DNA of 64,000 bases from Sphagnum magellanicum. Taxonomy: Eukaryota > Streptophyta > Sphagnopsida > Sphagnales > Sphagnaceae. Every line of letters starts with the position of its first letter. Positions within the stretch are counted from its first letter, which is position 1. The notes under the pieces were generated by a model, which was not told where the DNA came from, searched no databases, and was given only the letters and a program-made list of their open reading frames with translations. The stretch spans positions 10,230,001-10,294,000 of the forward strand of contig CM038919.1 in NCBI GenBank assembly GCA_021904315.1. The letters run 5' to 3'. Made by a program: the position numbers and the translations under genes. Of this stretch, positions 1-64,000 are shown piece after piece.

Positions 1-440
1 GAAAATTTGAAAACTTGAAAATTTCAAGAATTTTTTACCACATGTAAATAGGGTGTAATGTACATGACAAACAAAACAAAGTTGTAATTTATGATATACA
101 AAACAAAATCCGAAAAGTAAACTTTAGCATATTTTGGTATGATTTAAAATTACGATATTTTTCAAGAAAAAACACAAAATCTAGCAAAATGCACACACTT
201 CACAAAATTCATGTTTATTCAACAAAGATTAACACAAAATATGTGATGTATTGGGGTAACTATATGTATTTTTAATAATAAGTTGCAAAATATTTCATTA
301 AAAAATCCTTTCATATGAAAAAGTGAAAAGGATTAAAAAAATATTCACAATTCTTTTACAAAGTAATCATGTTGACTCCTTTGAATGTATTTGCACCCAA
401 GTTGAATATATTTTAATTAGAAGAATTGGCAAGTAGGTTG
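1..440. repeat. Dispersed AT-rich repeat, copy 1 (partner at 56950-57480)
   Basis: This stretch matches 56950-57480 in the same orientation. Shared blocks include the segment around CACAAAATCTAGCAAAATG, the 'tattggggtaactat' segment and the 'gttgactcctttgaatgt' segment, in the same order and with similar spacing. No open reading frame of note is present. The left limit may lie outside the window. The identity of the repeat family is unknown. Confidence 0.5.
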
Positions 441-599
441 AATTTTATAATTATGATGACTAATTTTATATTCATACAATTTCTAATCTTATGGGGTGTG
501 TAATGTATATGTGGAATTAGATTTGGATTTTAGGGGGGTGGGGGGCAAGGGGGAGAAGAAGGTAAAAAGTGGAAAGGTATGGAAAAGGAGAAGGTTTGA

Positions 600-1358
600 T
601 AATACAAAAAAAAAATGGAAAAAAATGACATTTGACAATGCAAATGAAACAAAAAACCTAGATTGGATTGTTCATTATTTAGATCCATGAATATGGTATA
701 ATAGATGATACGAGCAAATGCATGGTTAGGTGGTTCATTTAAGAAAATAATAATATTTCACAAAAGTCCATTCTATAGTGTTAAATTTGTATATATTTTT
801 ATCAAGTACCATTGGTTAAATGGTTTTTTTGATCATGTAACAAAAGTAATAAAGTCCATATTAATAGGAACCCAAGTAGATATTCTAAATACATGCACAA
901 CTAAAAAAATAATTTGAGAATTGATAAAATACAACAATGGGATAGACTTATGAAAATATGGTCCAATTCTAGTTATTCATAAATCTTTAGCTAGAAATTG
1001 GTTATGGTTTTTAAGGGAGGAACTTCATATAAAAGTTTATTATTTCATGCCATATCACATACTAAGACATTATAAATAAATTTGGAATGAAATTCGATAT
1101 GAAAATTTCAATTTTCTACCATTTCGGTTAATTGACCAATCCTTATTTTTTGACTTCAAAAGTCCAAAGTTGTTAAAAGTGGGTGTACTTTTATTTTAAA
1201 AAATTACACATGTTTTTATAATCAAGTTGTTAATCTAGAATCAAATGTCAATTAACAAAATGATAATTGTATTATTTGTTAAATGTGTCCAAGGAAAGGG
1301 TACCTTGCAAAAATGAACATCATGACACCAAAAGCGAGCCATCATATTGTGCATTTAC
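600..1358. mobile_element. TIR-bearing small DNA element, diverged copy 1
   Basis: The right end (1336-1358) is a degenerate version of the terminal inverted repeat seen intact at 29582-29604 and 54650-54672, with about 6 of 23 positions changed. Internal blocks such as 'gacttatgaaaatatggtc' (about 947) and 'cttcaaaagtcca' (about 1153) match the copy at 54650-55392 in order. I could not find the left terminus, so the start is approximate. The small ORFs here are not supported as genes. Confidence 0.45.
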
Positions 1359-3292
1359 ACTTTTAGGTAACAAAGTTGGAATTGTTGAGGAGTATTTACT
1401 AGATTTTTAAAAAAATAAAATCAATTTACAAGTTCAGGCCAAATACAATGTGTTGACATAAATAAGCTAAAAGAAATAGAAAGATTGTGAACATTAAAAT
1501 GAGGTTGAAATCAAATGCAATAAACTTACAAAATCATATAACATTATGACAAGACCACAAGAATATGAAACATGTGCATTTGATGTAAACACCTGGTTTA
1601 GATGTGGCAAATATGATATTAACTTCAAGGTTCAACATGCAAATGTTTAATGGATTGTGAAAAATTGGATGTTGAAACTGGAAAAAATAGAGTAAAAATG
1701 AAAAAAATGAAAAACATGTACAAGGATTCAAGTTGGGAAAAACATTTATGTAAATGCTTATGAAAGTTTGAATTGTTGATCTTGTCATTATTGGTGGGCC
1801 AATTGTGTAGCGTGACAAAAACAAATACAAAGTTTGTGACATGCCAAGGCTTCAAATTATTTGTTGCAAACTAAACAAAGCCATTTTTTTGATGAGTATA
1901 TATGTTTGATGAAAGGGTTAAATGCAATTTGAATGAGTGATTAAGGTTGAATACATTTGGAATTATAATGCATGAACATTGCTAATTATAAATTGCTTTC
2001 AGGTTGAATAGGTACTTGTTCACCATAACCTTGAAATTGTTTTCTTGTGAAGTTCTACATGCAACTACATGGTTTTGTGGGTAATTACATTTAGAAAGTG
2101 GTATGTGGATACGACAAACGTTGATTGTAAAAATAAAACATTCATGGTCCTTTATAAGGATAAGAAACCTTAATTTATGACACAATTCAAGTCGAAAAGA
2201 ATTCAAATCTTAAGAAGTTAGGTGTTTAGTACTTTCAAAACATGTCCAAGAATTGAGCTATGATAAAAGAATATTTTTGTGAATTACTCATCCAAAGTCC
2301 CCTTCCGTGTTCCAATTTTACTATCACATTCATTGAGTTCAATTGTTGTCATGATAGGTTTCCCTCAAACCAAATACATACTTGTCATTTCACACCTTTT
2401 TAGGGAAGCACCTAATTATTAGAACCAATTGTGAATACAATAGCCCACATTCACAATATCATAACTCTTTGCAAGCAAGGATGGCTACTCAAATGCTTGA
2501 TTGCAATTACCACCTTCACATTGTGGAAATGTGATAATGCCCACATTCACATTGTTTGAACTCTTCATAATGCACTAACACATCCCAAACCTTCAATTTG
2601 ACATGCTTCATGTCCTTTGGTCTCATGTTGATGACAATCACTTTAACAAATGAAAACTAGAAACTCACTCAATGCAATGTAGAACTCTCTTGAGGACTTG
2701 GTATTATGATAGGATAGAGTCGGGCCTAGAAATGGAACCATTAACTACTAGCTTGCTGTCTAGAAAATAGCCTTTGAGTCACACTCCATTTTGTATACAC
2801 ATATATGACAACCACTATGTACACTTTGGTGGGAAGAATGGGGGAGCTAATTAATTTGCAGTTTAGGACAGCATTTAAAAAATGAGACAAGCTTTAAAGT
2901 GCTAGACTTTGTGTCCTCTTTTCTCCTAGGTAATGTTCTCTTAGGACAATTTGTTGTAGATGACAATCATCTTTGCACTAAGTTAGTTAAAAACTGGGAG
3001 CTTTGAACTTTTCTTGGAGAGGGGTAGGGAAAGCCCTCGAACTTCTGAGTTGGTAATTGCGTCTGCTAAAATGATATTGTATTGACTGTCTCTAGTTTCT
3101 ACCCATGTATTGAGGAGGATCCTTTTAAAAATCTTTGCAAATCCATTTAGTTATGCACACTAGATTGGCCCCCTTAAAGTTGTGCATATCTACTGAATTA
3201 GAGTCTGCCAAGCAAATCCATGAACCATCCACTAAGATAATCTTCATGGGATACTGGTAAATGGTCTATATTGACATTGGATATCTACCTGT
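1359..3292. other. AT-rich DNA with no recognisable feature
   Basis: I read both strands and saw only short ORFs with no motif. The composition resembles the surrounding decayed repeats. The minus-strand ORFs at 1534-1855 and 1982-2206 show low-complexity aromatic/Ile/Asn-rich translations, typical of AT-rich non-coding DNA. Confidence 0.5.
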
Positions 3293-6059
3293 TTGTGGCT
3301 TGGAAGCCAACATTTCATAGAGAGCCCTCATACAAGAGAAAGGGGTACAATGCTAGATGTGTTAGAACTTAGACATGAGCGGATTGACATTGACAGAGTG
3401 GAGCAACAAAAACATGAAATAGTGTCCTGTGGTTTTTCCAGGAATGCCATATGTACTAGCTTAAATGTCAACCTCATTGGAAGCTAGTAGGCTATGGAGA
3501 GGGTAAAACAACAAAATGGGCAACTTCTGATCCTATAGTGCACAAAAGCATTCTTGCTTGAGACATCATCCAAAGCTAAATAAGGACCTTATGTTGTTGG
3601 GTGAAGCCCAATTCTGGTGAAGCCCAATTCTGGTAAAGCCCGCAGACGAGGGCTTTACTGAGTGTCAAGACCTGTGCCAAATTCTTATTTTTATTTTTCT
3701 CCTGATGGGAAAAAACGAAAAAAAATTGCAGGGTGTTCTCAAAATGCCCTACTAGACAGTGGAAGAAAAATGTATTCTCTGTAAGGTGCTCTTTAATTAC
3801 ACTAGAAAAAATCAGTGGAGGTCTTTACAAAATTTTCAATGTCAGATTCAAAGCTTTCAAAAAATTTACAAAATACAATCCTTATGTCTTTAAGTAATTA
3901 CTTTTTTATGGGGTTTTTAGTCTCCAAAATTTGAAAATAATTGAAAATTTTCCAGACTCCATTGGTAGCCAAATTATAGAAGGATGTTCAGATTATTTTA
4001 CTTTCATTATTTTCAATAGACAAATCTGGCTAAATCGTCTTGTAGATGATCACCACGTCAGCTACTGAAAATTGAAGGAAAAGAAAACTCTATGACTGTG
4101 TATGCAACCTAGCTTGCACCTGGAGCCGATTAACAGGCAATGTCCTCATGATCTAATAAAAAAGATCAGGGACAGAAAGAGATCAGGAATTGTTGGAAAC
4201 AAATGCAAAAATTCAAGTCCTCTCTTCTTGCTGCATATCATAAAGTTGGGCCACTGTGTTTCTAGCGTTGCAGCATGGCACATTGTAAAGCATACTTGCG
4301 AAGGAACTTATTGTGCAAAGTGCCAGAACTTTTTCATTTCTAAAAAAGTTCCTACCTGGTGGTGGGTACGCATATTAGGTATCACAATTTTAAAAATAAA
4401 TAAATGATGGAGCTTTATGGTAGTGCCCTCACAGAGACCATTACCAGAACTTGCGTAACATATCCCCGAATATTCCAATGGATGCTTCATTTTCCTATAC
4501 AAAACAATTTTCTTTCAGAGAAATGTTTTCTGAAAATTTTGGCTTTTCTAAAAAATAATAGAAAATTTGTGGAACCTGCTATTCAACTAGGGTATGTTTG
4601 AATTTTCAACCTGCCATTAAAGGGCAAAGTCATTACTTGAGGAGCCTGCTTGTTTGGGTGTTCTTTAAGTTTCATGTTGTATATAAACACAAGAATCAAC
4701 ACCAGAACGAGTCATGACCTGTCATGGAATAACAACTTGGTTTCAATGAGTGTCCACAATTTGACACTAAAGGATCAAAGACAAAAACAAAAAGATTGGA
4801 GATTGCTTGCTGATTTCACAAATATGCCAATTCCCTTCATTATACATGCTGAAACATGCCAAGACCTTATTATTGTTATTATTTTGCCACCAAAACAGCC
4901 CAAAACACACACACACTCTCTCCACTCATATTAAGTGCTGTCAGACCTGAGTTGTGAAGAAAGAGAGGGAAACGGAGAAGACCACAAAGTTGAAGTTCCA
5001 ATGGTTTTTTTTGCAATTTTGTGTTATAGCCAAAGTGGCGATGATCCACAGGAAGATTTAGCCGGATTTAGCTGCTAGCTAAATATAAAAGTAAAATTTT
5101 AAAAGATCTTTGCGTTTTTTGGCTAACATCTTTGAACCATGTATAGAAATATAAAAAAAATTCTTTATTTTTCTAGATTACGACTATTGAAAATCTCAAA
5201 AAGCACATGATTTTAGCACTTTTTATTTTTAATATTTCATTTTGGCTATACATTGACAGCAAAGAAAAAAAAAGGCTGCCACAAACCTGCAAATCTCACA
5301 AACAGAAAGTGCCTGCAGTGCTGACGCAGTTAGAGCTGGTCCAGGAGACGGCGAATTGTAGCGTTAGAGTTGGTCGGAGAGTGGACCTGGTTTAGTGGCA
5401 TTGTCTGAAGTAGAACGGCGGGCTGTGCGGCTTTTTATACACATCCTTTTTGGAATTTTGGGGGCTGTGCGGGAGAGGAGACGAGAGGAGAGGATGGGGC
5501 GGCCTGGTTTGTAATTAGTATTTGTTGTTTTCTTTTCATCTGTCCATCGTGCCTACCTCCAAACCCTGAGATGTTTCGCATGTAACATGTGATGGGGAGT
5601 GTTCTGGAATGTCGGATTCGTCTTTAGATTTTGTCTTGGCTTCTTTGCATTTAAGATGGATTTCTGCCACGCCATAAAGCTCCTTCAAAAATTCTGCCAC
5701 TTGTGAGGATTGACCATCTGCTGATTTTTGTCAACATTGGTGATTGTAGTAAGTAGCAGTGGTTGATGTGAGGAACAACCCTTCTTCATAAGGACCAGTA
5801 CTCTTGTGGTAGGGTTTTTGAACCTGGGTCTTTTGTTGGGCCCGGTCCCTCCCTGTGGACTATCACATTCGATCCAACTTTTGGAAGTTTTACCTTATTA
5901 GAACCGGTTTCACAGTAGGTGAACCTGTTTCTTTGGTGAAAGTGTTTAGACTGTTTAGATTGGGACGGAGTTTTTTAGTGTTCAGAGTGTGAACACAGTA
6001 AGTAGATGTACAACATCTTATCTATTGGCAGGGCCAGCGTGTTTGTGAGGCCTTGTTTG
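3293..6059. other. Unassigned, partly GC-richer DNA
   Basis: This stretch contains ORFs of 60-100 codons on both strands (for example 4102-4407 and 4650-4934, plus) but none with a motif I recognise. Around 5280-5520 the DNA becomes richer in G+C, with a purine-rich run (GAGAGGAGACGAGAGGAGAG near 5472), unlike the AT-rich flanks. It could be a UTR or exon remnant or another repeat; I cannot decide from the sequence. Confidence 0.35.
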
Positions 6060-6067
6060 ATGTGTAC

Positions 6068-6645
6068 CAGTGTTGTGCAATTTTAGGAAGAACCTCTAGT
6101 TCTGGTTCTTAAAAATGCTTAGAATCATTCTTGTTATAGTTCCACACAAAAATGGAACCAGCAATCCGATTTCAAGTCTTGTTCATTTAAGAAAAAATCT
6201 GGTTCTGTTGATTCAGGTAACTCAGAGGAACTGGAAACCTGAAACCAGACTGTAACCGGTGGTTAATTGTTGATTAACCTTCTATTAGCCCTTGATTTTA
6301 GTCCTTTTTTTTCAATTAAAAAAATAAATTGTGGTTTAACTTGAGGTAACTCAGATTGGAATTGGAAATCTGAAACTAGACCATAACCAATGATTAATTG
6401 TCAATTAACCTTTGATTAGCCCTTGGTTCTAGTCCTTTTTTTTCTAATTTATAAAAAATCACGGTTTGGGTTTTGGTTCCACACATCATTGGGTATCCAA
6501 TTTCAAGTCTGGTTCTTAAAAAAAGAAAGAAGAAGATTTCTTTCTGGAACTGTTTTTCAAAATTAGACCCAATTTCAGTTCTATTTCTACTAATTGAAAC
6601 TGGAACTAGTGATTTGAACCTCCAAACCAGGTACCTGCCCAATTG
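6068..6645. mobile_element. hAT-like GAACC-rich small element A
   Basis: The left end CAGTGTTGTGC and right end TGCCCAATTG form a degenerate terminal inverted repeat of the family that elsewhere reads CAGTGTTGGGC / GCCCAACACTG. The interior is dominated by GGTTCT, GAACC and 'tggaactgg'-type words on both strands, as in the other copies. No coding capacity is visible. The hAT assignment rests on the CAGTG-type TIR and on the 8-bp duplications seen at the copies starting at 19597 and 40689. The flanking 8-mers of this copy (atgtgtac / gtacatat) do not match well. Confidence 0.5.
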
Positions 6646-8794
6646 GTACATATATGTGTTGTGCAGTTAATATTTGAGTTTTTAATAACTTGTTTTGGTA
6701 TTTAAAAATTGGGAAATCAAAGAACCTTGGGTTACAATTATATGGAAATTTTAAGAATCAAAGAACATGCAGTTTTAGTTTTATCTAAAAAACCTCAAAG
6801 AATTGGTGGTTGTTTACAAAATGACCAACAATGTTTAGAACATTATTTGAGTGGGTCTTAGATGTTTTTGGAATTGTGATTACATACTAGTTCTCACATT
6901 TTTATATATTTGTAGTTATATATCGGAACTGATTATTTGACTTTTTAAAAGAACCACCATTAGGGTAGAGAGGCCCATCACCAAACACATGCCAGTCATC
7001 GAACACCCACCTAGTGTGGCAAACTGCATATGTTAGAACAAAAGTGTTCATTGTTTAGCCTATCACCAAACATTTCATTGAAAATAATTTTGTTCTAAGT
7101 TTTTCATATTGTTGATTGTTCATCAAGTTTTAGTGTTTGATATTAGGGATTTTGGTGGCCATATTTGTAAAAAGTTTGAATAAATTTACAAGGGACCACT
7201 TTGGAGATGGTGATTAGCTAAATTTCATAATGGAAGGTTGGAAATGTGATGTATTTTCATGTTTGGTTATAGGGGGAAAATGCATTAGTTTTTCGAAGGC
7301 CCCATGTTTGGTGTGGAAATAAAAGTTTGGTGATAATCGATTGGATTGAATAGTACAAGGAGAAAAAGTTTGGTGATGGGTATGCAAGTCATGTTAAATA
7401 TCACACAACTAACCATAAACAAGGATCACAGTTTACAAGAATCAAATGGATATTCAAATCTTACACATTAATTGGGGAAGTTTTTTTTAATTTTCCCCCA
7501 ATTTTGTGCACATCCCCTTCTTGTCAAAAATTAAAAGCATCAAATCCACAAGGCAATAATGCTACAAATATGCATACACAATTCATTTTTACAAAAATAT
7601 TAGTAAGACTTTTTCACTATGTTAAAGCTTCCAATTTGTGAAAAAGCTAACCTTAAGTCATTCATCAAGGTTTTGAGAGCATATGGGTTAAAACAGTAGA
7701 GGTCAAGTAACATACAAGGGGTAAAGATCTCTAGATCAGAAACACAAGTCCTAGTAGATCAACAAGAACAAACTTTGTGATTTAGAGTAGCTAAAGAAAA
7801 GTCTCAAGAGTTAAATCAAAAAATTGCACACATTAGACTAACTAAAGAGGGGCTACAAAAGCTTGATCATCAATAATCAAGTCCTAGTGTTGTCAAAGAA
7901 GAGAAAAAAAACCAAGATTCAAGGGTGGATGCAAGGGGGTAACTAGGAAAGGATGCAATAGATGAACTTTGCAATCAAAAGTTCAAGAAGTTTTTATACT
8001 ATTGCTAGATGCAAAGTTCTATAGTTCCTAGGTACATTATAGGTAGCCATAAGAGAGGTTGATTTTTTCAAATTCCAAGATGTCGTAATTTGTTATACAC
8101 ACCTACTGCCTACACACAAACAACTAATCAAAATTTACTATGGTTAGACTTTGAGGAGTTTTATGCATTGATCACAAGTTTCAAACAACTAGAGGCATAT
8201 GCATTTCACATTTACCATGATCTTTCATATTTTCTTTAGAGTTGGTCAAAATATAGAAGATTCAAGTTTGTACTTCTCGTAGGGTTAAACCAAACACCCC
8301 CAACTTGTTAGAAGTTGGGGCCTAGGGGCTCTAAATCATGATGTTGTTGAATGTGCCTCATAGGAGGCAAAGTGGATTGGATGATTAGCCAAGCCAACAC
8401 AAGGAAAATGTCCCACCATCTTTTGGATCATAGGAACCAACAACCAAACAATGAAAAGTCAATATATCCAATCCTATCAACATTAGAAGCAAATGGAGCA
8501 ACCGGACATTGGAGGAGGCCATGGATGCAATTGGGAAAGGGACAACTTCATTGAGGAAGGCAAGTAGGCATTGGAACATACCATTAACCTTGTTGTTTGA
8601 TTTTGTATGGAAAAACAAGATCTAAAAAAGTAAGACTAATAGGCGTATTAACAACAAAAGAAGATTAGGTTGTGGTTTTTTAGGTTTTAGCTTTGCAAGA
8701 TGTTGGGCTATTAATAAGCCTGTAACAATTGAAGATGAAAAATGGCAAAGCTGACCCAAACAAGGCTAACACCTTTCCAAGGAAGAATATTAAG

Positions 8795-9612
8795 TGTCAC
8801 AACCCCACTTTGGGCGAAGTGGGAGAATGTAACTCCCACTCCCAAAAGTAGAGACTTGGAGTCCTCTGGGACTCCCGAAAATTCAGAAGACGATTTGAGG
8901 GGTCAAATCTCCTTGCCTTGATGCGTTTTTTATATCAATGGAAAGCTCTTGAAGCGTAGATGTCCAAAATGGCCTCGCATTGCCCATTTGGACATCTGCA
9001 GCCCAAGTTATGGGCAAAAGAAGGGCCGGGAGTCAAACTGCCACTTTGACTCCCAACCTCTAAAAGTCGAGAATCGACCTCTCCCCGACGTCGCCTCAAG
9101 GAGTGTGACACAGCCTTGGAAAGCTCTCGACGAGAGCTCAACTTTGGTTCAGAGCTCGTCCCAATCCGAGATCGGGGCGAGGAGTTGTGGCCGTCCAAAG
9201 TCCCGGGACTCCAACTCGGGATAGTTTCGGGACTCCAACTTGGGAGTCTTGGGAAAAAAGGCCATTTAGATGTAGCCTTGACGGAGAGCTGCAGAGAATA
9301 CGATATGGGGGAAGGTGGTGGCTTCCCCCGAGTCCGGGCCGTGGTGAGTCAAGTGGTCCAAGTTGCCCGTGGCTTGTCCCAACACCCAAGGGTGTTCCCG
9401 AATGTGAACTAACCTTTTTGTGGTTGGTTTTGGATGCAGATTCGTGCTTGATCTTCTAATCCATCTTCCTAGTCTAATCTTGGGGCTTCTAGCATGCCCC
9501 TCTAACCCTCTTTAGTGCTGGAAGTCGGGAGCGCCCCTCAAGTCCCCCTTTTCTGCAACTACACATAGTTGGACCCTCAAGTGGGTTCAACCCAGGACTT
9601 GGGAGTGCGTCA
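8795..9612 (+). mobile_element. Solo LTR, copy 1, inserted in the pogo-like transposase
   Basis: This 818-bp unit starts TGTCACAACCCC and ends GTGCGTCA, the TG...CA form of an LTR. It is flanked by a perfect 5-bp duplication TTAAG (8790-8794 and 9613-9617). It is closely similar to 27764-28549 along its length and related to the inverted copy 10480-11394. No internal retroelement region is attached, so it is a solo LTR left by recombination between two LTRs. The several overlapping ORFs of 80-98 codons in it lie in matching places in the other copy and are LTR shadows. It is markedly richer in GC than the surroundings. Confidence 0.85.
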
Positions 9613-10479
9613 TTAAGGACCTTTTGGTGGTACTAATTTAAGCGTAAACATCTTGAGCTTAACATTTGTCAAACTGAAGGATTGGGTATCGATAAAGTTC
9701 AAAGATTAACAATCCAATCATGCCAAAATTTCTACCAAAATTTGTAATCCATGTACAACAAACATAATTATGTTTAGATCATATTGGTAAAGTTCAAAGA
9801 TTAACAATCCAATCATGTTAAACTTTCTACCAAAACTTGCAATCCATGTACAAGAAGCATAATTATGTTTAGATCATATCTAGAATTCTAATGAAACATG
9901 CATCCAAGCATGAAGATAGCTAGGAGCCAAGGTTTTGGCAAAATGAGGTTTTCAGCAAATGTATAACACCATTCCTAAGTCCCATGGAATGGTTGATTAT
10001 TAACTATGTTGTTAATACAGCAATGACAACATTGTAAGGGTTTTACATTTTCAAAGGAGAAATGATACCAAATGACTACATTCAACTTTACAAATTAAGG
10101 ACTTGTATGGCTATGAAGTCAAAAGCGCGGATGATTACATGTTTTTTCAAAGAATTCCTTTCTTTCTTCAATAGGTCAATACTAGATGGAATCTTTCTAA
10201 TAAATAAACATTTACTTATCTTGGATGGCCATGGATCCATGCCGTTTTTGAGGCAATTGAGGAAGCATAAACATTTAGGTTAGATTTGGTTACCTTACCT
10301 TCACATACATCCCATGCATTGTAGCCTTTGGATGTAGCATGTTTCAAATCTTCCAAGATTGTTTTTAAAAAGGAAAGAGACATAACAATGATCAACATGA
10401 ATTACATCGAACTAGAAAAATGAGTTTTGGTAGGATGGGTGGCCAAAGCACTAGACCAAACATTTTCAAGAAAAAATAT

Positions 10480-11394
10480 TGACACACCCCCAAGCTTCTT
10501 GATGGACTCAACTATGAGTCCAAAGGTGAAGACATCGGAAGGAGAAGGAGTTGGGGCGCATTCTGTGGCTCGGAGCATTTCGGGGGTAGAAGGGCGTGCT
10601 GGAACTCTGGGATGAGATTAGGAAGATTTACAAGTAATTCACTTAGTCACATGGACTTGCACAAACCAAACAACAAGTTGGTTAATGTGTAGTTGGAACA
10701 CTTTGGTGCACGAACGAGCCACAGGCAAACATAGACTCACAAGAAGCACCACGACCCGAACTTGGGGGAAGCCACCACCTTCCCCCTTATAGTACATTCT
10801 GTGCATGGCCATGGGGCCAGCACCCAAATGACATTTTGTCCTAGGACTCCCAAGTGGGAGTTTTGAAATTCTCGAAATTGGGATTCTAATAACTTTGGAG
10901 GCCCATAATTTTTTGTGCATGCTTTCGATTGAGGTGAGGTTTAAACCAAAGCTGTAGCCTTCATTGAGAAATTTTCAATGGTATGTGGCACGCCACTTTC
11001 ACATAAGGAAATCGGGACGATTCTTGACTTTTAGTGGTTGGGAGTCAAATTGACAATTTGACTTTTGGCCCTTCTTTTGGTCATAACTTGTGTTTTAAGT
11101 GTTCAAATGAGTCATGCAAGCTCATTTTAGACATTTACATTCTAAGATATTTTTAATGATATAAGGAACTTCTCAATCCAATGAGTTTTGGCCCGTACAA
11201 TTGCCCTTTGAAAATTCTGAAGTCCATTGGGATTCTAACTCCCAAAATGGGAGCTCATTTGGGAGTGTGGGGGTTCATTCCCTCTCACTTTCTTGCACTC
11301 TTGGGAGCATGAAATGTGATTCTTGAACTCATTCTTGGCCCGCACCTTCACAAGCCCATGCCTTGGTCGCGAACCCAAGGTTAGGGTTGCAATA
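10480..11394 (-). mobile_element. Solo LTR, copy 2, inverted, in the pogo-like transposase
   Basis: Read on the minus strand, this 915-bp unit runs from TATTGCAACCC (a worn TGTCGCAACCCC) to GGGGTGTGTCA. It is flanked by a perfect 5-bp duplication AATAT (10475-10479 and 11395-11399). It aligns with copies 8795-9612 and 27764-28549 through the 'gggggaaggtggtggcttcccc' block and the terminal blocks, but is much more diverged. The terminal changes are G-to-A and C-to-T, the usual signature of methylated-cytosine decay. It is the oldest of the three copies by appearance. Confidence 0.75.
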
Positions 11395-12429
11395 AATATT
11401 ATCTCAAGGTTCAAAAGTACAAGGATTTTGCCATTGGAACCTAAAGCCATGGATGAAAGAAATCTTAAAAGCTTATACATAATAGTGAATTAGCTTGGAG
11501 AAGAGCAAGATGATGATTATTAATCAAATCAAGATGAGGATGGGGAGATGGAATGGGCAAAACAAAATGTTGTAGAAGAGCTGATCAACATAGCTTCAAC
11601 TATAGAACCGACAACTATGTGAATCTATGCTTAATAGTGTGGTTCAAGATCAACCTAAGTATTATGTGAACATGAATATGGTTGAAACCTTGGAGTAGTC
11701 TTCAATAGATGTGGGAGTAGAATGCAAAATCCTAAAAACTTAGGAAGCATTGGTAGGCACCAACTTGTTGTCATTACCACATTTCCCTGCAAAAAGGACT
11801 AATGGGAAAGAACTATTAGTTGATGATTCGCAAAGTCATGTTGTGACTTTAGAAGAACACTTGACCATTGTGCATCAAAAGGCAATGGATAAAGAGGTGG
11901 CAAAACATATTATAAAAACAAGAAAGAAGGAGAAGCAAAACAAGTAGGTTAGAAAGGTAACAATAATAATGATTGTAGTAAAATGGGCAACTAAAAAGGA
12001 ACTTACAAGACAATAACGAGCTACCTTCATTACAACTTGGTCATCTGTAGCAATAAAAAAAACATGAAATAAATTTCATTAGAATTTCCAAGAAGGAATG
12101 TGAGTTCACCTTTTTGGACATAGGGATGTGAACTTGGGTTGGACAATAGATCTTCAAAAATCGGTTCAATAATAAGCTACGGTTCAAAGGCAAAAGAGGA
12201 AGGGAATTATAACATTTCTACAATAACTTGATGAAACAAACATTTAAGAGGAGTAAAAAGGAGGAGCAAGGTTTAGTGTTTAGTGAATTAAAATAGGATA
12301 TAGAATAACAAGGGGATAAGCTTAAAATTGATGTAATAATAATAACTAGGGTAGAAACTTGGTTGAGTAAAAGCTTTAGGAATAATAGTTTAGTGGTTCA
12401 ACGACCAATAGGAACTCCATGGTTCCAAG

Positions 12430-13150
12430 TTCAAAAGCACCAACTGAAGATCACTAGGAACTCATGGGGGCTTGATCCACTAGGAAAAGGATTAGCACCA
12501 AGACAAAACCATCATAAACACAAGAGAAAGGGGGTGGGGTTTGATTCATCGGAAATAACACCAAGAGGAGATGAAAAACACCAAGAAGAGGACCATCACA
12601 AACACAAGAATGAGGGGGTTTAGTTTATCAGGAATAACATTCAAAGGAGATGAACAATACTAGGAAGAGGATTAACACCAAGAAAGGACCGCCATAAACA
12701 CTAGAAAGAGGGGGGGTTCGATTCATTAGGAGTAACACCTATAGGAGATGAAGAACATAAAAAAGAGGACCATCATTAAGAGAAGACCATCACAAACATA
12801 AGAAAGAGGTGGGGGTTCAATTCGTCAAGAATAGCATTGGGAGGAGATGAACAACACCAAGAAGAAGACCAACATGAACACAAAAGAGGGGGGTTTGAAT
12901 TCATCTAAAGTAGTAAGGAGATGAAGAACACCAAAAAAAGAACCAACACTAAGAAGAGGACCATTGTGAACACTAGAAAGAGGGGGGTTCAATTCATCTA
13001 GAACTGCACCAAGGAGAGGAGTAGCACCAAGAAAAGCTTAAGAACACTAAGAAAAGGACCAACATTGGGAACATACATGGAGAAGATCAAAAACAATAGG
13101 AGGAGAGGAGTAGCATTGAGAAAGGACCATCATAAACACCACCATAATAT
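12430..13150 (+). repeat. Imperfect tandem repeat, units of about 78-99 bp
   Basis: At least six units contain a G-rich run followed by TTCAATTCATC or a variant. The markers fall near 12541, 12619, 12717, 12816, 12894 and 12988, giving steps of 78, 98, 99, 78 and 94 bp. Between markers, words such as 'aacaccaagaagagg', 'accatcacaaacac' and 'gaggagatgaa' recur. The array lies between the transposase C-terminus and the right end of the pogo-like element. It is purine-rich on the plus strand. The ORF at 12363-12623 is a product of this low-complexity repeat, not a gene. Confidence 0.7.
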
Positions 13151-14099
13151 TAAGGAACTTCAATCCACCACATGATGATAATTTCAATAATGATCATGAA
13201 ATTGCGAAGTGCACCAACACTTGTAATAACAAAACACTTGGAGTTAATATAGATTTTCACAAATCTTGGGAAGTTCTATTGCACGAACTTGTATTTCAAG
13301 AGGGAATGCCTCCAACATGCTTTATGCATGTGTCCATGAACAACAATAAAACTCAAGGAAAATTAGCGACAAAAGTCAAGTAGGAGAACTTCAACATTGA
13401 GAACATTCGACATGCTCAAAACACATGTCCACGAGTAAAAGTGAAACTCAAGAGAAACTAGAGAAAGGAGCTGAATGAGATCTTTGTCCCGCCTGAACAT
13501 CAACAAAAGCATGACAGGAAGATAACGGGAGGAAAGAGGAGAGGAACAAAGGGAAAGGGTTTAGGGTTTTGGAGCAATGCCACATGGGAGAACATTCAAA
13601 TTTAGGGTTTAGCATATCTTTAAAGTATCGATCACCAAATAAAATGTTGCCCTATTTTGGGTGTTGATATCAACCATTGAGTAAAGGTGTTTGTTGTTTC
13701 CAAGGATGATGATCGGTTTGAAGATGAAAATGTTTGGTGATGGCATGGATTGGTGACATGTGGCAAAATTAATATGTGCATTTACCGAGTTTGCATTGCT
13801 TGAAGATAGGTCTAGAAGTTGGTTGGTAAAATTTGATTTTGATGCAATGAGGCCGAGAGCTACCAAAAGATCTTTTGCATTTATAGTCCAAATCCAATGA
13901 TCTAAAGGGCAATAGGTGCACAATGATCTTTTCTACAATCCATATTTGGACCCAAGAGGCAACCAAGGTTGGGTTCGATAAGATGGTTCATCTGACTTTT
14001 TAAGTGTACTATGACCGGCCTCTCTACCCTATGTATTGTTGAGAACCACTACTAGTTATGATTTTCCATTTATAATAACTGCCCAACATTGGTACTTAC

Positions 14100-14540
14100 C
14101 AGTGTTGGGCAGTCATCCAGTTTTGCCAGTTGAACTGCTAATTCTGGTTTCAGTTAGTAAAAAATGAATGGATATTGGGTTTGATATTTGGAACTGGACA
14201 TGGAACTGGGTTTAAAACCAGTTCTGGTTTTGGAACCAAAACCGAACCTAGACACAGTTCGAAAATTGACCAAAGAACGGGTTCTAACGCCTTGACCAGA
14301 GGTTCTTGAAAATCATACAACCAGCTTTGGCCCTGAGTCAGGGTTTTGAAAAATCAAAGAACTGGGTCAAAGCACCTACCATAAACCAATGGTTGTTCAG
14401 GTTCTTTCACAAGAACTGCAGGTTCTTTGATTTAAAAAAAAATCTCAGAACTGGAGGTTCTTTTGATTTTAACAAATTAGAAATATTTCAAAACCTCAGA
14501 ACTGGAACCCGAGGATTTCGATAAATTGAAAATTATAAAT
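14100..14540. mobile_element. hAT-like GAACC-rich element C, right end missing
   Basis: It begins CAGTGTTGGGCAGTCATCC at 14100, directly after the 8-mer gtacttac that follows element B. The interior is filled with GGTTCT, GAACTGG and AACCAG words on both strands, as in the other copies. I could not find a matching right terminus downstream, so the end is where the GAACC words stop. There is no coding capacity. Confidence 0.5.
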
Positions 14541-17500
14541 TAGAAATTTTCAAAGAAATTTTTTTTTCGAAGGAAAGTATTGAATCTTCAAGAATATTCC
14601 ATTTGTCAAAATGAAAAATAAAAAAATTTTAATCAATAATTCAACAAACATGTGTCAAAGTTGGCATGTTAATATAGTAACATAATTACAAGGATTTCAA
14701 TAAAAGACTTAACAATTGAGAGGACTTTTTATCAACCATATTATGTCACCATGGAATTCCAAACTCAAGGGCCTTGATTAAAGCAAGGATGGTTGCCTGT
14801 CTTTGGCTCTAAACATCTATCATGGTACCATATTTTTAGTAAGGGAGTACCTTGGCATCTTCAACACTAATTATATCACTTGTAAAACTGTGGAAATTTC
14901 AAAAAATACAGTATTCCAAAGAACAGAATTTTGTGAAATAAAATAGAAAATCTTTTGGAACATTAAAAAAAAATCAATTTTTCAACATGGAGTCTTTGAA
15001 ATTAATTAATTATTTGACAGAAGTGTGTTGAAGCTGCCCCTGAGTTTCAGTACATGTTGACTGAGGAAATGTTTCAAGGAGTTGGGTTCCTTTAATGCTC
15101 AAATATAGGGTGTGTGAGAACAACTAAGTTATCCATTGTTAAATGAATGTCACTATGCATGCAATGAATGCAAGAGGGACATTCATTAATGGACATGGTA
15201 TAATAAATGCAAATGACGGATGCATTTCCTTAAGATCATGTAGGATTGAAATGAAAGTTTGTTACAATGTTCCAAGGTGCTGAATGGATTCCCAAGATGT
15301 GTATCTCTCATTATTGATATAATTTTGTATCCACTCATTGAATGAACCCCAGATATTATTTTAATTTAGTTGAAAATTTTGGGCTGAAACGTCATTCTCC
15401 GTCTCAAAATTTACTTATCACTGGCTATGGATTAGAAATGTATGTTTCAGAGACTTAACTGTTTGTATGTACTGTGTACTAAATATTTAGTAACCAACAA
15501 AGTACTTGAAGGTTTTATTTACAGTTTTTTAAAAACATTTCATGTACCCTAAAATGTTGTGAACAATAAATGTCAAAGAATGTTGTCATGTTATGAAGTT
15601 CTACGAAATAAGAGCACCAAATATCATGTTTGATATAGGTGCAAGGGTAGAGTTTATAATTTGGGGCAATTGGTTCAGCCCAAGATGACAAGATAGGGTT
15701 TACAAATTCATTCGGATAATAATCATATTATACTGCCATTTGCATTCAAATAAAAGAAGTAAATGGATATTCATTTATTTAGAAAAGAGAAAGAAAAAAC
15801 CAATAGACCATATTAGTTGTGAAGAGCTTCAACTAAAATGGTTCAAAATGTGAATTAAAAAATTTGGAATACATAAGATGTGTAAATTCCAATCATATTG
15901 AGTATAGACAAGAATTCCATCAGATGAATTGAATTAGAAACTAAAACATGAATAAAAATATTCATTTTTCTTGAATGCATATACATGATTCAAGACAGTG
16001 AAATATTCTAATTTCCTGATGATATGATATTGGGATGGGTTGAAATTAGATTTCATAGAATATACAAAATTTGACAACATTATGATGAACCTAAATAAGA
16101 AAATATGAAGAATGATATATCTTGCAATGTTAAATATATTCATTGTGGCATGAACACATGCACATATAGACATACATGAAGATGTTAAATGTTTAGATAC
16201 AGCAAGTATATTACTTCTTTAAAATATCATGATTCAAACAGTGGAGAGTTTAGAAGTTGAAAAATTTCAAGATTATGAATTGTGAATCCTAATACACTTA
16301 GGCAAAATAATTTAAGTGTTTGAACAATCATTTTTGACTTGGGAAATAAAAAGTAAAACCCAAGAGGTTGAACTAGAAGCTTGAATGTGATACAATCATA
16401 GGATTTCTTTAATGGGTTGACATAATTTTGCAAAATCAAATATGATTTTCAATTGTTGGCAACCATCTGACTTGGCGTTTAACCAGCAAACACTTGTTGG
16501 ACTCCTTCTGTCCCCTTGATTTCTAGGAAAAGCCTTGTAAGATGCTATTAGGAGCACAATCTCAGAGATAATGTCTCTTGAATAGCGAAGGTATACACAT
16601 ACACGTAGGGTCATAGGAATATGTTGAGAAACATAGTTGGCATACTTTTAGCATGCAGTATCAGAATGAGAATATAACCAAACTAAGAACCATCAAGCAT
16701 CATAGCACAATGCGTCACCTGAATATCATGAGAACTCATGTGTATATATGATGAAGAATTGATTTTCTTCAAATATGCAGGAAAAAGGACAAAACACCAC
16801 ATGAAAATCATAGCACTCACAATGCACAAGTCTCACCATGTCAATGATCATTGCTGACCTTAATCTTTGTCTGTGACTTCTTCTTATGGGTCTGTGCGTG
16901 GTCTAATTGTTTCAAGCAGTATCCAATCTTCTCCATTTGACACTGGGTAGAAAAGTCCATGCTCTCAGATGCATGCCTTCAAACTCATGAACAGATTTAC
17001 CTGAGCTTGCAAATGGATCCTCAAGTATTTGCCTAAAGAATCTGGCTCCAATTCAATTCCTGTCTTCAACTTTTGAATGGATACTTTAGTGGCTTCCTGT
17101 ACTGAAGATCTTAACCATTCTCTCTGACATAGCAATGGTTTGGTGTGTTTGCAAGCTGTGCAAGGTTCTTCTAATTTTGCCTCCTTAAAACTGCCTCTAT
17201 GTTTTGGCTTAATTGAGGATTCCAGTGGCTTCCTGTTGCCCTGCTGGGACTGCTGCACCGAGTGTAGGAAAGTAGCAACTATATCACATCCAATTTTTTT
17301 CCAGGCAGTTCAAATTTGTGAGCATGCAAACCAATCAATCTAGATCACTTCAATAGAAGAATTCTTCACGGTGTGATAGATACATATAATTGCCTGGAGT
17401 TGCATGAGGAGCAGAAGTACTTATTAGTACCACCATAAGGACTGGTATACCTTTCATCAAAACCACAATGCAACATTAAGATGGTACAAACCTAATGGTT

Positions 17501-19051
17501 CCAAGCCAATATAGTCTTACCTTTGAAGTTTATTGCTAGTTGCATGCTATCAGGCTAGTTGATTGTAAACTAATCAAACTGATGTGGCAGGACATGATTA
17601 ATCATTTAGGGATATTTTTAATTTCATGATTTATGAGTCGAAATAAAATAAAATAAAACCTTCTTGTGACTGAAAAAATGTTATGTTAAGGCTTAAATTA
17701 AGAATTTAAAAAAAAAGTTATTTCAAAACTTTTCTTTTCAAGTCCTTTTAGGAATCTTTTAAACAACAAAAACACTAATTACAGTATGTAAAAGTGTTTT
17801 TGGGGTGGTCCAAAAAACCAGAAAGCAGGATCAACAGTTCAAAGTTGATTTTTGTGTCCAAAGAGTGGGAGTACAAGTTTCCATGTAACAAGAAAAGTGC
17901 AACCAAAAAGGAGGCTGTTTGATCACACAACACATGACAGCTTCTGTGACATAAAGATCTGACTGAGAATGGCTTCTTTTGGATGGGTCTTCACCACTCC
18001 CATCAAATTTATAAGCAACTTTCTAATGTTCAACCACACAAATTCCTCTAACATGTGACACTTGAAATTCAAAAGAACCTTTTCTACTAATCACTGGTTT
18101 AACTCAATCTGCCACAATTTTGCATTCTTCAAATGCTGACTTATTATGCTCTATTAGATGAAGTTCATTACTAAGTCCTTTAAGTAGCCTCTTTCACCCA
18201 AGTTCTCATTATTCTGACACCCAAGTTTAAGACCTTTCACTCTGGACACTCATCACCAACATAATTTAGCTAGTTGAAGGTTATGGTGTGCATTCTCACT
18301 GCATTCAGATTTGTTAGATTGCTTGGCTATTATGATCAAGAATTAGAGAGAAACTTCATGCTTTGAACTGTGCATTAAGTCTGCAAGTATCCCCCCCCTT
18401 GATCCCCTTGCAAAAAACTTGCTTAAATTACAAAATCACTAAACATGCATTGCAAAACAAATCACCTGTTAACAGTTTCCACTTCATGAATAAAACAGAA
18501 AGATTCAACATCAATTTATCTTGCCTGGTTTCATTCAGACATTCACACAAAGAAACAGACAGATTCTGCCAAATATCATCACTTTCACCAAGCTTGGGTA
18601 GCAATTATGTGAGTACTAATGCAAATAAGGAGCATGGATTAATGGGTGAAGATGGGGCATTGACATCCCAAGAAAAGCAAGGTGCAAGAGTTTTGAAACC
18701 TCATTGGCTACAAACATGACATACTCATTTTCTTTATTCAGCTCCCCACTTCATCTGACATTCAGTTTGCATCCAGCAATAGCTTAGACTTCCCACATGC
18801 AGTGGAGGTGGCTCTTTGTACATATATGTGTTTCAGTGCAAAGCTTTGGCATTCCATTAGCTCTCAAAGAAGAAGGTAACTAACTAGCTGGAAAGTCCCC
18901 TGCTGATAATCCTTGTTCTCACCTTTGACCTGTATTATTTCACTAATTCCTCAACAGAAACACAATTGAGAAGTTGAGAAATTGTAAATTATTTGTGACT
19001 ATTTAAAGGCTTTCTATCTCTTGCATCTTCATCCTGAATCTGGGAAAATTT
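14541..19051. other. AT-rich DNA, mostly unassigned
   Basis: No transposon terminus, LTR or recognised domain is visible across these 4.5 kb, apart from the weak minus-strand exon candidate at 16965-17258. Composition is less extreme between about 16450 and 17350 and between 17900 and 19100 than in the flanks, which would suit a decayed or intron-rich gene. The ORFs at 15934-16173, 16227-16439 and 18363-18719 show no motif. Confidence 0.35.
16965..17258 (-). CDS. Unrecognised ORF, possible exon
   Basis: This 97-codon ORF reads toward lower coordinates and has a more protein-like composition than its neighbours. It is rich in Lys, Glu, Gln and Leu in its second half (QEATKVSIQKLKTG, then LGKYLRIHLQAQVNLF), with a predicted helical character. 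A CTACKH word sits in the middle. I do not recognise a family. It could be a genuine exon of a host gene with long introns, or chance. No clear start context or splice pair fixes the ends. The overlapping plus-strand ORF 17140-17343 is judged its shadow. Confidence 0.25.
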   Translation of the reverse strand: MQQSQQGNRKPLESSIKPKHRGSFKEAKLEEPCTACKHTKPLLCQREWLRSSVQEATKVSIQKLKTGIELEPDSLGKYLRIHLQAQVNLFMSLKACI

Positions 19052-19123
19052 ATGTTCATCCAACCACCAGTAGCTGCAGAGACTTGTGCTCCACCAACCC
19101 CAGCATCACAGATCAGGCACATT
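19052..19123 (+). CDS. Possible first exon with a canonical donor site
   Basis: The ATG at 19052 opens 24 codons (MFIQPPVAAETCAPPTPASQ...) that end exactly at a strong plant splice donor, GTAAGT (19124-19129), in phase 0. A TATA-like CTATTTAAAG lies about 45-50 bp upstream (near 18999-19008). The Pro/Ala-rich composition differs from the surrounding AT-rich DNA. Downstream, a hAT-like element begins at 19597, so a following exon would lie far away across a nest of transposons or would be lost. No family recognised. The exact ends are hypothetical. Confidence 0.25.
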
Positions 19124-19588
19124 GTAAGTGATCCACCTCGAGCACCATGCACATGTCTGTCAACTAGTTAGCCAATATGATACATGTGTCAATCATCAAT
19201 TGCTAAACCTCAATTAATCTAACTTGGAAAATTTCACCTTAAACCCCAATTAATCTTTAACTTAGAAATTTTCACTTTTGTGATGATCTTACAAGAGTCA
19301 GCCTTTTGAAAGGTCAAGTGAAGCACATTCTCTTCATGAGGCAATATTGGGAAGCACAACAACTTTTTTTTGTGGACAGTCAATTTCCTGGTGAAGGTTT
19401 TTAAACAGAATTGTTGTCATAATCTTGTCTTGGCTTTTCTTCAAGAAGTTGTACAATTGCCAAAGTGTGACAGAGAGAATTTCTTAGACTATGAATGCCT
19501 AAGAAAGACAAAACACATCACAACCTCCCTTATTTGATTGTGCCTAACCAGGTGAAAAATGATCCTTGTGACCATGTCTTCCTGATGG
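19124..19588. other. No recognised feature
   Basis: This stretch lies between the possible exon donor and the hAT-like element. I saw no ORF of note, no repeat end and no domain. It would be intron if the exon at 19052-19123 is real. Confidence 0.35.
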
Positions 19589-19696
19589 ATGCACACCAGT
19601 GTTGGGCAGTCATTAGAAGCAAGAAGAGACCTTAGTGGTTATCAGGAACCCTCTTCGGGGTCATAACTGTGGTTTTCAAAAAAATCAAAGAACTGG

Positions 19697-20789
19697 TGTG
19701 ACCGAACAATAGGTCACCCCACTGGTGTGAACACAACATATTTTTGAGGGTTGCTTTCTGTTTTATTAGCCATCATTTTTGCAGCCAAAATCTCTCCATT
19801 ACTGTTGCAGATAAATGCATGGGGAGGCTTTTTCTTTTGGTAGGGGTGTTATGGAGTGCAGGAAGGAGGCGGTGCGAATGATGGTGAGGCATGGAGCTGT
19901 ATTGATGAGGGGAGGTGGAAGGAAGGCGGCAACAGGACGGAAGGAGATGGTGAGCTGATGGCTGCGAAGGTGGGGATGGACGAACAGGTAATGCAGATGT
20001 GAGATAGGAGGAGAGTTGTTTTAGAGAGCTGTAGAGAGCGGTAGAGAGCCGTTTTTCTTTGGAGCAGAACTTGGCTGGTTGTTGTAATTTTTCCGCTGCA
20101 CCAGCAACTTGGCCAGGTAGCTTTGTAAAGGACTCATGAAAGGTTGGCTATGGTAGGAGTGAGCACCATAGGTCAAGGGGAAATCCTAAAGGTGCATAGA
20201 ATGAGTGTGTCGAGTGAGAATGCAGAAAGGATTTGAGATCAACAGAGCTGCTGATCATTCTTATATGAGAGTTAGTCTCTTTGAGTACGAGTGGCAAGTG
20301 TGGTACAAACTGTCCAGAGTTAGGTGTTTTTAGAGTGCAATTTGGACTCGAGGGTAATCAGGTCATAGGTCTTTGGTCCAACAGAGTGAAGAAAGGCATG
20401 CATTGTAGCATTTTGTGGGGGATCGGGTTAGAAGCTCAAAGGGTCGAGTGAACACCGAGAGCTCTGTCCTCAAAGGCCAGACCTGTATTAATGTTTGATT
20501 TTTGATGTATACTCTGGAGCCAGAAGTATTGTGCTCTCTGGAGATTTTTATGAATGGCAAGGTGCAAGTTTTGAATTCGGTTTTTCTGTTCTGCTGATCT
20601 GTGAGTGCATGAGTTGTTCCTGTCCAAAGATCAGTGAATGCATATGGAAATATTCTGAGATGAGTTTGGAGAGAAAGGGGTCAGAAAGAGTGGTTTGTCT
20701 CAGAAGATCAGAAGGGAGAACGCTTTGATCAGGCTCGTACTAGTGGTCAAATTCTTTGTTTGGTCTCGTCACCCTCTCTTTTGGTATCA
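19697..20789 (+). repeat. 5' LTR of the gypsy element
   Basis: This 1093-bp repeat is matched by the 3' LTR once the 786-bp solo LTR in the latter is removed. It starts TGTGACC and its end GGTATCA corresponds to GGTTACA in the 3' copy. It carries G-rich, purine-rich segments around 19850-20050 and the 'agagagcggtagagagccg' repeat. I did not find a convincing TATA box. Minus-strand ORFs in this LTR recur in the 3' LTR and are not genes. Confidence 0.85.
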
Positions 20790-20793
20790 AAGC
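20782..20793 (+). other. Primer binding site-like motif (tRNA-Met type)
   Basis: TGGTATCAAAGC differs by one base from the common plant primer binding site TGGTATCAGAGC, which pairs with the 3' end of initiator tRNA-Met. It overlaps the last 8 bases of the LTR as defined by comparison with the 3' LTR, where the end reads TGGTTACA. Normally the site begins just after the LTR. Confidence 0.55.
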
Positions 20794-20859
20794 TGGTTCA
20801 GATCTGGTAGCTTCAGTAGAACTTGTGAATGTCTAGATATCATGATAACTGAGGTATCA

Positions 20860-22383
20860 TGTCTTCATCTAGTGCAGATGAGGTTGGAGTAGAAGAGTTG
20901 ACATAACACATTCATGAGCAGCGAATTGTCCTTAGGTTTGATTATCCAAGGGGGCATGATGGTCCACAACGAGGAGCGGTAATCCTACGTTTCCTGGGTT
21001 TTGGATAGTAACACTTGTAGGCGTAGACCCAGATGAAGCCCGAGTTGGAGATATCGCAGTAGAAGTAGCTCATAGTGGTTTTTATACTCAAGCTGAAGTT
21101 TGGTTGAAGGTTAGAGATGGAGCAAGGGGATGGGCGTCAACCGCAGAGTTGCAGACGCAATATTACTACACTTCGCATCTGGCATAGAGTAATGTTGTCA
21201 CTTGCTGAGAGGCCGCGTAGTGTACTTAGGGTAGGAGACGTTTGGATTCCCAAGCTTGTTGTGTCGCCTAACCATTTCGTCAGATTGTACATCTTGGTGT
21301 GGAAGATTTTTTTCAGGTTGGAGATCCTCTACTCAGGGTGGAACATAGTGGATCAAGCTTTCGCCTCATAAGCTGGAGGATATGGCGCAATTAAGAGGTA
21401 GGGTGGCAATTCCAGCAAGAATCCACAGATGAGCAAAGTTTTTTCACTTTGCCATCTGATTTTATACCTTTGAGAGTAGTAGCAAAAGGTGATTAGTCAG
21501 AATTTTCAAATTGAATCACGACTGTTCTTTTCTTTCTTCTTGAAAGCTTTAGGTTGGAGCAGGATATCTGCAGAATGACTAGTCCCCAAGGAATGGATGA
21601 ACTGTTCTAGGGGCGAGACCATGAGGACGTCAATGATTGGGTAGAGAGGTTCACCATGGCAGCTGAAGTGCAAAATCTGAATGCAGATAAGCTTTTCAAG
21701 ATTAGAAGCTGAATCTGCAAAGCAGAGCCAAGGAATGGTTTAAGAGGTTACAACCAGCACCAGCGGATGGGGCTGAGTTGAGGACTCTGATAGTGCAGAA
21801 GTATGGCGATGTTGATGCTGATGACATCAGAATGAAGCTCGATGCCATCAAGCAAGAACCCAAGGAGAGAGTTCAAAAATACTACGAACGTTTCGACAAA
21901 CTATTTCAGAAGGGCCGGATACAAGACGTTGAGCAGAAGAAGAAATTTCTGGCCAGATTGAAGCCAGAGATTCGAAAATTGTGTGTGGTGAGAACATTTA
22001 CAGACATTAAAGAATTAGTTGCTGCTACAACAGAACTTGAGAGAGTTTTGGGCGAGCTTAGGGAAACTCCTTATGAACCTCTAAGGGAGGAGCAAGAAGA
22101 GGAGACCTTGGAGACTATGATGGAGAAACAGGTCACTACGCTAAACAACTCCCTGATCAACTTCTTCAAGGGGATTGTGCATAATCCAGAAACATCATCT
22201 TCTTCCATTGCGTTTGGAGGATGCCAAATCTGCAAAGGGGGGGACCATTTGGCCACCACATGTCCGAGGTTGAATGAAGCATGGCCAAAATGTGCCAAGT
22301 GCGGTATGCCTCATAGGACAGAGAATTGTGGAATAAAATGTACCTTCTACTTAGGGTTGGGACATTCCGAACACAGATGTTAG
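20860..22383 (+). pseudogene. gag: gypsy gag (capsid/nucleocapsid), broken
   Basis: The capsid-nucleocapsid region begins either at an ATG at 20860 (MSSSSADEV, soon stopped) or at 21575. It shifts frame near 21705 and is then open through 21778-22383. Gag packages the RNA genome. The nucleocapsid part has three zinc knuckles: CQICKGGDHLATTC (Cx2Cx4Hx4C), CAKCGMPHRTENC (Cx2Cx3Hx4C), and a third in which the second Cys is Tyr (codon TAC at 22348-22350, one G-to-A step from TGC). It ends at an in-frame TAG (22381-22383); the same frame then continues into the protease, so this TAG may be a mutation in a gag-protease fusion. Confidence 0.75.
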
Positions 22384-23412
22384 AAGAAGCCCAAAGATGG
22401 GAAATCACATTCTGGAATAGCAAACTTCTTGGAGGTGTTGCTGAATGACGAAGCAGCAACCCTGCAACAGCTTAATAAGCTATGTGGGGATGAGAACCTG
22501 TTCTCTTACACCCGAGTGCCTAGAAGGAGGGTGCCGGTTGATGTAACACAAGGAGGGGCTGTGCCGACCCTTGAAGCTGTGGGAGATGGAGTAAGTGCAA
22601 GCCGGGATACCTCAGTCAGATCCAAGAATCTAGCACACTTCATAAAGGGAAAGGTATCTCTCTCACCTATGGAGACCATTCTGATGATTCTAGGGGAATT
22701 GGAACACCTTGAAAGTTTGGTGAAGCTGGCTAGGAGAAAGAGGGATTCAGAGGCGACTGAAAATCAAATGTCAGTGGTCTCTGCGATTCCAGCACCAAGG
22801 AAGATCTGCATCAACAAGACCCATAGAAGCAAAATGCTGCATTTGTTTGTGGAGATCAACAACTATGTTGTTGAAGGTCTGGTGGATACTGGAGCTTCCA
22901 TGTCTGTTGTGGCTACCGTTGTAGTTAGAGAATTGGGAATGATGCATCTCGTGACAAGGTCGAAGACTTACAAAACCGTGTCAGGAGTTGTTACACAGGC
23001 GTTGGGTCGAATTGATGAGGTACCTGTCAAGGTTGGAGGCGTACAGTGTGCCATGACCTTCATGGTCGTGGACACGGACAGTTACGATGTACTCCTGGGA
23101 TTGGATTTCTTGATGAAGATTGGAGCAGTTGTGGATGTGGAACGGGGTTTAATACAAGTAAGACACAGCCCCGAAAGCAATGTGGAGGTACTGCCTTTGA
23201 CGATGGTGAATTTGTTGTAGAGGATGAATTCCGAAGCTATGATGCACGAGGCTACGACCATCGGGAAGAACGCACACATCAAAGATGATTCTGACTGGAT
23301 ACCAGATCAGGATTGTGTGATCATGATTAAAGAAGATGATGCGTCCACCTCGGATTCGGATACAGGTATTGATGGCAGTGGGCACGGTGATTCGGACAAT
23401 TTGCACAATTGA
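22384..23412 (+). pseudogene. gypsy aspartic protease region
   Basis: This segment follows gag in the same reading frame and is open from 22384 to 23217. A retropepsin-like domain has the active-site motif LVDTGAS (Asp codon at 22885) and downstream VLLGLDFL, matching the second conserved block of retroelement proteases. The enzyme cuts the Gag-Pol polyprotein. Stops follow at 23218-23220 and 23410-23412; the stretch between is acidic (DDSDWIPDQD, then Asp/Ser-rich) and links to the polymerase region. A frameshift near 23405 moves the reading frame to that of the reverse transcriptase. Confidence 0.8.
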
Positions 23413-24755
23413 AGCAAGTTGAGTGTGAGGATGAGTTTAGAGATATTGAATTGGAGGATCTGGTGAAGTCAGAAGGGCCGCAAGAGATTTTGCAGCTGAT
23501 ACTACAAGAGCAGGTTGACGGGTTCATGGAAGAGGAAATCACAGATGCGGATGATTATGCAGACTAGATGAGATGGGTGTCTGATGCAGAGCAATGTAGA
23601 CAAGCCGTGTATGAATCCACGCATGATGTAGCTGTTCCATTGTTGCTGCAGAAACCCAGCCGAGTACACGCTTCCTCAATTCTAGCACTATTGCAAACTA
23701 TCCAAATGAGAGACGGCAACTCTGATGGTAGCCACATTGAGCAGTTGACATTTGCCAACCATTGTGAAATGGATACTAGATGGAGGGAGATTTGTCAGCG
23801 AATCAGGATTGACACCAGCTTGGAGGAAGAGAAACAAAAACAACTATGGCGAGTTTTGGAGCAGTACCAAGACGTTTTTTCTTGGAATAAGGGTGAGCTA
23901 GGTTGCTGCACTATTAGGGAACACTTTGTGGATATGCAAGGGTTCCCCCCTTGCAAAGCATCTCCTGGTCGATTATCCTACTGGGAAGAGGTAGAGGTGA
24001 AAATGCAAATTGATGTACTGGTCGAATTGGGCAAGATGAAGCCCAGTAGCTCTGAGTATGCATGTCAGGTAACTCTACTAGTGAAGAAGGATGGGAGGAG
24101 GCATTTTTGTGGCGATTATCGACCACTCAACGCACAGACACGTCGGGATTCATTTCCAATGCCACTTGTGGAAGATGTGATTAGTCAACTGGGGAACTCA
24201 TCATGGTTCACTGCCTTAGACTTGCAGTGTGGCTTCTGGCAAATTCGAATGGCTCCAAAAGACATGAAGAAAACAACTTTGATCATTAAAACCGGGTTGT
24301 ATGACTGGACAGTCATGCCATTCGGCCTCAAGAATGCAACAAGTACGTTTACTAGAACTATGTCGAAGGTCTTTAAGGACTTGGGTAGCAACTTCCTGAA
24401 GGTATTCGTTGATGACTTCAATGTGCACAGCGAAAGCTGGGAGGAGCATCTGCAACACCTGGGTATAGTCCTGTACAAACTTAAGGAAGTAAACCTCAAA
24501 CTGAACCCAAACAAGTGTTGCTTTGCTGTAAAGAGCATTACATTTCTAGGCCATGTCGTTAGTAAGGAGGGCACCAAACCGGATCCTGGCAAAATTGAGG
24601 CAGTTCTGCATTTTCCACAACCTAAGACAGTCACCAATGTCAGGTCCTTTTTAGGTCTGACAGGGTATTACCATAACTATGTTCGAGGCTATTCACAACT
24701 GGCGTTTGAGCTGACCAGAAAGGATGTTAATTTTGTGTGGGATATGGGTTGTTAA
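23413..24755 (+). pseudogene. pol: gypsy reverse transcriptase
   Basis: The polymerase domain lies mainly in the 395-codon open stretch 23568-24755; the same frame extends upstream to about 23413 past a TAG at 23565-23567. Recognisable blocks in order are FCGDYRPLN, FTALDLQCGFWQI, the MPFGLKNATSTFTR block and the catalytic FVDD box (24405-24416), with Phe instead of the more usual Tyr. They are followed by FLGHVVSKEGTKPDPGKI and the FLGLTGYYHNYV thumb/connection region. The enzyme copies element RNA into DNA in the particle. TAATAA at 24753-24758 interrupts before RNase H. The frame is unchanged beyond it, so these are point mutations. Confidence 0.9.
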
Positions 24756-25295
24756 TAAGCATTCCAGGAATTGAAGGCAGCTCTGGTTGATGCGCCTATA
24801 CTCACACGACCGAATTTCAAGAGGACCTTTTGTCTGGATGTTGACTAGTCGCCCAGGGGTGTTGGAGCAATATTGTCACAGAAAGAAGGAAGATTTGAGA
24901 AGGTGGTGGCTTATGCCAGTAAGAGCTTGACAAAAGCCCACAGAAAATTCCATCCCATGGAAGGGGAGTGCTACGCACTAATCTGGGGCATCATGCATTT
25001 CAGGCAGTACTTGCACAGGAATCATTTCATTCTGCGCACAAATCACAAACTTCTAGAGTGGCTAGCCACCGTATCCGATGCACACGGCAAGAGAGGCAAG
25101 TGGGTAGACATGTTGCAGGACTTGAGTTTCAAGATAATCCACCGACCAGGACTCAGACATACGAACGTTGATGCTTTGAGTAGGAATCTAGTTGGACCAA
25201 GCACAGATGATGATGACTTCAGTGAAGAGATCCAAGACATTGGAAATCCACTAATTGACACACCGAGAGGAGAAGGGGAGGCTCTCTTTGTTTAG
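24756..25295 (+). pseudogene. pol: gypsy RNase H
   Basis: This continues the polymerase reading frame. The first conserved Asp block, FCLDVD, is followed at once by an in-frame TAG (24846-24848) and then SPRGVGAILSQ. Later blocks read VVAYASKSLTKAHRKFHPME, ALIWGIMHFRQYL and HKLLEWLA, typical of gypsy RNase H. The HRPGLRHTNVDALSR motif closes the domain. The enzyme degrades the RNA strand of the hybrid. TAG at 25293-25295 separates it from the integrase linker. Confidence 0.85.
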
Positions 25296-26946
25296 ACTGG
25301 CAAAAAAACAGAATGGCTCGGTGTCAGGAGAAGGGACAGGGAATGTGTATAACATCAGGCGTGTTGTTTTGGCATCAACCACTATAATTATGCTGGCAGC
25401 CAGCAGTTGTATGTGGTTGACGTTATATCAGAAGAAGACCAGCCCAAGGAGCTTGTTCCATGTGAAGCAGAAGTTGCAAAGGGGGGTGAGCTTGTGCAGG
25501 ATGATAATGTGGGTGTGGTGCTGAAAAGAAGGAGGCCCCAGTACTATGACAAGCAGTAGCAATTGGAACTTGTGTTGGTAGCTCAACAACTGTTTGAATT
25601 TGGTGAACATGACTTGGTTCCTATAGGTTCCAATGAGGAGGATGAGTGGGGAGCAGACATAAGGCACCAAGACATATGGGAGGATGTACCCTGCCTGGAT
25701 TTACTGCAGGGAAGCATGTTGCCAGACACTATTGATCCTGTGGAAGCTAGGAGAGCAAGGAAGAGAGTGTTGCACTACCACTGGCAGGAGCAATCACTTT
25801 ATTTCAAGGGGTTACTTGTACCAAGATTAGAAGACCGCATGGGACTAATGGTCCGAATGCATAAGGACCTAGGGCATTCTGGAGAAGAAAGAACTCTGGC
25901 AAAGATATGTAAGAGGTACTTTTGGCACAATCAGATTGAGGATGTGAAGACTGTTGTGAAGGTATGTCAACAATGTCAGATGGTGAGAAGGATGGGGAGT
26001 ATACGCTGGGAAGATGAAGAGTTGAAGAGTATACCCATTTGTGATTTGTTTCATAGAGTGACTATGGACACTGTAGGATCGTTGCCTGAAACCAAGTCAG
26101 GAAACAAATACATTCTGGTGGCCATCGACCACTATTCTAAGTGGTACGAGGCTAAGGCCGTTGTTGATCATGGTGCTAAGACTGCGGCCAGGTTTCTGGA
26201 AGATGACATAATCTGCAGGTATGGAGTTCCCAAGTTTGTACTGACTAACAATGGTGGAGAATGGGCTGCAGAATTCGATGTTATGTGTAAAGACTATGGC
26301 ATCCAACATCAGCACACTGCACCCCAATGGCCTTAGTGTAATGGGATGGCAGAGCGTTTGATCAAGACCATCAAACACGGCATTACCGTTTTTGCTACAG
26401 CACCCGAAAGTGTAGATTGTTGGGACGAGCACCTGGCGAAGATACTGTTTGGATACAGATGTGGGATCCAGTCTAGCACTAAGTTCTCACCCTTCATGAT
26501 TTTGACTGGTCACACACCCCGTCTCAGGGCAGACAATTACCTGCATGTTCTAACTGCTATAACTGATGACGATGTTGATGTTGAAGTTGCTGCAGCACAA
26601 TTTCTACAGAAGGTGAAGCTTATAGCAAGCATCCACGAGAATGTCTTGCTCAATGTGGAACAAGCATAGAAGACACAGAAGAAGACCTATGATGGCAGAA
26701 AAGGTAAGCAGACTTTTGAAGGTCTGGTTGCACGTGAAACAATGGTGAAAATGAAGAAACCGGGAAGAAAGAAAGCTCTGGCTACAAGCTAAGAAGGCTC
26801 GTACTAATTCATTGGGCATGCAGATGGGAAAGGGAACTATGATCTTGAAGAAGGCAACATGATTTGCATCATCCAGGATGCTAATGGACATCAGTGGGAG
26901 AGATCTCGTAGGGATCTTCAAATCTATCACGTTCAACCATATTGAG
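25296..26946 (+). pseudogene. pol: gypsy integrase with GPY/F-like C-terminus
   Basis: The integrase lies in the same frame as reverse transcriptase, clearest at 25563-26336 and 26346-26669. The zinc-binding HHCC region is visible (HKDLGHSGEERTLAKICKR, then CQQCQ). In the catalytic core the first Asp is present (TMDTVG), but the second reads LTNNGGEW, where Asp has become Asn (codon AAC at 26247-26249). The Glu (MAERLIKT) is present after a TAG at 26334-26336. After another TAG (26668-26670), a decayed GPY/F-like module (EGSY, stop, FIGH) and a basic tail run to TGA near 26943-26946. The enzyme would insert the cDNA into the genome, but lacks a catalytic residue. Confidence 0.85.
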
Positions 26947-26972
26947 TGAAGTTGAGGGACTCAGCTTTTTTT

Positions 26973-26992
26973 AAGAACGGAGGGGTTACATA
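26973..26992 (+). other. Polypurine tract of the gypsy element
   Basis: AAGAACGGAGGGGTTACATA directly precedes the TGTGACC start of the 3' LTR. A purine-rich run at this place primes plus-strand synthesis in LTR retrotransposons. The last seven bases are not purine-rich. Confidence 0.6.
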
Positions 26993-28876
26993 TGTGACCA
27001 AATAATAGGTCACCCCACTCGTGTGAACACAACATATTTTTGAGGGTTGCTTTCTGTTTTATTAGCCGTCATTTTTGCAACCATAATCTCTCCATTACTA
27101 TTGCAGATAAATGCATGGGGAGGTTTTTTCTTTTGGTAGGGGTGTTATGGAGTGCAGGAAGGAGGCGGTGCGAATGATGGTGAGGCATGGAGTTGTATTG
27201 ATGAGGGGAAGTGGAAGGAAGGTGGCAACAGGACGGAAGGAGATGGTGAGCTGATGGCTGCGAAGGTGGGGACGGACGAACAAGTAATGTAGATGTGAGA
27301 CAGGAGGAGATCTGTTTTAGAGAACTGTAGAGAGCGGTAGAGAGCCGTTTTTTTTTGGAGCAAAACTTGGCTGGTTGTTGTAATTTTTCTGCTGCGCCAA
27401 CAACTTGGCCAGGTAGCTTTGTAAAGGACTCATGAAAGGTTGGCTGTGGTAGGAGTGAGCACCAGAGGTCAAGGGGAAATCCTAAAGGTGCATAGAATGA
27501 GTGTGTCGAGTGAGAATGCAGAAAGGATTTGAGATCAGTAGAGCTGCTGATCATTCTTATATGAGAGTTAGTCTCTTCGAGTAATAGTGGCAAGTGTGGT
27601 ACAAACTGTCCAGAGTTAGGTGTTTTTAGAGTGCAATTTGGACTCGAGGGTAATCAGGTCATAGGTCTTTGGTTTAGCAGAGTGAAGAAAGGCATGCATT
27701 GTAGCATTCTGTGGGGGATCGGGTTAGAGGCTCAAAGGGTCGAATGAACACCGAGAGCTCTATTGTCGCAACCCCACTTTGGGGCTAAGTGTGAGAATGC
27801 AACTCACACTCCCAAAGATGGGAAAATGGAGTCCTCCGGGACTCCCCAAAACTTAGAAGACGATTTGAGGGGTCAAATCTCCTCGCCTTGGCGCGTTCTT
27901 TATATCAATGGAAAGCTCTTGAAGCGTAGATGTCCAAAATGGCCTCGCATTGCCCATTTGGACATATGCAGCCCAAGTTATGGGCGAAAGAGGGGCCGGG
28001 AGTCAAACTACCAGTTTGACTCTTGATCACTAAAAGTCAGAAATCGACCTCTTTCCAACGTCGCTTCAAGGAGTGCGACACGGCATTAGAGCTCGTCCCG
28101 ATCCGAGTTCGAGGCGAGAAGCTATGGCCATCCAAAGTCCCGGGACTCCAACTCGGGACAATTTCGGGACTCCAACTTGGGAGTCCCGGGAAAAAGAGGC
28201 ATTTGGATGTAGCCTTGGCGGAGAGCTGTAGAGTATACTATATGGGGGAAGGTGGTGGCTTCCCTCGAGTCCGGGCCGTGGTGAGTCTTGTGTGTAAAAG
28301 TGCTCGTGGTTTGTCCCAACACCCAAGGGTGTTCCCGAATGCTAATTAACCCTCTTGTGGTTGGTTTTGGATGCAGATTCAAGCTTGATCTTCTAGTCCA
28401 TCTTCCTAGTCTAATCCCGGGACTTCTAGCATGCCCCTCTACCCCTCTTTAGTGCTGGAAGTCGGGAGCGCCCCTCAAGTCCCAACTTTCCGCAACTCAA
28501 CATAGTTGGACCTTCAAGTGGGTTCAACCCGGGACTTGGGAGTGCGTCATCTGTCCTCAAAGGCTAGACCTGTATTGATGTTTGATTTTTGATGTATACT
28601 CTGGAGCCAGAAGTATTGTGCTCTCTGGAGATTTTTATGAATGGTAAGGTGCAAGTTTTGAATTCGGCTTTTCTGTTTTGCTGATCTGTGAGTGCATGAG
28701 TTGTTCCTATCCAAAGATCAGTGAATGCATATGGAAATATTCTGAAATGAGTTTGGAGAAAAAGGGGTCAGAAAGAGTGGTCTGTCTCAGAAGATTAGAA
28801 GGGAAAACGCTCTGATCAGGCCCACACTAATGGTCAGATTCTTTGTTTGGTCTCGTCACCCTCTCTTTTGGTTACA
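26993..28876 (+). repeat. 3' LTR of the gypsy element, split by a solo LTR
   Basis: It matches the 5' LTR from TGTGACC to GGTTACA, with a 786-bp insertion at 27764-28549 flanked by TCTAT/TCTGT. Without the insertion and one target copy, its length is about 1093 bp, the same as the 5' LTR. ORFs on the minus strand here, including one of 174 codons at 27069-27593, recur in degenerate form in the 5' LTR and are shadows. Confidence 0.85.
27764..28549 (+). mobile_element. Solo LTR, copy 3, inside the gypsy 3' LTR
   Basis: TGTCGCAACCCC ... GTGCGTCA, 786 bp, is inserted in the gypsy 3' LTR between TCTAT (27759-27763) and TCTGT (28550-28554). This is a 5-bp duplication with one change; the uninterrupted 5' LTR shows TCTGT once at this point. 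It is closely similar to 8795-9612. Because it lies in one LTR only, it arrived after the gypsy element had inserted, which makes it among the youngest events in the window. Confidence 0.85.
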
Positions 28877-29002
28877 CTGGTTTTGGTATATAACCATGAT
28901 TCTCAACAAAATTGGAAAGAATAAAATTTAATAGCCTTCATAGCCACCAGTTCATTATTGGTTCTTGCATGAAACATGTTGGTTCTTTGATTTTTATATC
29001 TG

Positions 29003-29025
29003 CCCCCCCCCCCCCCCCCCCCCCC
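29003..29025 (+). repeat. Homopolymer run of 23 C
   Basis: A run of 23 consecutive C lies in the right arm of hAT-like element D, followed by AACCC. The opposite strand is G23, able to form quadruplex structures. The exact length may be uncertain, because such runs are hard to sequence. Confidence 0.9.
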
Positions 29026-29128
29026 AACCCAAAATCAGAACCAAGGGTTTTTTGGTTTAGAAATATTTTAAAATTGGAATCAACGATTCTTTGATAAATT
29101 CAAATAATTGCATAACATTGATGCACAA

Positions 29129-29604
29129 TGTTTAGTGGGCCCTACGTGGTGATTAATCAATTAATAAAGTCCATATGAAAGGTTGTCCATTTTAAAAAAA
29201 ATTATTATACATGTTAGGAGAAAAAAAAATCTATCCAACAAAACATGATCGAGATTGGGACTTTTGAAAATAAAATAAATTCATATTTGATTTTACATCA
29301 TATATCATATATTGAGTCCCTATAAATATTATTGAAATGAAATCATAACAAAAAAATGCATTTGAATGTTAATGCAGAACCCATATTATAGTCCATATGT
29401 CCACTTTAAAAGTCCATTGTTATATGATTAGTATATATTTATTGAATTTTTCCCCTTATTAAATATATTCAAGTTGGCAATCTTAATTCATAAATATTTT
29501 TGTCAAATTGATGATTTTACAATGCATTTGTGGCATTTGAATAGAGACACTCTATAAAAAATCCATAAGGTTGTAAAAAGTGAGCCATTGTAGCTTGCAT
29601 CTAC
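29129..29604. mobile_element. TIR-bearing small DNA element, copy 2
   Basis: The right terminus GAGCCATTGTAGCTTGCATC continues to TAC at 29604 and is the near-perfect complement (22 of 23) of the left terminus of the copy at 54650. Internal blocks such as 'aagtccatatg' and 'aaaagtccattgttat' match the other copies in order. The left terminus was not found and may have been lost where hAT-like element D inserted. There is no coding capacity. Confidence 0.5.
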
Positions 29605-30239
29605 CCTATGAGATTTAATTTGCAAACTTAATACTTGAGCTTTTGTGGTGCTACACTTCTTCATCACTAAAATGAGATTGTGAATTGTTTTTTAAACTAG
29701 TACTTCCCTGTAACTCCTCATTCATTCATTTAAACTTTTAATTACCTTTTGAAATTTGTTGGAATGAATTTTTTTGGTGGTGTTTTCGTATTTGGAAAAA
29801 AATTGAAATTGAAGTTTTCTTGTTTTGTTATAAGAAGAGAATAGTAATAGAAAAAATTTAGATGAAGAAGGTAATAGTGGTATTAAGGTTTAGGTCTATT
29901 TAATGTCTAGAATCAACAATTTTTTTAAAGTTTGTGTAGTGTGTTTTTGTTGTTGGAGATGGTGGGTGAAGTGGGGGTGAAGACATGAAGAAGAAGTTGA
30001 GTGCATGATTTTTTGTGTTGGGAAATGTGAATATTATAGGTCTTTTATTCTTTTTCCTTGTTCATTACAACAATGTTTCATTCATCTTTGCCTCTTACAA
30101 CAAAAATGATGTGTTTGTATGTATTTGTACTTTATCTTGACACATATTTGTTTCAATTTCCTTCATGGTGAAAAAAAATTGGTTGTTGGTGGTACAAATG
30201 TTATGACCCATGTCAAGTGCATGGCAACTAAATGCAAAT
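29605..30239. other. No recognised feature
   Basis: AT-rich stretch with TTG-rich segments around 29940-30060. I saw no ORF, terminus or domain. Confidence 0.4.
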
Positions 30240-32420
30240 TACCAAGTTTTCTTCGAACAAAAGTAGTGAACACATATAATACTTGGTGAACATTAGGCTT
30301 ATAAGAACTAATAGTAGAACAATGCCTTATGAAAAATTATGGACTAAGAAACCAAATGTAAGCAATTTAAAAATCTTTGGCAACATTATATATGTACCAA
30401 AATAAGAAAGGAAGAAACTTGATAGAAAAACACAAATATGTTTATTCATGGGGTATGATAATGTGAGTAAAACTTACAGTATGTACAACCCTGAGAAAAG
30501 AAAGATTGTCATTTCTCAAAACATGATTTTTTATGAAAGTAAAGTAGGGTATGATTTGATCAGTGTAAAAGGTTTCTTAGATGAGGATATTTTTCTTGTT
30601 GAACCTATTGATAATGCACTACAATAGCAACCATGAATAAAAAGTATCAACAATGAGCTACCAACCATGCCAAGAACCAGTGAATCACATGATAGAAGAG
30701 CAAATCAAAAAAAGGAATTAAGTCAGCATCCATTGATTTAAACCAACAAAAAAATCAATTGCATTGAATGCACCTACAAGAAGAACATTAACCAAAATGA
30801 AGGAACCATCAACCATGTTACATGATCATTATACATTTTCAATTCAAAATAGAGAAATCGATGACCCACTACATACAAGGAGGCTATATAACACCCAAGA
30901 TGGAGAAAGGTGATGAATCAAGAAATTCAATCCGTCATGAAGATTGAGATATGCCAGATTGTCAATTTACATTCAAGGAAGGTCTTAATTTTGGCAAAAT
31001 GGATATAAAAAACTAAGCTTGGAACATTTGGGGAGATTCAAAAGTTAAAAGCTTTAAAAGTATTGAAAGGGAACAAGCAGATTGAAGGGTTGGATTATTC
31101 TAATATGTTTGCCCCAACGCATAAGCATGGTAAAGTAGACAATTAAACCTCCTTGACAATCTACTTGATAAGTAAATAGAAAATAAAAACAAAATGCATC
31201 ATAAACCATTTGTACATGGAATATTTTTACTTGAACGATCAAAGACAAAATAATTTTTCACTATTATGCATTAATTTCAAATTCCACATTGCAATAAATA
31301 GGTTGAAAGCAAAAATCTAATAATACAAGTAGATTTTGTAATCTATTTTTTGCATTGTGAACTTTTGTAGAGTACATGGTAAGTAGGTTCTAACAAATAA
31401 AAAGTAGAATACATTTTTAATTTGGACATTAAGAATACAATGATCTTTATACCTTTACCTAATATCAATATGTGTCATTGAACTAGATATGTTGAGAATT
31501 CTCCAATCACAAATTTACCATGCAATAAATGGGTATACTTTTTGACTATTTAAGAAACTTATTTGTTCATAGTCTTTTGGAAGTAGATTCTTACAAATGT
31601 AATCTGGTCAAAATGAACAGGCTTGGAGATGCATGACTATACATGGGAACTAAGATTGAATAGGTCATAAAGATGGGATCCATTTGCACCGATGCAATTT
31701 CATCAAGAAGATTCTAAAGTAGTTTAGCATGGAAAATTGTATTCTAGTACATGCACCTGTGAAGGTAAGAGTTCACTTACAAAAGGGGACAAATATTCCA
31801 AAGGTAAATGCTAGTGCGTTCCGCTCAGTGGTTGGTTATTTACTCTTTGTGGCAATGATGTCAAAAATATATATTAACTACATAGTTTATTATGTTTACA
31901 AGTATACGTAAGAACCAAAGGAAGCACATTGGATAGAGACAAAGAACATTCTACATTATTTGAAATGAACAATTGATTGGGGCTACATTCTTCATCAAAT
32001 GGAGCTTTCAAGTGTCTTACATTTGGAGATTTTGATTGTGGGAGGGACTTGGATACTCAACATTCAACTTGGTAGTAGCAACACCAATTGGAGGAGCAAA
32101 TTATAATCGATTATGACCTTGTCAACCACTAAAGCCGAAAGTTGTGCAATGTTGAAAGCTACAAAAAAACATCATATATTTGAGAAGACTTTTATAAGAA
32201 TTAAATTTCTGTGGTGATATGCTTATTTGTTTAGTTAGTGAAATCCAATCAATCATAAAACTAGTTCATAATCTAGTTTTACATGCCAAAACATAACATA
32301 ATATTATATCATTTTATTAGAGAGCAAGTTAAAGTTAGTGATGTAAGTGTAAACTATGTCCCAACAACCATGTAGCAAGTAGATTATTTAACAAATCCAC
32401 CAGATAACATTCAATTTTGT
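30240..32420 (+). pseudogene. Decayed Ty1/copia polyprotein fragment lacking most of the RT
   Basis: Three stretches on the plus strand read as parts of a copia polyprotein. Near 30300-30600 the integrase C-terminal region is visible (NSRTMPYEKLW, then NLKIFGN, and 'CLFMGYDNVSKTY'). Near 30850-31140 there are weak RT N-terminal words (QSVMKIE, then EGLDYSNMFAPTHK). Near 31729-32420 comes the post-RT and RNase H region (VGYLLFVAMMS, then HWIETKNILHYLK, then 'STTKAESCAMLKATKK') and a worn 'ADYLTNPP' tail. The central polymerase boxes with YVDD are missing; 31140-31690 is AT-rich with no similarity I can see. No LTRs were found. It belongs to a different lineage from the 34984-40248 element. Confidence 0.6.
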
Positions 32421-34978
32421 TCCAAAATTAAACTTGTGCTTGCCTTCCCTTTGGTCTTGGTTTTGAAATTTTTTTGTTAAATTTTAATTAAACCTCTAGT
32501 TCAATCTTGAGACTACTTTTGTAAATTCCAAAATCTTTATTTTGATCTCTTTCATGAATTTAAAGTGGTTCCATGTCCATTACATACAATTAAACCAATT
32601 TTTTTGGTGTAATATTAGTTTGTTCAATTAGTGCACATAGTTCAAGATAAAAAATTATGTGATATTAATTATGTACAACCAATCAAATTCAATAACTTGA
32701 GTAAAATATAAGGCCATGTTCATATTTTAAAATAAAATTATACTCATATACCTAGAGAATTTGAACCTTTTGAAAATGAGGTAACACCCTTGGTTCAAGT
32801 TCTAATTTAATTTTGAAAAAAGTTCAGTTCTTTAATTATGTTCCAATGGTGGTTCCAAGAAAACTTGGAGCTTACAATTCGGAGCTGTAAAACCTCACTT
32901 ATAACTTGGACTTGAACTTGTTGTCATTCAAAAACCTCCCAACATTGGTCCAAACCAATGTGGTTGGGACTTGGTTTTTCCTTTTTAAGAAAACCTCCAG
33001 TCCTAGTTTTAATTTTTTTAAAAATCTGAAGGGACTTTTGGTTCTATTTTAAGGACTATTTTTTTTTTGAAAAAACTTTTAGTTTGGTTTCATTTTCAGT
33101 TTTTCGCATTTCAAGACTGCTAATTTTGGGTTTTAAAAATAAAAATCTAAGGTGAGTTTGGTTCCAAATTGAATATGGTTTTATCCATTTACACATAGCC
33201 CAAAACATTTTCTTTTTCTTTTCACTAGCATCGTACCACCAATAAAATGTGATTACATATATCAATTACATGCTTAAAACCACAAATTAATTTTTTTAAT
33301 TAAAAGAAATTGCATACTTGAGACATGTTCCAAAAGCAAGAACTATATGCCTAATCCCCAACCCACCCCACCCCACCCCACCCCCAAATTACTATTCACA
33401 AAAAAATCTCTTTGTTATTATTCACAACCTTGATTTTTTTCCCTCAAAATAACATGTCTAACCTTAGTAAAAATACGTCATTTTCAAAAAAGAACTTTAA
33501 GAATTGAAATTTTAATTAGAAAAGATTTAGAATTGAAATACAAATAAACTGGGTTTTGCAATTGCTTTTTGTTTTGGGTTTGGTTGTAGTTAGAGGTTGG
33601 TTGTTTGTTCCAGTTCTTGTTTTGATTTTTGGCCAATTCCCAGTTCTAGTTCTAGTGTAACCAAAAGAAAGGTGAATAAAAATAATCTCTTGTGCATAAG
33701 AAACTCATAATAGAAACACAACCCTAGGAATTCTAAAACACCATCAATTCCAACAACTTACATTGTCGAGATTGCAAACCCAATGCTACTAGAAATTCCA
33801 TTGGTGCTACTAATTTGTTAGAGTAAGGTTCAATGTTCTATGTGTGAATTACCAATTGATACATGGTGATTTCTCATTAACTTCTCATAGTGGCAGCAAA
33901 TAGTTTGTTGCCATGTACACAACTATATGTTAAAAGTCTAAAATCTATTGAGGTATGGCTTGAGGTTAGAACCCTCAGTGTTTTTTTGGTCCATGTGAGT
34001 TGGTAACCCTTCTTCAACAAATGCAACAATGCAAAGGAACATTAAATTCCTTATTTGATAAATTTTAATTTTAGAGACATTTTGATTTCCATGCCCAAAC
34101 CAAAATATGAGTGACATATACTAGGTTGATTTAAACACACTCAGGAAAGACGCTTTTTTTTTTGCAGGTATGGGTTGTAGATATATCTTTATTAACTTCC
34201 CATTTTTGTCTTCATTTCTTTCATTCTACCCAACCCAAGGACACCCCACAAAGGGTTCGAGTATTCACTTAGATACCTACCCTACGACATGGATTAAAGA
34301 GAGATTCAACAAAGGTCCCCATTCAAAATGCATACTTATCCTTCTACATGCCCCTTCTCTATAGCTCAAACTTCCCTATTTTCGTCATCAATTTTCAACA
34401 TCAACCCTTTGTAAAATCTATTCCTATCAAGGACGTATTGTTTGCCATAGAGTATTCACTAGTGTAGCGGAAATCAGATATAACAATTACAAATCACAAC
34501 AAGTCAAACCTACCATCTTTTGAAACTAATGATGAAAGAACAAAAACCTGCTTGCATTGCTTTCGAATTTTCCTTTTTATTCTGCCTTCCACCGTCCTAC
34601 TCTCCAAACCTCCATTCAATGTTGTAGCTTCTTCAACCATCCATAGCTTGATGCCAATCAATTTAACATAATACACAAACAAACAAGACTTCCTACCCAT
34701 GTTCAGAAGTTTTCTTGAAACAATAATTGTTGCAGTTAATAAACAATGATGGAATAATTTTTGTCATTAACATGCAAAAAGTTGAGGACCACTGAAAACA
34801 AAAACCAAAACACTAAAAACTTGTTATGTTCACATGAGAACATTATTCGATTGCTTTGTCTGGTCACACCAGTTTTAATTATTTCTCAAAATTTTGAATC
34901 GGGGGGTTTCGGTACTTGATAGTTGGACCGAAAACTAGAACCAAAACCAGCCAATGTTAGTCCAGATTCCAAACTCCA
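32421..34978. other. Degenerate GAACC-rich repeat remnants and unassigned DNA
   Basis: At about 32755-33670 and 34865-34960 the words GGTTC, AGTTCT, GAACC and AACCAG recur on both strands, as in the hAT-like small elements, but I found no clean terminal repeats. A CCCCA pentamer run lies at about 33358-33385. The segment 33680-34860 shows nothing I recognise; the ORF at 34170-34364 is poorly supported. Confidence 0.45.
33358..33385 (+). repeat. CCCCA pentanucleotide repeat
   Basis: The stretch reads CCCCAACCCACCCC followed by further CCCCA units. The minus strand therefore carries repeated GGGG tracts spaced by T, a possible G-quadruplex former. There is no link to a gene. Confidence 0.7.
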
Positions 34979-34983
34979 TATGT

Positions 34984-35295
34984 TGTTGAAAATTCAAGCT
35001 CAACTAGTTAGGTTTCATTGTTACTGCAGTAGGAAAGTAATTAGGTTACTTTCACAAGGTTGAATTACTTTTTTTACTTATATTAGTTTGGTTATTTGTG
35101 GTTTGGTCTTTTAGTTAAATACCTTGGTGTTGATGGTTTGGCTTTCTTTTTTTCATTACACAAGTTTGTGTATTTCATGTGATAAGAACCTTGGAGAGTT
35201 CTTGATGTTATGTTTCTTGTTGTGAACATCATGTTTTAATTTCCTTTCAATAAAGATTTATGTTTGCATTTGAATAGATCTCCTATTTGTTAACA
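34984..35295 (+). repeat. 5' LTR of the copia element
   Basis: 312 bp, TGTTGAAAATTC ... TTGTTAACA, collinear with 39937-40248 without indels by my reading. It contains a polyadenylation-like TCAATAAAG near its end (about 35248), as expected for the R/U5 part of an LTR. Confidence 0.9.
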
Positions 35296-35307
35296 TGGTA
35301 TCAGAGC
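35296..35307 (+). other. Primer binding site (initiator tRNA-Met)
   Basis: TGGTATCAGAGC starts at the base after the 5' LTR and is the standard plant LTR-retrotransposon PBS, complementary to the 3' end of initiator tRNA-Met. Confidence 0.9.
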
Positions 35308-36845
35308 TTAGGTTGTTGAATGAAAAAGTTGAAAGAGATTTAGAGCTAAAAAGTCTCTAGAACTAGAGTTTGAGAGTTTCTAGTAATATCATAGGAGTTT
35401 TTCAAGTGCAAAAGAGAAATGGGGAAAGGAAAGAATCTGAAGAGAAAAAAAAGAAAAGAAAAGAAATGAAATGAAAGGAGATTAACATATCAAGGGTTGC
35501 GAAAGTTAGATCTTTAAATCTAGATCTATATCTACTGTGAGAAAATCTTGGAATGAAACTTGGAGAGATTATAGAAGACTATAAGAAACTTTTATTCTTT
35601 AATTTTCAAAAGAAAAGGATATGGTTTGTGAGAGATGAACTTTTAAAGACTCTGTGCCAAATCTGATTTTTTTATCATATTTCCTTTGTTTGAGCTTTTA
35701 TGGATTTGCAGCTTTGGGATCCTATAGATCATAAATGACTATATATGTGAGAGAAATTTCAAGTCATTTGGATTTGTATTGAGAGAGATCCAAGTATCTA
35801 AAGTTTCAGTTTCAATTTTGAAGTCAATTTCTTTTGAAAGTGATAACTCTTTGTGCTCATCATCAATAGAGCTAAAATTTTGAACAAATATAGAAAACAT
35901 ATATTTAATGTGTTCCCAAAATCTCAAGGAGTTTGAAGTTGTTGAGAGGGAGCTATAAGCCATTTTGTGTTCATGTCCTAGTTTGAGGTGATTTCAAGGA
36001 AATAGCAAGATCTCTCATTTTATGAAGTTAAATGAGCTGAAATTTTGAAAGATGGTATTAGACATAGTTTTTTATGTTTCATCAAAATTTTAGATCAATC
36101 CAAGGTCATATGTGAATGGTGTAGTTTTGTAAAGTTGTTATGACAAAAGTTTATTTTGAGAAGACATCAAAACAAATTTTTGAAATGGAGCAAATACAAC
36201 TTGGGAAAACTTGAAGTAAGGAGTTTGAAGATTGGGAAACAAAAATACATTATCAAGACCTTCATACAAAAATGTGGATCACAAGAAAGTGCTTTCTACT
36301 CAAATATTAATAAAGGTAGAGGTAGAGGTGGTAAAACTTCATTTCGAGGTCAACACAAAAGCTCACATTGTGCACATCATCAACATGAAAGTCAAGTTCA
36401 TGGAGGTGGATGAAGAAACCTTGGGGGAAGAGGAAGTCGAGGAAATCGTGAAGGTCGTGGTGAAAGTCATCAAGGTCAACAACCATATAGCGACTCAAGT
36501 TGCTACTATCGTGGGAAACCTGGGCACATGGCAAAAACTTGTTATCAAAAGGAGCATGATGCATGAAATGGAAAGTTGCAACAAGGGAATTATGCATCAA
36601 CTAACAATCAAGGTGATGAGCAATTGTTTGTGATGCAGGACATGGCAAATTCAATGATAGGAGGTGTATTAGATAACAATGTCTGGTATGTGGATTCTGG
36701 AGCTTCAAACCACATGACTAGTCATGGAGAATGGTTTAGAAACACAAAGGATTTGAAGACACCAGGGTTTGTGGAAACTAGTGATGACACTACACATCCC
36801 ATCACACAAATTGGCAAGGTGCCATTGTCCACACAAAATGGGTAA
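35308..36845 (+). pseudogene. gag: copia gag C-terminus and protease, 5' part of gag not recognisable
   Basis: From 35308 to about 36155 only AT-rich leader-like DNA is seen; the usual N-terminal capsid part of gag is absent or decayed beyond recognition. From 36156 one frame reads GRGRGGKTSFRGQ, then past a TGA (36411-36413) an RGG-rich stretch. A zinc knuckle CYYRGKPGHMAKTC follows at 36501-36542, in which the second Cys is Arg (CGT, 36510-36512). Past another TGA the protease motif WYVDSGASNHMT appears (Asp codon at 36693). The frame ends at TAA 36843-36845. The protein would package element RNA and cleave the polyprotein. Confidence 0.8.
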
Positions 36846-37977
36846 ACAAAGTACTTGAAAGATGTATTTCATGTTCTAACCATAACAAAAAATTTGGTCT
36901 TCGTAGGCCAAATGGTGGAACAAGGTTTATAAGTGACATTCAACCCAAATTGATGTTTTGTGGAAGACATGAAGAACCAAGGAAAATTGATTATAAAAGG
37001 GTAAGGAATGGACAAATGTTCACCTTGGATGTGAACATGCTTGAGGTGAATTCCATGTTATTCAAACATGGAAAAGGAGCTAGAGACATTGGAATATGAC
37101 ACAAGCGGGTTGGCCATGTTAATCTCCAACATCTTTAGTTAATGGAGAAACAAAATCTTGTTGGAGGTCTTCCCAAATTTGGAATAGAAGAGGTGACGTC
37201 AAAAATTTATGAAGCATGCCAATTGGGAAAGCAAGCTAGGCATCCATTCCCAACTCAAACAATTCATGTAAGTTCCAAACATTTGGAAATGATCCACTTA
37301 GATGTGTGGACTACGAAGACAAAATCCATTGAAGGATGCAAGTAATACGTGACTTTCGTTGATGACCACACAAAGAAGGTGTGGGTTTATTTCATGAAAC
37401 ACAAAGGTGAAGTGTTTCAACATTTTTTGAATTTCAAAACAGTGGTGGAAAAGGAGAAGGGTGTGAGCATCAAGTGCCTAAGGTTTGATGGAGGGGGAAA
37501 GTATTTTTCAAATGAATTCAATGAATATTTGAAGGAGCATGGAATTCAAAAAAAATACTCATGTAGTTATTCCCCACAGCAGAATGGAGTTGCTAAAAGG
37601 AAAAATAGGCACATTGTAGAAATAGCATGTGCCATGTTGAATGAAAAGAATTTGCCAAATTACTTTTGGGCTGAAGTGGTAACAACTGCAGTCTATATCA
37701 TGAATCGAACACCCACAGCGGCAGTTCATGGCATGACACCTGAAGAAAAATTCACAAGCAAGAAACCCGATGTTTCACACCTCAGAGTGTTTGGTTGCAT
37801 TACATACGTGCATGTTCCTGATGAGAAGAGATCAAAACTAGACCAAAAGCTAAGAAGTGTATTTTCATTGGATATTCCTTAAAACAAAAAGGATATAGAT
37901 GTTTCAATCCTTCCGCTCAGAAGTTACAAGTGAGTAGAGATGTTGTGTTTGATGAAATGGTTTGCTAATATTCACCA
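36846..37977 (+). pseudogene. copia integrase, catalytic Glu lost
   Basis: The pre-integrase and zinc-binding region is worn: 'HKRVGHVNLQHL' near 37100 and YEACQLGKQ, where the expected first Cys is Tyr. The core at 37142-37882 includes the first Asp (IHLDVWTTK), a TAA at 37343-37345, FVDDHTKKVWVY, and the second Asp in RFDGGGKYFSNEF. The third catalytic residue is Lys rather than Glu in NGVAKRKN (codon AAA at 37595-37597). A conserved block (PNYFWAEVVTTAVYIMNRTP) and LRVFGC follow, then a frameshift near 37855. The enzyme joins cDNA to target DNA; this copy lacks the Asp-Asp-Glu triad. Confidence 0.85.
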
Positions 37978-39942
37978 TTGAAGGTAGCAAAAGATGGAGA
38001 GGCTAGAAATGGTGATGTTTCATCAAATGTGGAACAAAAATCACAATTAATTAATGGACCACAAGAGTCTTCAATTAGTGGGTCCAGTAGCATTCCATGG
38101 AAAGGAAGATTAAAATCTTCAAACATTGTACATGGTAATTCTCAAACATCATTTATAAATTCTCATGTAAATGGTGAATCAAGTGATTCAGAAAAAAGTG
38201 AGGGTGAAGAATCAATAATCACTTTAGTTACTACTCTTGGAGCTTGGATGGCCAAGAAAGCTTTGAAAACACCTGACATCAACAATGGAATACAAAGATC
38301 CACACGAGTCAAGTACCCTGTACAAAGACCCACATATGATGGCTTTATAGCTCATCATTACGCATACATGGTGAGAGTTATATAGGAGGTTGAACCCACT
38401 TATTTTGAACAAGCAGTTGGAAACCCTAAGTCGGACAATGCCATGGATGAAAAGATGGTGGCTTTGGATGTTAATGCTACTTGGGAATTAGTAGCTTTAC
38501 CAGAGGACAACAAAGCAATTGGGTTCAAATGGGTGTACAAAATCAAACACAATGCAAATGGATTTGTGAACAGATACAAAGCAAGATTGGTTGCCAAAGG
38601 TTATGCCCAAACTTATGGCATAAACTATGAGGAGACCTATAGTCCAATTGCTAAAATGACAACTGTAAGAACAATCATTATTATGGCAGCAACAAAAGGA
38701 TGGTCTTTACATCAAATGGATGTAAAGAATGTTTTTTTTCATGGAGATTTATAGGAAGAAGTGTACATGGAGCAACCACCAGGTTGTGTGGACCAAACAC
38801 ATCCTAATTTGGTTTGTAGGTTGAAGAAAACTTTATACGGCTTGAAGCAAGCACTTAAAGCTTGGTTAGATAAGATACGTCAATATCTTATCACAAGTGG
38901 ATTTCAAACATCCAATGCAGATTTTTCATTATATGTGAAAAAGACAGATCATGGGATTTTAGTCATAGTCATCTATGTTGATGACTTGATTATCACAGGA
39001 GATAGTGATGGAGACATCTCTGATTTGAAGAATCTTTTGAAGCAAAAGTTTGAAATGAAGGATTTGGGAGAGTTGCGTTACTTCCTCAGCATTGAGGTAA
39101 TCTAGTTCCTTAAAGGGATATGGTTACTACAAAGGCAATATGCCTTGAACAAATTATCCGAATATGGGATGACAAGTTGCAAACCCATTTTAATTCCATT
39201 GGAGCAAAATGTGAAGTTAAATGCAGATGAAGGAAGCCTTGTGGAGGATACCACTATGTACAGACGCATAGTGGGGAGTTTGATTTACATGACCATCACA
39301 AGGCCACATTTGAGTTATGCAGTTAGAATGGTAAATTAATTCATGTAAACACCACAAAAGCCACATTTGGATATAGTGAGGCGCACATTGAGGTACATAA
39401 AACATATTTTATAGTGTGGAATTTTTTATGAAGCCAAAAGCTAGTTACAAGTACATGGATACACAAATGTTGATTGGGCTGGCAATGTTTCAGATAGAAG
39501 ATCGACCAGTGGTTTCATGTTTTCTTTTGGAAGTGGTGATGTTAGTTGGAATAGTAAGAAACAACCAACAATTGCATTATTAAGCACGGAAGCAGAATAC
39601 AGAGGTGCAACAATTGTTACATGTGGAGTAGTTTGGTTATAAAAACTACTCTCAGATTTGGGACAGTTAGTGGATGTTCCTGTTGTCATTTATTGTGATA
39701 ACATCAGTAACATACTACTTGCTAACAACCTGATCTATCATGCTAGGACAAAGCACATTGAGGTGCACTACCACTTTATTAAAGAAAAAATTCTAGCAAA
39801 AGAAATTGACCTTATTCATGTTAGTACTTAAGATCAATTTGTTGACATTTTCACAAAGGCTTTAGGTACAAACAAGCTAAGGAAGTTTAGAAAAATGCTT
39901 GGTGTACTAGAAGTGGATTTGAGCTTGAGGGGGAAGTGTTGA
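37978..39942 (+). pseudogene. pol: copia reverse transcriptase and RNase H
   Basis: A single frame with several stops (38383-38385, 38752-38754, 39103-39105, 39337-39339 and more) holds the whole region. RT blocks are ALDVNATWELV, GFKWVYKIK, RYKARLVAKGYAQ, YEETYSPIAKMTTVR, HQMDVKNVFFHGDL and the catalytic YVDD (38974-38985). The RNase H part follows: SLIYMTITRPHLSYAV, 'NVDWAGNVSDRRSTSGF', SWNSKKQPTIALLSTEAEY and DIFTKALGT. The frame ends at TGA 39940-39942, just inside the 3' LTR, as is common in this superfamily. Most stops look like single-base changes. Confidence 0.9.
39925..39936 (+). other. Polypurine tract of the copia element
   Basis: TTGAGGGGGAAG lies directly before the TGTTGAG start of the 3' LTR, the position and composition of the plus-strand primer. 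Confidence 0.85.
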
Positions 39943-40248
39943 GAATTCAAGTTCAACTAGTTAGGTTTCATTGTTACTACAATAGGAAAGTAATTAGGTT
40001 ACTTTCACAAGGTTGTATCACTTCTTTTACTTATATTAGTTTGGTTATTTGTGGTTTGGTCTTTTAGTTAAATACCTTGGTGTTGATGGTTTGGCTCTCT
40101 TTTCTTCATTACACAAGTTTATGTATTTCATGTGACAAGAACCTTGGAGAGTTATTGATGTTATGTTTCGTGTTGTGAACATCATGTTTTAGTTTCCTTT
40201 CAATAAATATTTATGTTTGCATTTGAATAGATCTCCTATTTATTAACA
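39937..40248 (+). repeat. 3' LTR of the copia element
   Basis: 312 bp, TGTTGAGAATTC ... TTATTAACA, collinear with the 5' LTR with about 16 substitutions. It is followed by TATGC, the worn target duplicate. Confidence 0.9.
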
Positions 40249-40253
40249 TATGC

Positions 40254-40680
40254 AAGGGTTGTCCATTGCATTTTAGACTTAAATATTTTAAAAACTTATT
40301 AGATATTAAACTAAATAAAGTTGGTTGGTCCCATGCTGATTTTTGAACATGTATCGGCTATCCTAATGATATGTCCTTCATAAAACTTGGATTCCAGCTA
40401 AAAATTGGTATCAAACCTTTTTATAAAGCATCAAACCAATTTAGTATGTATGTTGATCAATAGTTTTCTTTTTTCCCAACAAGGAAGTAAAATTTCCAAA
40501 GTTTTCCACAAACATTCATCACCAAAGAGGCAAAATATTGCCACCAAAAAAGCCCTAGTAGCATGTTGGAATATTGGGCTTAAGTCATAAAAGACCCAGA
40601 CAGGTATTACCTCCAAACCTTTGAGCTTAATATTGTGTTATGTCACTCCCAAGTTAGATGGTTCCTTCACACCAAGTCAT
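40254..40680. other. No recognised feature
   Basis: This stretch lies between the copia element and a hAT-like element. The overlapping ORFs on both strands at 40405-40616 have no motif. Confidence 0.4.
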
Positions 40681-40688
40681 ATGTACAC

Positions 40689-40985
40689 TAATGTTGGGCA
40701 ATTCTTAGAATGAGGACAGATTATACATCAGTTATCACTGGGGTATAGATCACTTACATGATAGTTCTAAAAAGTTTCAAAAGAACCATTTTAGTACATA
40801 ATTATGGTTCTCAAAAAAAAAAACATTCAAAGAACCAGTTAGAGAACCATTGGTTTTTTTATCGGTTCTTTCATGAAAATTGCCAGTTCTTTGAGGTTTT
40901 TGAAATAACAAGAATTGTGATTTTTTGATTTTGAAATATTTACAGAACTAGAATTGGCAGCTCTTCAAAGAACCGCCCAACACTA
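40689..40985. mobile_element. Complete hAT-like GAACC-rich small element E (297 bp)
   Basis: The ends are TAATGTTGGGCAATTCTTAG and AAAGAACCGCCCAACACTA, inverted complements over about 11 bases. The 8-bp flanks are ATGTACAC (40681-40688) and ATAGACAC (40986-40993), six of eight matching. The interior has GGTTCT/AGAACC words in both orientations, so the single strand can fold back on itself. It is the shortest and cleanest member of the family in the window and gives the reference for elements A to D. It is non-coding. Confidence 0.6.
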
Positions 40986-40993
40986 ATAGACAC

Positions 40994-43490
40994 CCATACT
41001 ATGTACCATCCCTCATTACGTATTAAACCAACCTAGTGCCTTTTAATTCAGTTACCCATTGGCCTGGGGCTCAACTAATGCCTAAACTGGGTACTGGAAA
41101 GGGCAACCCCTGCCCCTTAGCTGGGGTTAAATAACATGTACCTCTTTTGGGTGCTTCTGCAATCAGAACAAGCCCAGTCCAATTCTGCATCATAAAATAA
41201 GTACCTACTTGAAGTATCAAGAAAAAATCCTCAAAAATGGAGCCTCGTTGAGTGTGTTTTCACAGAAACCTAGAAATCCTTTCCAACACATTTTGGAATT
41301 CATACTTAAGCCCCTTCAAATCCAAAATCACATGGTAGATATTTTTCAGTTTTCTAGAACATGCCATGGGTTTTAGAGGACCAGAGTGAACCAATGGTGC
41401 CTAGATGGTGGGTGCACCTTTTTCGTCCCTTCCTGTCCCTGTGTTAATTAGGGTGGTTAGTGTAGTTTGATTTTTTTTTTCTTTCTTTAGCCTTGGCCTT
41501 AGTTTTTTTTTTTTTGGGTATATATTTTTCACTTCAATTGACCTAATCAGCCCCCACTAACCTACAAAATTCCAAAGAGGATGTCACCTAAAAAAGAAGG
41601 GGAATACTTTTTGCAATGTGCACATCCCCATTGTTGGACATCGATGGACTGAAGTATGATTTTGATACTTTTACTGAAGCATGACAATTCTGATTCAAAT
41701 ATTCTTTTTCTTCAAGATCCTAACAAACATTTAAGTTCTATGGCCTTAATTCTATGGACCACAAAGGATCAGACATTCATCTTGATATCCTTTCTAGGAG
41801 TCAACAAGTTGTTTTATGTGGCTGTGAGCTCATACCCAACAACAAAATCCCCACAAAATATTAACTCTACTACTTCAACATGGTTTAGTCTCAAAGATTA
41901 GACAGAAATTCAGGGTAGAGTCACCCAATCCAACTATCACTATTTCCTAGCATCCCCACCTTAGTCCCGAAAACCTCCAAAGCTCCCACAACACAGCAAG
42001 TACTTTTCTAAGGACAAAACACATTCCATACCCAGTTTAAAATCCCTAGTAGTCATGCATGAGTTACCACACAACCATTCCAAAAATCCTAGACACGCTC
42101 ATCCTCTCTTTTGTGTTGGTCCCTATAAAAACACATGTAACAACTTTGGACCTTTTCCTGACATTCTTAGCACAACGGAAGTCTTCATGTTAGGATTCTT
42201 TTCATTCAATCTTCTTGATCGAATTCTACTTCTACCTATTTACAACAATCCCAAAATCAAAATCAAACCACATTTTTTAGTCCTCCTTATAAGTCCAGTC
42301 ACTTAGCTTCCCTTTTATCACACCACAGCCCCCTGCCTTCCTTCCTCAACTTGCCTCAAAATCTTCCTCCTCATATCATCTCTTTGCCTCCCCAAAATCC
42401 CGTTGCCAATCTCCTTCCACAAATCTAATCCATAGATCTCCTGAAGTGTTTTCATTGGGTTGTAGAGATTGCATTCCATTTCAGCAGCTAACTCCCTTTG
42501 TCATGACCTACAGAGCAACAAAAACACACTAAAAATATAAACATATTAGGAGTATATTTTATTATTATTATTATTATTGTTGAAGCGTTGTGCCACCAGT
42601 ATTCCAGCTGTAGTCTAAAATAAGGTTTGTAGACTTCATCCATAGAAAAACAGATGACACTATTTTTAGGTTACAAGGCCCTATATGTAAGAAGTTCGTA
42701 AAAATGAGAGTTTTGGTTCCAGCCCGGGGGCAAATCATGAAAGATTCCCTTGGCTAAGGTCCTTGACATGAAAAATGTCCTATCAATGTTTTATCTTGGG
42801 CCTTTGACCATTTTGTCTTGGGCCCCACATTACTTAGTTCTTTGGGAACACATAATGAGAACGAGTTTATAATTTTAATCTGTATTGTTTACATGAACAT
42901 ATTTTACATCCAAAACAATCATCAATGAAGGCATGGCAACATTATGAATTTTGTCCTAGGCTTGGGGTAGGTCATAAAATATTCTCATGGCTTGAATTCC
43001 TGGGACATGTTCGATACATCAGGCATGTTGCACGATGGACCCTATGCCACCATGTCCAAGCCCTCAAGTAGTCAAAGGTCATTTGGTTTGATCCCCATGC
43101 CACCCATGGCCATAATATCCTAGATCCCATGCTATCACATCCCACCCCTTGGCAACCTACTATGGGCCACTTTCTCCTAGCCCCTGAAGAAACCTAGGGT
43201 CCATTCCATTTTGTCATGGCCCCATGGTGTGCAATGTCCTAGAGCATAGACCACTTTGTCCTAATTGTTAAAAGGTTTAATTTATCATTTTTCATGGCGA
43301 TATATAGGCCGCTTGTCCTAGGCCAGAAGCAAGCTATGGGAGCCTCAAGGCACCTGTTTTTGGGTCCAGGCACCCAAGGGTTTATTTTTGTCATGGTCTT
43401 AGGGCACCCTATTTTGGCCCCCAAATTGAATGGTTAGAATATTGATTTTTTAACCAATATTGTGTTCAATGATCTAATGTTTCTTTTCGA
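40994..43490. other. Unassigned DNA with low-complexity segments
   Basis: No gene recognised. There is a T-rich run near 41470-41515, an ATT trinucleotide run near 42559-42580, and at about 42700-43420 loose repetition of words like TTTTGTCCTAGGCC, TTTGTCATGGCCCC and ATGCCACCATG, suggesting a worn tandem or simple-sequence-derived repeat. ORFs at 41656-41901 and 42055-42306 lack motifs. Confidence 0.4.
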
Positions 43491-44662
43491 TTGTTCTTGA
43501 CTTGGCATGATATGGTAGAGGGATTCGTGTTCAGTAATTCTGTTAGCATTTGGGACGCTCGCAAAAATGAAAGGGTTAAGATTGGTGTCGGAATGTGCAA
43601 AGATTTGTCAATAGTTCTTATATATGGACCTTGTGGAGTGGATAGTTGCATAATGGTTTTAATTGGAATTGTGCATGAGGATTGTGAACAATGGAAGCTA
43701 TTCTATATAGTTCCAACTGCAAGATACTGTGGGTCAACAATGGTAATGGAGGTGTTTTGGCCCTGCAAGGATCTATCAATGAATGATGAAGTTGTTGACA
43801 CAATGTTAGAGTAGGGTCATGTGACAATGGATGGGGTGAATAATCTCGTGAAGAAGTGAGTTTCATGGAGGGATGATTCTTTGCCAGATAGTTTTCGGCT
43901 TGAAAACATCATTGATTTTGGAATATGGGCAATACAATTGATGACTCACGTAATAAAGAATTACATGGAAAAAAAAGTTTTATTTCTGAGGATGGAAAGG
44001 AAGGATCCATTCAGCACTTTGGGTCTGATTCCATTAATGAAAAAGGAATTGAAGAGGATATTGTAGAAGGCGATGAAGAAGTTAATGTCAAAGAAAATTT
44101 AGAACGAAATAAAGAAGACTATTACCAAGGGAATGTGCATGGGAATGATGACGCAGTATATGGCAATGGAATGAGGAGAACAAATTTAAATATAATGGGA
44201 AGATGTAGGTTTGAGCAGTGAGAAGTTAAATGTGATCTTGTAGATGATGGTGGCATCTTCATTGCAAAAGGTCGAGTGGTTGCATGTGACCCATAGGAAG
44301 CAGTTCTTGATGATCAACTTGGGGAAGACCATGTTGGGCTTTGCATCTTGTATTATCCTGCGACTATGTCAGTAGTGATGACCATTTAGAAATGGCCATT
44401 GGCTTAAATGATTCTTGATGGGTATTCCTTAAAAGAACATCTCATCGCATTTAATGAAACCCACATATTCTAGATGTTGATGATGTGGGAGCAATTGGTG
44501 TGAAGAAAAAGAAATATTCCTTTCATAAGAGGAAGCAAAGTGTTGCTAACTCTTAAGGTTCAATTTCAAGAATTGAGAAGGTGTTATTAAAAAAATCTAT
44601 GCATAATGTGTGTGTGGCAAGGTGTTGCATTATGAATTGTTGTGAACATTTTCCTCATGAAA

Positions 44663-46849
44663 CACTAGTAGAAAAAACTTCATTTGCGACTATCAATTGT
44701 AATTAAATTTTAGTTGTAATTGAAACAAAGACTAAAAATTAACATAGTAACAAACGACAAGTTGTAGACGACCATTAATCGCAAATGACAAATGAAATAT
44801 TTTTTTGTAGAATAAGAATATGGAGATTTTATATGTGTTTAGAGATGAGTTCTTGCAATTACACTTGTAATTACATTTGCAACTATAGTGCACACCAATA
44901 TGTTCACATGTGGTAGCCTAAAAATGTGACACGTGGCATCATTTGGATTTTTCAAAATATTTTGCCAAATAAATAAATAAATAAATAAATTTTCAACCAT
45001 CTGATTTAAAGCAATTAGATTGTGCCACATGGTGGCCTAAAATTCTACCATGTGGCAACTTAAGATTGCCTTATAATCATTTAGGGTTAGTTTAGGGTTG
45101 GACCACTTATGATAAACCACATGGCACTTAGGCTAGGCATAGGTTAAAGGCCTACGTTAAGGCACCTCTAACCTCGTTAAGTGTTTAAGATACTTAACCT
45201 AGTTTCGGGTTAGGTCATTTACAATAAGCCATGTGGCACTTAGGTTAAGCCTAGGGCACCTAGCCATAGGTTTAGCCTAGGTAGGTAGGTAGGTTTAAGT
45301 TTAAAACTTTTACAACAAAATCTTGTATTATTTTAAGTTTAGCCTTTTGGATGGAGCCTATGTGATAAGCTCTTACCATATGATAATTGAAAAAATTGAA
45401 TGTGTTCACTCCACCAGACCAACCTACTTATATAGTTTGTAAACTTGAAAGGGAAGACAAACAATAACGGATAAAATTTTAGTTGTAACCTCATCACATA
45501 ATTGTAACCTAGTTACAACTATTCCCTAGCACATACCATTACATAGCCTACTTACTAAATAACATAAATTCTTACTAAGTACCTATTTAGATAGTATTTA
45601 TTTCCAGAACATATTTAAATAGCCTATACATAATTATTTATTTTAAAAACCTATTTAAACAGACTCTAAAAATATATTTATAATTAAATAACCTATTAGG
45701 TAGCTAAAGGGTATGTAGGTATACATGTATGTAGGTACTTAGTAAATAATACATAGGTAGGTAGGTAGGTAGGTAGCTAGGGTGTATGGGTAGTTGCAAA
45801 CTAAAGTGTTCATAAAATCATGTAATAGGCCAATTGTTTTGCACCTCAATGGGTTCAAATGTATGGTGCATGTATTTGTTATAATAATTATTTTAAAGGG
45901 ATTCAATTTAATGATTCTAATTACATTTACTTATGAAAGGAAAAAAACAATCAAAACAATATAAACATTTCAAATGAGGAACTTTTAAATTTGACCCCTT
46001 GAAATGTAATAATACACAAAGGGTGTGCATATGGACTCAAAACTTCCAAATTTTGCATTGATGGAGTCATTTATTAGTCTTTACACCTCATAAATGTCAT
46101 GAGAAACTCAAAATAAGGGTTTCCAAACCATTTTCAAGATGACATGGAAATATAAAATTTTTATAGAATCTTTTTATGAAATAGTTCTATGAAGTACTTT
46201 TGGACATGATTTTTGTGGAATTTATATATTTTTTTTCACAAACGTTAAATTTTAGGATGTTTAAAAGGTGCTCATGTAATTACCTTTAAGATAAAATGAT
46301 TATAAAATGGTGTTACATTTTGGTCACAATCAAAATACATTACAAAAATGTACTATTAAGGACACTGCATGTGCCCTTTTTGGTCCACCCTAGAGTGCTT
46401 TTACCCATATGTACCTAGTAAATAAGTAGGTAGGTATGTAATAATTATGTAGGTAGGTGTGTAGGTTGTACATATGTAAGTACATAGTAGGTAGGTAAAT
46501 GGTAGGTAGGTAGGTATTTAATAGGTAGGTATATACATATAGGTATGTATGTATTATAAAACAGTCTATATATGTAGCTATTAGGTAGCATATGTACCTT
46601 ATTCAACTATAATGTGACTACTTTGGTTGCATGTGCAACTAAATGTATATATGATGTTGTAAAAAATACAAAGACATCATGAAAAATCAACCTATTGGAA
46701 TGATGAAATAGGTCATAGTTACAACTAGTTGAAAGGAAGACCAAAGTCAATCGAAATTTGAAAAATAATCACATAGGCAACCATTTATAATCGTAAGTGA
46801 CATTTAGTTGCACAAAAACTGGTTGCAAACAACAAGATTTCTACTAGTG
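44663..46849. mobile_element. CACTA DNA transposon, non-autonomous (2187 bp)
   Basis: It starts CACTAGTAGAAA and ends TTTCTACTAGTG, a 12-bp perfect terminal inverted repeat of CACTA type. It is flanked by AAA on both sides (44660-44662, 46850-46852), the 3-bp duplication CACTA elements make. Subterminal words such as TTTGCGAC, AATCGCAAATGAC and GGTTGCAAAC recur near both ends, as expected for transposase binding sites. The interior has no coding region. It holds a repeated 'cacatggcacttagg' segment (about 44930-45250), an AAAT run near 44967, and AGGT tetranucleotide runs near 45279, 45755 and 46420-46540. Removing it rejoins the host reading frame across ...FPHE and LLLKQKF.... Confidence 0.85.
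46420..46545 (+). repeat. AGGT-rich microsatellite within the CACTA element
   Basis: Repeated GTAGGTAGGTAG and GTAGGTATGTA units with interruptions; similar shorter runs lie near 45279-45293 and 45750-45780. Confidence 0.7.
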
Positions 46850-49258
46850 AAAAAACCTTGTTGTTGAAACAAAAGTTTTGGAGTTTATCCTTTGAAAATC
46901 GTAGAACATATGGTTTAAATATTCCAAGAAGGTTGCATACAAGGGGAGACGAAAGGCAATGAAATTTTATCATTATTCTAGGTTTAGATATCTATGAAAT
47001 TGTTTGGTACCAAATTGTTGGTCTCTCAAGGTCAACATACATGTTGTACAAGTCAAATAGTAAGTGAGGTTATTAGTTTCTACCTCATGGGAACAAAGGT
47101 ACACATAATTTACATATGTCAACCTGGCAAGCAAAGTCCAATGTTTAATCATTGATTGATTTGTTTGTAGATACAATGTTGCATGAAATGAAAGGGATTA
47201 GAAATGATAAACAATATGTGCAACGTTTTTTGCCTAAAACATGGAAAAGTCTACAGGAACACAATGATAAGGTGAATTGTAGTGAGTGATTAGAACTTTT
47301 CATGTTAATCTAGCAAAAAACGCCTTGCAACTACCTGGTGTTTATCATGCAAGTTTATTTTTCCAAAAATTGAAATGGATTTTTGAGTTTATATTTGGCA
47401 ACATCTATTTATTGTTGACAAGTTAATTTTTTTTGTTTCATATTTGTTGGTTGGTAGATAAGCAAGGAATTAAATAATAGAGGTATTTTTCAATTTGCTA
47501 TGAATAGGTTGAGGAAAAGACACCGTCTAAATGTCGATGTGTGAAAGTGTGGGTTTGTGTTTGCAAAGTGCATTGTTTGTGAATCCCTCAAGGATTTGAT
47601 ATCCAAATTGGGAAAGAATAACAATGAGGTTCTAGAATACGAGGCAAAGATAAGAAAACATATCTTGCAACAAGAATCATGTAGAAATTTATACCATACT
47701 CGGATGACAAAGTTAGTGCGATCAAAAGATGAATTCTTTTACATTATTCATGACAAGATGGACCACGCAAAAATTGCACTTCCAAGGTTGCAAGTGTGCA
47801 ACAAGATGATATTTGGGCTTGGACAATCACCCATTACCTTCATGGGTATGATTGCGCATGGTCACGGGGATGAAAGATATGCACAATACTCTAATGAATT
47901 GTGGCCACCCAATTTCATAATTGGGTCCTTATTGAAGCTCTTTCGGACTTTGGAGGTGGCTTTAGTTTTAAAGTGGAAATTATCACTTGAACACCCCTTA
48001 TAGAATTCATTCTTTGCACGTTTGTTGCAAGGGAAATCGTGTTGCATACGTGCATTATGTAGCACATATCAAATTGTTGGTGTGAAACCTTTGTCAAAAA
48101 AATTGTTGCTTCAAATGGATAATTACATGAAAGACAATTTAAGAATCAACATTTGTTAGCATTTTTATCATTGTTCATGGCAAGGGATGTGCTTGAAGAG
48201 GTGAAATTGGGATTCCTTGTAGTTGGCCATACACATGAAGATATAGATGGATGTTTTGGCTATTTGTCAAAAAAGTTGAGGGAGGAAAACAATTAAATTT
48301 TAGTAGATTTGATGAGGGTTTTCATGATTTCATAGGAAAGACCGTTCACTCCTCAATTGATTAAAGAGATTCCAAATTTTAAATCATGGGTTTTAGGTTG
48401 TTTGAAAGATGGCCCTAAATTGTTGGTAGGGCGTACTGATATGCATTTAAATTTTTTTTTTATTGATTTGTTAGGTTGGCTTATGATGCAATACAAAGTT
48501 TCCCCCATAGATTATGTTTGGAGTTCAATAGATGGGCCATCGATTAGATTGTGGAAAGCTAATGCAGATGGTTCACCAAAATTCCTTACTAAAGTCCCAA
48601 GCCTTGTTTCATACCGCCCAATTTGGGGCGATGATGCATTGAGGTCAATGGAGAGAGATAAGTTTATAAGTTTTGGATTATCCAAATGCAAGGATTTTTG
48701 GAAGGTGGGCGTTGTGCAAAATTCCACATATGAAATGAAAATGAAGCCGTACCTAGAGTATTGGGAAGGTATCTTGTTGTATTTGTCAAAATTGTTACCC
48801 CCTCAAAGTATGATTCTTTTGGAGGGCTTTTAGCATTCAAACAATTAGAAGTTAAATTATGCTAGGGCTTCATTGTCAATTGTGATGGATGTTGTTGACC
48901 CAAAAGATTTGATTTGAGTTCTTTATTGTGAGCCAAAAAACATGAGACCTTTAATTACATACATCCCTTTTAGAGACCTTAATGCTAGAGATTGTGTGTT
49001 TGTGTGTTTGTGAAACCACATGACCCTGATCTTGTTCCTTTCTGGATGGGAAGAATGGAAGGTGATGTTGTTAAGGATGAAGAGAGTGAATATTTTAAAA
49101 TGGTGAGAGTTCAGTGGTGGGTTCTCGTGAAAAAAAAATCAAATTTGGATGAACAACATTTGTATGAAGATTGTTGGAATGGCAAGTGGAAATGTAATTT
49201 AGCAGATCCAAAACAATGGGTTGACATTTTATCTATTCTATTCTCTTTTCTTGTTTGA

Positions 49259-52200
49259 AAAAAAAGAGAAAAAGAAGTCAAATTAATATTCCTACTATTT
49301 ATGTTGGTAGAGTTAAAATTAATCTTAATGCTGCTAATGCGTCAAGTAATTTGTGAAGGATGTGGATGAAATTGATGAAATTATATTCGTAATTTTTTGA
49401 TGTCTTTTATATCATTGTATTGATTGGATTGTCGTTTTAATTTTTAATTTTTTTTGGTATTGTATGGTTTATTTATTCTTTGCCAAAATTAGTTAATAAT
49501 TTAGTTTCTTCCACCTTAACCTTAATCCCTAGTGGCCAGAATGCGTCAACTTCCTTCTTGCTTGGTATGTAAAGCCCCAAAAATATTGGATTTGGTATAA
49601 CATAAACAATAAATTTGCATGCATAGTCATTGTTGCCATTGGTATGTTGTGCCTTGTTTGTATTTTAGAAAATTGAATTTTTATTTCTATTTAATTGGAG
49701 GATTGACTTGTGATTTCCTTATTTGGTAATCGATTATTTGCTAGGCACTAGGAGAAATACTACTTTAATTATATAAGGAATTTGAAATGTAATATATTTG
49801 TTGCAATACGATCAACATGGATAGATTAAGTTGCCATTGTTATAAATCTAGCATGTTGTCAATCAATGTATTATATTCAAGTGATTGAGTTTCTTTTTCT
49901 CACTTTAAATGGGAGTTGTGTCATTTGGTTTTAATAATTTATAATTTTTATATTTCATTTAGTGCTGACTAATCATTCAATTTTATTTAAATTTTTTTAA
50001 TGATGTATATATATTTGAAAATATTAGTAAAATTTGTGTGATAATATGATGTTGTAGTTTTGCCAATTTGGCCTTTTTCCTTATTTCAAATTCAAAGGGT
50101 TGAAATTTTTGATGTCACCAATGGGAGCATTAACATTTGGTTTTCAATCACTCATGAAAGTTCATAGTTTTGTTTTAGATTTGATATGAATTTTTTTTAC
50201 ACAATGTGTAAATGGATGTTATTTTTAACATAATTGAAAAAATTACAATATGATATTCATATTTGAACATTAATTTGTTAAGTTTGGTGGGCGTTAAGTG
50301 GAGTTCATTGTATACTCAAAGTTATATAAAGTCTTAAATTAAAAATTTAGTCTTAAATTAATTAAATATGTGTTCAATTTTTCAATATTTAAGTTAGTTA
50401 TTGATCTACTAAATGTAGTCTTCTACACATTGAAAGATATATATACATTGGATGCCACTTTGTTTCCTATAATTTTCAATTTTCAATAATTCCTTTTTGT
50501 TGTTTTATCAATTGGAGCTAATAAGAGGATTCCAAAATTAGCTAATTTATTGAAGTTTTATTTATCATATATATATCCCATAAATGTCTCTATTTTACAG
50601 ATATTTAATTTTAAAAAATAATTACATTTGGATTAGGTTAATTTGTGATTAAACTATTTACTTTTTAATTTTTAAATAGCTAATGTAATGCATCTATTTT
50701 GAATTTCATGTGGTTTATGAAGGTATTGTATAAGTTTTAGCAATTGTCATTTTTAATAATATCCATGTTTTTTATTTTAAAAAAAATTTCACATTCAATA
50801 TTTTATTGTTTAGAAACCCTTCATATTTGAACTTGTAAATGCTAACCCTTTGTAAAAGATCTAGTGTATATTTTTGAAATTTAATTGGTTGATAAGTTGT
50901 TATGGATGATTTAGTAAACATTTTCACATATTTATCTTTAACCTACTCATATCTATTCAGTTACATCCATTTGAACAAAAATCTACTATAGATGAATATA
51001 TATTTTAAAATAAATTTCAAAAATGAAAATCCAGCGTATATTTTTAGAATTCCATTTATTTTATGGAAGTGTTAAGTAAGATCTCTTAAACAATATTCCA
51101 TCAATAATCATTACAAGCCTCTAAATTTTTAAAGCTTGCCCTTTTTCATTAATTACGTTATGTTGCTTTTGGAACTAAAATTTTATTTTTATGGATTATG
51201 ATTTTTTCTCAATCCCATGTGGTTAAATTTGCACATTTTAATTTATTAAATAAGTATCCCAAACTTCCTTCTTGATATATTTTATTTGTAATATTTTAAA
51301 ATATTAATATTTAGGTCAATTTTATTTTGACCTGATAAGTTTTTCCCAAATGATTTTCCCCAATGTGAAATTTACTATATGCATAATAATTTGTTTCTTG
51401 ATTATTTGGAAAAAAATTTAGGATATGCATTTTAAATATATTTATTGAATCATTAGTAAAATTAATGCCAATCAGACACCATTAGATATCCATCTTGTAT
51501 AGTTTATATTATCCTACATCTTCTTTAATTTAGAATTTCTAAAGAACCATCTCCCAATTTAGTAAGAATCAGAATTTTTTTCTTGTGAATCACATTTCTA
51601 CACATTGTTTGAAAAATCTATGGATATTATTGAAGAAGGATTTCATGTTGAACTTTCAATTGTAAACAAATATTTTTTCTTTTCTATTATGATTTATTTA
51701 ATAAATGCCCTACTATGTGATGAAAATAATCGTTTTTTGGGAATACAACTATGTTATAAGGATACATATTATGTTCTTGGGTTTTCCTATTATTCCAAAT
51801 TATATAGCATCTTGTCATTATGAATGCCATATATTGTGGGATATTGAATGAAAATTGGACTATTGTGCCTATTATTTATTTCTTAAATTTCATTATTTTA
51901 GGAGAAGCAACAATGAATTGAAATCACATGGAGAGCTATTGATAGCTTGCAAAATATGCTACTATGTTTTCCAAGGTGAATGGTTATTTGCATTTGTCAA
52001 ATTTTGTCAAGAAATTAATTGAGTGTGGTATGCCCTTTCTATTGTTATCCCCATCGTAAACATAATAATGTGTATTTGACATGATGTCCATTTATGTAAT
52101 CATTTTCTGAAGTTTTCTTGTATGCAACAATATTCCTTTATTCGATACCATCAATTGATAGCAATAAGTTCAACTAACCTTTTCTATGTTTTGCCATACT

Positions 52201-52441
52201 TCTCATCTTTTTCCCAAATCAAATGAGTATCTTCCATCCTATGTGAAAATTGAAGTTTATTTTCCACTGAACATTCCTCTCATTCTTTTTGTTGCTTTAG
52301 CATTTTCCACAAGGCTAACATATAGTTTATACTTTCTTAACCAACATCATTATTTTTTATTTGTCATCTATTTTCATGTTGAACATTGTTGTTTTTACAA
52401 TGTCTCCACCTCATTTTTTGGTTTGTTTGATTTCTAGTAAA
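49259..52441. other. AT-rich DNA without recognised feature
   Basis: About 3.2 kb of very AT-rich DNA between two transposon-derived gene relics. No ORF with a motif (the one at 51605-51823 is low-complexity), no LTR and no clear TIR were seen. It could hold the outer ends of either flanking element. Confidence 0.45.
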
Positions 52442-55400
52442 ATGGGAACTTTTCATGCTAAGGGTAAAGTTGAGCTCATTGTTCCCATTGATGACTTTGG
52501 AATCTCGCATGTCATAGAGAAATGCTTGTGTGCTATGTTTGGTTTCCATCTCAGAAATATTCAGGTTTCCAAGGATGAAACGTTTGATGACAACAACAAT
52601 GTTATTAGATCCAACTATCAAATTCTAGTCTTTGGTGATTTTGGTTTGGTATGGAGGGTGAATGTTGGAAGGTTCAAGACCGTTGCGGAAAATCTTCCGA
52701 AAAGTTCTCAAAATATTGTTTTGATGTTAGAAATTGCAGCATCTATTGTAAATGTTATCTCGCATCTTGTGGAAATCAAATAAGAAGTTGTCCATCCTCA
52801 ATTTTCGTTCATAGATTTGAACAATTCTTTTAATGTGGATGGAATACCTTCAATCTCTTTTTGCCCATTGACCTTTTCTCTACACATGAACCATTCTGTT
52901 TTGGTTTCTACTTATTCCCAATATTCCATTCGAAACATTCCCTCTATGTTGAGTGTAGTAGATTGTTTCCGAGTAATGTCATTTGCCACACATGCTAGCT
53001 CCAAGTTGAAAGATTTGAATTATGACAAGTTTTGCATTAAGAATGTTCATTGCATTTCAATCAAATTTAATGATGATGATTTGTTTGAACTTCCCCCTGT
53101 TGTTAGTCCCAACGGTCACTTTGGGTAGATGCAAGGCATGGACAAGAAACATGATGGCCATGCATGGTGCAAGGTCAAGACGATTAACATCAAGAACGAT
53201 TTCAACCTTACTTTCCGAAAAGTTCATTGCTTGGGCCATTTATAATGCTGAAATGATGGTTGCAATTTTTTTCTTCTTAACAAATGTAGAATTGAAATAG
53301 CTTGGATTGGCAACATTGTTCATGAATCAAGGAGGTTGTTTTGTTCTTAATCCACCATTTTGCAAAATCTATAATAGTGTTCCCTTTTGTGTTAAATTGT
53401 GTGCAGTTCACATCTATTATGTCGTGCACAAGCAGGAGAATTTGATTTGGGTAGCTATTCATTTATGTACACATGATCATTTAGTGGCGGAAGGTCACTT
53501 TAAAGAAGTTGTTGACCAAGTTAAATCCCTAGTTGAGGAGGAGGTGTTTTACACAATGGGGGTACCACGTCGACCATTACATTGGTTGCAAGTAAGACCT
53601 TTCTCTTCGAGCATTTGTTGAATGAGGATGGATAATGGTTAATGGAAGTTCTAAAAGGCAAAAAGTTGCACCAAGTGATGGATAAGTTCATAGCATTGTC
53701 TTCCCCCAACGTTTGGAATTTAGTTGCATCCTTTAAGCATCGACTATGAAACATAATGTATTTTTTAACATTCTTGCCCTCAAAATAAAAATGGTTATTG
53801 TTTTATTTAGGATGGTTGTTTTCCAAGGCAACAAATTGGAAAGAAAATGTTTCTATTTAAGATGTTTATGCATGGAGATGGTAGTGGTTGTGATTTAGTC
53901 AAGCATATGTAGCCCAAGGGTGACCTCCAAACTGCTTGGATCATGTTTGATAACGTAAAGCATGTTGAGGGTTGGATGACATTTGCTTGCCATGTGTATG
54001 ATTATTTCTATTGTAAGGTGAAGACCATCGTGATATGTGATATGCAATATGAAGACATGAAGGTTTAGTGTGTAATGTGGTAGAATTTAAACAAGGTCAT
54101 GGTGAATAATGGTGTTCCCAATCTAAACTTTAAAGGATTTATGGTTGACAACATTTAGGCCAATTGGAACACAATTTAAATTGTTTATGGTAATGGAGAT
54201 CCAAGTGAACTGATGGTTGATAGAGAACAAACTTGTTTTTTTCATTGGAATTAATGCATGGATAGACACACAAAATAGCAGATCAAGCCAGAATTGCAAG
54301 AAAAAATAGGACATTGTGCTATAATAGTAACATGCCATTTTTTTCGGAGGCTGATGCTCGGTATGTATTATTGGTGGTATTATTTAGGTGCCACTAATGA
54401 AGTTTAACTTTAAGAGTTAGAGAATTGGTTTAGTTTTTGGCACTTTCGCGTGAGACAATGAGGAGGATTTATTAGACATGTACTATTTTCAACCCTCCCA
54501 CACATCTTTTCTCTCACCCCACCTTCTTGAAAAGTTCAAATATATGAAACTAGTCATTTAAAATTTGCTTGACAAGCCCATGTGCAACTTTTCAAAGATA
54601 ATGCACGATGTATGGCTTCAATAGTCTAGCAAAAGGGGAGCCTGTTAAGGTAGATGCAAGCTACAATGGTTCAATATCAGTAGAAATTACATTCGTTACA
54701 AGTCCATACAAGATTCTTTAAAATGATTCAAATGGACATGGTTGTTACTTTAAAAAATGTTCTTATTTAATCTTTGAATAATACATGTTCGATCACCTAC
54801 AAACCTTCCCAAATCTACATGAAAACTTGTATTTAATGTAGTTTATGTCATTTTTTAATTTGGAAGTCCTAAAAGGTAAACCCATAAAGTCCATAGGAAT
54901 AATGCCCCATCTAAAACTTTCAAAAAATATGCTTTTGGGATAAAGAAATTGAAAAACAAACAAAAATTGCAACTTGTATGGACTTATGAAAATATGGTCA
55001 AATTTTAACCATTCAAAAGTCCTTAACTATTAAATGGTTAAGGTTTTCAAAAAAATGATTCCTCATATGACTTTATTATTTTGAATTACTTTTTATATTG
55101 TCCCAATAATAATTTTGGAATGTGAATCAATATAATATTTTCCATTTTGTGATGTTCCATTTAAATGACAAATCCATATTTTTCAACTTCAAAAGTCCAT
55201 TACTACTAATAAATGAATTTTTTATCAATAAATAACCACATAGTTCTCTTCATAATGAAATTATTAATCTTGATCAAAGTCTCAATTAGTAGATCTATGG
55301 ATATAGTAATCACCACATGCATTTGAATAAAGGGTACATAGGGAAAAAACACCATTTTGTCACAAAAATGAGCCATCGTAACTTACATCTACTTGTTTGT

Positions 55401-56518
55401 ATGTTGTGACATCAGATGACTACATTCAAACTTTCAAAAAATTAACATTGTATTCTCATTTCAAGCAAGGTGATTGATTAGGTTAAGGGCCTAATAAGAA
55501 TGAATTGCTTTTGTGTAGAGCAACCTAATTTGGAAATCCAAAGCAACTATGTAGTTTTGAAATATTCTTTAGGATTGACTTACATAGTTAGAATTGCACA
55601 TATGGAAGGTGAACAGATCTTTGGTTCTTGCAAATGGAAGGTGAACCTAACCCTTGAATTAGAATGCGATTCACATAGGGATGACCATGTGAATTTTTCT
55701 CATCCTCATGTAAACCATATAATTGTTAGATTAGGTGTGGAAATTGAACAACCTGGGGCGAATCAAATTCAAGGAGATGTTGAGGTCCTTGAGGGTCCAT
55801 GTGGAGATGGAGTTTGGCATAGAGAAAGATGCCCCCTTACGTTGCATGTTCAATGTTCCACATTGCAAAAATCCACCAAACATTCTTGTGTTACAAGAAT
55901 AATTGCCAAGCAGACTTTTATTAGTGTCCCCACCTTGATTTATTTAAGGTTGTGGTCTTAGTTCCCTTGTGCACCCTTAAAGCAACACAAATTCTGATTT
56001 TTGTGCAGATGATATGAATCATTGTGTTGGTGGTACAAAGTACATGTTTTGGAAATTTGGCTTGTTCAAGCTAAAACTAATCTCACCCAAAATGAAATAA
56101 AATCTACTGAAGGAGCGAGATTTGTTCTGAATAAATGACAACCCATTTTCCTCTAAGTTTATTTGGAAGGGAAAATTCCATTCCTATGAATAGGCCAATG
56201 GATGACATGTCGTGGCCAACATCATGTAATGGTAAGGCTATTTGTCGGATAGTGCCATTCAATATGTCAAATTTACATTATAATCAATGGGAGGTTGGTC
56301 GAATTCTTGAATCGATTATAGATTCACCATTGGGGGCTCCCCTTCTTAGACAAATTTATAAAATTCTATTTAGCCAAAGTCCAAACAAGAAACAATATGA
56401 AATTATAACATGGAACTTCCCAACTTGCACTTGTTTGGATTTTGTAGCAATGATGTTTAGTTTGTTAGGTTGGCAAGGGAAGTGGGTGCCCTGTAAACAC
56501 ATTTACTATGTACTGTAG
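52442..56518 (+). pseudogene. Mutator-like (MULE) transposase relic with SWIM zinc finger
   Basis: The plus strand carries, in order: an N-terminal part from ATG 52442 (MGTFHAKGKVELIVPIDDFG), stopping at 52781-52783, and a further part to 53128. Next comes a zinc-finger-like region near 53129-53280 (HDGHAWCKVKT, then CLGHL and NDGCNFF with stops). 53307-53621 holds IYYVVHKQENLIWVAIHL. Near 53985-54060 the first catalytic Asp block of MULEs reads VKTIVICDMQYED, and near 54130-54220 a second block reads FKGFMVDN. The SWIM finger at 56135-56518 has CTC ... CKH (CxCx(n)CxH) near its end. MULE transposases mobilise Mutator-type elements. Many stops are present, and a TIR element (54650-55392) interrupts. 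The segment 55500-55961 is open but unassigned. Confidence 0.6.
54650..55392. mobile_element. TIR-bearing small DNA element, copy 3, inside the MULE relic
   Basis: The left end GTAGATGCAAGCTACAATGG (54650) and the right end GAGCCATCGTAACTTACATC continuing to TAC (55392) are inverted complements, with about 4 of 23 mismatched. Length is 743 bp and it is non-coding. It is the only copy in the window with both termini visible. Copies lacking a clear left end are at about 600-1358 and 29129-29604. The flanking bases do not give a clean target duplication, so superfamily is open; TIR length and G start would suit a Mutator-type non-autonomous element. Confidence 0.6.
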
Positions 56519-56949
56519 CATGTCATGGTTTGTGGGCAATTTAAAATTTCATCCATTTTCCAACTTGAAGTTGTGATGAAGTTTGTCATTTGTTGATTTG
56601 CAATGTAACTATTGTGTAGGTAGGAGTACACTTTTAGGTGCGAATGAGCTCAAACGAGCCAAAATTGATGTCAAAATGTCAACTTTTCTACAACTCTTGT
56701 TACATTTATCTATGTGTTGCCACTTTAATGGCATGTGAATTATGAAAAGTTGTGCTTATTGAATAATATGGATATTGAAAAATTTAAAATGAATCAAACA
56801 AAATTCCAATATCAAAGTTTGGTTTGAATAAAAGATGTTTAACAATTTCATTCAATGACACCACTTTCATAAAGGGCCTTTTAATTTTCCTAATACAATT
56901 TATTTCATCCTCAATTTTTTATAGTAATAGGTTATTATTAGACACATCA

Positions 56950-57480
56950 AAAAAACATTCAAATTTTCATATTTTTTTGATTTTTTGTTTATAAAAAATT
57001 AAGGTTTAAAAAAAGTTCATGAGTCCTTTTCGACATGTAAATGTGATTGCAATGTACATGTTGTTTAAAGAAAACTTGTAGCATGTAACATAAAAAATTA
57101 AAATTGAAAGTGGTTACATGTTTTAGTACAATTTGGAATTATGACAAATTTTCAAGATGAAACACAAAATCTGGCAAAATCTATGCACTTTCAAAAAAAA
57201 AAATTCTCCAAATTTGATTGTAAAAAAACATATGACATATTGGGACAATTATAAATATAATATATAAAAAGTTTCAAAACATTCCATTTGAAAATTCCTC
57301 TTTAAGAAAACATGTTTTTTGGGAAAAAGGACCCCAAAAAGGACAATAATCCTAAATGCAAAGTAAACACATTGGTTCATTATATGTCATTTGGACCCTT
57401 TTGAATTGTTATAAAAAACAAGCACAATGAACATTGCCAATTTTAACGCTTGTGATGATGCTATGTGTTTGGCTTTTATA
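56950..57480. repeat. Dispersed AT-rich repeat, copy 2 (partner at 1-440)
   Basis: Collinear with 1-440: 'ttttcaagatgaaacacaaaatc', 'tattgggacaattata' and 'tttggacccttttgaattgt' match blocks in the first copy in order. No ORF. It lies between the MULE relic and the second DUF7869-like C-terminal fragment. The intervening 56519-56949 and 57481-57939 show nothing I can name. Confidence 0.5.
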
Positions 57481-57939
57481 TTAGAACTTACAAATGATGT
57501 TAGCACTCTGGTTTTATAAATGTTTTGATAATTGTTCATTCAACATTTTTGCATACATGAATGATGTTTGACGGTTAGATAAAAATGAGTTATTAGATTA
57601 AATTAAATGTTCACTAGTTATTTAAAAGATTATTAAAAGATTATGGAAAATAATTCCTTAATGTCAAATTCACCATTCTGTATATTTGGATGAATATTTT
57701 GTATCATTCAAAGAATATTTTTTGCCACGTCACTAAAATATTTTATCCACATGGACAGAATATTTTTGTTTAAGTGGAAAATAATTGGCTTATATGGCAA
57801 GAATATTCTTCAAAATTTTTGCGTTCTTTACAAAAGTTCTGCTCACATGGTTCTTGCTCACCACTAACAAGCTCACTGTTCACACTCACATGGTAGTTGT
57901 GTTGTTTTGCCCACTCAAAATTCAACCCTTTTGGAACGT

Positions 57940-58322
57940 TTTTGGCCTTCCAAAAATTGGAGGTTTAATCATGTGTGAGGTGCCATTCCTCCGATTGTTG
58001 ATGTTGATCCTGAGACCTCGTTATCGCTCCATATTATGGTTCTAAGAACATGCAACCTTCCTTGAAAATAACCACTTACACTTCATTTCAAGACTTGGGC
58101 CTTAGCAATTTCATTCTAGTGAAGCTTGCAAATTTGAAATTATATCTTGTGTGGATGGGAAAGGTGGAGATTAAGGTTGTGAAGGATGAACATTGTAAAA
58201 TTTTTAAACATCTTCATATTGAATGGTGGGCGCTAGTGAAAAAAGGAGCAAGGAATGATAGAGAATTGTATTGGGATTGTTGGATGAACAAATGGAAATG
58301 CAATTTGGCGGATCCAAAATAG
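57940..58322 (+). pseudogene. Second copy of the C-terminal part of the DUF7869-like gene
   Basis: The open stretch 58050-58322 contains VWMGKVEIKVVKDE, HIEWWALVKKGARND and NKWKCNLADPK. These align with WMGRMEGDVVKDE, RVQWWVLVKKKSNLD and GKWKCNLADPKQW at 48992-49258 in the first relic. The match stops at a TAG where the first copy has CAA. Upstream, other frames near 57965-58060 give weak similarity to the preceding part of the same gene. No HTHEDID region was found before it, so it is a truncated or independently inserted fragment. The Trp-rich pattern resembles small chromatin-binding folds, but that is only a suggestion. Confidence 0.55.
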
Positions 58323-58680
58323 TTTGTTGACATCTCATTTGTTTTATTCTCATTTCATGTTAGAAACCATGTCATAATTAGTAGCATTATAGTTTTATTA
58401 GTGCTAATCATGCAACCAAGGCCAAACAAAACCTTGATGTAGTTAATGCGGTTATAGGATTGCAATTATTATTTTGGTTTTTACTCATTCATTTTTTAAA
58501 TGCAAGTTGGTTATTAGTTAATTCGAAAGAAAAGTATTGTTGTTATTGGAATTCGTTCATCTTTCCTTAGTATGTTGGCATTTCATATGAATATGGATCT
58601 ATGCCATGTGATAGTAATTTATAGTCTTTCATTATTTTATTTTATTTCATATATAATTATGACTTGGTGCCCACTAGCTG
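58323..58680. other. No recognised feature
   Basis: AT-rich spacer between the gene fragment and the 144-bp tandem array. Confidence 0.4.
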
Positions 58681-59256
58681 TTTTAGTCCTCTCCTTTTAT
58701 TAAGTCCACATTGTATTGTCTCTTTATTTTAAAATAAAGTGCAGCCTTCTACTAGGTGGCCACCAAGTAATCCCATCAAATGTATGAAAATTGCTTTTAA
58801 ATGTTTAGATTTTAAAGTTGCATGTTTTAGTCCTCTTCTTTTACTAAGTCCACATTGTGTTATCTTTTAATGTTTTGATGAATTGCAGCCTTCTACCAAG
58901 TGGCCATTAGGTAATTTCATGAAACATATGAATTTTTTTTTCAAATGTCCAAAATTTTAAGTTACAAGTTTTGGTGCTTTCTTTTTACTAAGTGCACATT
59001 GTGTTATCTCTTAATGTTTTAATAAATTATAGCCTTCCACTTGGTGGCCACCAAGTGATCCCATCAAATGTATGAAAATTGCTTTCAAATGTTTAAATTT
59101 TAAAGTTGCAAGTTTTAGTCCTCTACTTTTATTAAATCCACAATGTGTTATCTCTTAATGTTTTGATAAATTACAACCTTTTACCAAGTGGTCACCAAGT
59201 AATCTCACAAAACGTATGAAATTTGCTTTCAAATGTCCAAAATTTTAAATTACAAG
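58681..59256 (+). repeat. Tandem array, four 144-bp units in A-B-A-B order
   Basis: Units begin at TTTTAGTCCTC or a variant at 58681, 58825, 58969 and 59113, steps of exactly 144 bp. Units 1 and 3 share 'ccatcaaatgtatgaaaattgc' and 'aaatgttta'; units 2 and 4 share 'aaacatatgaa'-type and 'caaatgtccaaaatttt' variants. The true period is therefore a 288-bp dimer. Each unit contains a near-palindrome around GGTGGCCACC. A related GGTGGCCACCAGGTGGCC lies outside the array near 59482. There is no coding capacity. Confidence 0.85.
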
Positions 59257-61883
59257 TTTTATGTTGTTAGTTCTGTATTTGTTTTCATTTTGCATATTTT
59301 GAATATTTATGTTAGACCAACATTGTATACTGATAATATTTTTGTTATATATGTGATTATATTGTGGTTGGCATTAACATACACCTCAAGTCCTTAAACT
59401 TTCCCAATGTAGCATATAAAATTAGAGAGAATAAAAAAAATGACAAAAAATTTACAAGTTTTATTCAAAAATTGTTTACATCTGGTGGCCACCAGGTGGC
59501 CCTCCTTGTATTCACAATGTTAAGTTAAGTCCAAAATTAACATTTTAGTCTAGAATTAATTAAATACATGTTCTTACCTCAGTTAGATTTTTTAGATTTC
59601 ATTATATATATGTATTCTCCCAATTAATGATTTATAGAATTAGACTCTTTCAAACATTTGTATATTATTTTTTCTTTTTTACATCAATTGTATACTTCTA
59701 CTAAAGGGCCCTTTAAACTTGTTTATTCCATTTGGCCTTCAAGTTGAACATTCCTCTACCAAATGCACTGTTTTTTTTTTAGAATTTAAAAAATCTTAAA
59801 AAATGGCAATGTGATTGCCATCGCTGTGGTGCACACTAAAAACATGGATTAAAAAAAGGGAAAAAAAGAAAATAGAAGTCTAGAGCTTGGCGATGGCAGT
59901 TGAGGTTTGAAAACAGGAGGAGGGGAGGGCAAAGGAGTATAGGAAGCAGGTAGGTAGTGATGGTAGGTCATTAGATTAGCGGCAGCAAAGATGATAAAGG
60001 GAAAAGGAAAAATCAAAGGTCAACAAAGATGAGAAAGGGGAAAGGAGGAAAAAAAACCTGGTTGGGTCAGGGTGAGGCTCAATGAACCAGATGGGGTGCA
60101 GATGGGAAAACGGGATCGGTGCATTGGTGGGTGCTGGGTCACTTTGGCCCTTTACAATAGTATTGCCTCCTAGAAGTGGGGAATTTCATGTGGGGTAATG
60201 CCAGAGGCTGTGGGCATTACTGGAATAAGGGCCTGTGAAAGGTGGAGTTGAGGGGGGCCCTGATTCTGGAAATGTACACAGCCAAGGGCATTACACTATT
60301 GCATTGACAGATTTTATTATTTTTCTTTTTTCCCATGATATCTGGTGGATACCTATCAGACACTTGCAGGGTATCATGAGGAAAATAAAAACTAACATGA
60401 GAATTTTGAAAAGTGAAATGCCTATGTCTGGTGGCATTTTGCTTTTCAAAATGTCCTGTAAGCTTTTACGCTCTGTAAGAGTATAATACACGACAAGAAA
60501 TGAAATGCCTACTGTGAGTGTGGGGAATGGAGACCACTAATTTTTGATCATGGGTCTAGTAAACTCCATCGTCTGAACTTGACTGAAGCACGAAGATGGT
60601 TCATCCACATTTCCAAACCAATCGTCTCTCTCTCTCCCCTCTCACAGAGTGTCTAGAACTCATAAGAAGATACCAACAAGAAGATGTTCAAAGAGACATG
60701 AATAACTAATTTAATGAGTTGCCAAACTAGATGGGTATATGATCCCTTAATTGATTTCTGGCTTCCACATATCCTACCTAGGCAAATATGGGATCCAATG
60801 GATTGACGAATCTGACTGATTCATGAAGGCAAATTAATACCTATATATGTGGGCTTAATTAATCAGATGCTGTGGAAGGTTTATTTTATTCCTGGTTAGA
60901 TCATTAGTAGTTTCTCTGGGTGTCAAGAATATACAATTTATGTTAGCCTGAACATAAATGAATGATTGTGAATAATCTTGAACTTCTTTTGGCCTCAAAT
61001 TAGTGCTCTATAAGTTAAGTTCCACTCTAGTACTAAGTACTCACATCTAGTTTTGTATTGCATCTCAGCAAGATCGAAGGGGTTTGATTAAATATATCCA
61101 TTGAGGCCATTTGTAACTTATGGATCCACCGTGGTTGAAACTAAAATAAGATAAAATTCCAAGAGAGGTTAAGTGGTCAGAAACAGAACTGTCAACGACA
61201 AGATTTCTAATGGTATAATTAAGCATCGATTAAGTTCCTGAATTGATCTTGCAGCATCATATACTCTGTGTAGTATGCAGATCATCACGTCCACATGCAG
61301 TCGACACTAAAAGAAAATTGTTGCATTTTTTAAAGTAGATTATGCGTGTACCAGCTATAACTGATATGCAGCTCGCACTTACAAAAGGATCCCAGTAAAT
61401 TTCAAAGACATACTCGGTACATGGGGTTGGCACACATGAATTCAGCAGCTTTATTATATAATATCATGTTAATATGGATCCAAGGCCGATCCCAATATGG
61501 ACAAAGGTCGAAGAATCGCAATATGGCCATCCTAATCTCAGCTAAATATTGTAGTAGCTATATATACGTCTACGCAAGTAGCTTAGGGCTAAAATCTATA
61601 GTGCAAATTACTTGCTTGTTGCATATTATATCCTAATCGGATCTATAAGGGCTCACAACAAAAAGAAAAAAAAAACCCAGGACATCGAGTAAGCAACATC
61701 AGTGATTGATTGTGGCTACACTCTGCTAGCTGTAGACTCTAGTGGAATCAGGACGCCCAAATCTTGCGGGAGACAAATTTTGCTTCTCTTTAACTACCCC
61801 AATTTCAACTTCTTTAAGATGCTGGATCGTGACAGAATTAGCAGCTCATGGTGCAACACCCTCATGAGTGGCAACCTCATGCA
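59257..61883. other. Unassigned DNA, AT-rich then mixed
   Basis: At about 59880-60250 the plus strand is purine-rich with GGGAGGGC-like words. The word GGGCATTAC recurs at about 60211 and 60287. A TC dinucleotide run lies near 60630. From about 60650 the composition becomes balanced and less repetitive, which would fit non-coding DNA near a host gene. The ORFs at 60235-60491 on both strands and at 61421-61636 have no motif. Confidence 0.4.
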
Positions 61884-62384
61884 TCAATAACCATTGCCGC
61901 AATAGGGGCAAGGTATAGTCTTGCAGCGATGGGTATCTGGGTAGCTGAATATAGGGATGGGATGTGATTCATCTGCGTGCGACTTTTCAACAGAATTGAA
62001 CTTCCGGCCTGCATCGATCAATGGCGCCGCCTGTCGCTGACCGTAGTACATTGAGCAGGGAAATCTTGTGCCGCGGGGCAGCCGCGTGAGATCTGCAGGA
62101 ATAGCGATAAAAGACGAATAACCATCCGAGGATCCCCCTCTGCGACTACCACTGGAGTCATCGGCGCCGCCCACTTGCGGCCAATTGACAAACTCTTGCG
62201 CAACTTGAAGATTCCTGTCAGAGGCTAACACAGAAACGTGCGTGCGACCCTGACGTCGACCTCTTCTCGATGATCCGCAATAATCGCATGAAGAACCCGG
62301 AGTACACTGGCAGTTGTGCGGCGGATCACCGTAGGTAATGACCAGCATAGACTTCTTCTGAGCAGCACTAGTCATGATTGCCAT
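61884..62384 (-). CDS. Hypothetical protein, 166 codons, possible host gene
   Basis: This minus-strand ORF begins ATGGCAATCATGAC at 62384 and ends TAA at 61886-61884. It is the longest ORF outside transposon relics and lies in clearly GC-richer DNA. The translation has an N-terminal CxC...CxxC cluster (HNCQCTPGSSCDYCG), a following Arg-rich SSRRGRRQGR, a Ser/Gly-rich middle (DDSSGSRRGGSSDGYS) and a C-terminal CKTIPCPYCGNGY. Paired cysteines at both ends could bind metal. I recognise no family, see no signal peptide and no membrane segment. A TATATAAA on the same strand lies about 540 bp upstream. It may be a full single-exon gene or one exon of a longer one; chance is not excluded. Confidence 0.45.
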   Translation of the reverse strand: MAIMTSAAQKKSMLVITYGDPPHNCQCTPGSSCDYCGSSRRGRRQGRTHVSVLASDRNLQVAQEFVNWPQVGGADDSSGSRRGGSSDGYSSFIAIPADLTRLPRGTRFPCSMYYGQRQAAPLIDAGRKFNSVEKSHADESHPIPIFSYPDTHRCKTIPCPYCGNGY

Positions 62385-62539
62385 CTCGTGAGAAGGTAAT
62401 ATGGTGTATGTTGAGGATTCACAAGATATAAAAAGAGTGTTCCTGGAATCTACGAGATGACTTAAGGGAAGTGTCCACTACACAAGCTTACACAGAAACC
62501 GTATCCGGGAACCTCCAGCAATCTCACAAATGGGGAAGA

Positions 62540-62850
62540 CACGAACTTTGCAATTTCAGATCAGAGCTGCGTGTACTGTACGGTTCGGAGTACTGGACTT
62601 GCACCGGAGGAATTACTGATTTAATTCCAAGTCGACGGGATAAGAGAGGGCAGGCAAGAGACAAAGAATTCGAGCTGGAAGTTGGTCCAACCTGAGCTTG
62701 AATGAATCCAGGAAGCCACACTCAGAAAGCAATGCTGGAGCTTAGAAAGAAAAGTTGGAATCTCAGATTAAAGCTGTGTGTATAACTCAGACATTCACTA
62801 GACCTGAAGGAGAATTGCTGGGGATATGAGAGGGCAGGCTGCAGTGAGCA
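62540..62850. repeat. Short diverged duplication
   Basis: About 62545-62660 and about 62755-62850 share 'aatttcagatcagagctgcgtgta' / 'aatctcagattaaagctgtgtgta'-type starts and 'gagagggcaggc' ends, in the same orientation and about 200 bp apart. The copies differ by several indels. It lies upstream of the minus-strand ORF at 61884-62384. Confidence 0.45.
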
Positions 62851-62917
62851 CGAGGCGCAACGAAATTAGGGATGAATAGCTTATGAAGAACTTGCCAGTC
62901 TCTTCTGGAGTAACTAG

Positions 62918-62925
62918 TTTATATA
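62918..62925 (-). promoter_or_regulatory. Possible TATA box
   Basis: The minus strand reads TATATAAA in a GC-richer setting. It could direct transcription toward the ORF at 62384-61884 with a leader of about 500 bp or an intron in the leader. Distance and lack of other support keep this weak. Confidence 0.2.
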
Positions 62926-64000
62926 GAGAACTGATCAGTGCAGCAGCTGCAGCAGATGGTATTACGTCGATCTCTGCACGAAAATTCATTAGAGCTGCTG
63001 CAGTGATGATGAGAAGTAATTTCCTGACAATTGAGGCATTCGTCGGGCATGACGGGACTACTAGAGATCGCCGCAGGCAGCTCATCTTTGGATTCTGAGA
63101 AAGTACAGATCACCTAGTACAGGACTAGTCCCCAACATCAGTGAAGTTCCAAAATTCGAAGTCCTTGGGGGAGGGAGACCAGATCACTAGTGGAGTGTGA
63201 CGTTTGTTTAGCAAGATTCCTGTCCTGTTGCTTAAGAAAGATTTGGAAAGTGGATGAGACAAATTAATCAGCAGCTGCAAATTATGGTCGTAATTCTCGA
63301 CCAGTGCCATTCTGGGCAAATCTATTACGTTTTTAGGGGCCACGTTTAAACAAGAATCAGTAAGTGATGGTGGGTAACCATGAGAATTGTTTTGTTGTTG
63401 TTGTGGGGGAGTCGGAACTAGTGGTGACCCATTGACATTCTCCTTACAGTAAATGGGATTTTGTCTGAAGTTACGACAAACAACAGTTGTGCTTTCTGGT
63501 CGGTCAAACCTACGGAACTTCTCCTTGATTCCAATGTTTATTTTGGAGCCTTGTCAAATGTTCTGGCCTCCGGGTACCATTCGTCAAATGCCTAGGTGAC
63601 GGGGTTGCAGCCCGTGCTTGGGACTCTACAATGCGCCTAAATTATACCCTTCCACGGAGTATTCACGGGTAATTATGGAAATTGAAGGGCATATTGAGCC
63701 TTTGAAGATCACGTGTGCTAAGCAAATATCAATTATCTACAGTTTTCTTTTGGTCTGATCAGTTCTGAGTCTCCAACCTAGATTAATCAAAATAGGGCTA
63801 AAACTTTGGTGTGAATAAGTTTGAAGTAGATTGAATTTGGGGGTTATTATCCTGTACAGAACTTTGGACCTATATTCTAATTGTTTGATTAGTTCTAAGT
63901 AGTTGTGATTAGGTTGAGCAATGATCTCATGGTGTACGATTAACCATTACATCAACAATCTAATAAAAGTTCACAAAAAATATTTTTTATGTTTTTCTTT
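62926..64000. other. GC-richer DNA with no assigned gene
   Basis: Short ORFs on both strands at 62883-63113 and 63125-63343 overlap one another and have no domain I recognise. The composition remains balanced until about 63750, then turns AT-rich. It may be promoter or upstream sequence of the minus-strand gene candidate. Confidence 0.35.

Follow-up and report, generated by a model that had tools for sequence, protein, structure and literature searches.

Described pogo families and the moss element

In PMC7386202, within the portion considered here, the only pogo transposons placed in land plants are those of Lemi, from 23 eudicot species, and the corresponding portion of PMC7325037 gives plant pogo as two Selaginella sequences besides a dicot clade and calls for further work on early plants. 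The two Selaginella sequences make up the pogo-like clade 38, which lies within groups 33-40, and these groups show DD35D (PMC7325037). No further pogo family of bryophytes, ferns or lycophytes was among the titles listed in our literature search, no Sphagnum pogo/mariner DNA transposon was among the best matches listed, and the exact 13-mer that bounds the element described below was not found in this search.

The window, the whole stretch of 64,000 nucleotides of Sphagnum magellanicum that was analysed, was compared with its source genome of 438,994,042 bases (439 Mb). The block 6963-14029 is very probably an inactivated copy, with both ends present, of a cut-and-paste DNA transposon of the pogo superfamily (Table 1). 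It spans 7.07 kb, of which about 1.7 kb are two later insertions, so that about 5.3 kb remain without them. A DDE_1 domain (through sister copies), an HTH of known type, a TA duplication and terminal inverted repeats (TIRs), by which pogo elements are recognised, were all found. The first-pass annotation had proposed a full-length pogo-like transposon, and the ends, the boundaries, the inward transposase matches and HTH_psq all agree with this. What is new is a further family of an already known type, the psq-type pogo transposon, and since sister copies have the same ends, the plant transposon family to which they belong, which is old and little described, becomes definable.

As far as they are described in the portion of PMC7386202 considered, Fot and Fot-like elements resemble the moss element in combining HTH_psq with DDE_1, in the 35 residues that separate the last two catalytic positions (sister copy L047, where the third residue is mutated to Y, has 35 and L084/L085 have 36) and in a TA duplication, which occurs in part of that family. 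However, most Fot elements have TAA duplications instead of TA and most Fot/Fot-like elements have TIRs of 40-60 bp as opposed to 13 bp here, and the moss element further differs in its host and its subterminal TTTGGTGAT words. HTH_psq and the DD35 spacing match the published descriptions of Fot/Fot-like elements. The length of about 5.3-6.2 kb compares with 1.2-5.2 kb given for the pogo superfamily (PMC7386202, same portion). Lemi, likewise described there, belongs to the pogo superfamily and has a TA duplication, as here, but is characterised by HTH_Tnp_Tc5 with or without HTH_ABP1_N, whereas the window carries HTH_psq. Compared by description, Selaginella clade 38 shares an early land plant host and a DD35D-type group with the moss element; its ends are not described in the portion of PMC7325037 considered, whereas both ends are defined here.

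Table 1. Features of the element and their positions in the window.
Feature	Position	Strand	Basis
TA, left half of target duplication	6961-6962		sequence
Left 13-bp TIR, GGGTAGAGAGGCC	6963-6975	+	exact sequence, genome searches
Left subterminal zone, four exact TTTGGTGAT words (6977-, 7062-, 7326+, 7369+)	6977-7377		exact words
HTH_psq piece, DNA-binding	8497-8622	+	PF05225, E=1.7e-5, 24.9 bits, cut-off 20.4
Nested LTR-like insert 1, 818 bp, TG...CA	8795-9612	+	5-bp duplication TTAAG at 8790-8794 and 9613-9617
Transposase remnant, first part of DDE_1, with LILDGHGS	9615-10280	+	DDE_1 E=0.074, below Pfam cut-off
95-bp tandem duplication inside first DDE_1 remnant	9687-9876		repeat analysis
D codon of LILDGHGS	10224-10226	+	sequence
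Second DDE_1 part of the transposase remnant, in a different frame, containing PLDVACF	10244-10479	+	DDE_1 E=0.0093, below Pfam cut-off
Third D codon, in PLDVACF	10331-10333	+	sequence
Nested LTR-like insert 2, 915 bp, inverted relative to insert 1	10480-11394	-	5-bp duplication AATAT at 10475-10479 and 11395-11399
C-terminal tail remnants of transposase	11404-11619 and 11744-11944	+	homologous to L047, L049
Internal minisatellite-like repeat with a period of about 92-98, differing between copies	12486-13139	+	repeat analysis, sister comparison
Right subterminal TTTGGTGAT words (13631-, 13733+)	13631-13741		exact words
Right 13-bp TIR, complement of GGGTAGAGAGGCC	14017-14029	-	exact sequence, genome searches
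TA, right half of target duplication	14030-14031		sequence

Ends, target site and subterminal words

Both TIRs are exact and adjoin TA, as annotated at first pass; they are the only two exact copies of GGGTAGAGAGGCC within the window, and beyond these 13 bp the two ends are no longer identical. In the genome, the exact 13-mer occurs 53 times compared with 2 for a reversed control, and TA plus the 13-mer with at most one mismatch occurs 182 times compared with 15. Queries crossing the ends gave 39 non-self matches for each end. At the right end, 33 of these start at query positions 28-32 (TA at 29-30), four start 4-6 bases ahead of TA and two further inside; at the left end, 31 start at positions 27-34 (TA at 31-32), four start 6-13 bases ahead of TA and four further inside. 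The similarity of other copies thus ends within a few bases of the proposed ends in most cases. Inverted left-right end pairs number 15, the window's pair included, and 10 of them show the distance of 4-8 kb for which a search had been suggested. The decayed coding region might be taken to mean that two 13-mers flank an orphan transposase relic by chance, but this reading, whose probability is practically nil, is refuted by the genome counts, the boundaries at both ends and the inverted pairs. The ends are those of a transposon, although in several elements the two TIRs of the same element differ, and a sister family on C18 has the same 13-mer without shared subterminal sequence. Inverted pairs of TA-GGGTANNNNGGCC around psq/DDE_1 would be a search pattern for the family.

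A duplication of TA on insertion is well supported. TA was present at 17 of 21 distinct left ends compared and absent at four, and present at 25 of 31 distinct right ends and absent at six, the window's ends included; three duplicate rows were removed for these counts, and a few left-end positions were projected from alignments starting further in. Insertion itself is seen at two sister sites, where the joined flanks match uninterrupted related sites. The length of the join in one agrees with a 2-bp duplication, while the other leaves the duplication length unfixed because of a 2-base gap a few bases from the join, common to the four empty copies read; TA is no longer present in the sister empty sites. 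A search of the genome for an empty site of the window copy found none.

The first-pass annotation also reported TTTGGTGAT-like words near both ends, which holds for the exact words, six of the eight in the window lying within about 420 bases inside either end; counted with up to one mismatch, the word is no commoner in the window (38) than in shuffled sequences (mean 40.4). The signal is therefore the clustering of exact words and not their total abundance. At 19 other left ends, 54 exact words lie in the 9,500 bases just inside compared with 1 in 28,470 bases outside, and at 29 other right ends 25 lie in 14,500 bases just inside compared with 2 in 43,490 outside. The left words at 6977, 7062, 7326 and 7369 have conservation ranks of 16, 31, 1 and 1 of 452, and the right words at 13631 and 13733 rank 28 of 452 each. 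They are putative binding sites of the transposase: in the most probable mechanism, its psq-type HTH would recognise the short inverted repeat and the words just inside it, and the DDE/D catalytic domain would excise the element and join it into TA, which would be duplicated. Such cut-and-paste chemistry would be expected by analogy with the family to which the element belongs.

Transposase remnants and their place within the ends

A psq-type HTH, the LILDGHGS motif and a conserved tail had been proposed, and they do follow each other in order on the plus strand, but the coding sequence is broken across three frames. The distance of 107 nt between the second and third D codons means that a frameshift lies between them, which breaks the catalytic spacing in the window; the pattern was not picked up in L049 and L050. 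The tail remnants are without a Pfam match. In the suggested HMM check, HTH_psq exceeded its cut-off in the window, whereas DDE_1 did so only in sisters, namely L047, L049 and L050 scanned with stops read through. HTH_psq was not matched in the frames of these three copies; psq matches are present inside two paired elements. An ORF of sister copy L085 matched the window in tblastn with E=2.8e-24 over 9879-10274, and its comparison with solved structures gave one chance-level match only (E 0.59). Similarity running past the ends and an absence of HTH_psq/DDE_1, both named beforehand as evidence against the element, were checked, and neither refuted it.

The ends are associated with the transposase. 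Of the transposase matches up to 8 kb away from 80 ends, 31 lie inward in the correct orientation, one inward in the wrong orientation and none outward, where a match inside a paired element may count once per end; for psq matches, the numbers are eight, one and none. Only 7 of the 15 pairs contain a transposase match from among the 150 scored of 1450 candidates, which include sister families, and the window's pair is not one of the seven. These placements also bear on whether a pogo fragment was captured by an element of a different superfamily (MULE, hAT, Harbinger), from which the ends would then stem. Such an origin might be suggested by the subterminal repeat words, which are not known as a pogo feature, and by the TIR, which begins with GGG, whereas CAGT is a common start among pogo elements. 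However, inside the ends the transposase matches share a single orientation and similar distances, a 2-bp duplication fits one empty site and the flanks of the window copy show no 3-, 8- or 9-bp duplication, so that a capture is highly improbable and was rejected on transposase placement and orientation. For a pogo transposon with its own ends, the earlier proposal that both ends together with the transposase define a plant pogo-type family structure is borne out by the sister copies with the same ends.

Nested insertions, sister copies and related transposases

The window copy is dead; after its insertion it decayed through stops, frameshifts, the 95-bp tandem duplication and two nested LTR-like insertions in opposite orientation. 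Since the blocks 8795-9612 and 10480-11394 are mutually inverted, they could be read as belonging to the structure of the element, for instance as long inverted repeats in its interior. This is extremely improbable and is refuted by L047 and L049, which have neither block at the corresponding places; moreover, a separate 5-bp duplication flanks each block, and a third copy, 85% identical to insert 1, lies at 27764-28549 inside a Gypsy LTR. The blocks are thus later insertions into the transposon.

Size-variant and internally deleted copies occur in the genome. L047 aligns piecewise with window 6961-14032 at 72-86% identity without both inserts, and L048 is a 2.3-kb derivative missing window 7337-11908. 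No full-length open transposase was seen among the copies, and there are many decayed transposase relatives. Given the ends, the target duplication, the deletion derivatives and these relatives in one moss genome, the question of origin, old inheritance or horizontal transfer, becomes testable, and the family supplies a library entry through which orphan transposase hits could be annotated anew. Early land plants may have their own psq-type pogo lineage apart from Lemi, with composite ends (the 13-bp repeat and a conserved, transposase-bound TTTGGTGAT array), heavily multiplied in this genome and divided into families whose 13-mers differ slightly, and the host may also have co-opted its DNA-binding half in the form of genes whose psq/CENP-B-type domains are repeated in tandem; we propose this tentatively, at slightly less than an even chance.

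A cluster of exact 13-mers on C18 was considered as a young burst and rejected: the two copies compared have a common flank and, segment by segment, an identity of 91-99%, and therefore look like duplicated segments, not fresh insertions. HTH_Tnp_Tc5, which many pogo members carry as a second HTH, was matched neither in the pieces of the window nor in L047, L049 and L050; a single match (C13:15503449-15503619, E 5.9e-4) immediately precedes a transposase match on the inner side of a right end. Of the DDE_1 places in the genome, the 12 with the highest scores have neither the family ends nor the DGH motif. Four of them were read, and both of those scanned (L075, L079) carry HTH_Tnp_Tc5; these transposases form a separate set in the genome.

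Ends of the element and their recurrence in the genome

The genome was searched for ends, transposase and psq domain over 438,994,042 bases in 31 contigs, the window being C13:10230001-10294000, and all counts from this search are lower bounds. The perfect 13-bp terminal inverted repeats (TIRs) with flanking TA described in the first-pass annotation were recovered as exact GGGTAGAGAGGCC (6963-6975) and its complement (14017-14029), each with TA on its outer side. Genome-wide, exact GGGTAGAGAGGCC occurs 53 times as opposed to 2 for the reversed word, and TA followed by GGGTAGAGAGGCC with at most one mismatch occurs 182 times as opposed to 15 for the reversed control. The word TAGGGTAGATAGGCC, one base off GGGTAGAGAGGCC, is found at 43 places (reversed control 0), which likely represent a sister family. 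Eight exact GGGTAGAGAGGCC lie within 0.7 Mb at C18:13.59-14.26 Mb.

The similarity of other copies does mostly stop at or near the proposed ends. With the right-end query, running from outside to inside (best 40 of 71 candidates scored, one being the window itself), 33/39 non-self matches start at positions 28-32, where TA occupies 29-30, 4/39 start 4-6 bases ahead of TA and 2/39 deeper inside. Among the 39 non-self matches of the left-end query (best 40 of 62 candidates scored), 31 start at positions 27-34 (TA at 31-32), four start 6-13 bases ahead of TA and four deeper inside, two of these far inside. The matched places are not necessarily separate elements: C2:26250846 and C2:26251739 could both belong to a single one. 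After removal of duplicate rows and with the window's ends included, TA is present in 17/21 left and 25/31 right ends. In the copies at hand, both ends agree over 13 bases and diverge beyond, continuing with CATCACCAAAC in left ends and mostly with GGTCATAGTAC in right ends.

The proposed clustering of TTTGGTGAT-like words near both ends was borne out for exact words, 6/8 of those in the window lying within about 420 bases inside the element ends. With one mismatch allowed, the word shows no excess in the window over shuffled sequence. Exact TTTGGTGAT was counted 54 times across 9,500 bases inside 19 other left ends versus once in 28,470 outside, and 25 times in 14,500 bases inside 29 other right ends versus twice in 43,490 outside. 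When 9-mers were ranked by presence in copies, the left sites took ranks 1, 1, 16 and 31 of 452 in the first 460 bases of the window's element, and in its last 460 bases both right sites came 28th of 452, which is support rather than proof because adjacent sites can reinforce one another and the copies are related. The words may be bound by the transposase.

Empty insertion sites and linkage of ends to transposase

Flanks of 10/15 paired copies were joined with one TA and used together as one query (43 matches; best 40 of 124 candidates scored). Among the matches scored, the joins of two copies align to places elsewhere in the genome that carry no insertion, and five junction-crossing places were read across both joins; TA is no longer present at the empty sites read. 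The C8:4783998 join matched one place across all 242 bases, with equal length around the junction, as predicted for a 2-bp duplication. The C8:5844169 join lies in a dispersed repeat, and its junction is crossed by at least 19 matching places, of which 10 extend across it for 25 bases or more. The four empty copies read for this join have a 2-base gap in common, in an A/T-rich stretch a few bases from this junction, and therefore the insertion is shown while the duplication length is not fixed. The window's join matched only its own locus among the matches scored.

From 40 left and 40 right ends, 15 facing pairs of 1.9-14.1 kb were built, the window's included, and 10/15 show the predicted inverted spacing of 4-8 kb. 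Among the 150 transposase matches scored (best of 1450 candidates), those within 8 kb of an end comprise 31 inward in the right orientation, 1 inward in the wrong one and 0 outward, where a match inside a paired element can score from both ends. The corresponding psq counts are 8, 1 and 0 (27 psq matches genome-wide); the psq model also matched 1/14 control genomes (Bacillus subtilis). In two of the paired elements, C17:2665399-2671126 and C2:5289756-5294509, a psq match is accompanied by a transposase match, in the order expected. A scored transposase match lies inside 7/15 pairs and none in 8/15, the window's among the latter. The DDE_1 family gave 671 candidates genome-wide, of which the best 150 were scored, and matched 0/14 control genomes.

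Coding remnants, later insertions and classification

The claimed order of HTH_psq, catalytic motif and tail holds on the + strand, as a psq-type HTH over the cut-off followed by two DDE_1 pieces and two tail pieces, but the DDE_1 pieces lie in different frames and below the cut-off (E 0.074 and 0.0093). Of the related copies, L047 (C8) aligns piecewise with the window between 6961 and 14032 (72-86% identity). L048 (C8, 2.3 kb) is an internally deleted copy in which everything between 7336 and 11909 is missing. With stops read through, DDE_1 exceeds the Pfam cut-off in L047 (2.9e-8), L049 (2.5e-7) and L050 (1.3e-9); psq was not found in their scanned frames. The last two catalytic residues are spaced by 35 in L047, where the third residue is now Y, and by 36 in the C18 copies L084 and L085; the spacing pattern picked up neither L049 nor L050. 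No full-length open transposase was seen with a 252-residue query among the best 150 of 1450 candidates. L084 and L085 are 91-99% identical by segment, flank included; their transposase is a related one and has an open piece of 242/252 aa, and their subterminal sequence is unlike that of the window's element.

The two blocks inside the element are later LTR-like insertions, both missing at the corresponding places in L047 and L049, and could be solo LTRs. They agree at 526/812 aligned positions, and a third copy at 27764-28549, 85% identical to the first, lies within the 3' LTR of the Gypsy-type element. Without both inserts and one duplication each, the pogo element measures 5,324 bases.

Features of the window
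Feature	Position	Strand or orientation	Details
psq-type HTH	8497-8622	+	PF05225, E 1.7e-5, over cut-off
Insert block 1	8795-9612	inverted relative to block 2	5-bp duplication TTAAG; TG...CA
Insert block 2	10480-11394	inverted relative to block 1	5-bp duplication AATAT; reversed, starts TA not TG, ends CA
Gypsy-type LTR retrotransposon	19697-28872		gag, protease, RT, integrase pieces
Integrase piece	37346-37882		with SH3-like retroviral polymerase domain
Open frame	47545-48003		152-197 aa (range of the three frames)
Open frame	48336-48833		as above
Tandem array	58680-59261		period 144 (288), about four copies
Open frame	61884-62477	-	as above

The element belongs to the pogo superfamily because of its psq and DDE_1 domains, TA and TIRs. 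A psq domain with 35-residue catalytic spacing, as found in its family, is the Fot/Fot-like pattern in the excerpted text of Gao et al. (PMC7386202). However, most Fot elements are described there with TIRs of 40-60 bp and TAA, as opposed to 13 bp and TA here, and the family's approximately 5.3-6.2 kb falls outside the 1.2-5.2 kb given for the superfamily. Fot membership is not claimed, the comparison being one of domains and published description. For land plants, the same excerpts name only Lemi, from 23 eudicots (PMC7386202), and those of Dupeyron et al. a Selaginella clade of two sequences and a dicot clade (PMC7325037). The Lemi pattern is matched by a separate transposase set of this genome (L075, L079) with HTH_Tnp_Tc5, L075 also showing HTH_ABP1_N below the cut-off. 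A repeat-database entry for the window's family may already exist.

Other loci and features

Two loci, C6:10900918-10906075 and C12:6292392-6296413 (with L092 and L091 as single units), each hold five HTH_psq matches, 4/5 followed by a same-strand HTH_Tnp_Tc5 match. The open frames holding them span 219-738 aa and are stop-free within the matches; DDE_1 was absent there among the best 150 of 671 candidates scored. The two loci resemble a pair of paralogous host genes carrying pogo/CENP-B-type DNA-binding domains in tandem.

Within the window, the three tabulated open frames (3/8 scanned) gave no Pfam match at E 0.001. The LTRs of the Gypsy-type element are about 95% identical, the 3' one being interrupted by the same LTR-like insert as the pogo element. 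The integrase piece is probably Copia, and a 313-bp repeat pair of 95% identity (34984-35296 and 39937-40249) may be the LTRs of its element.
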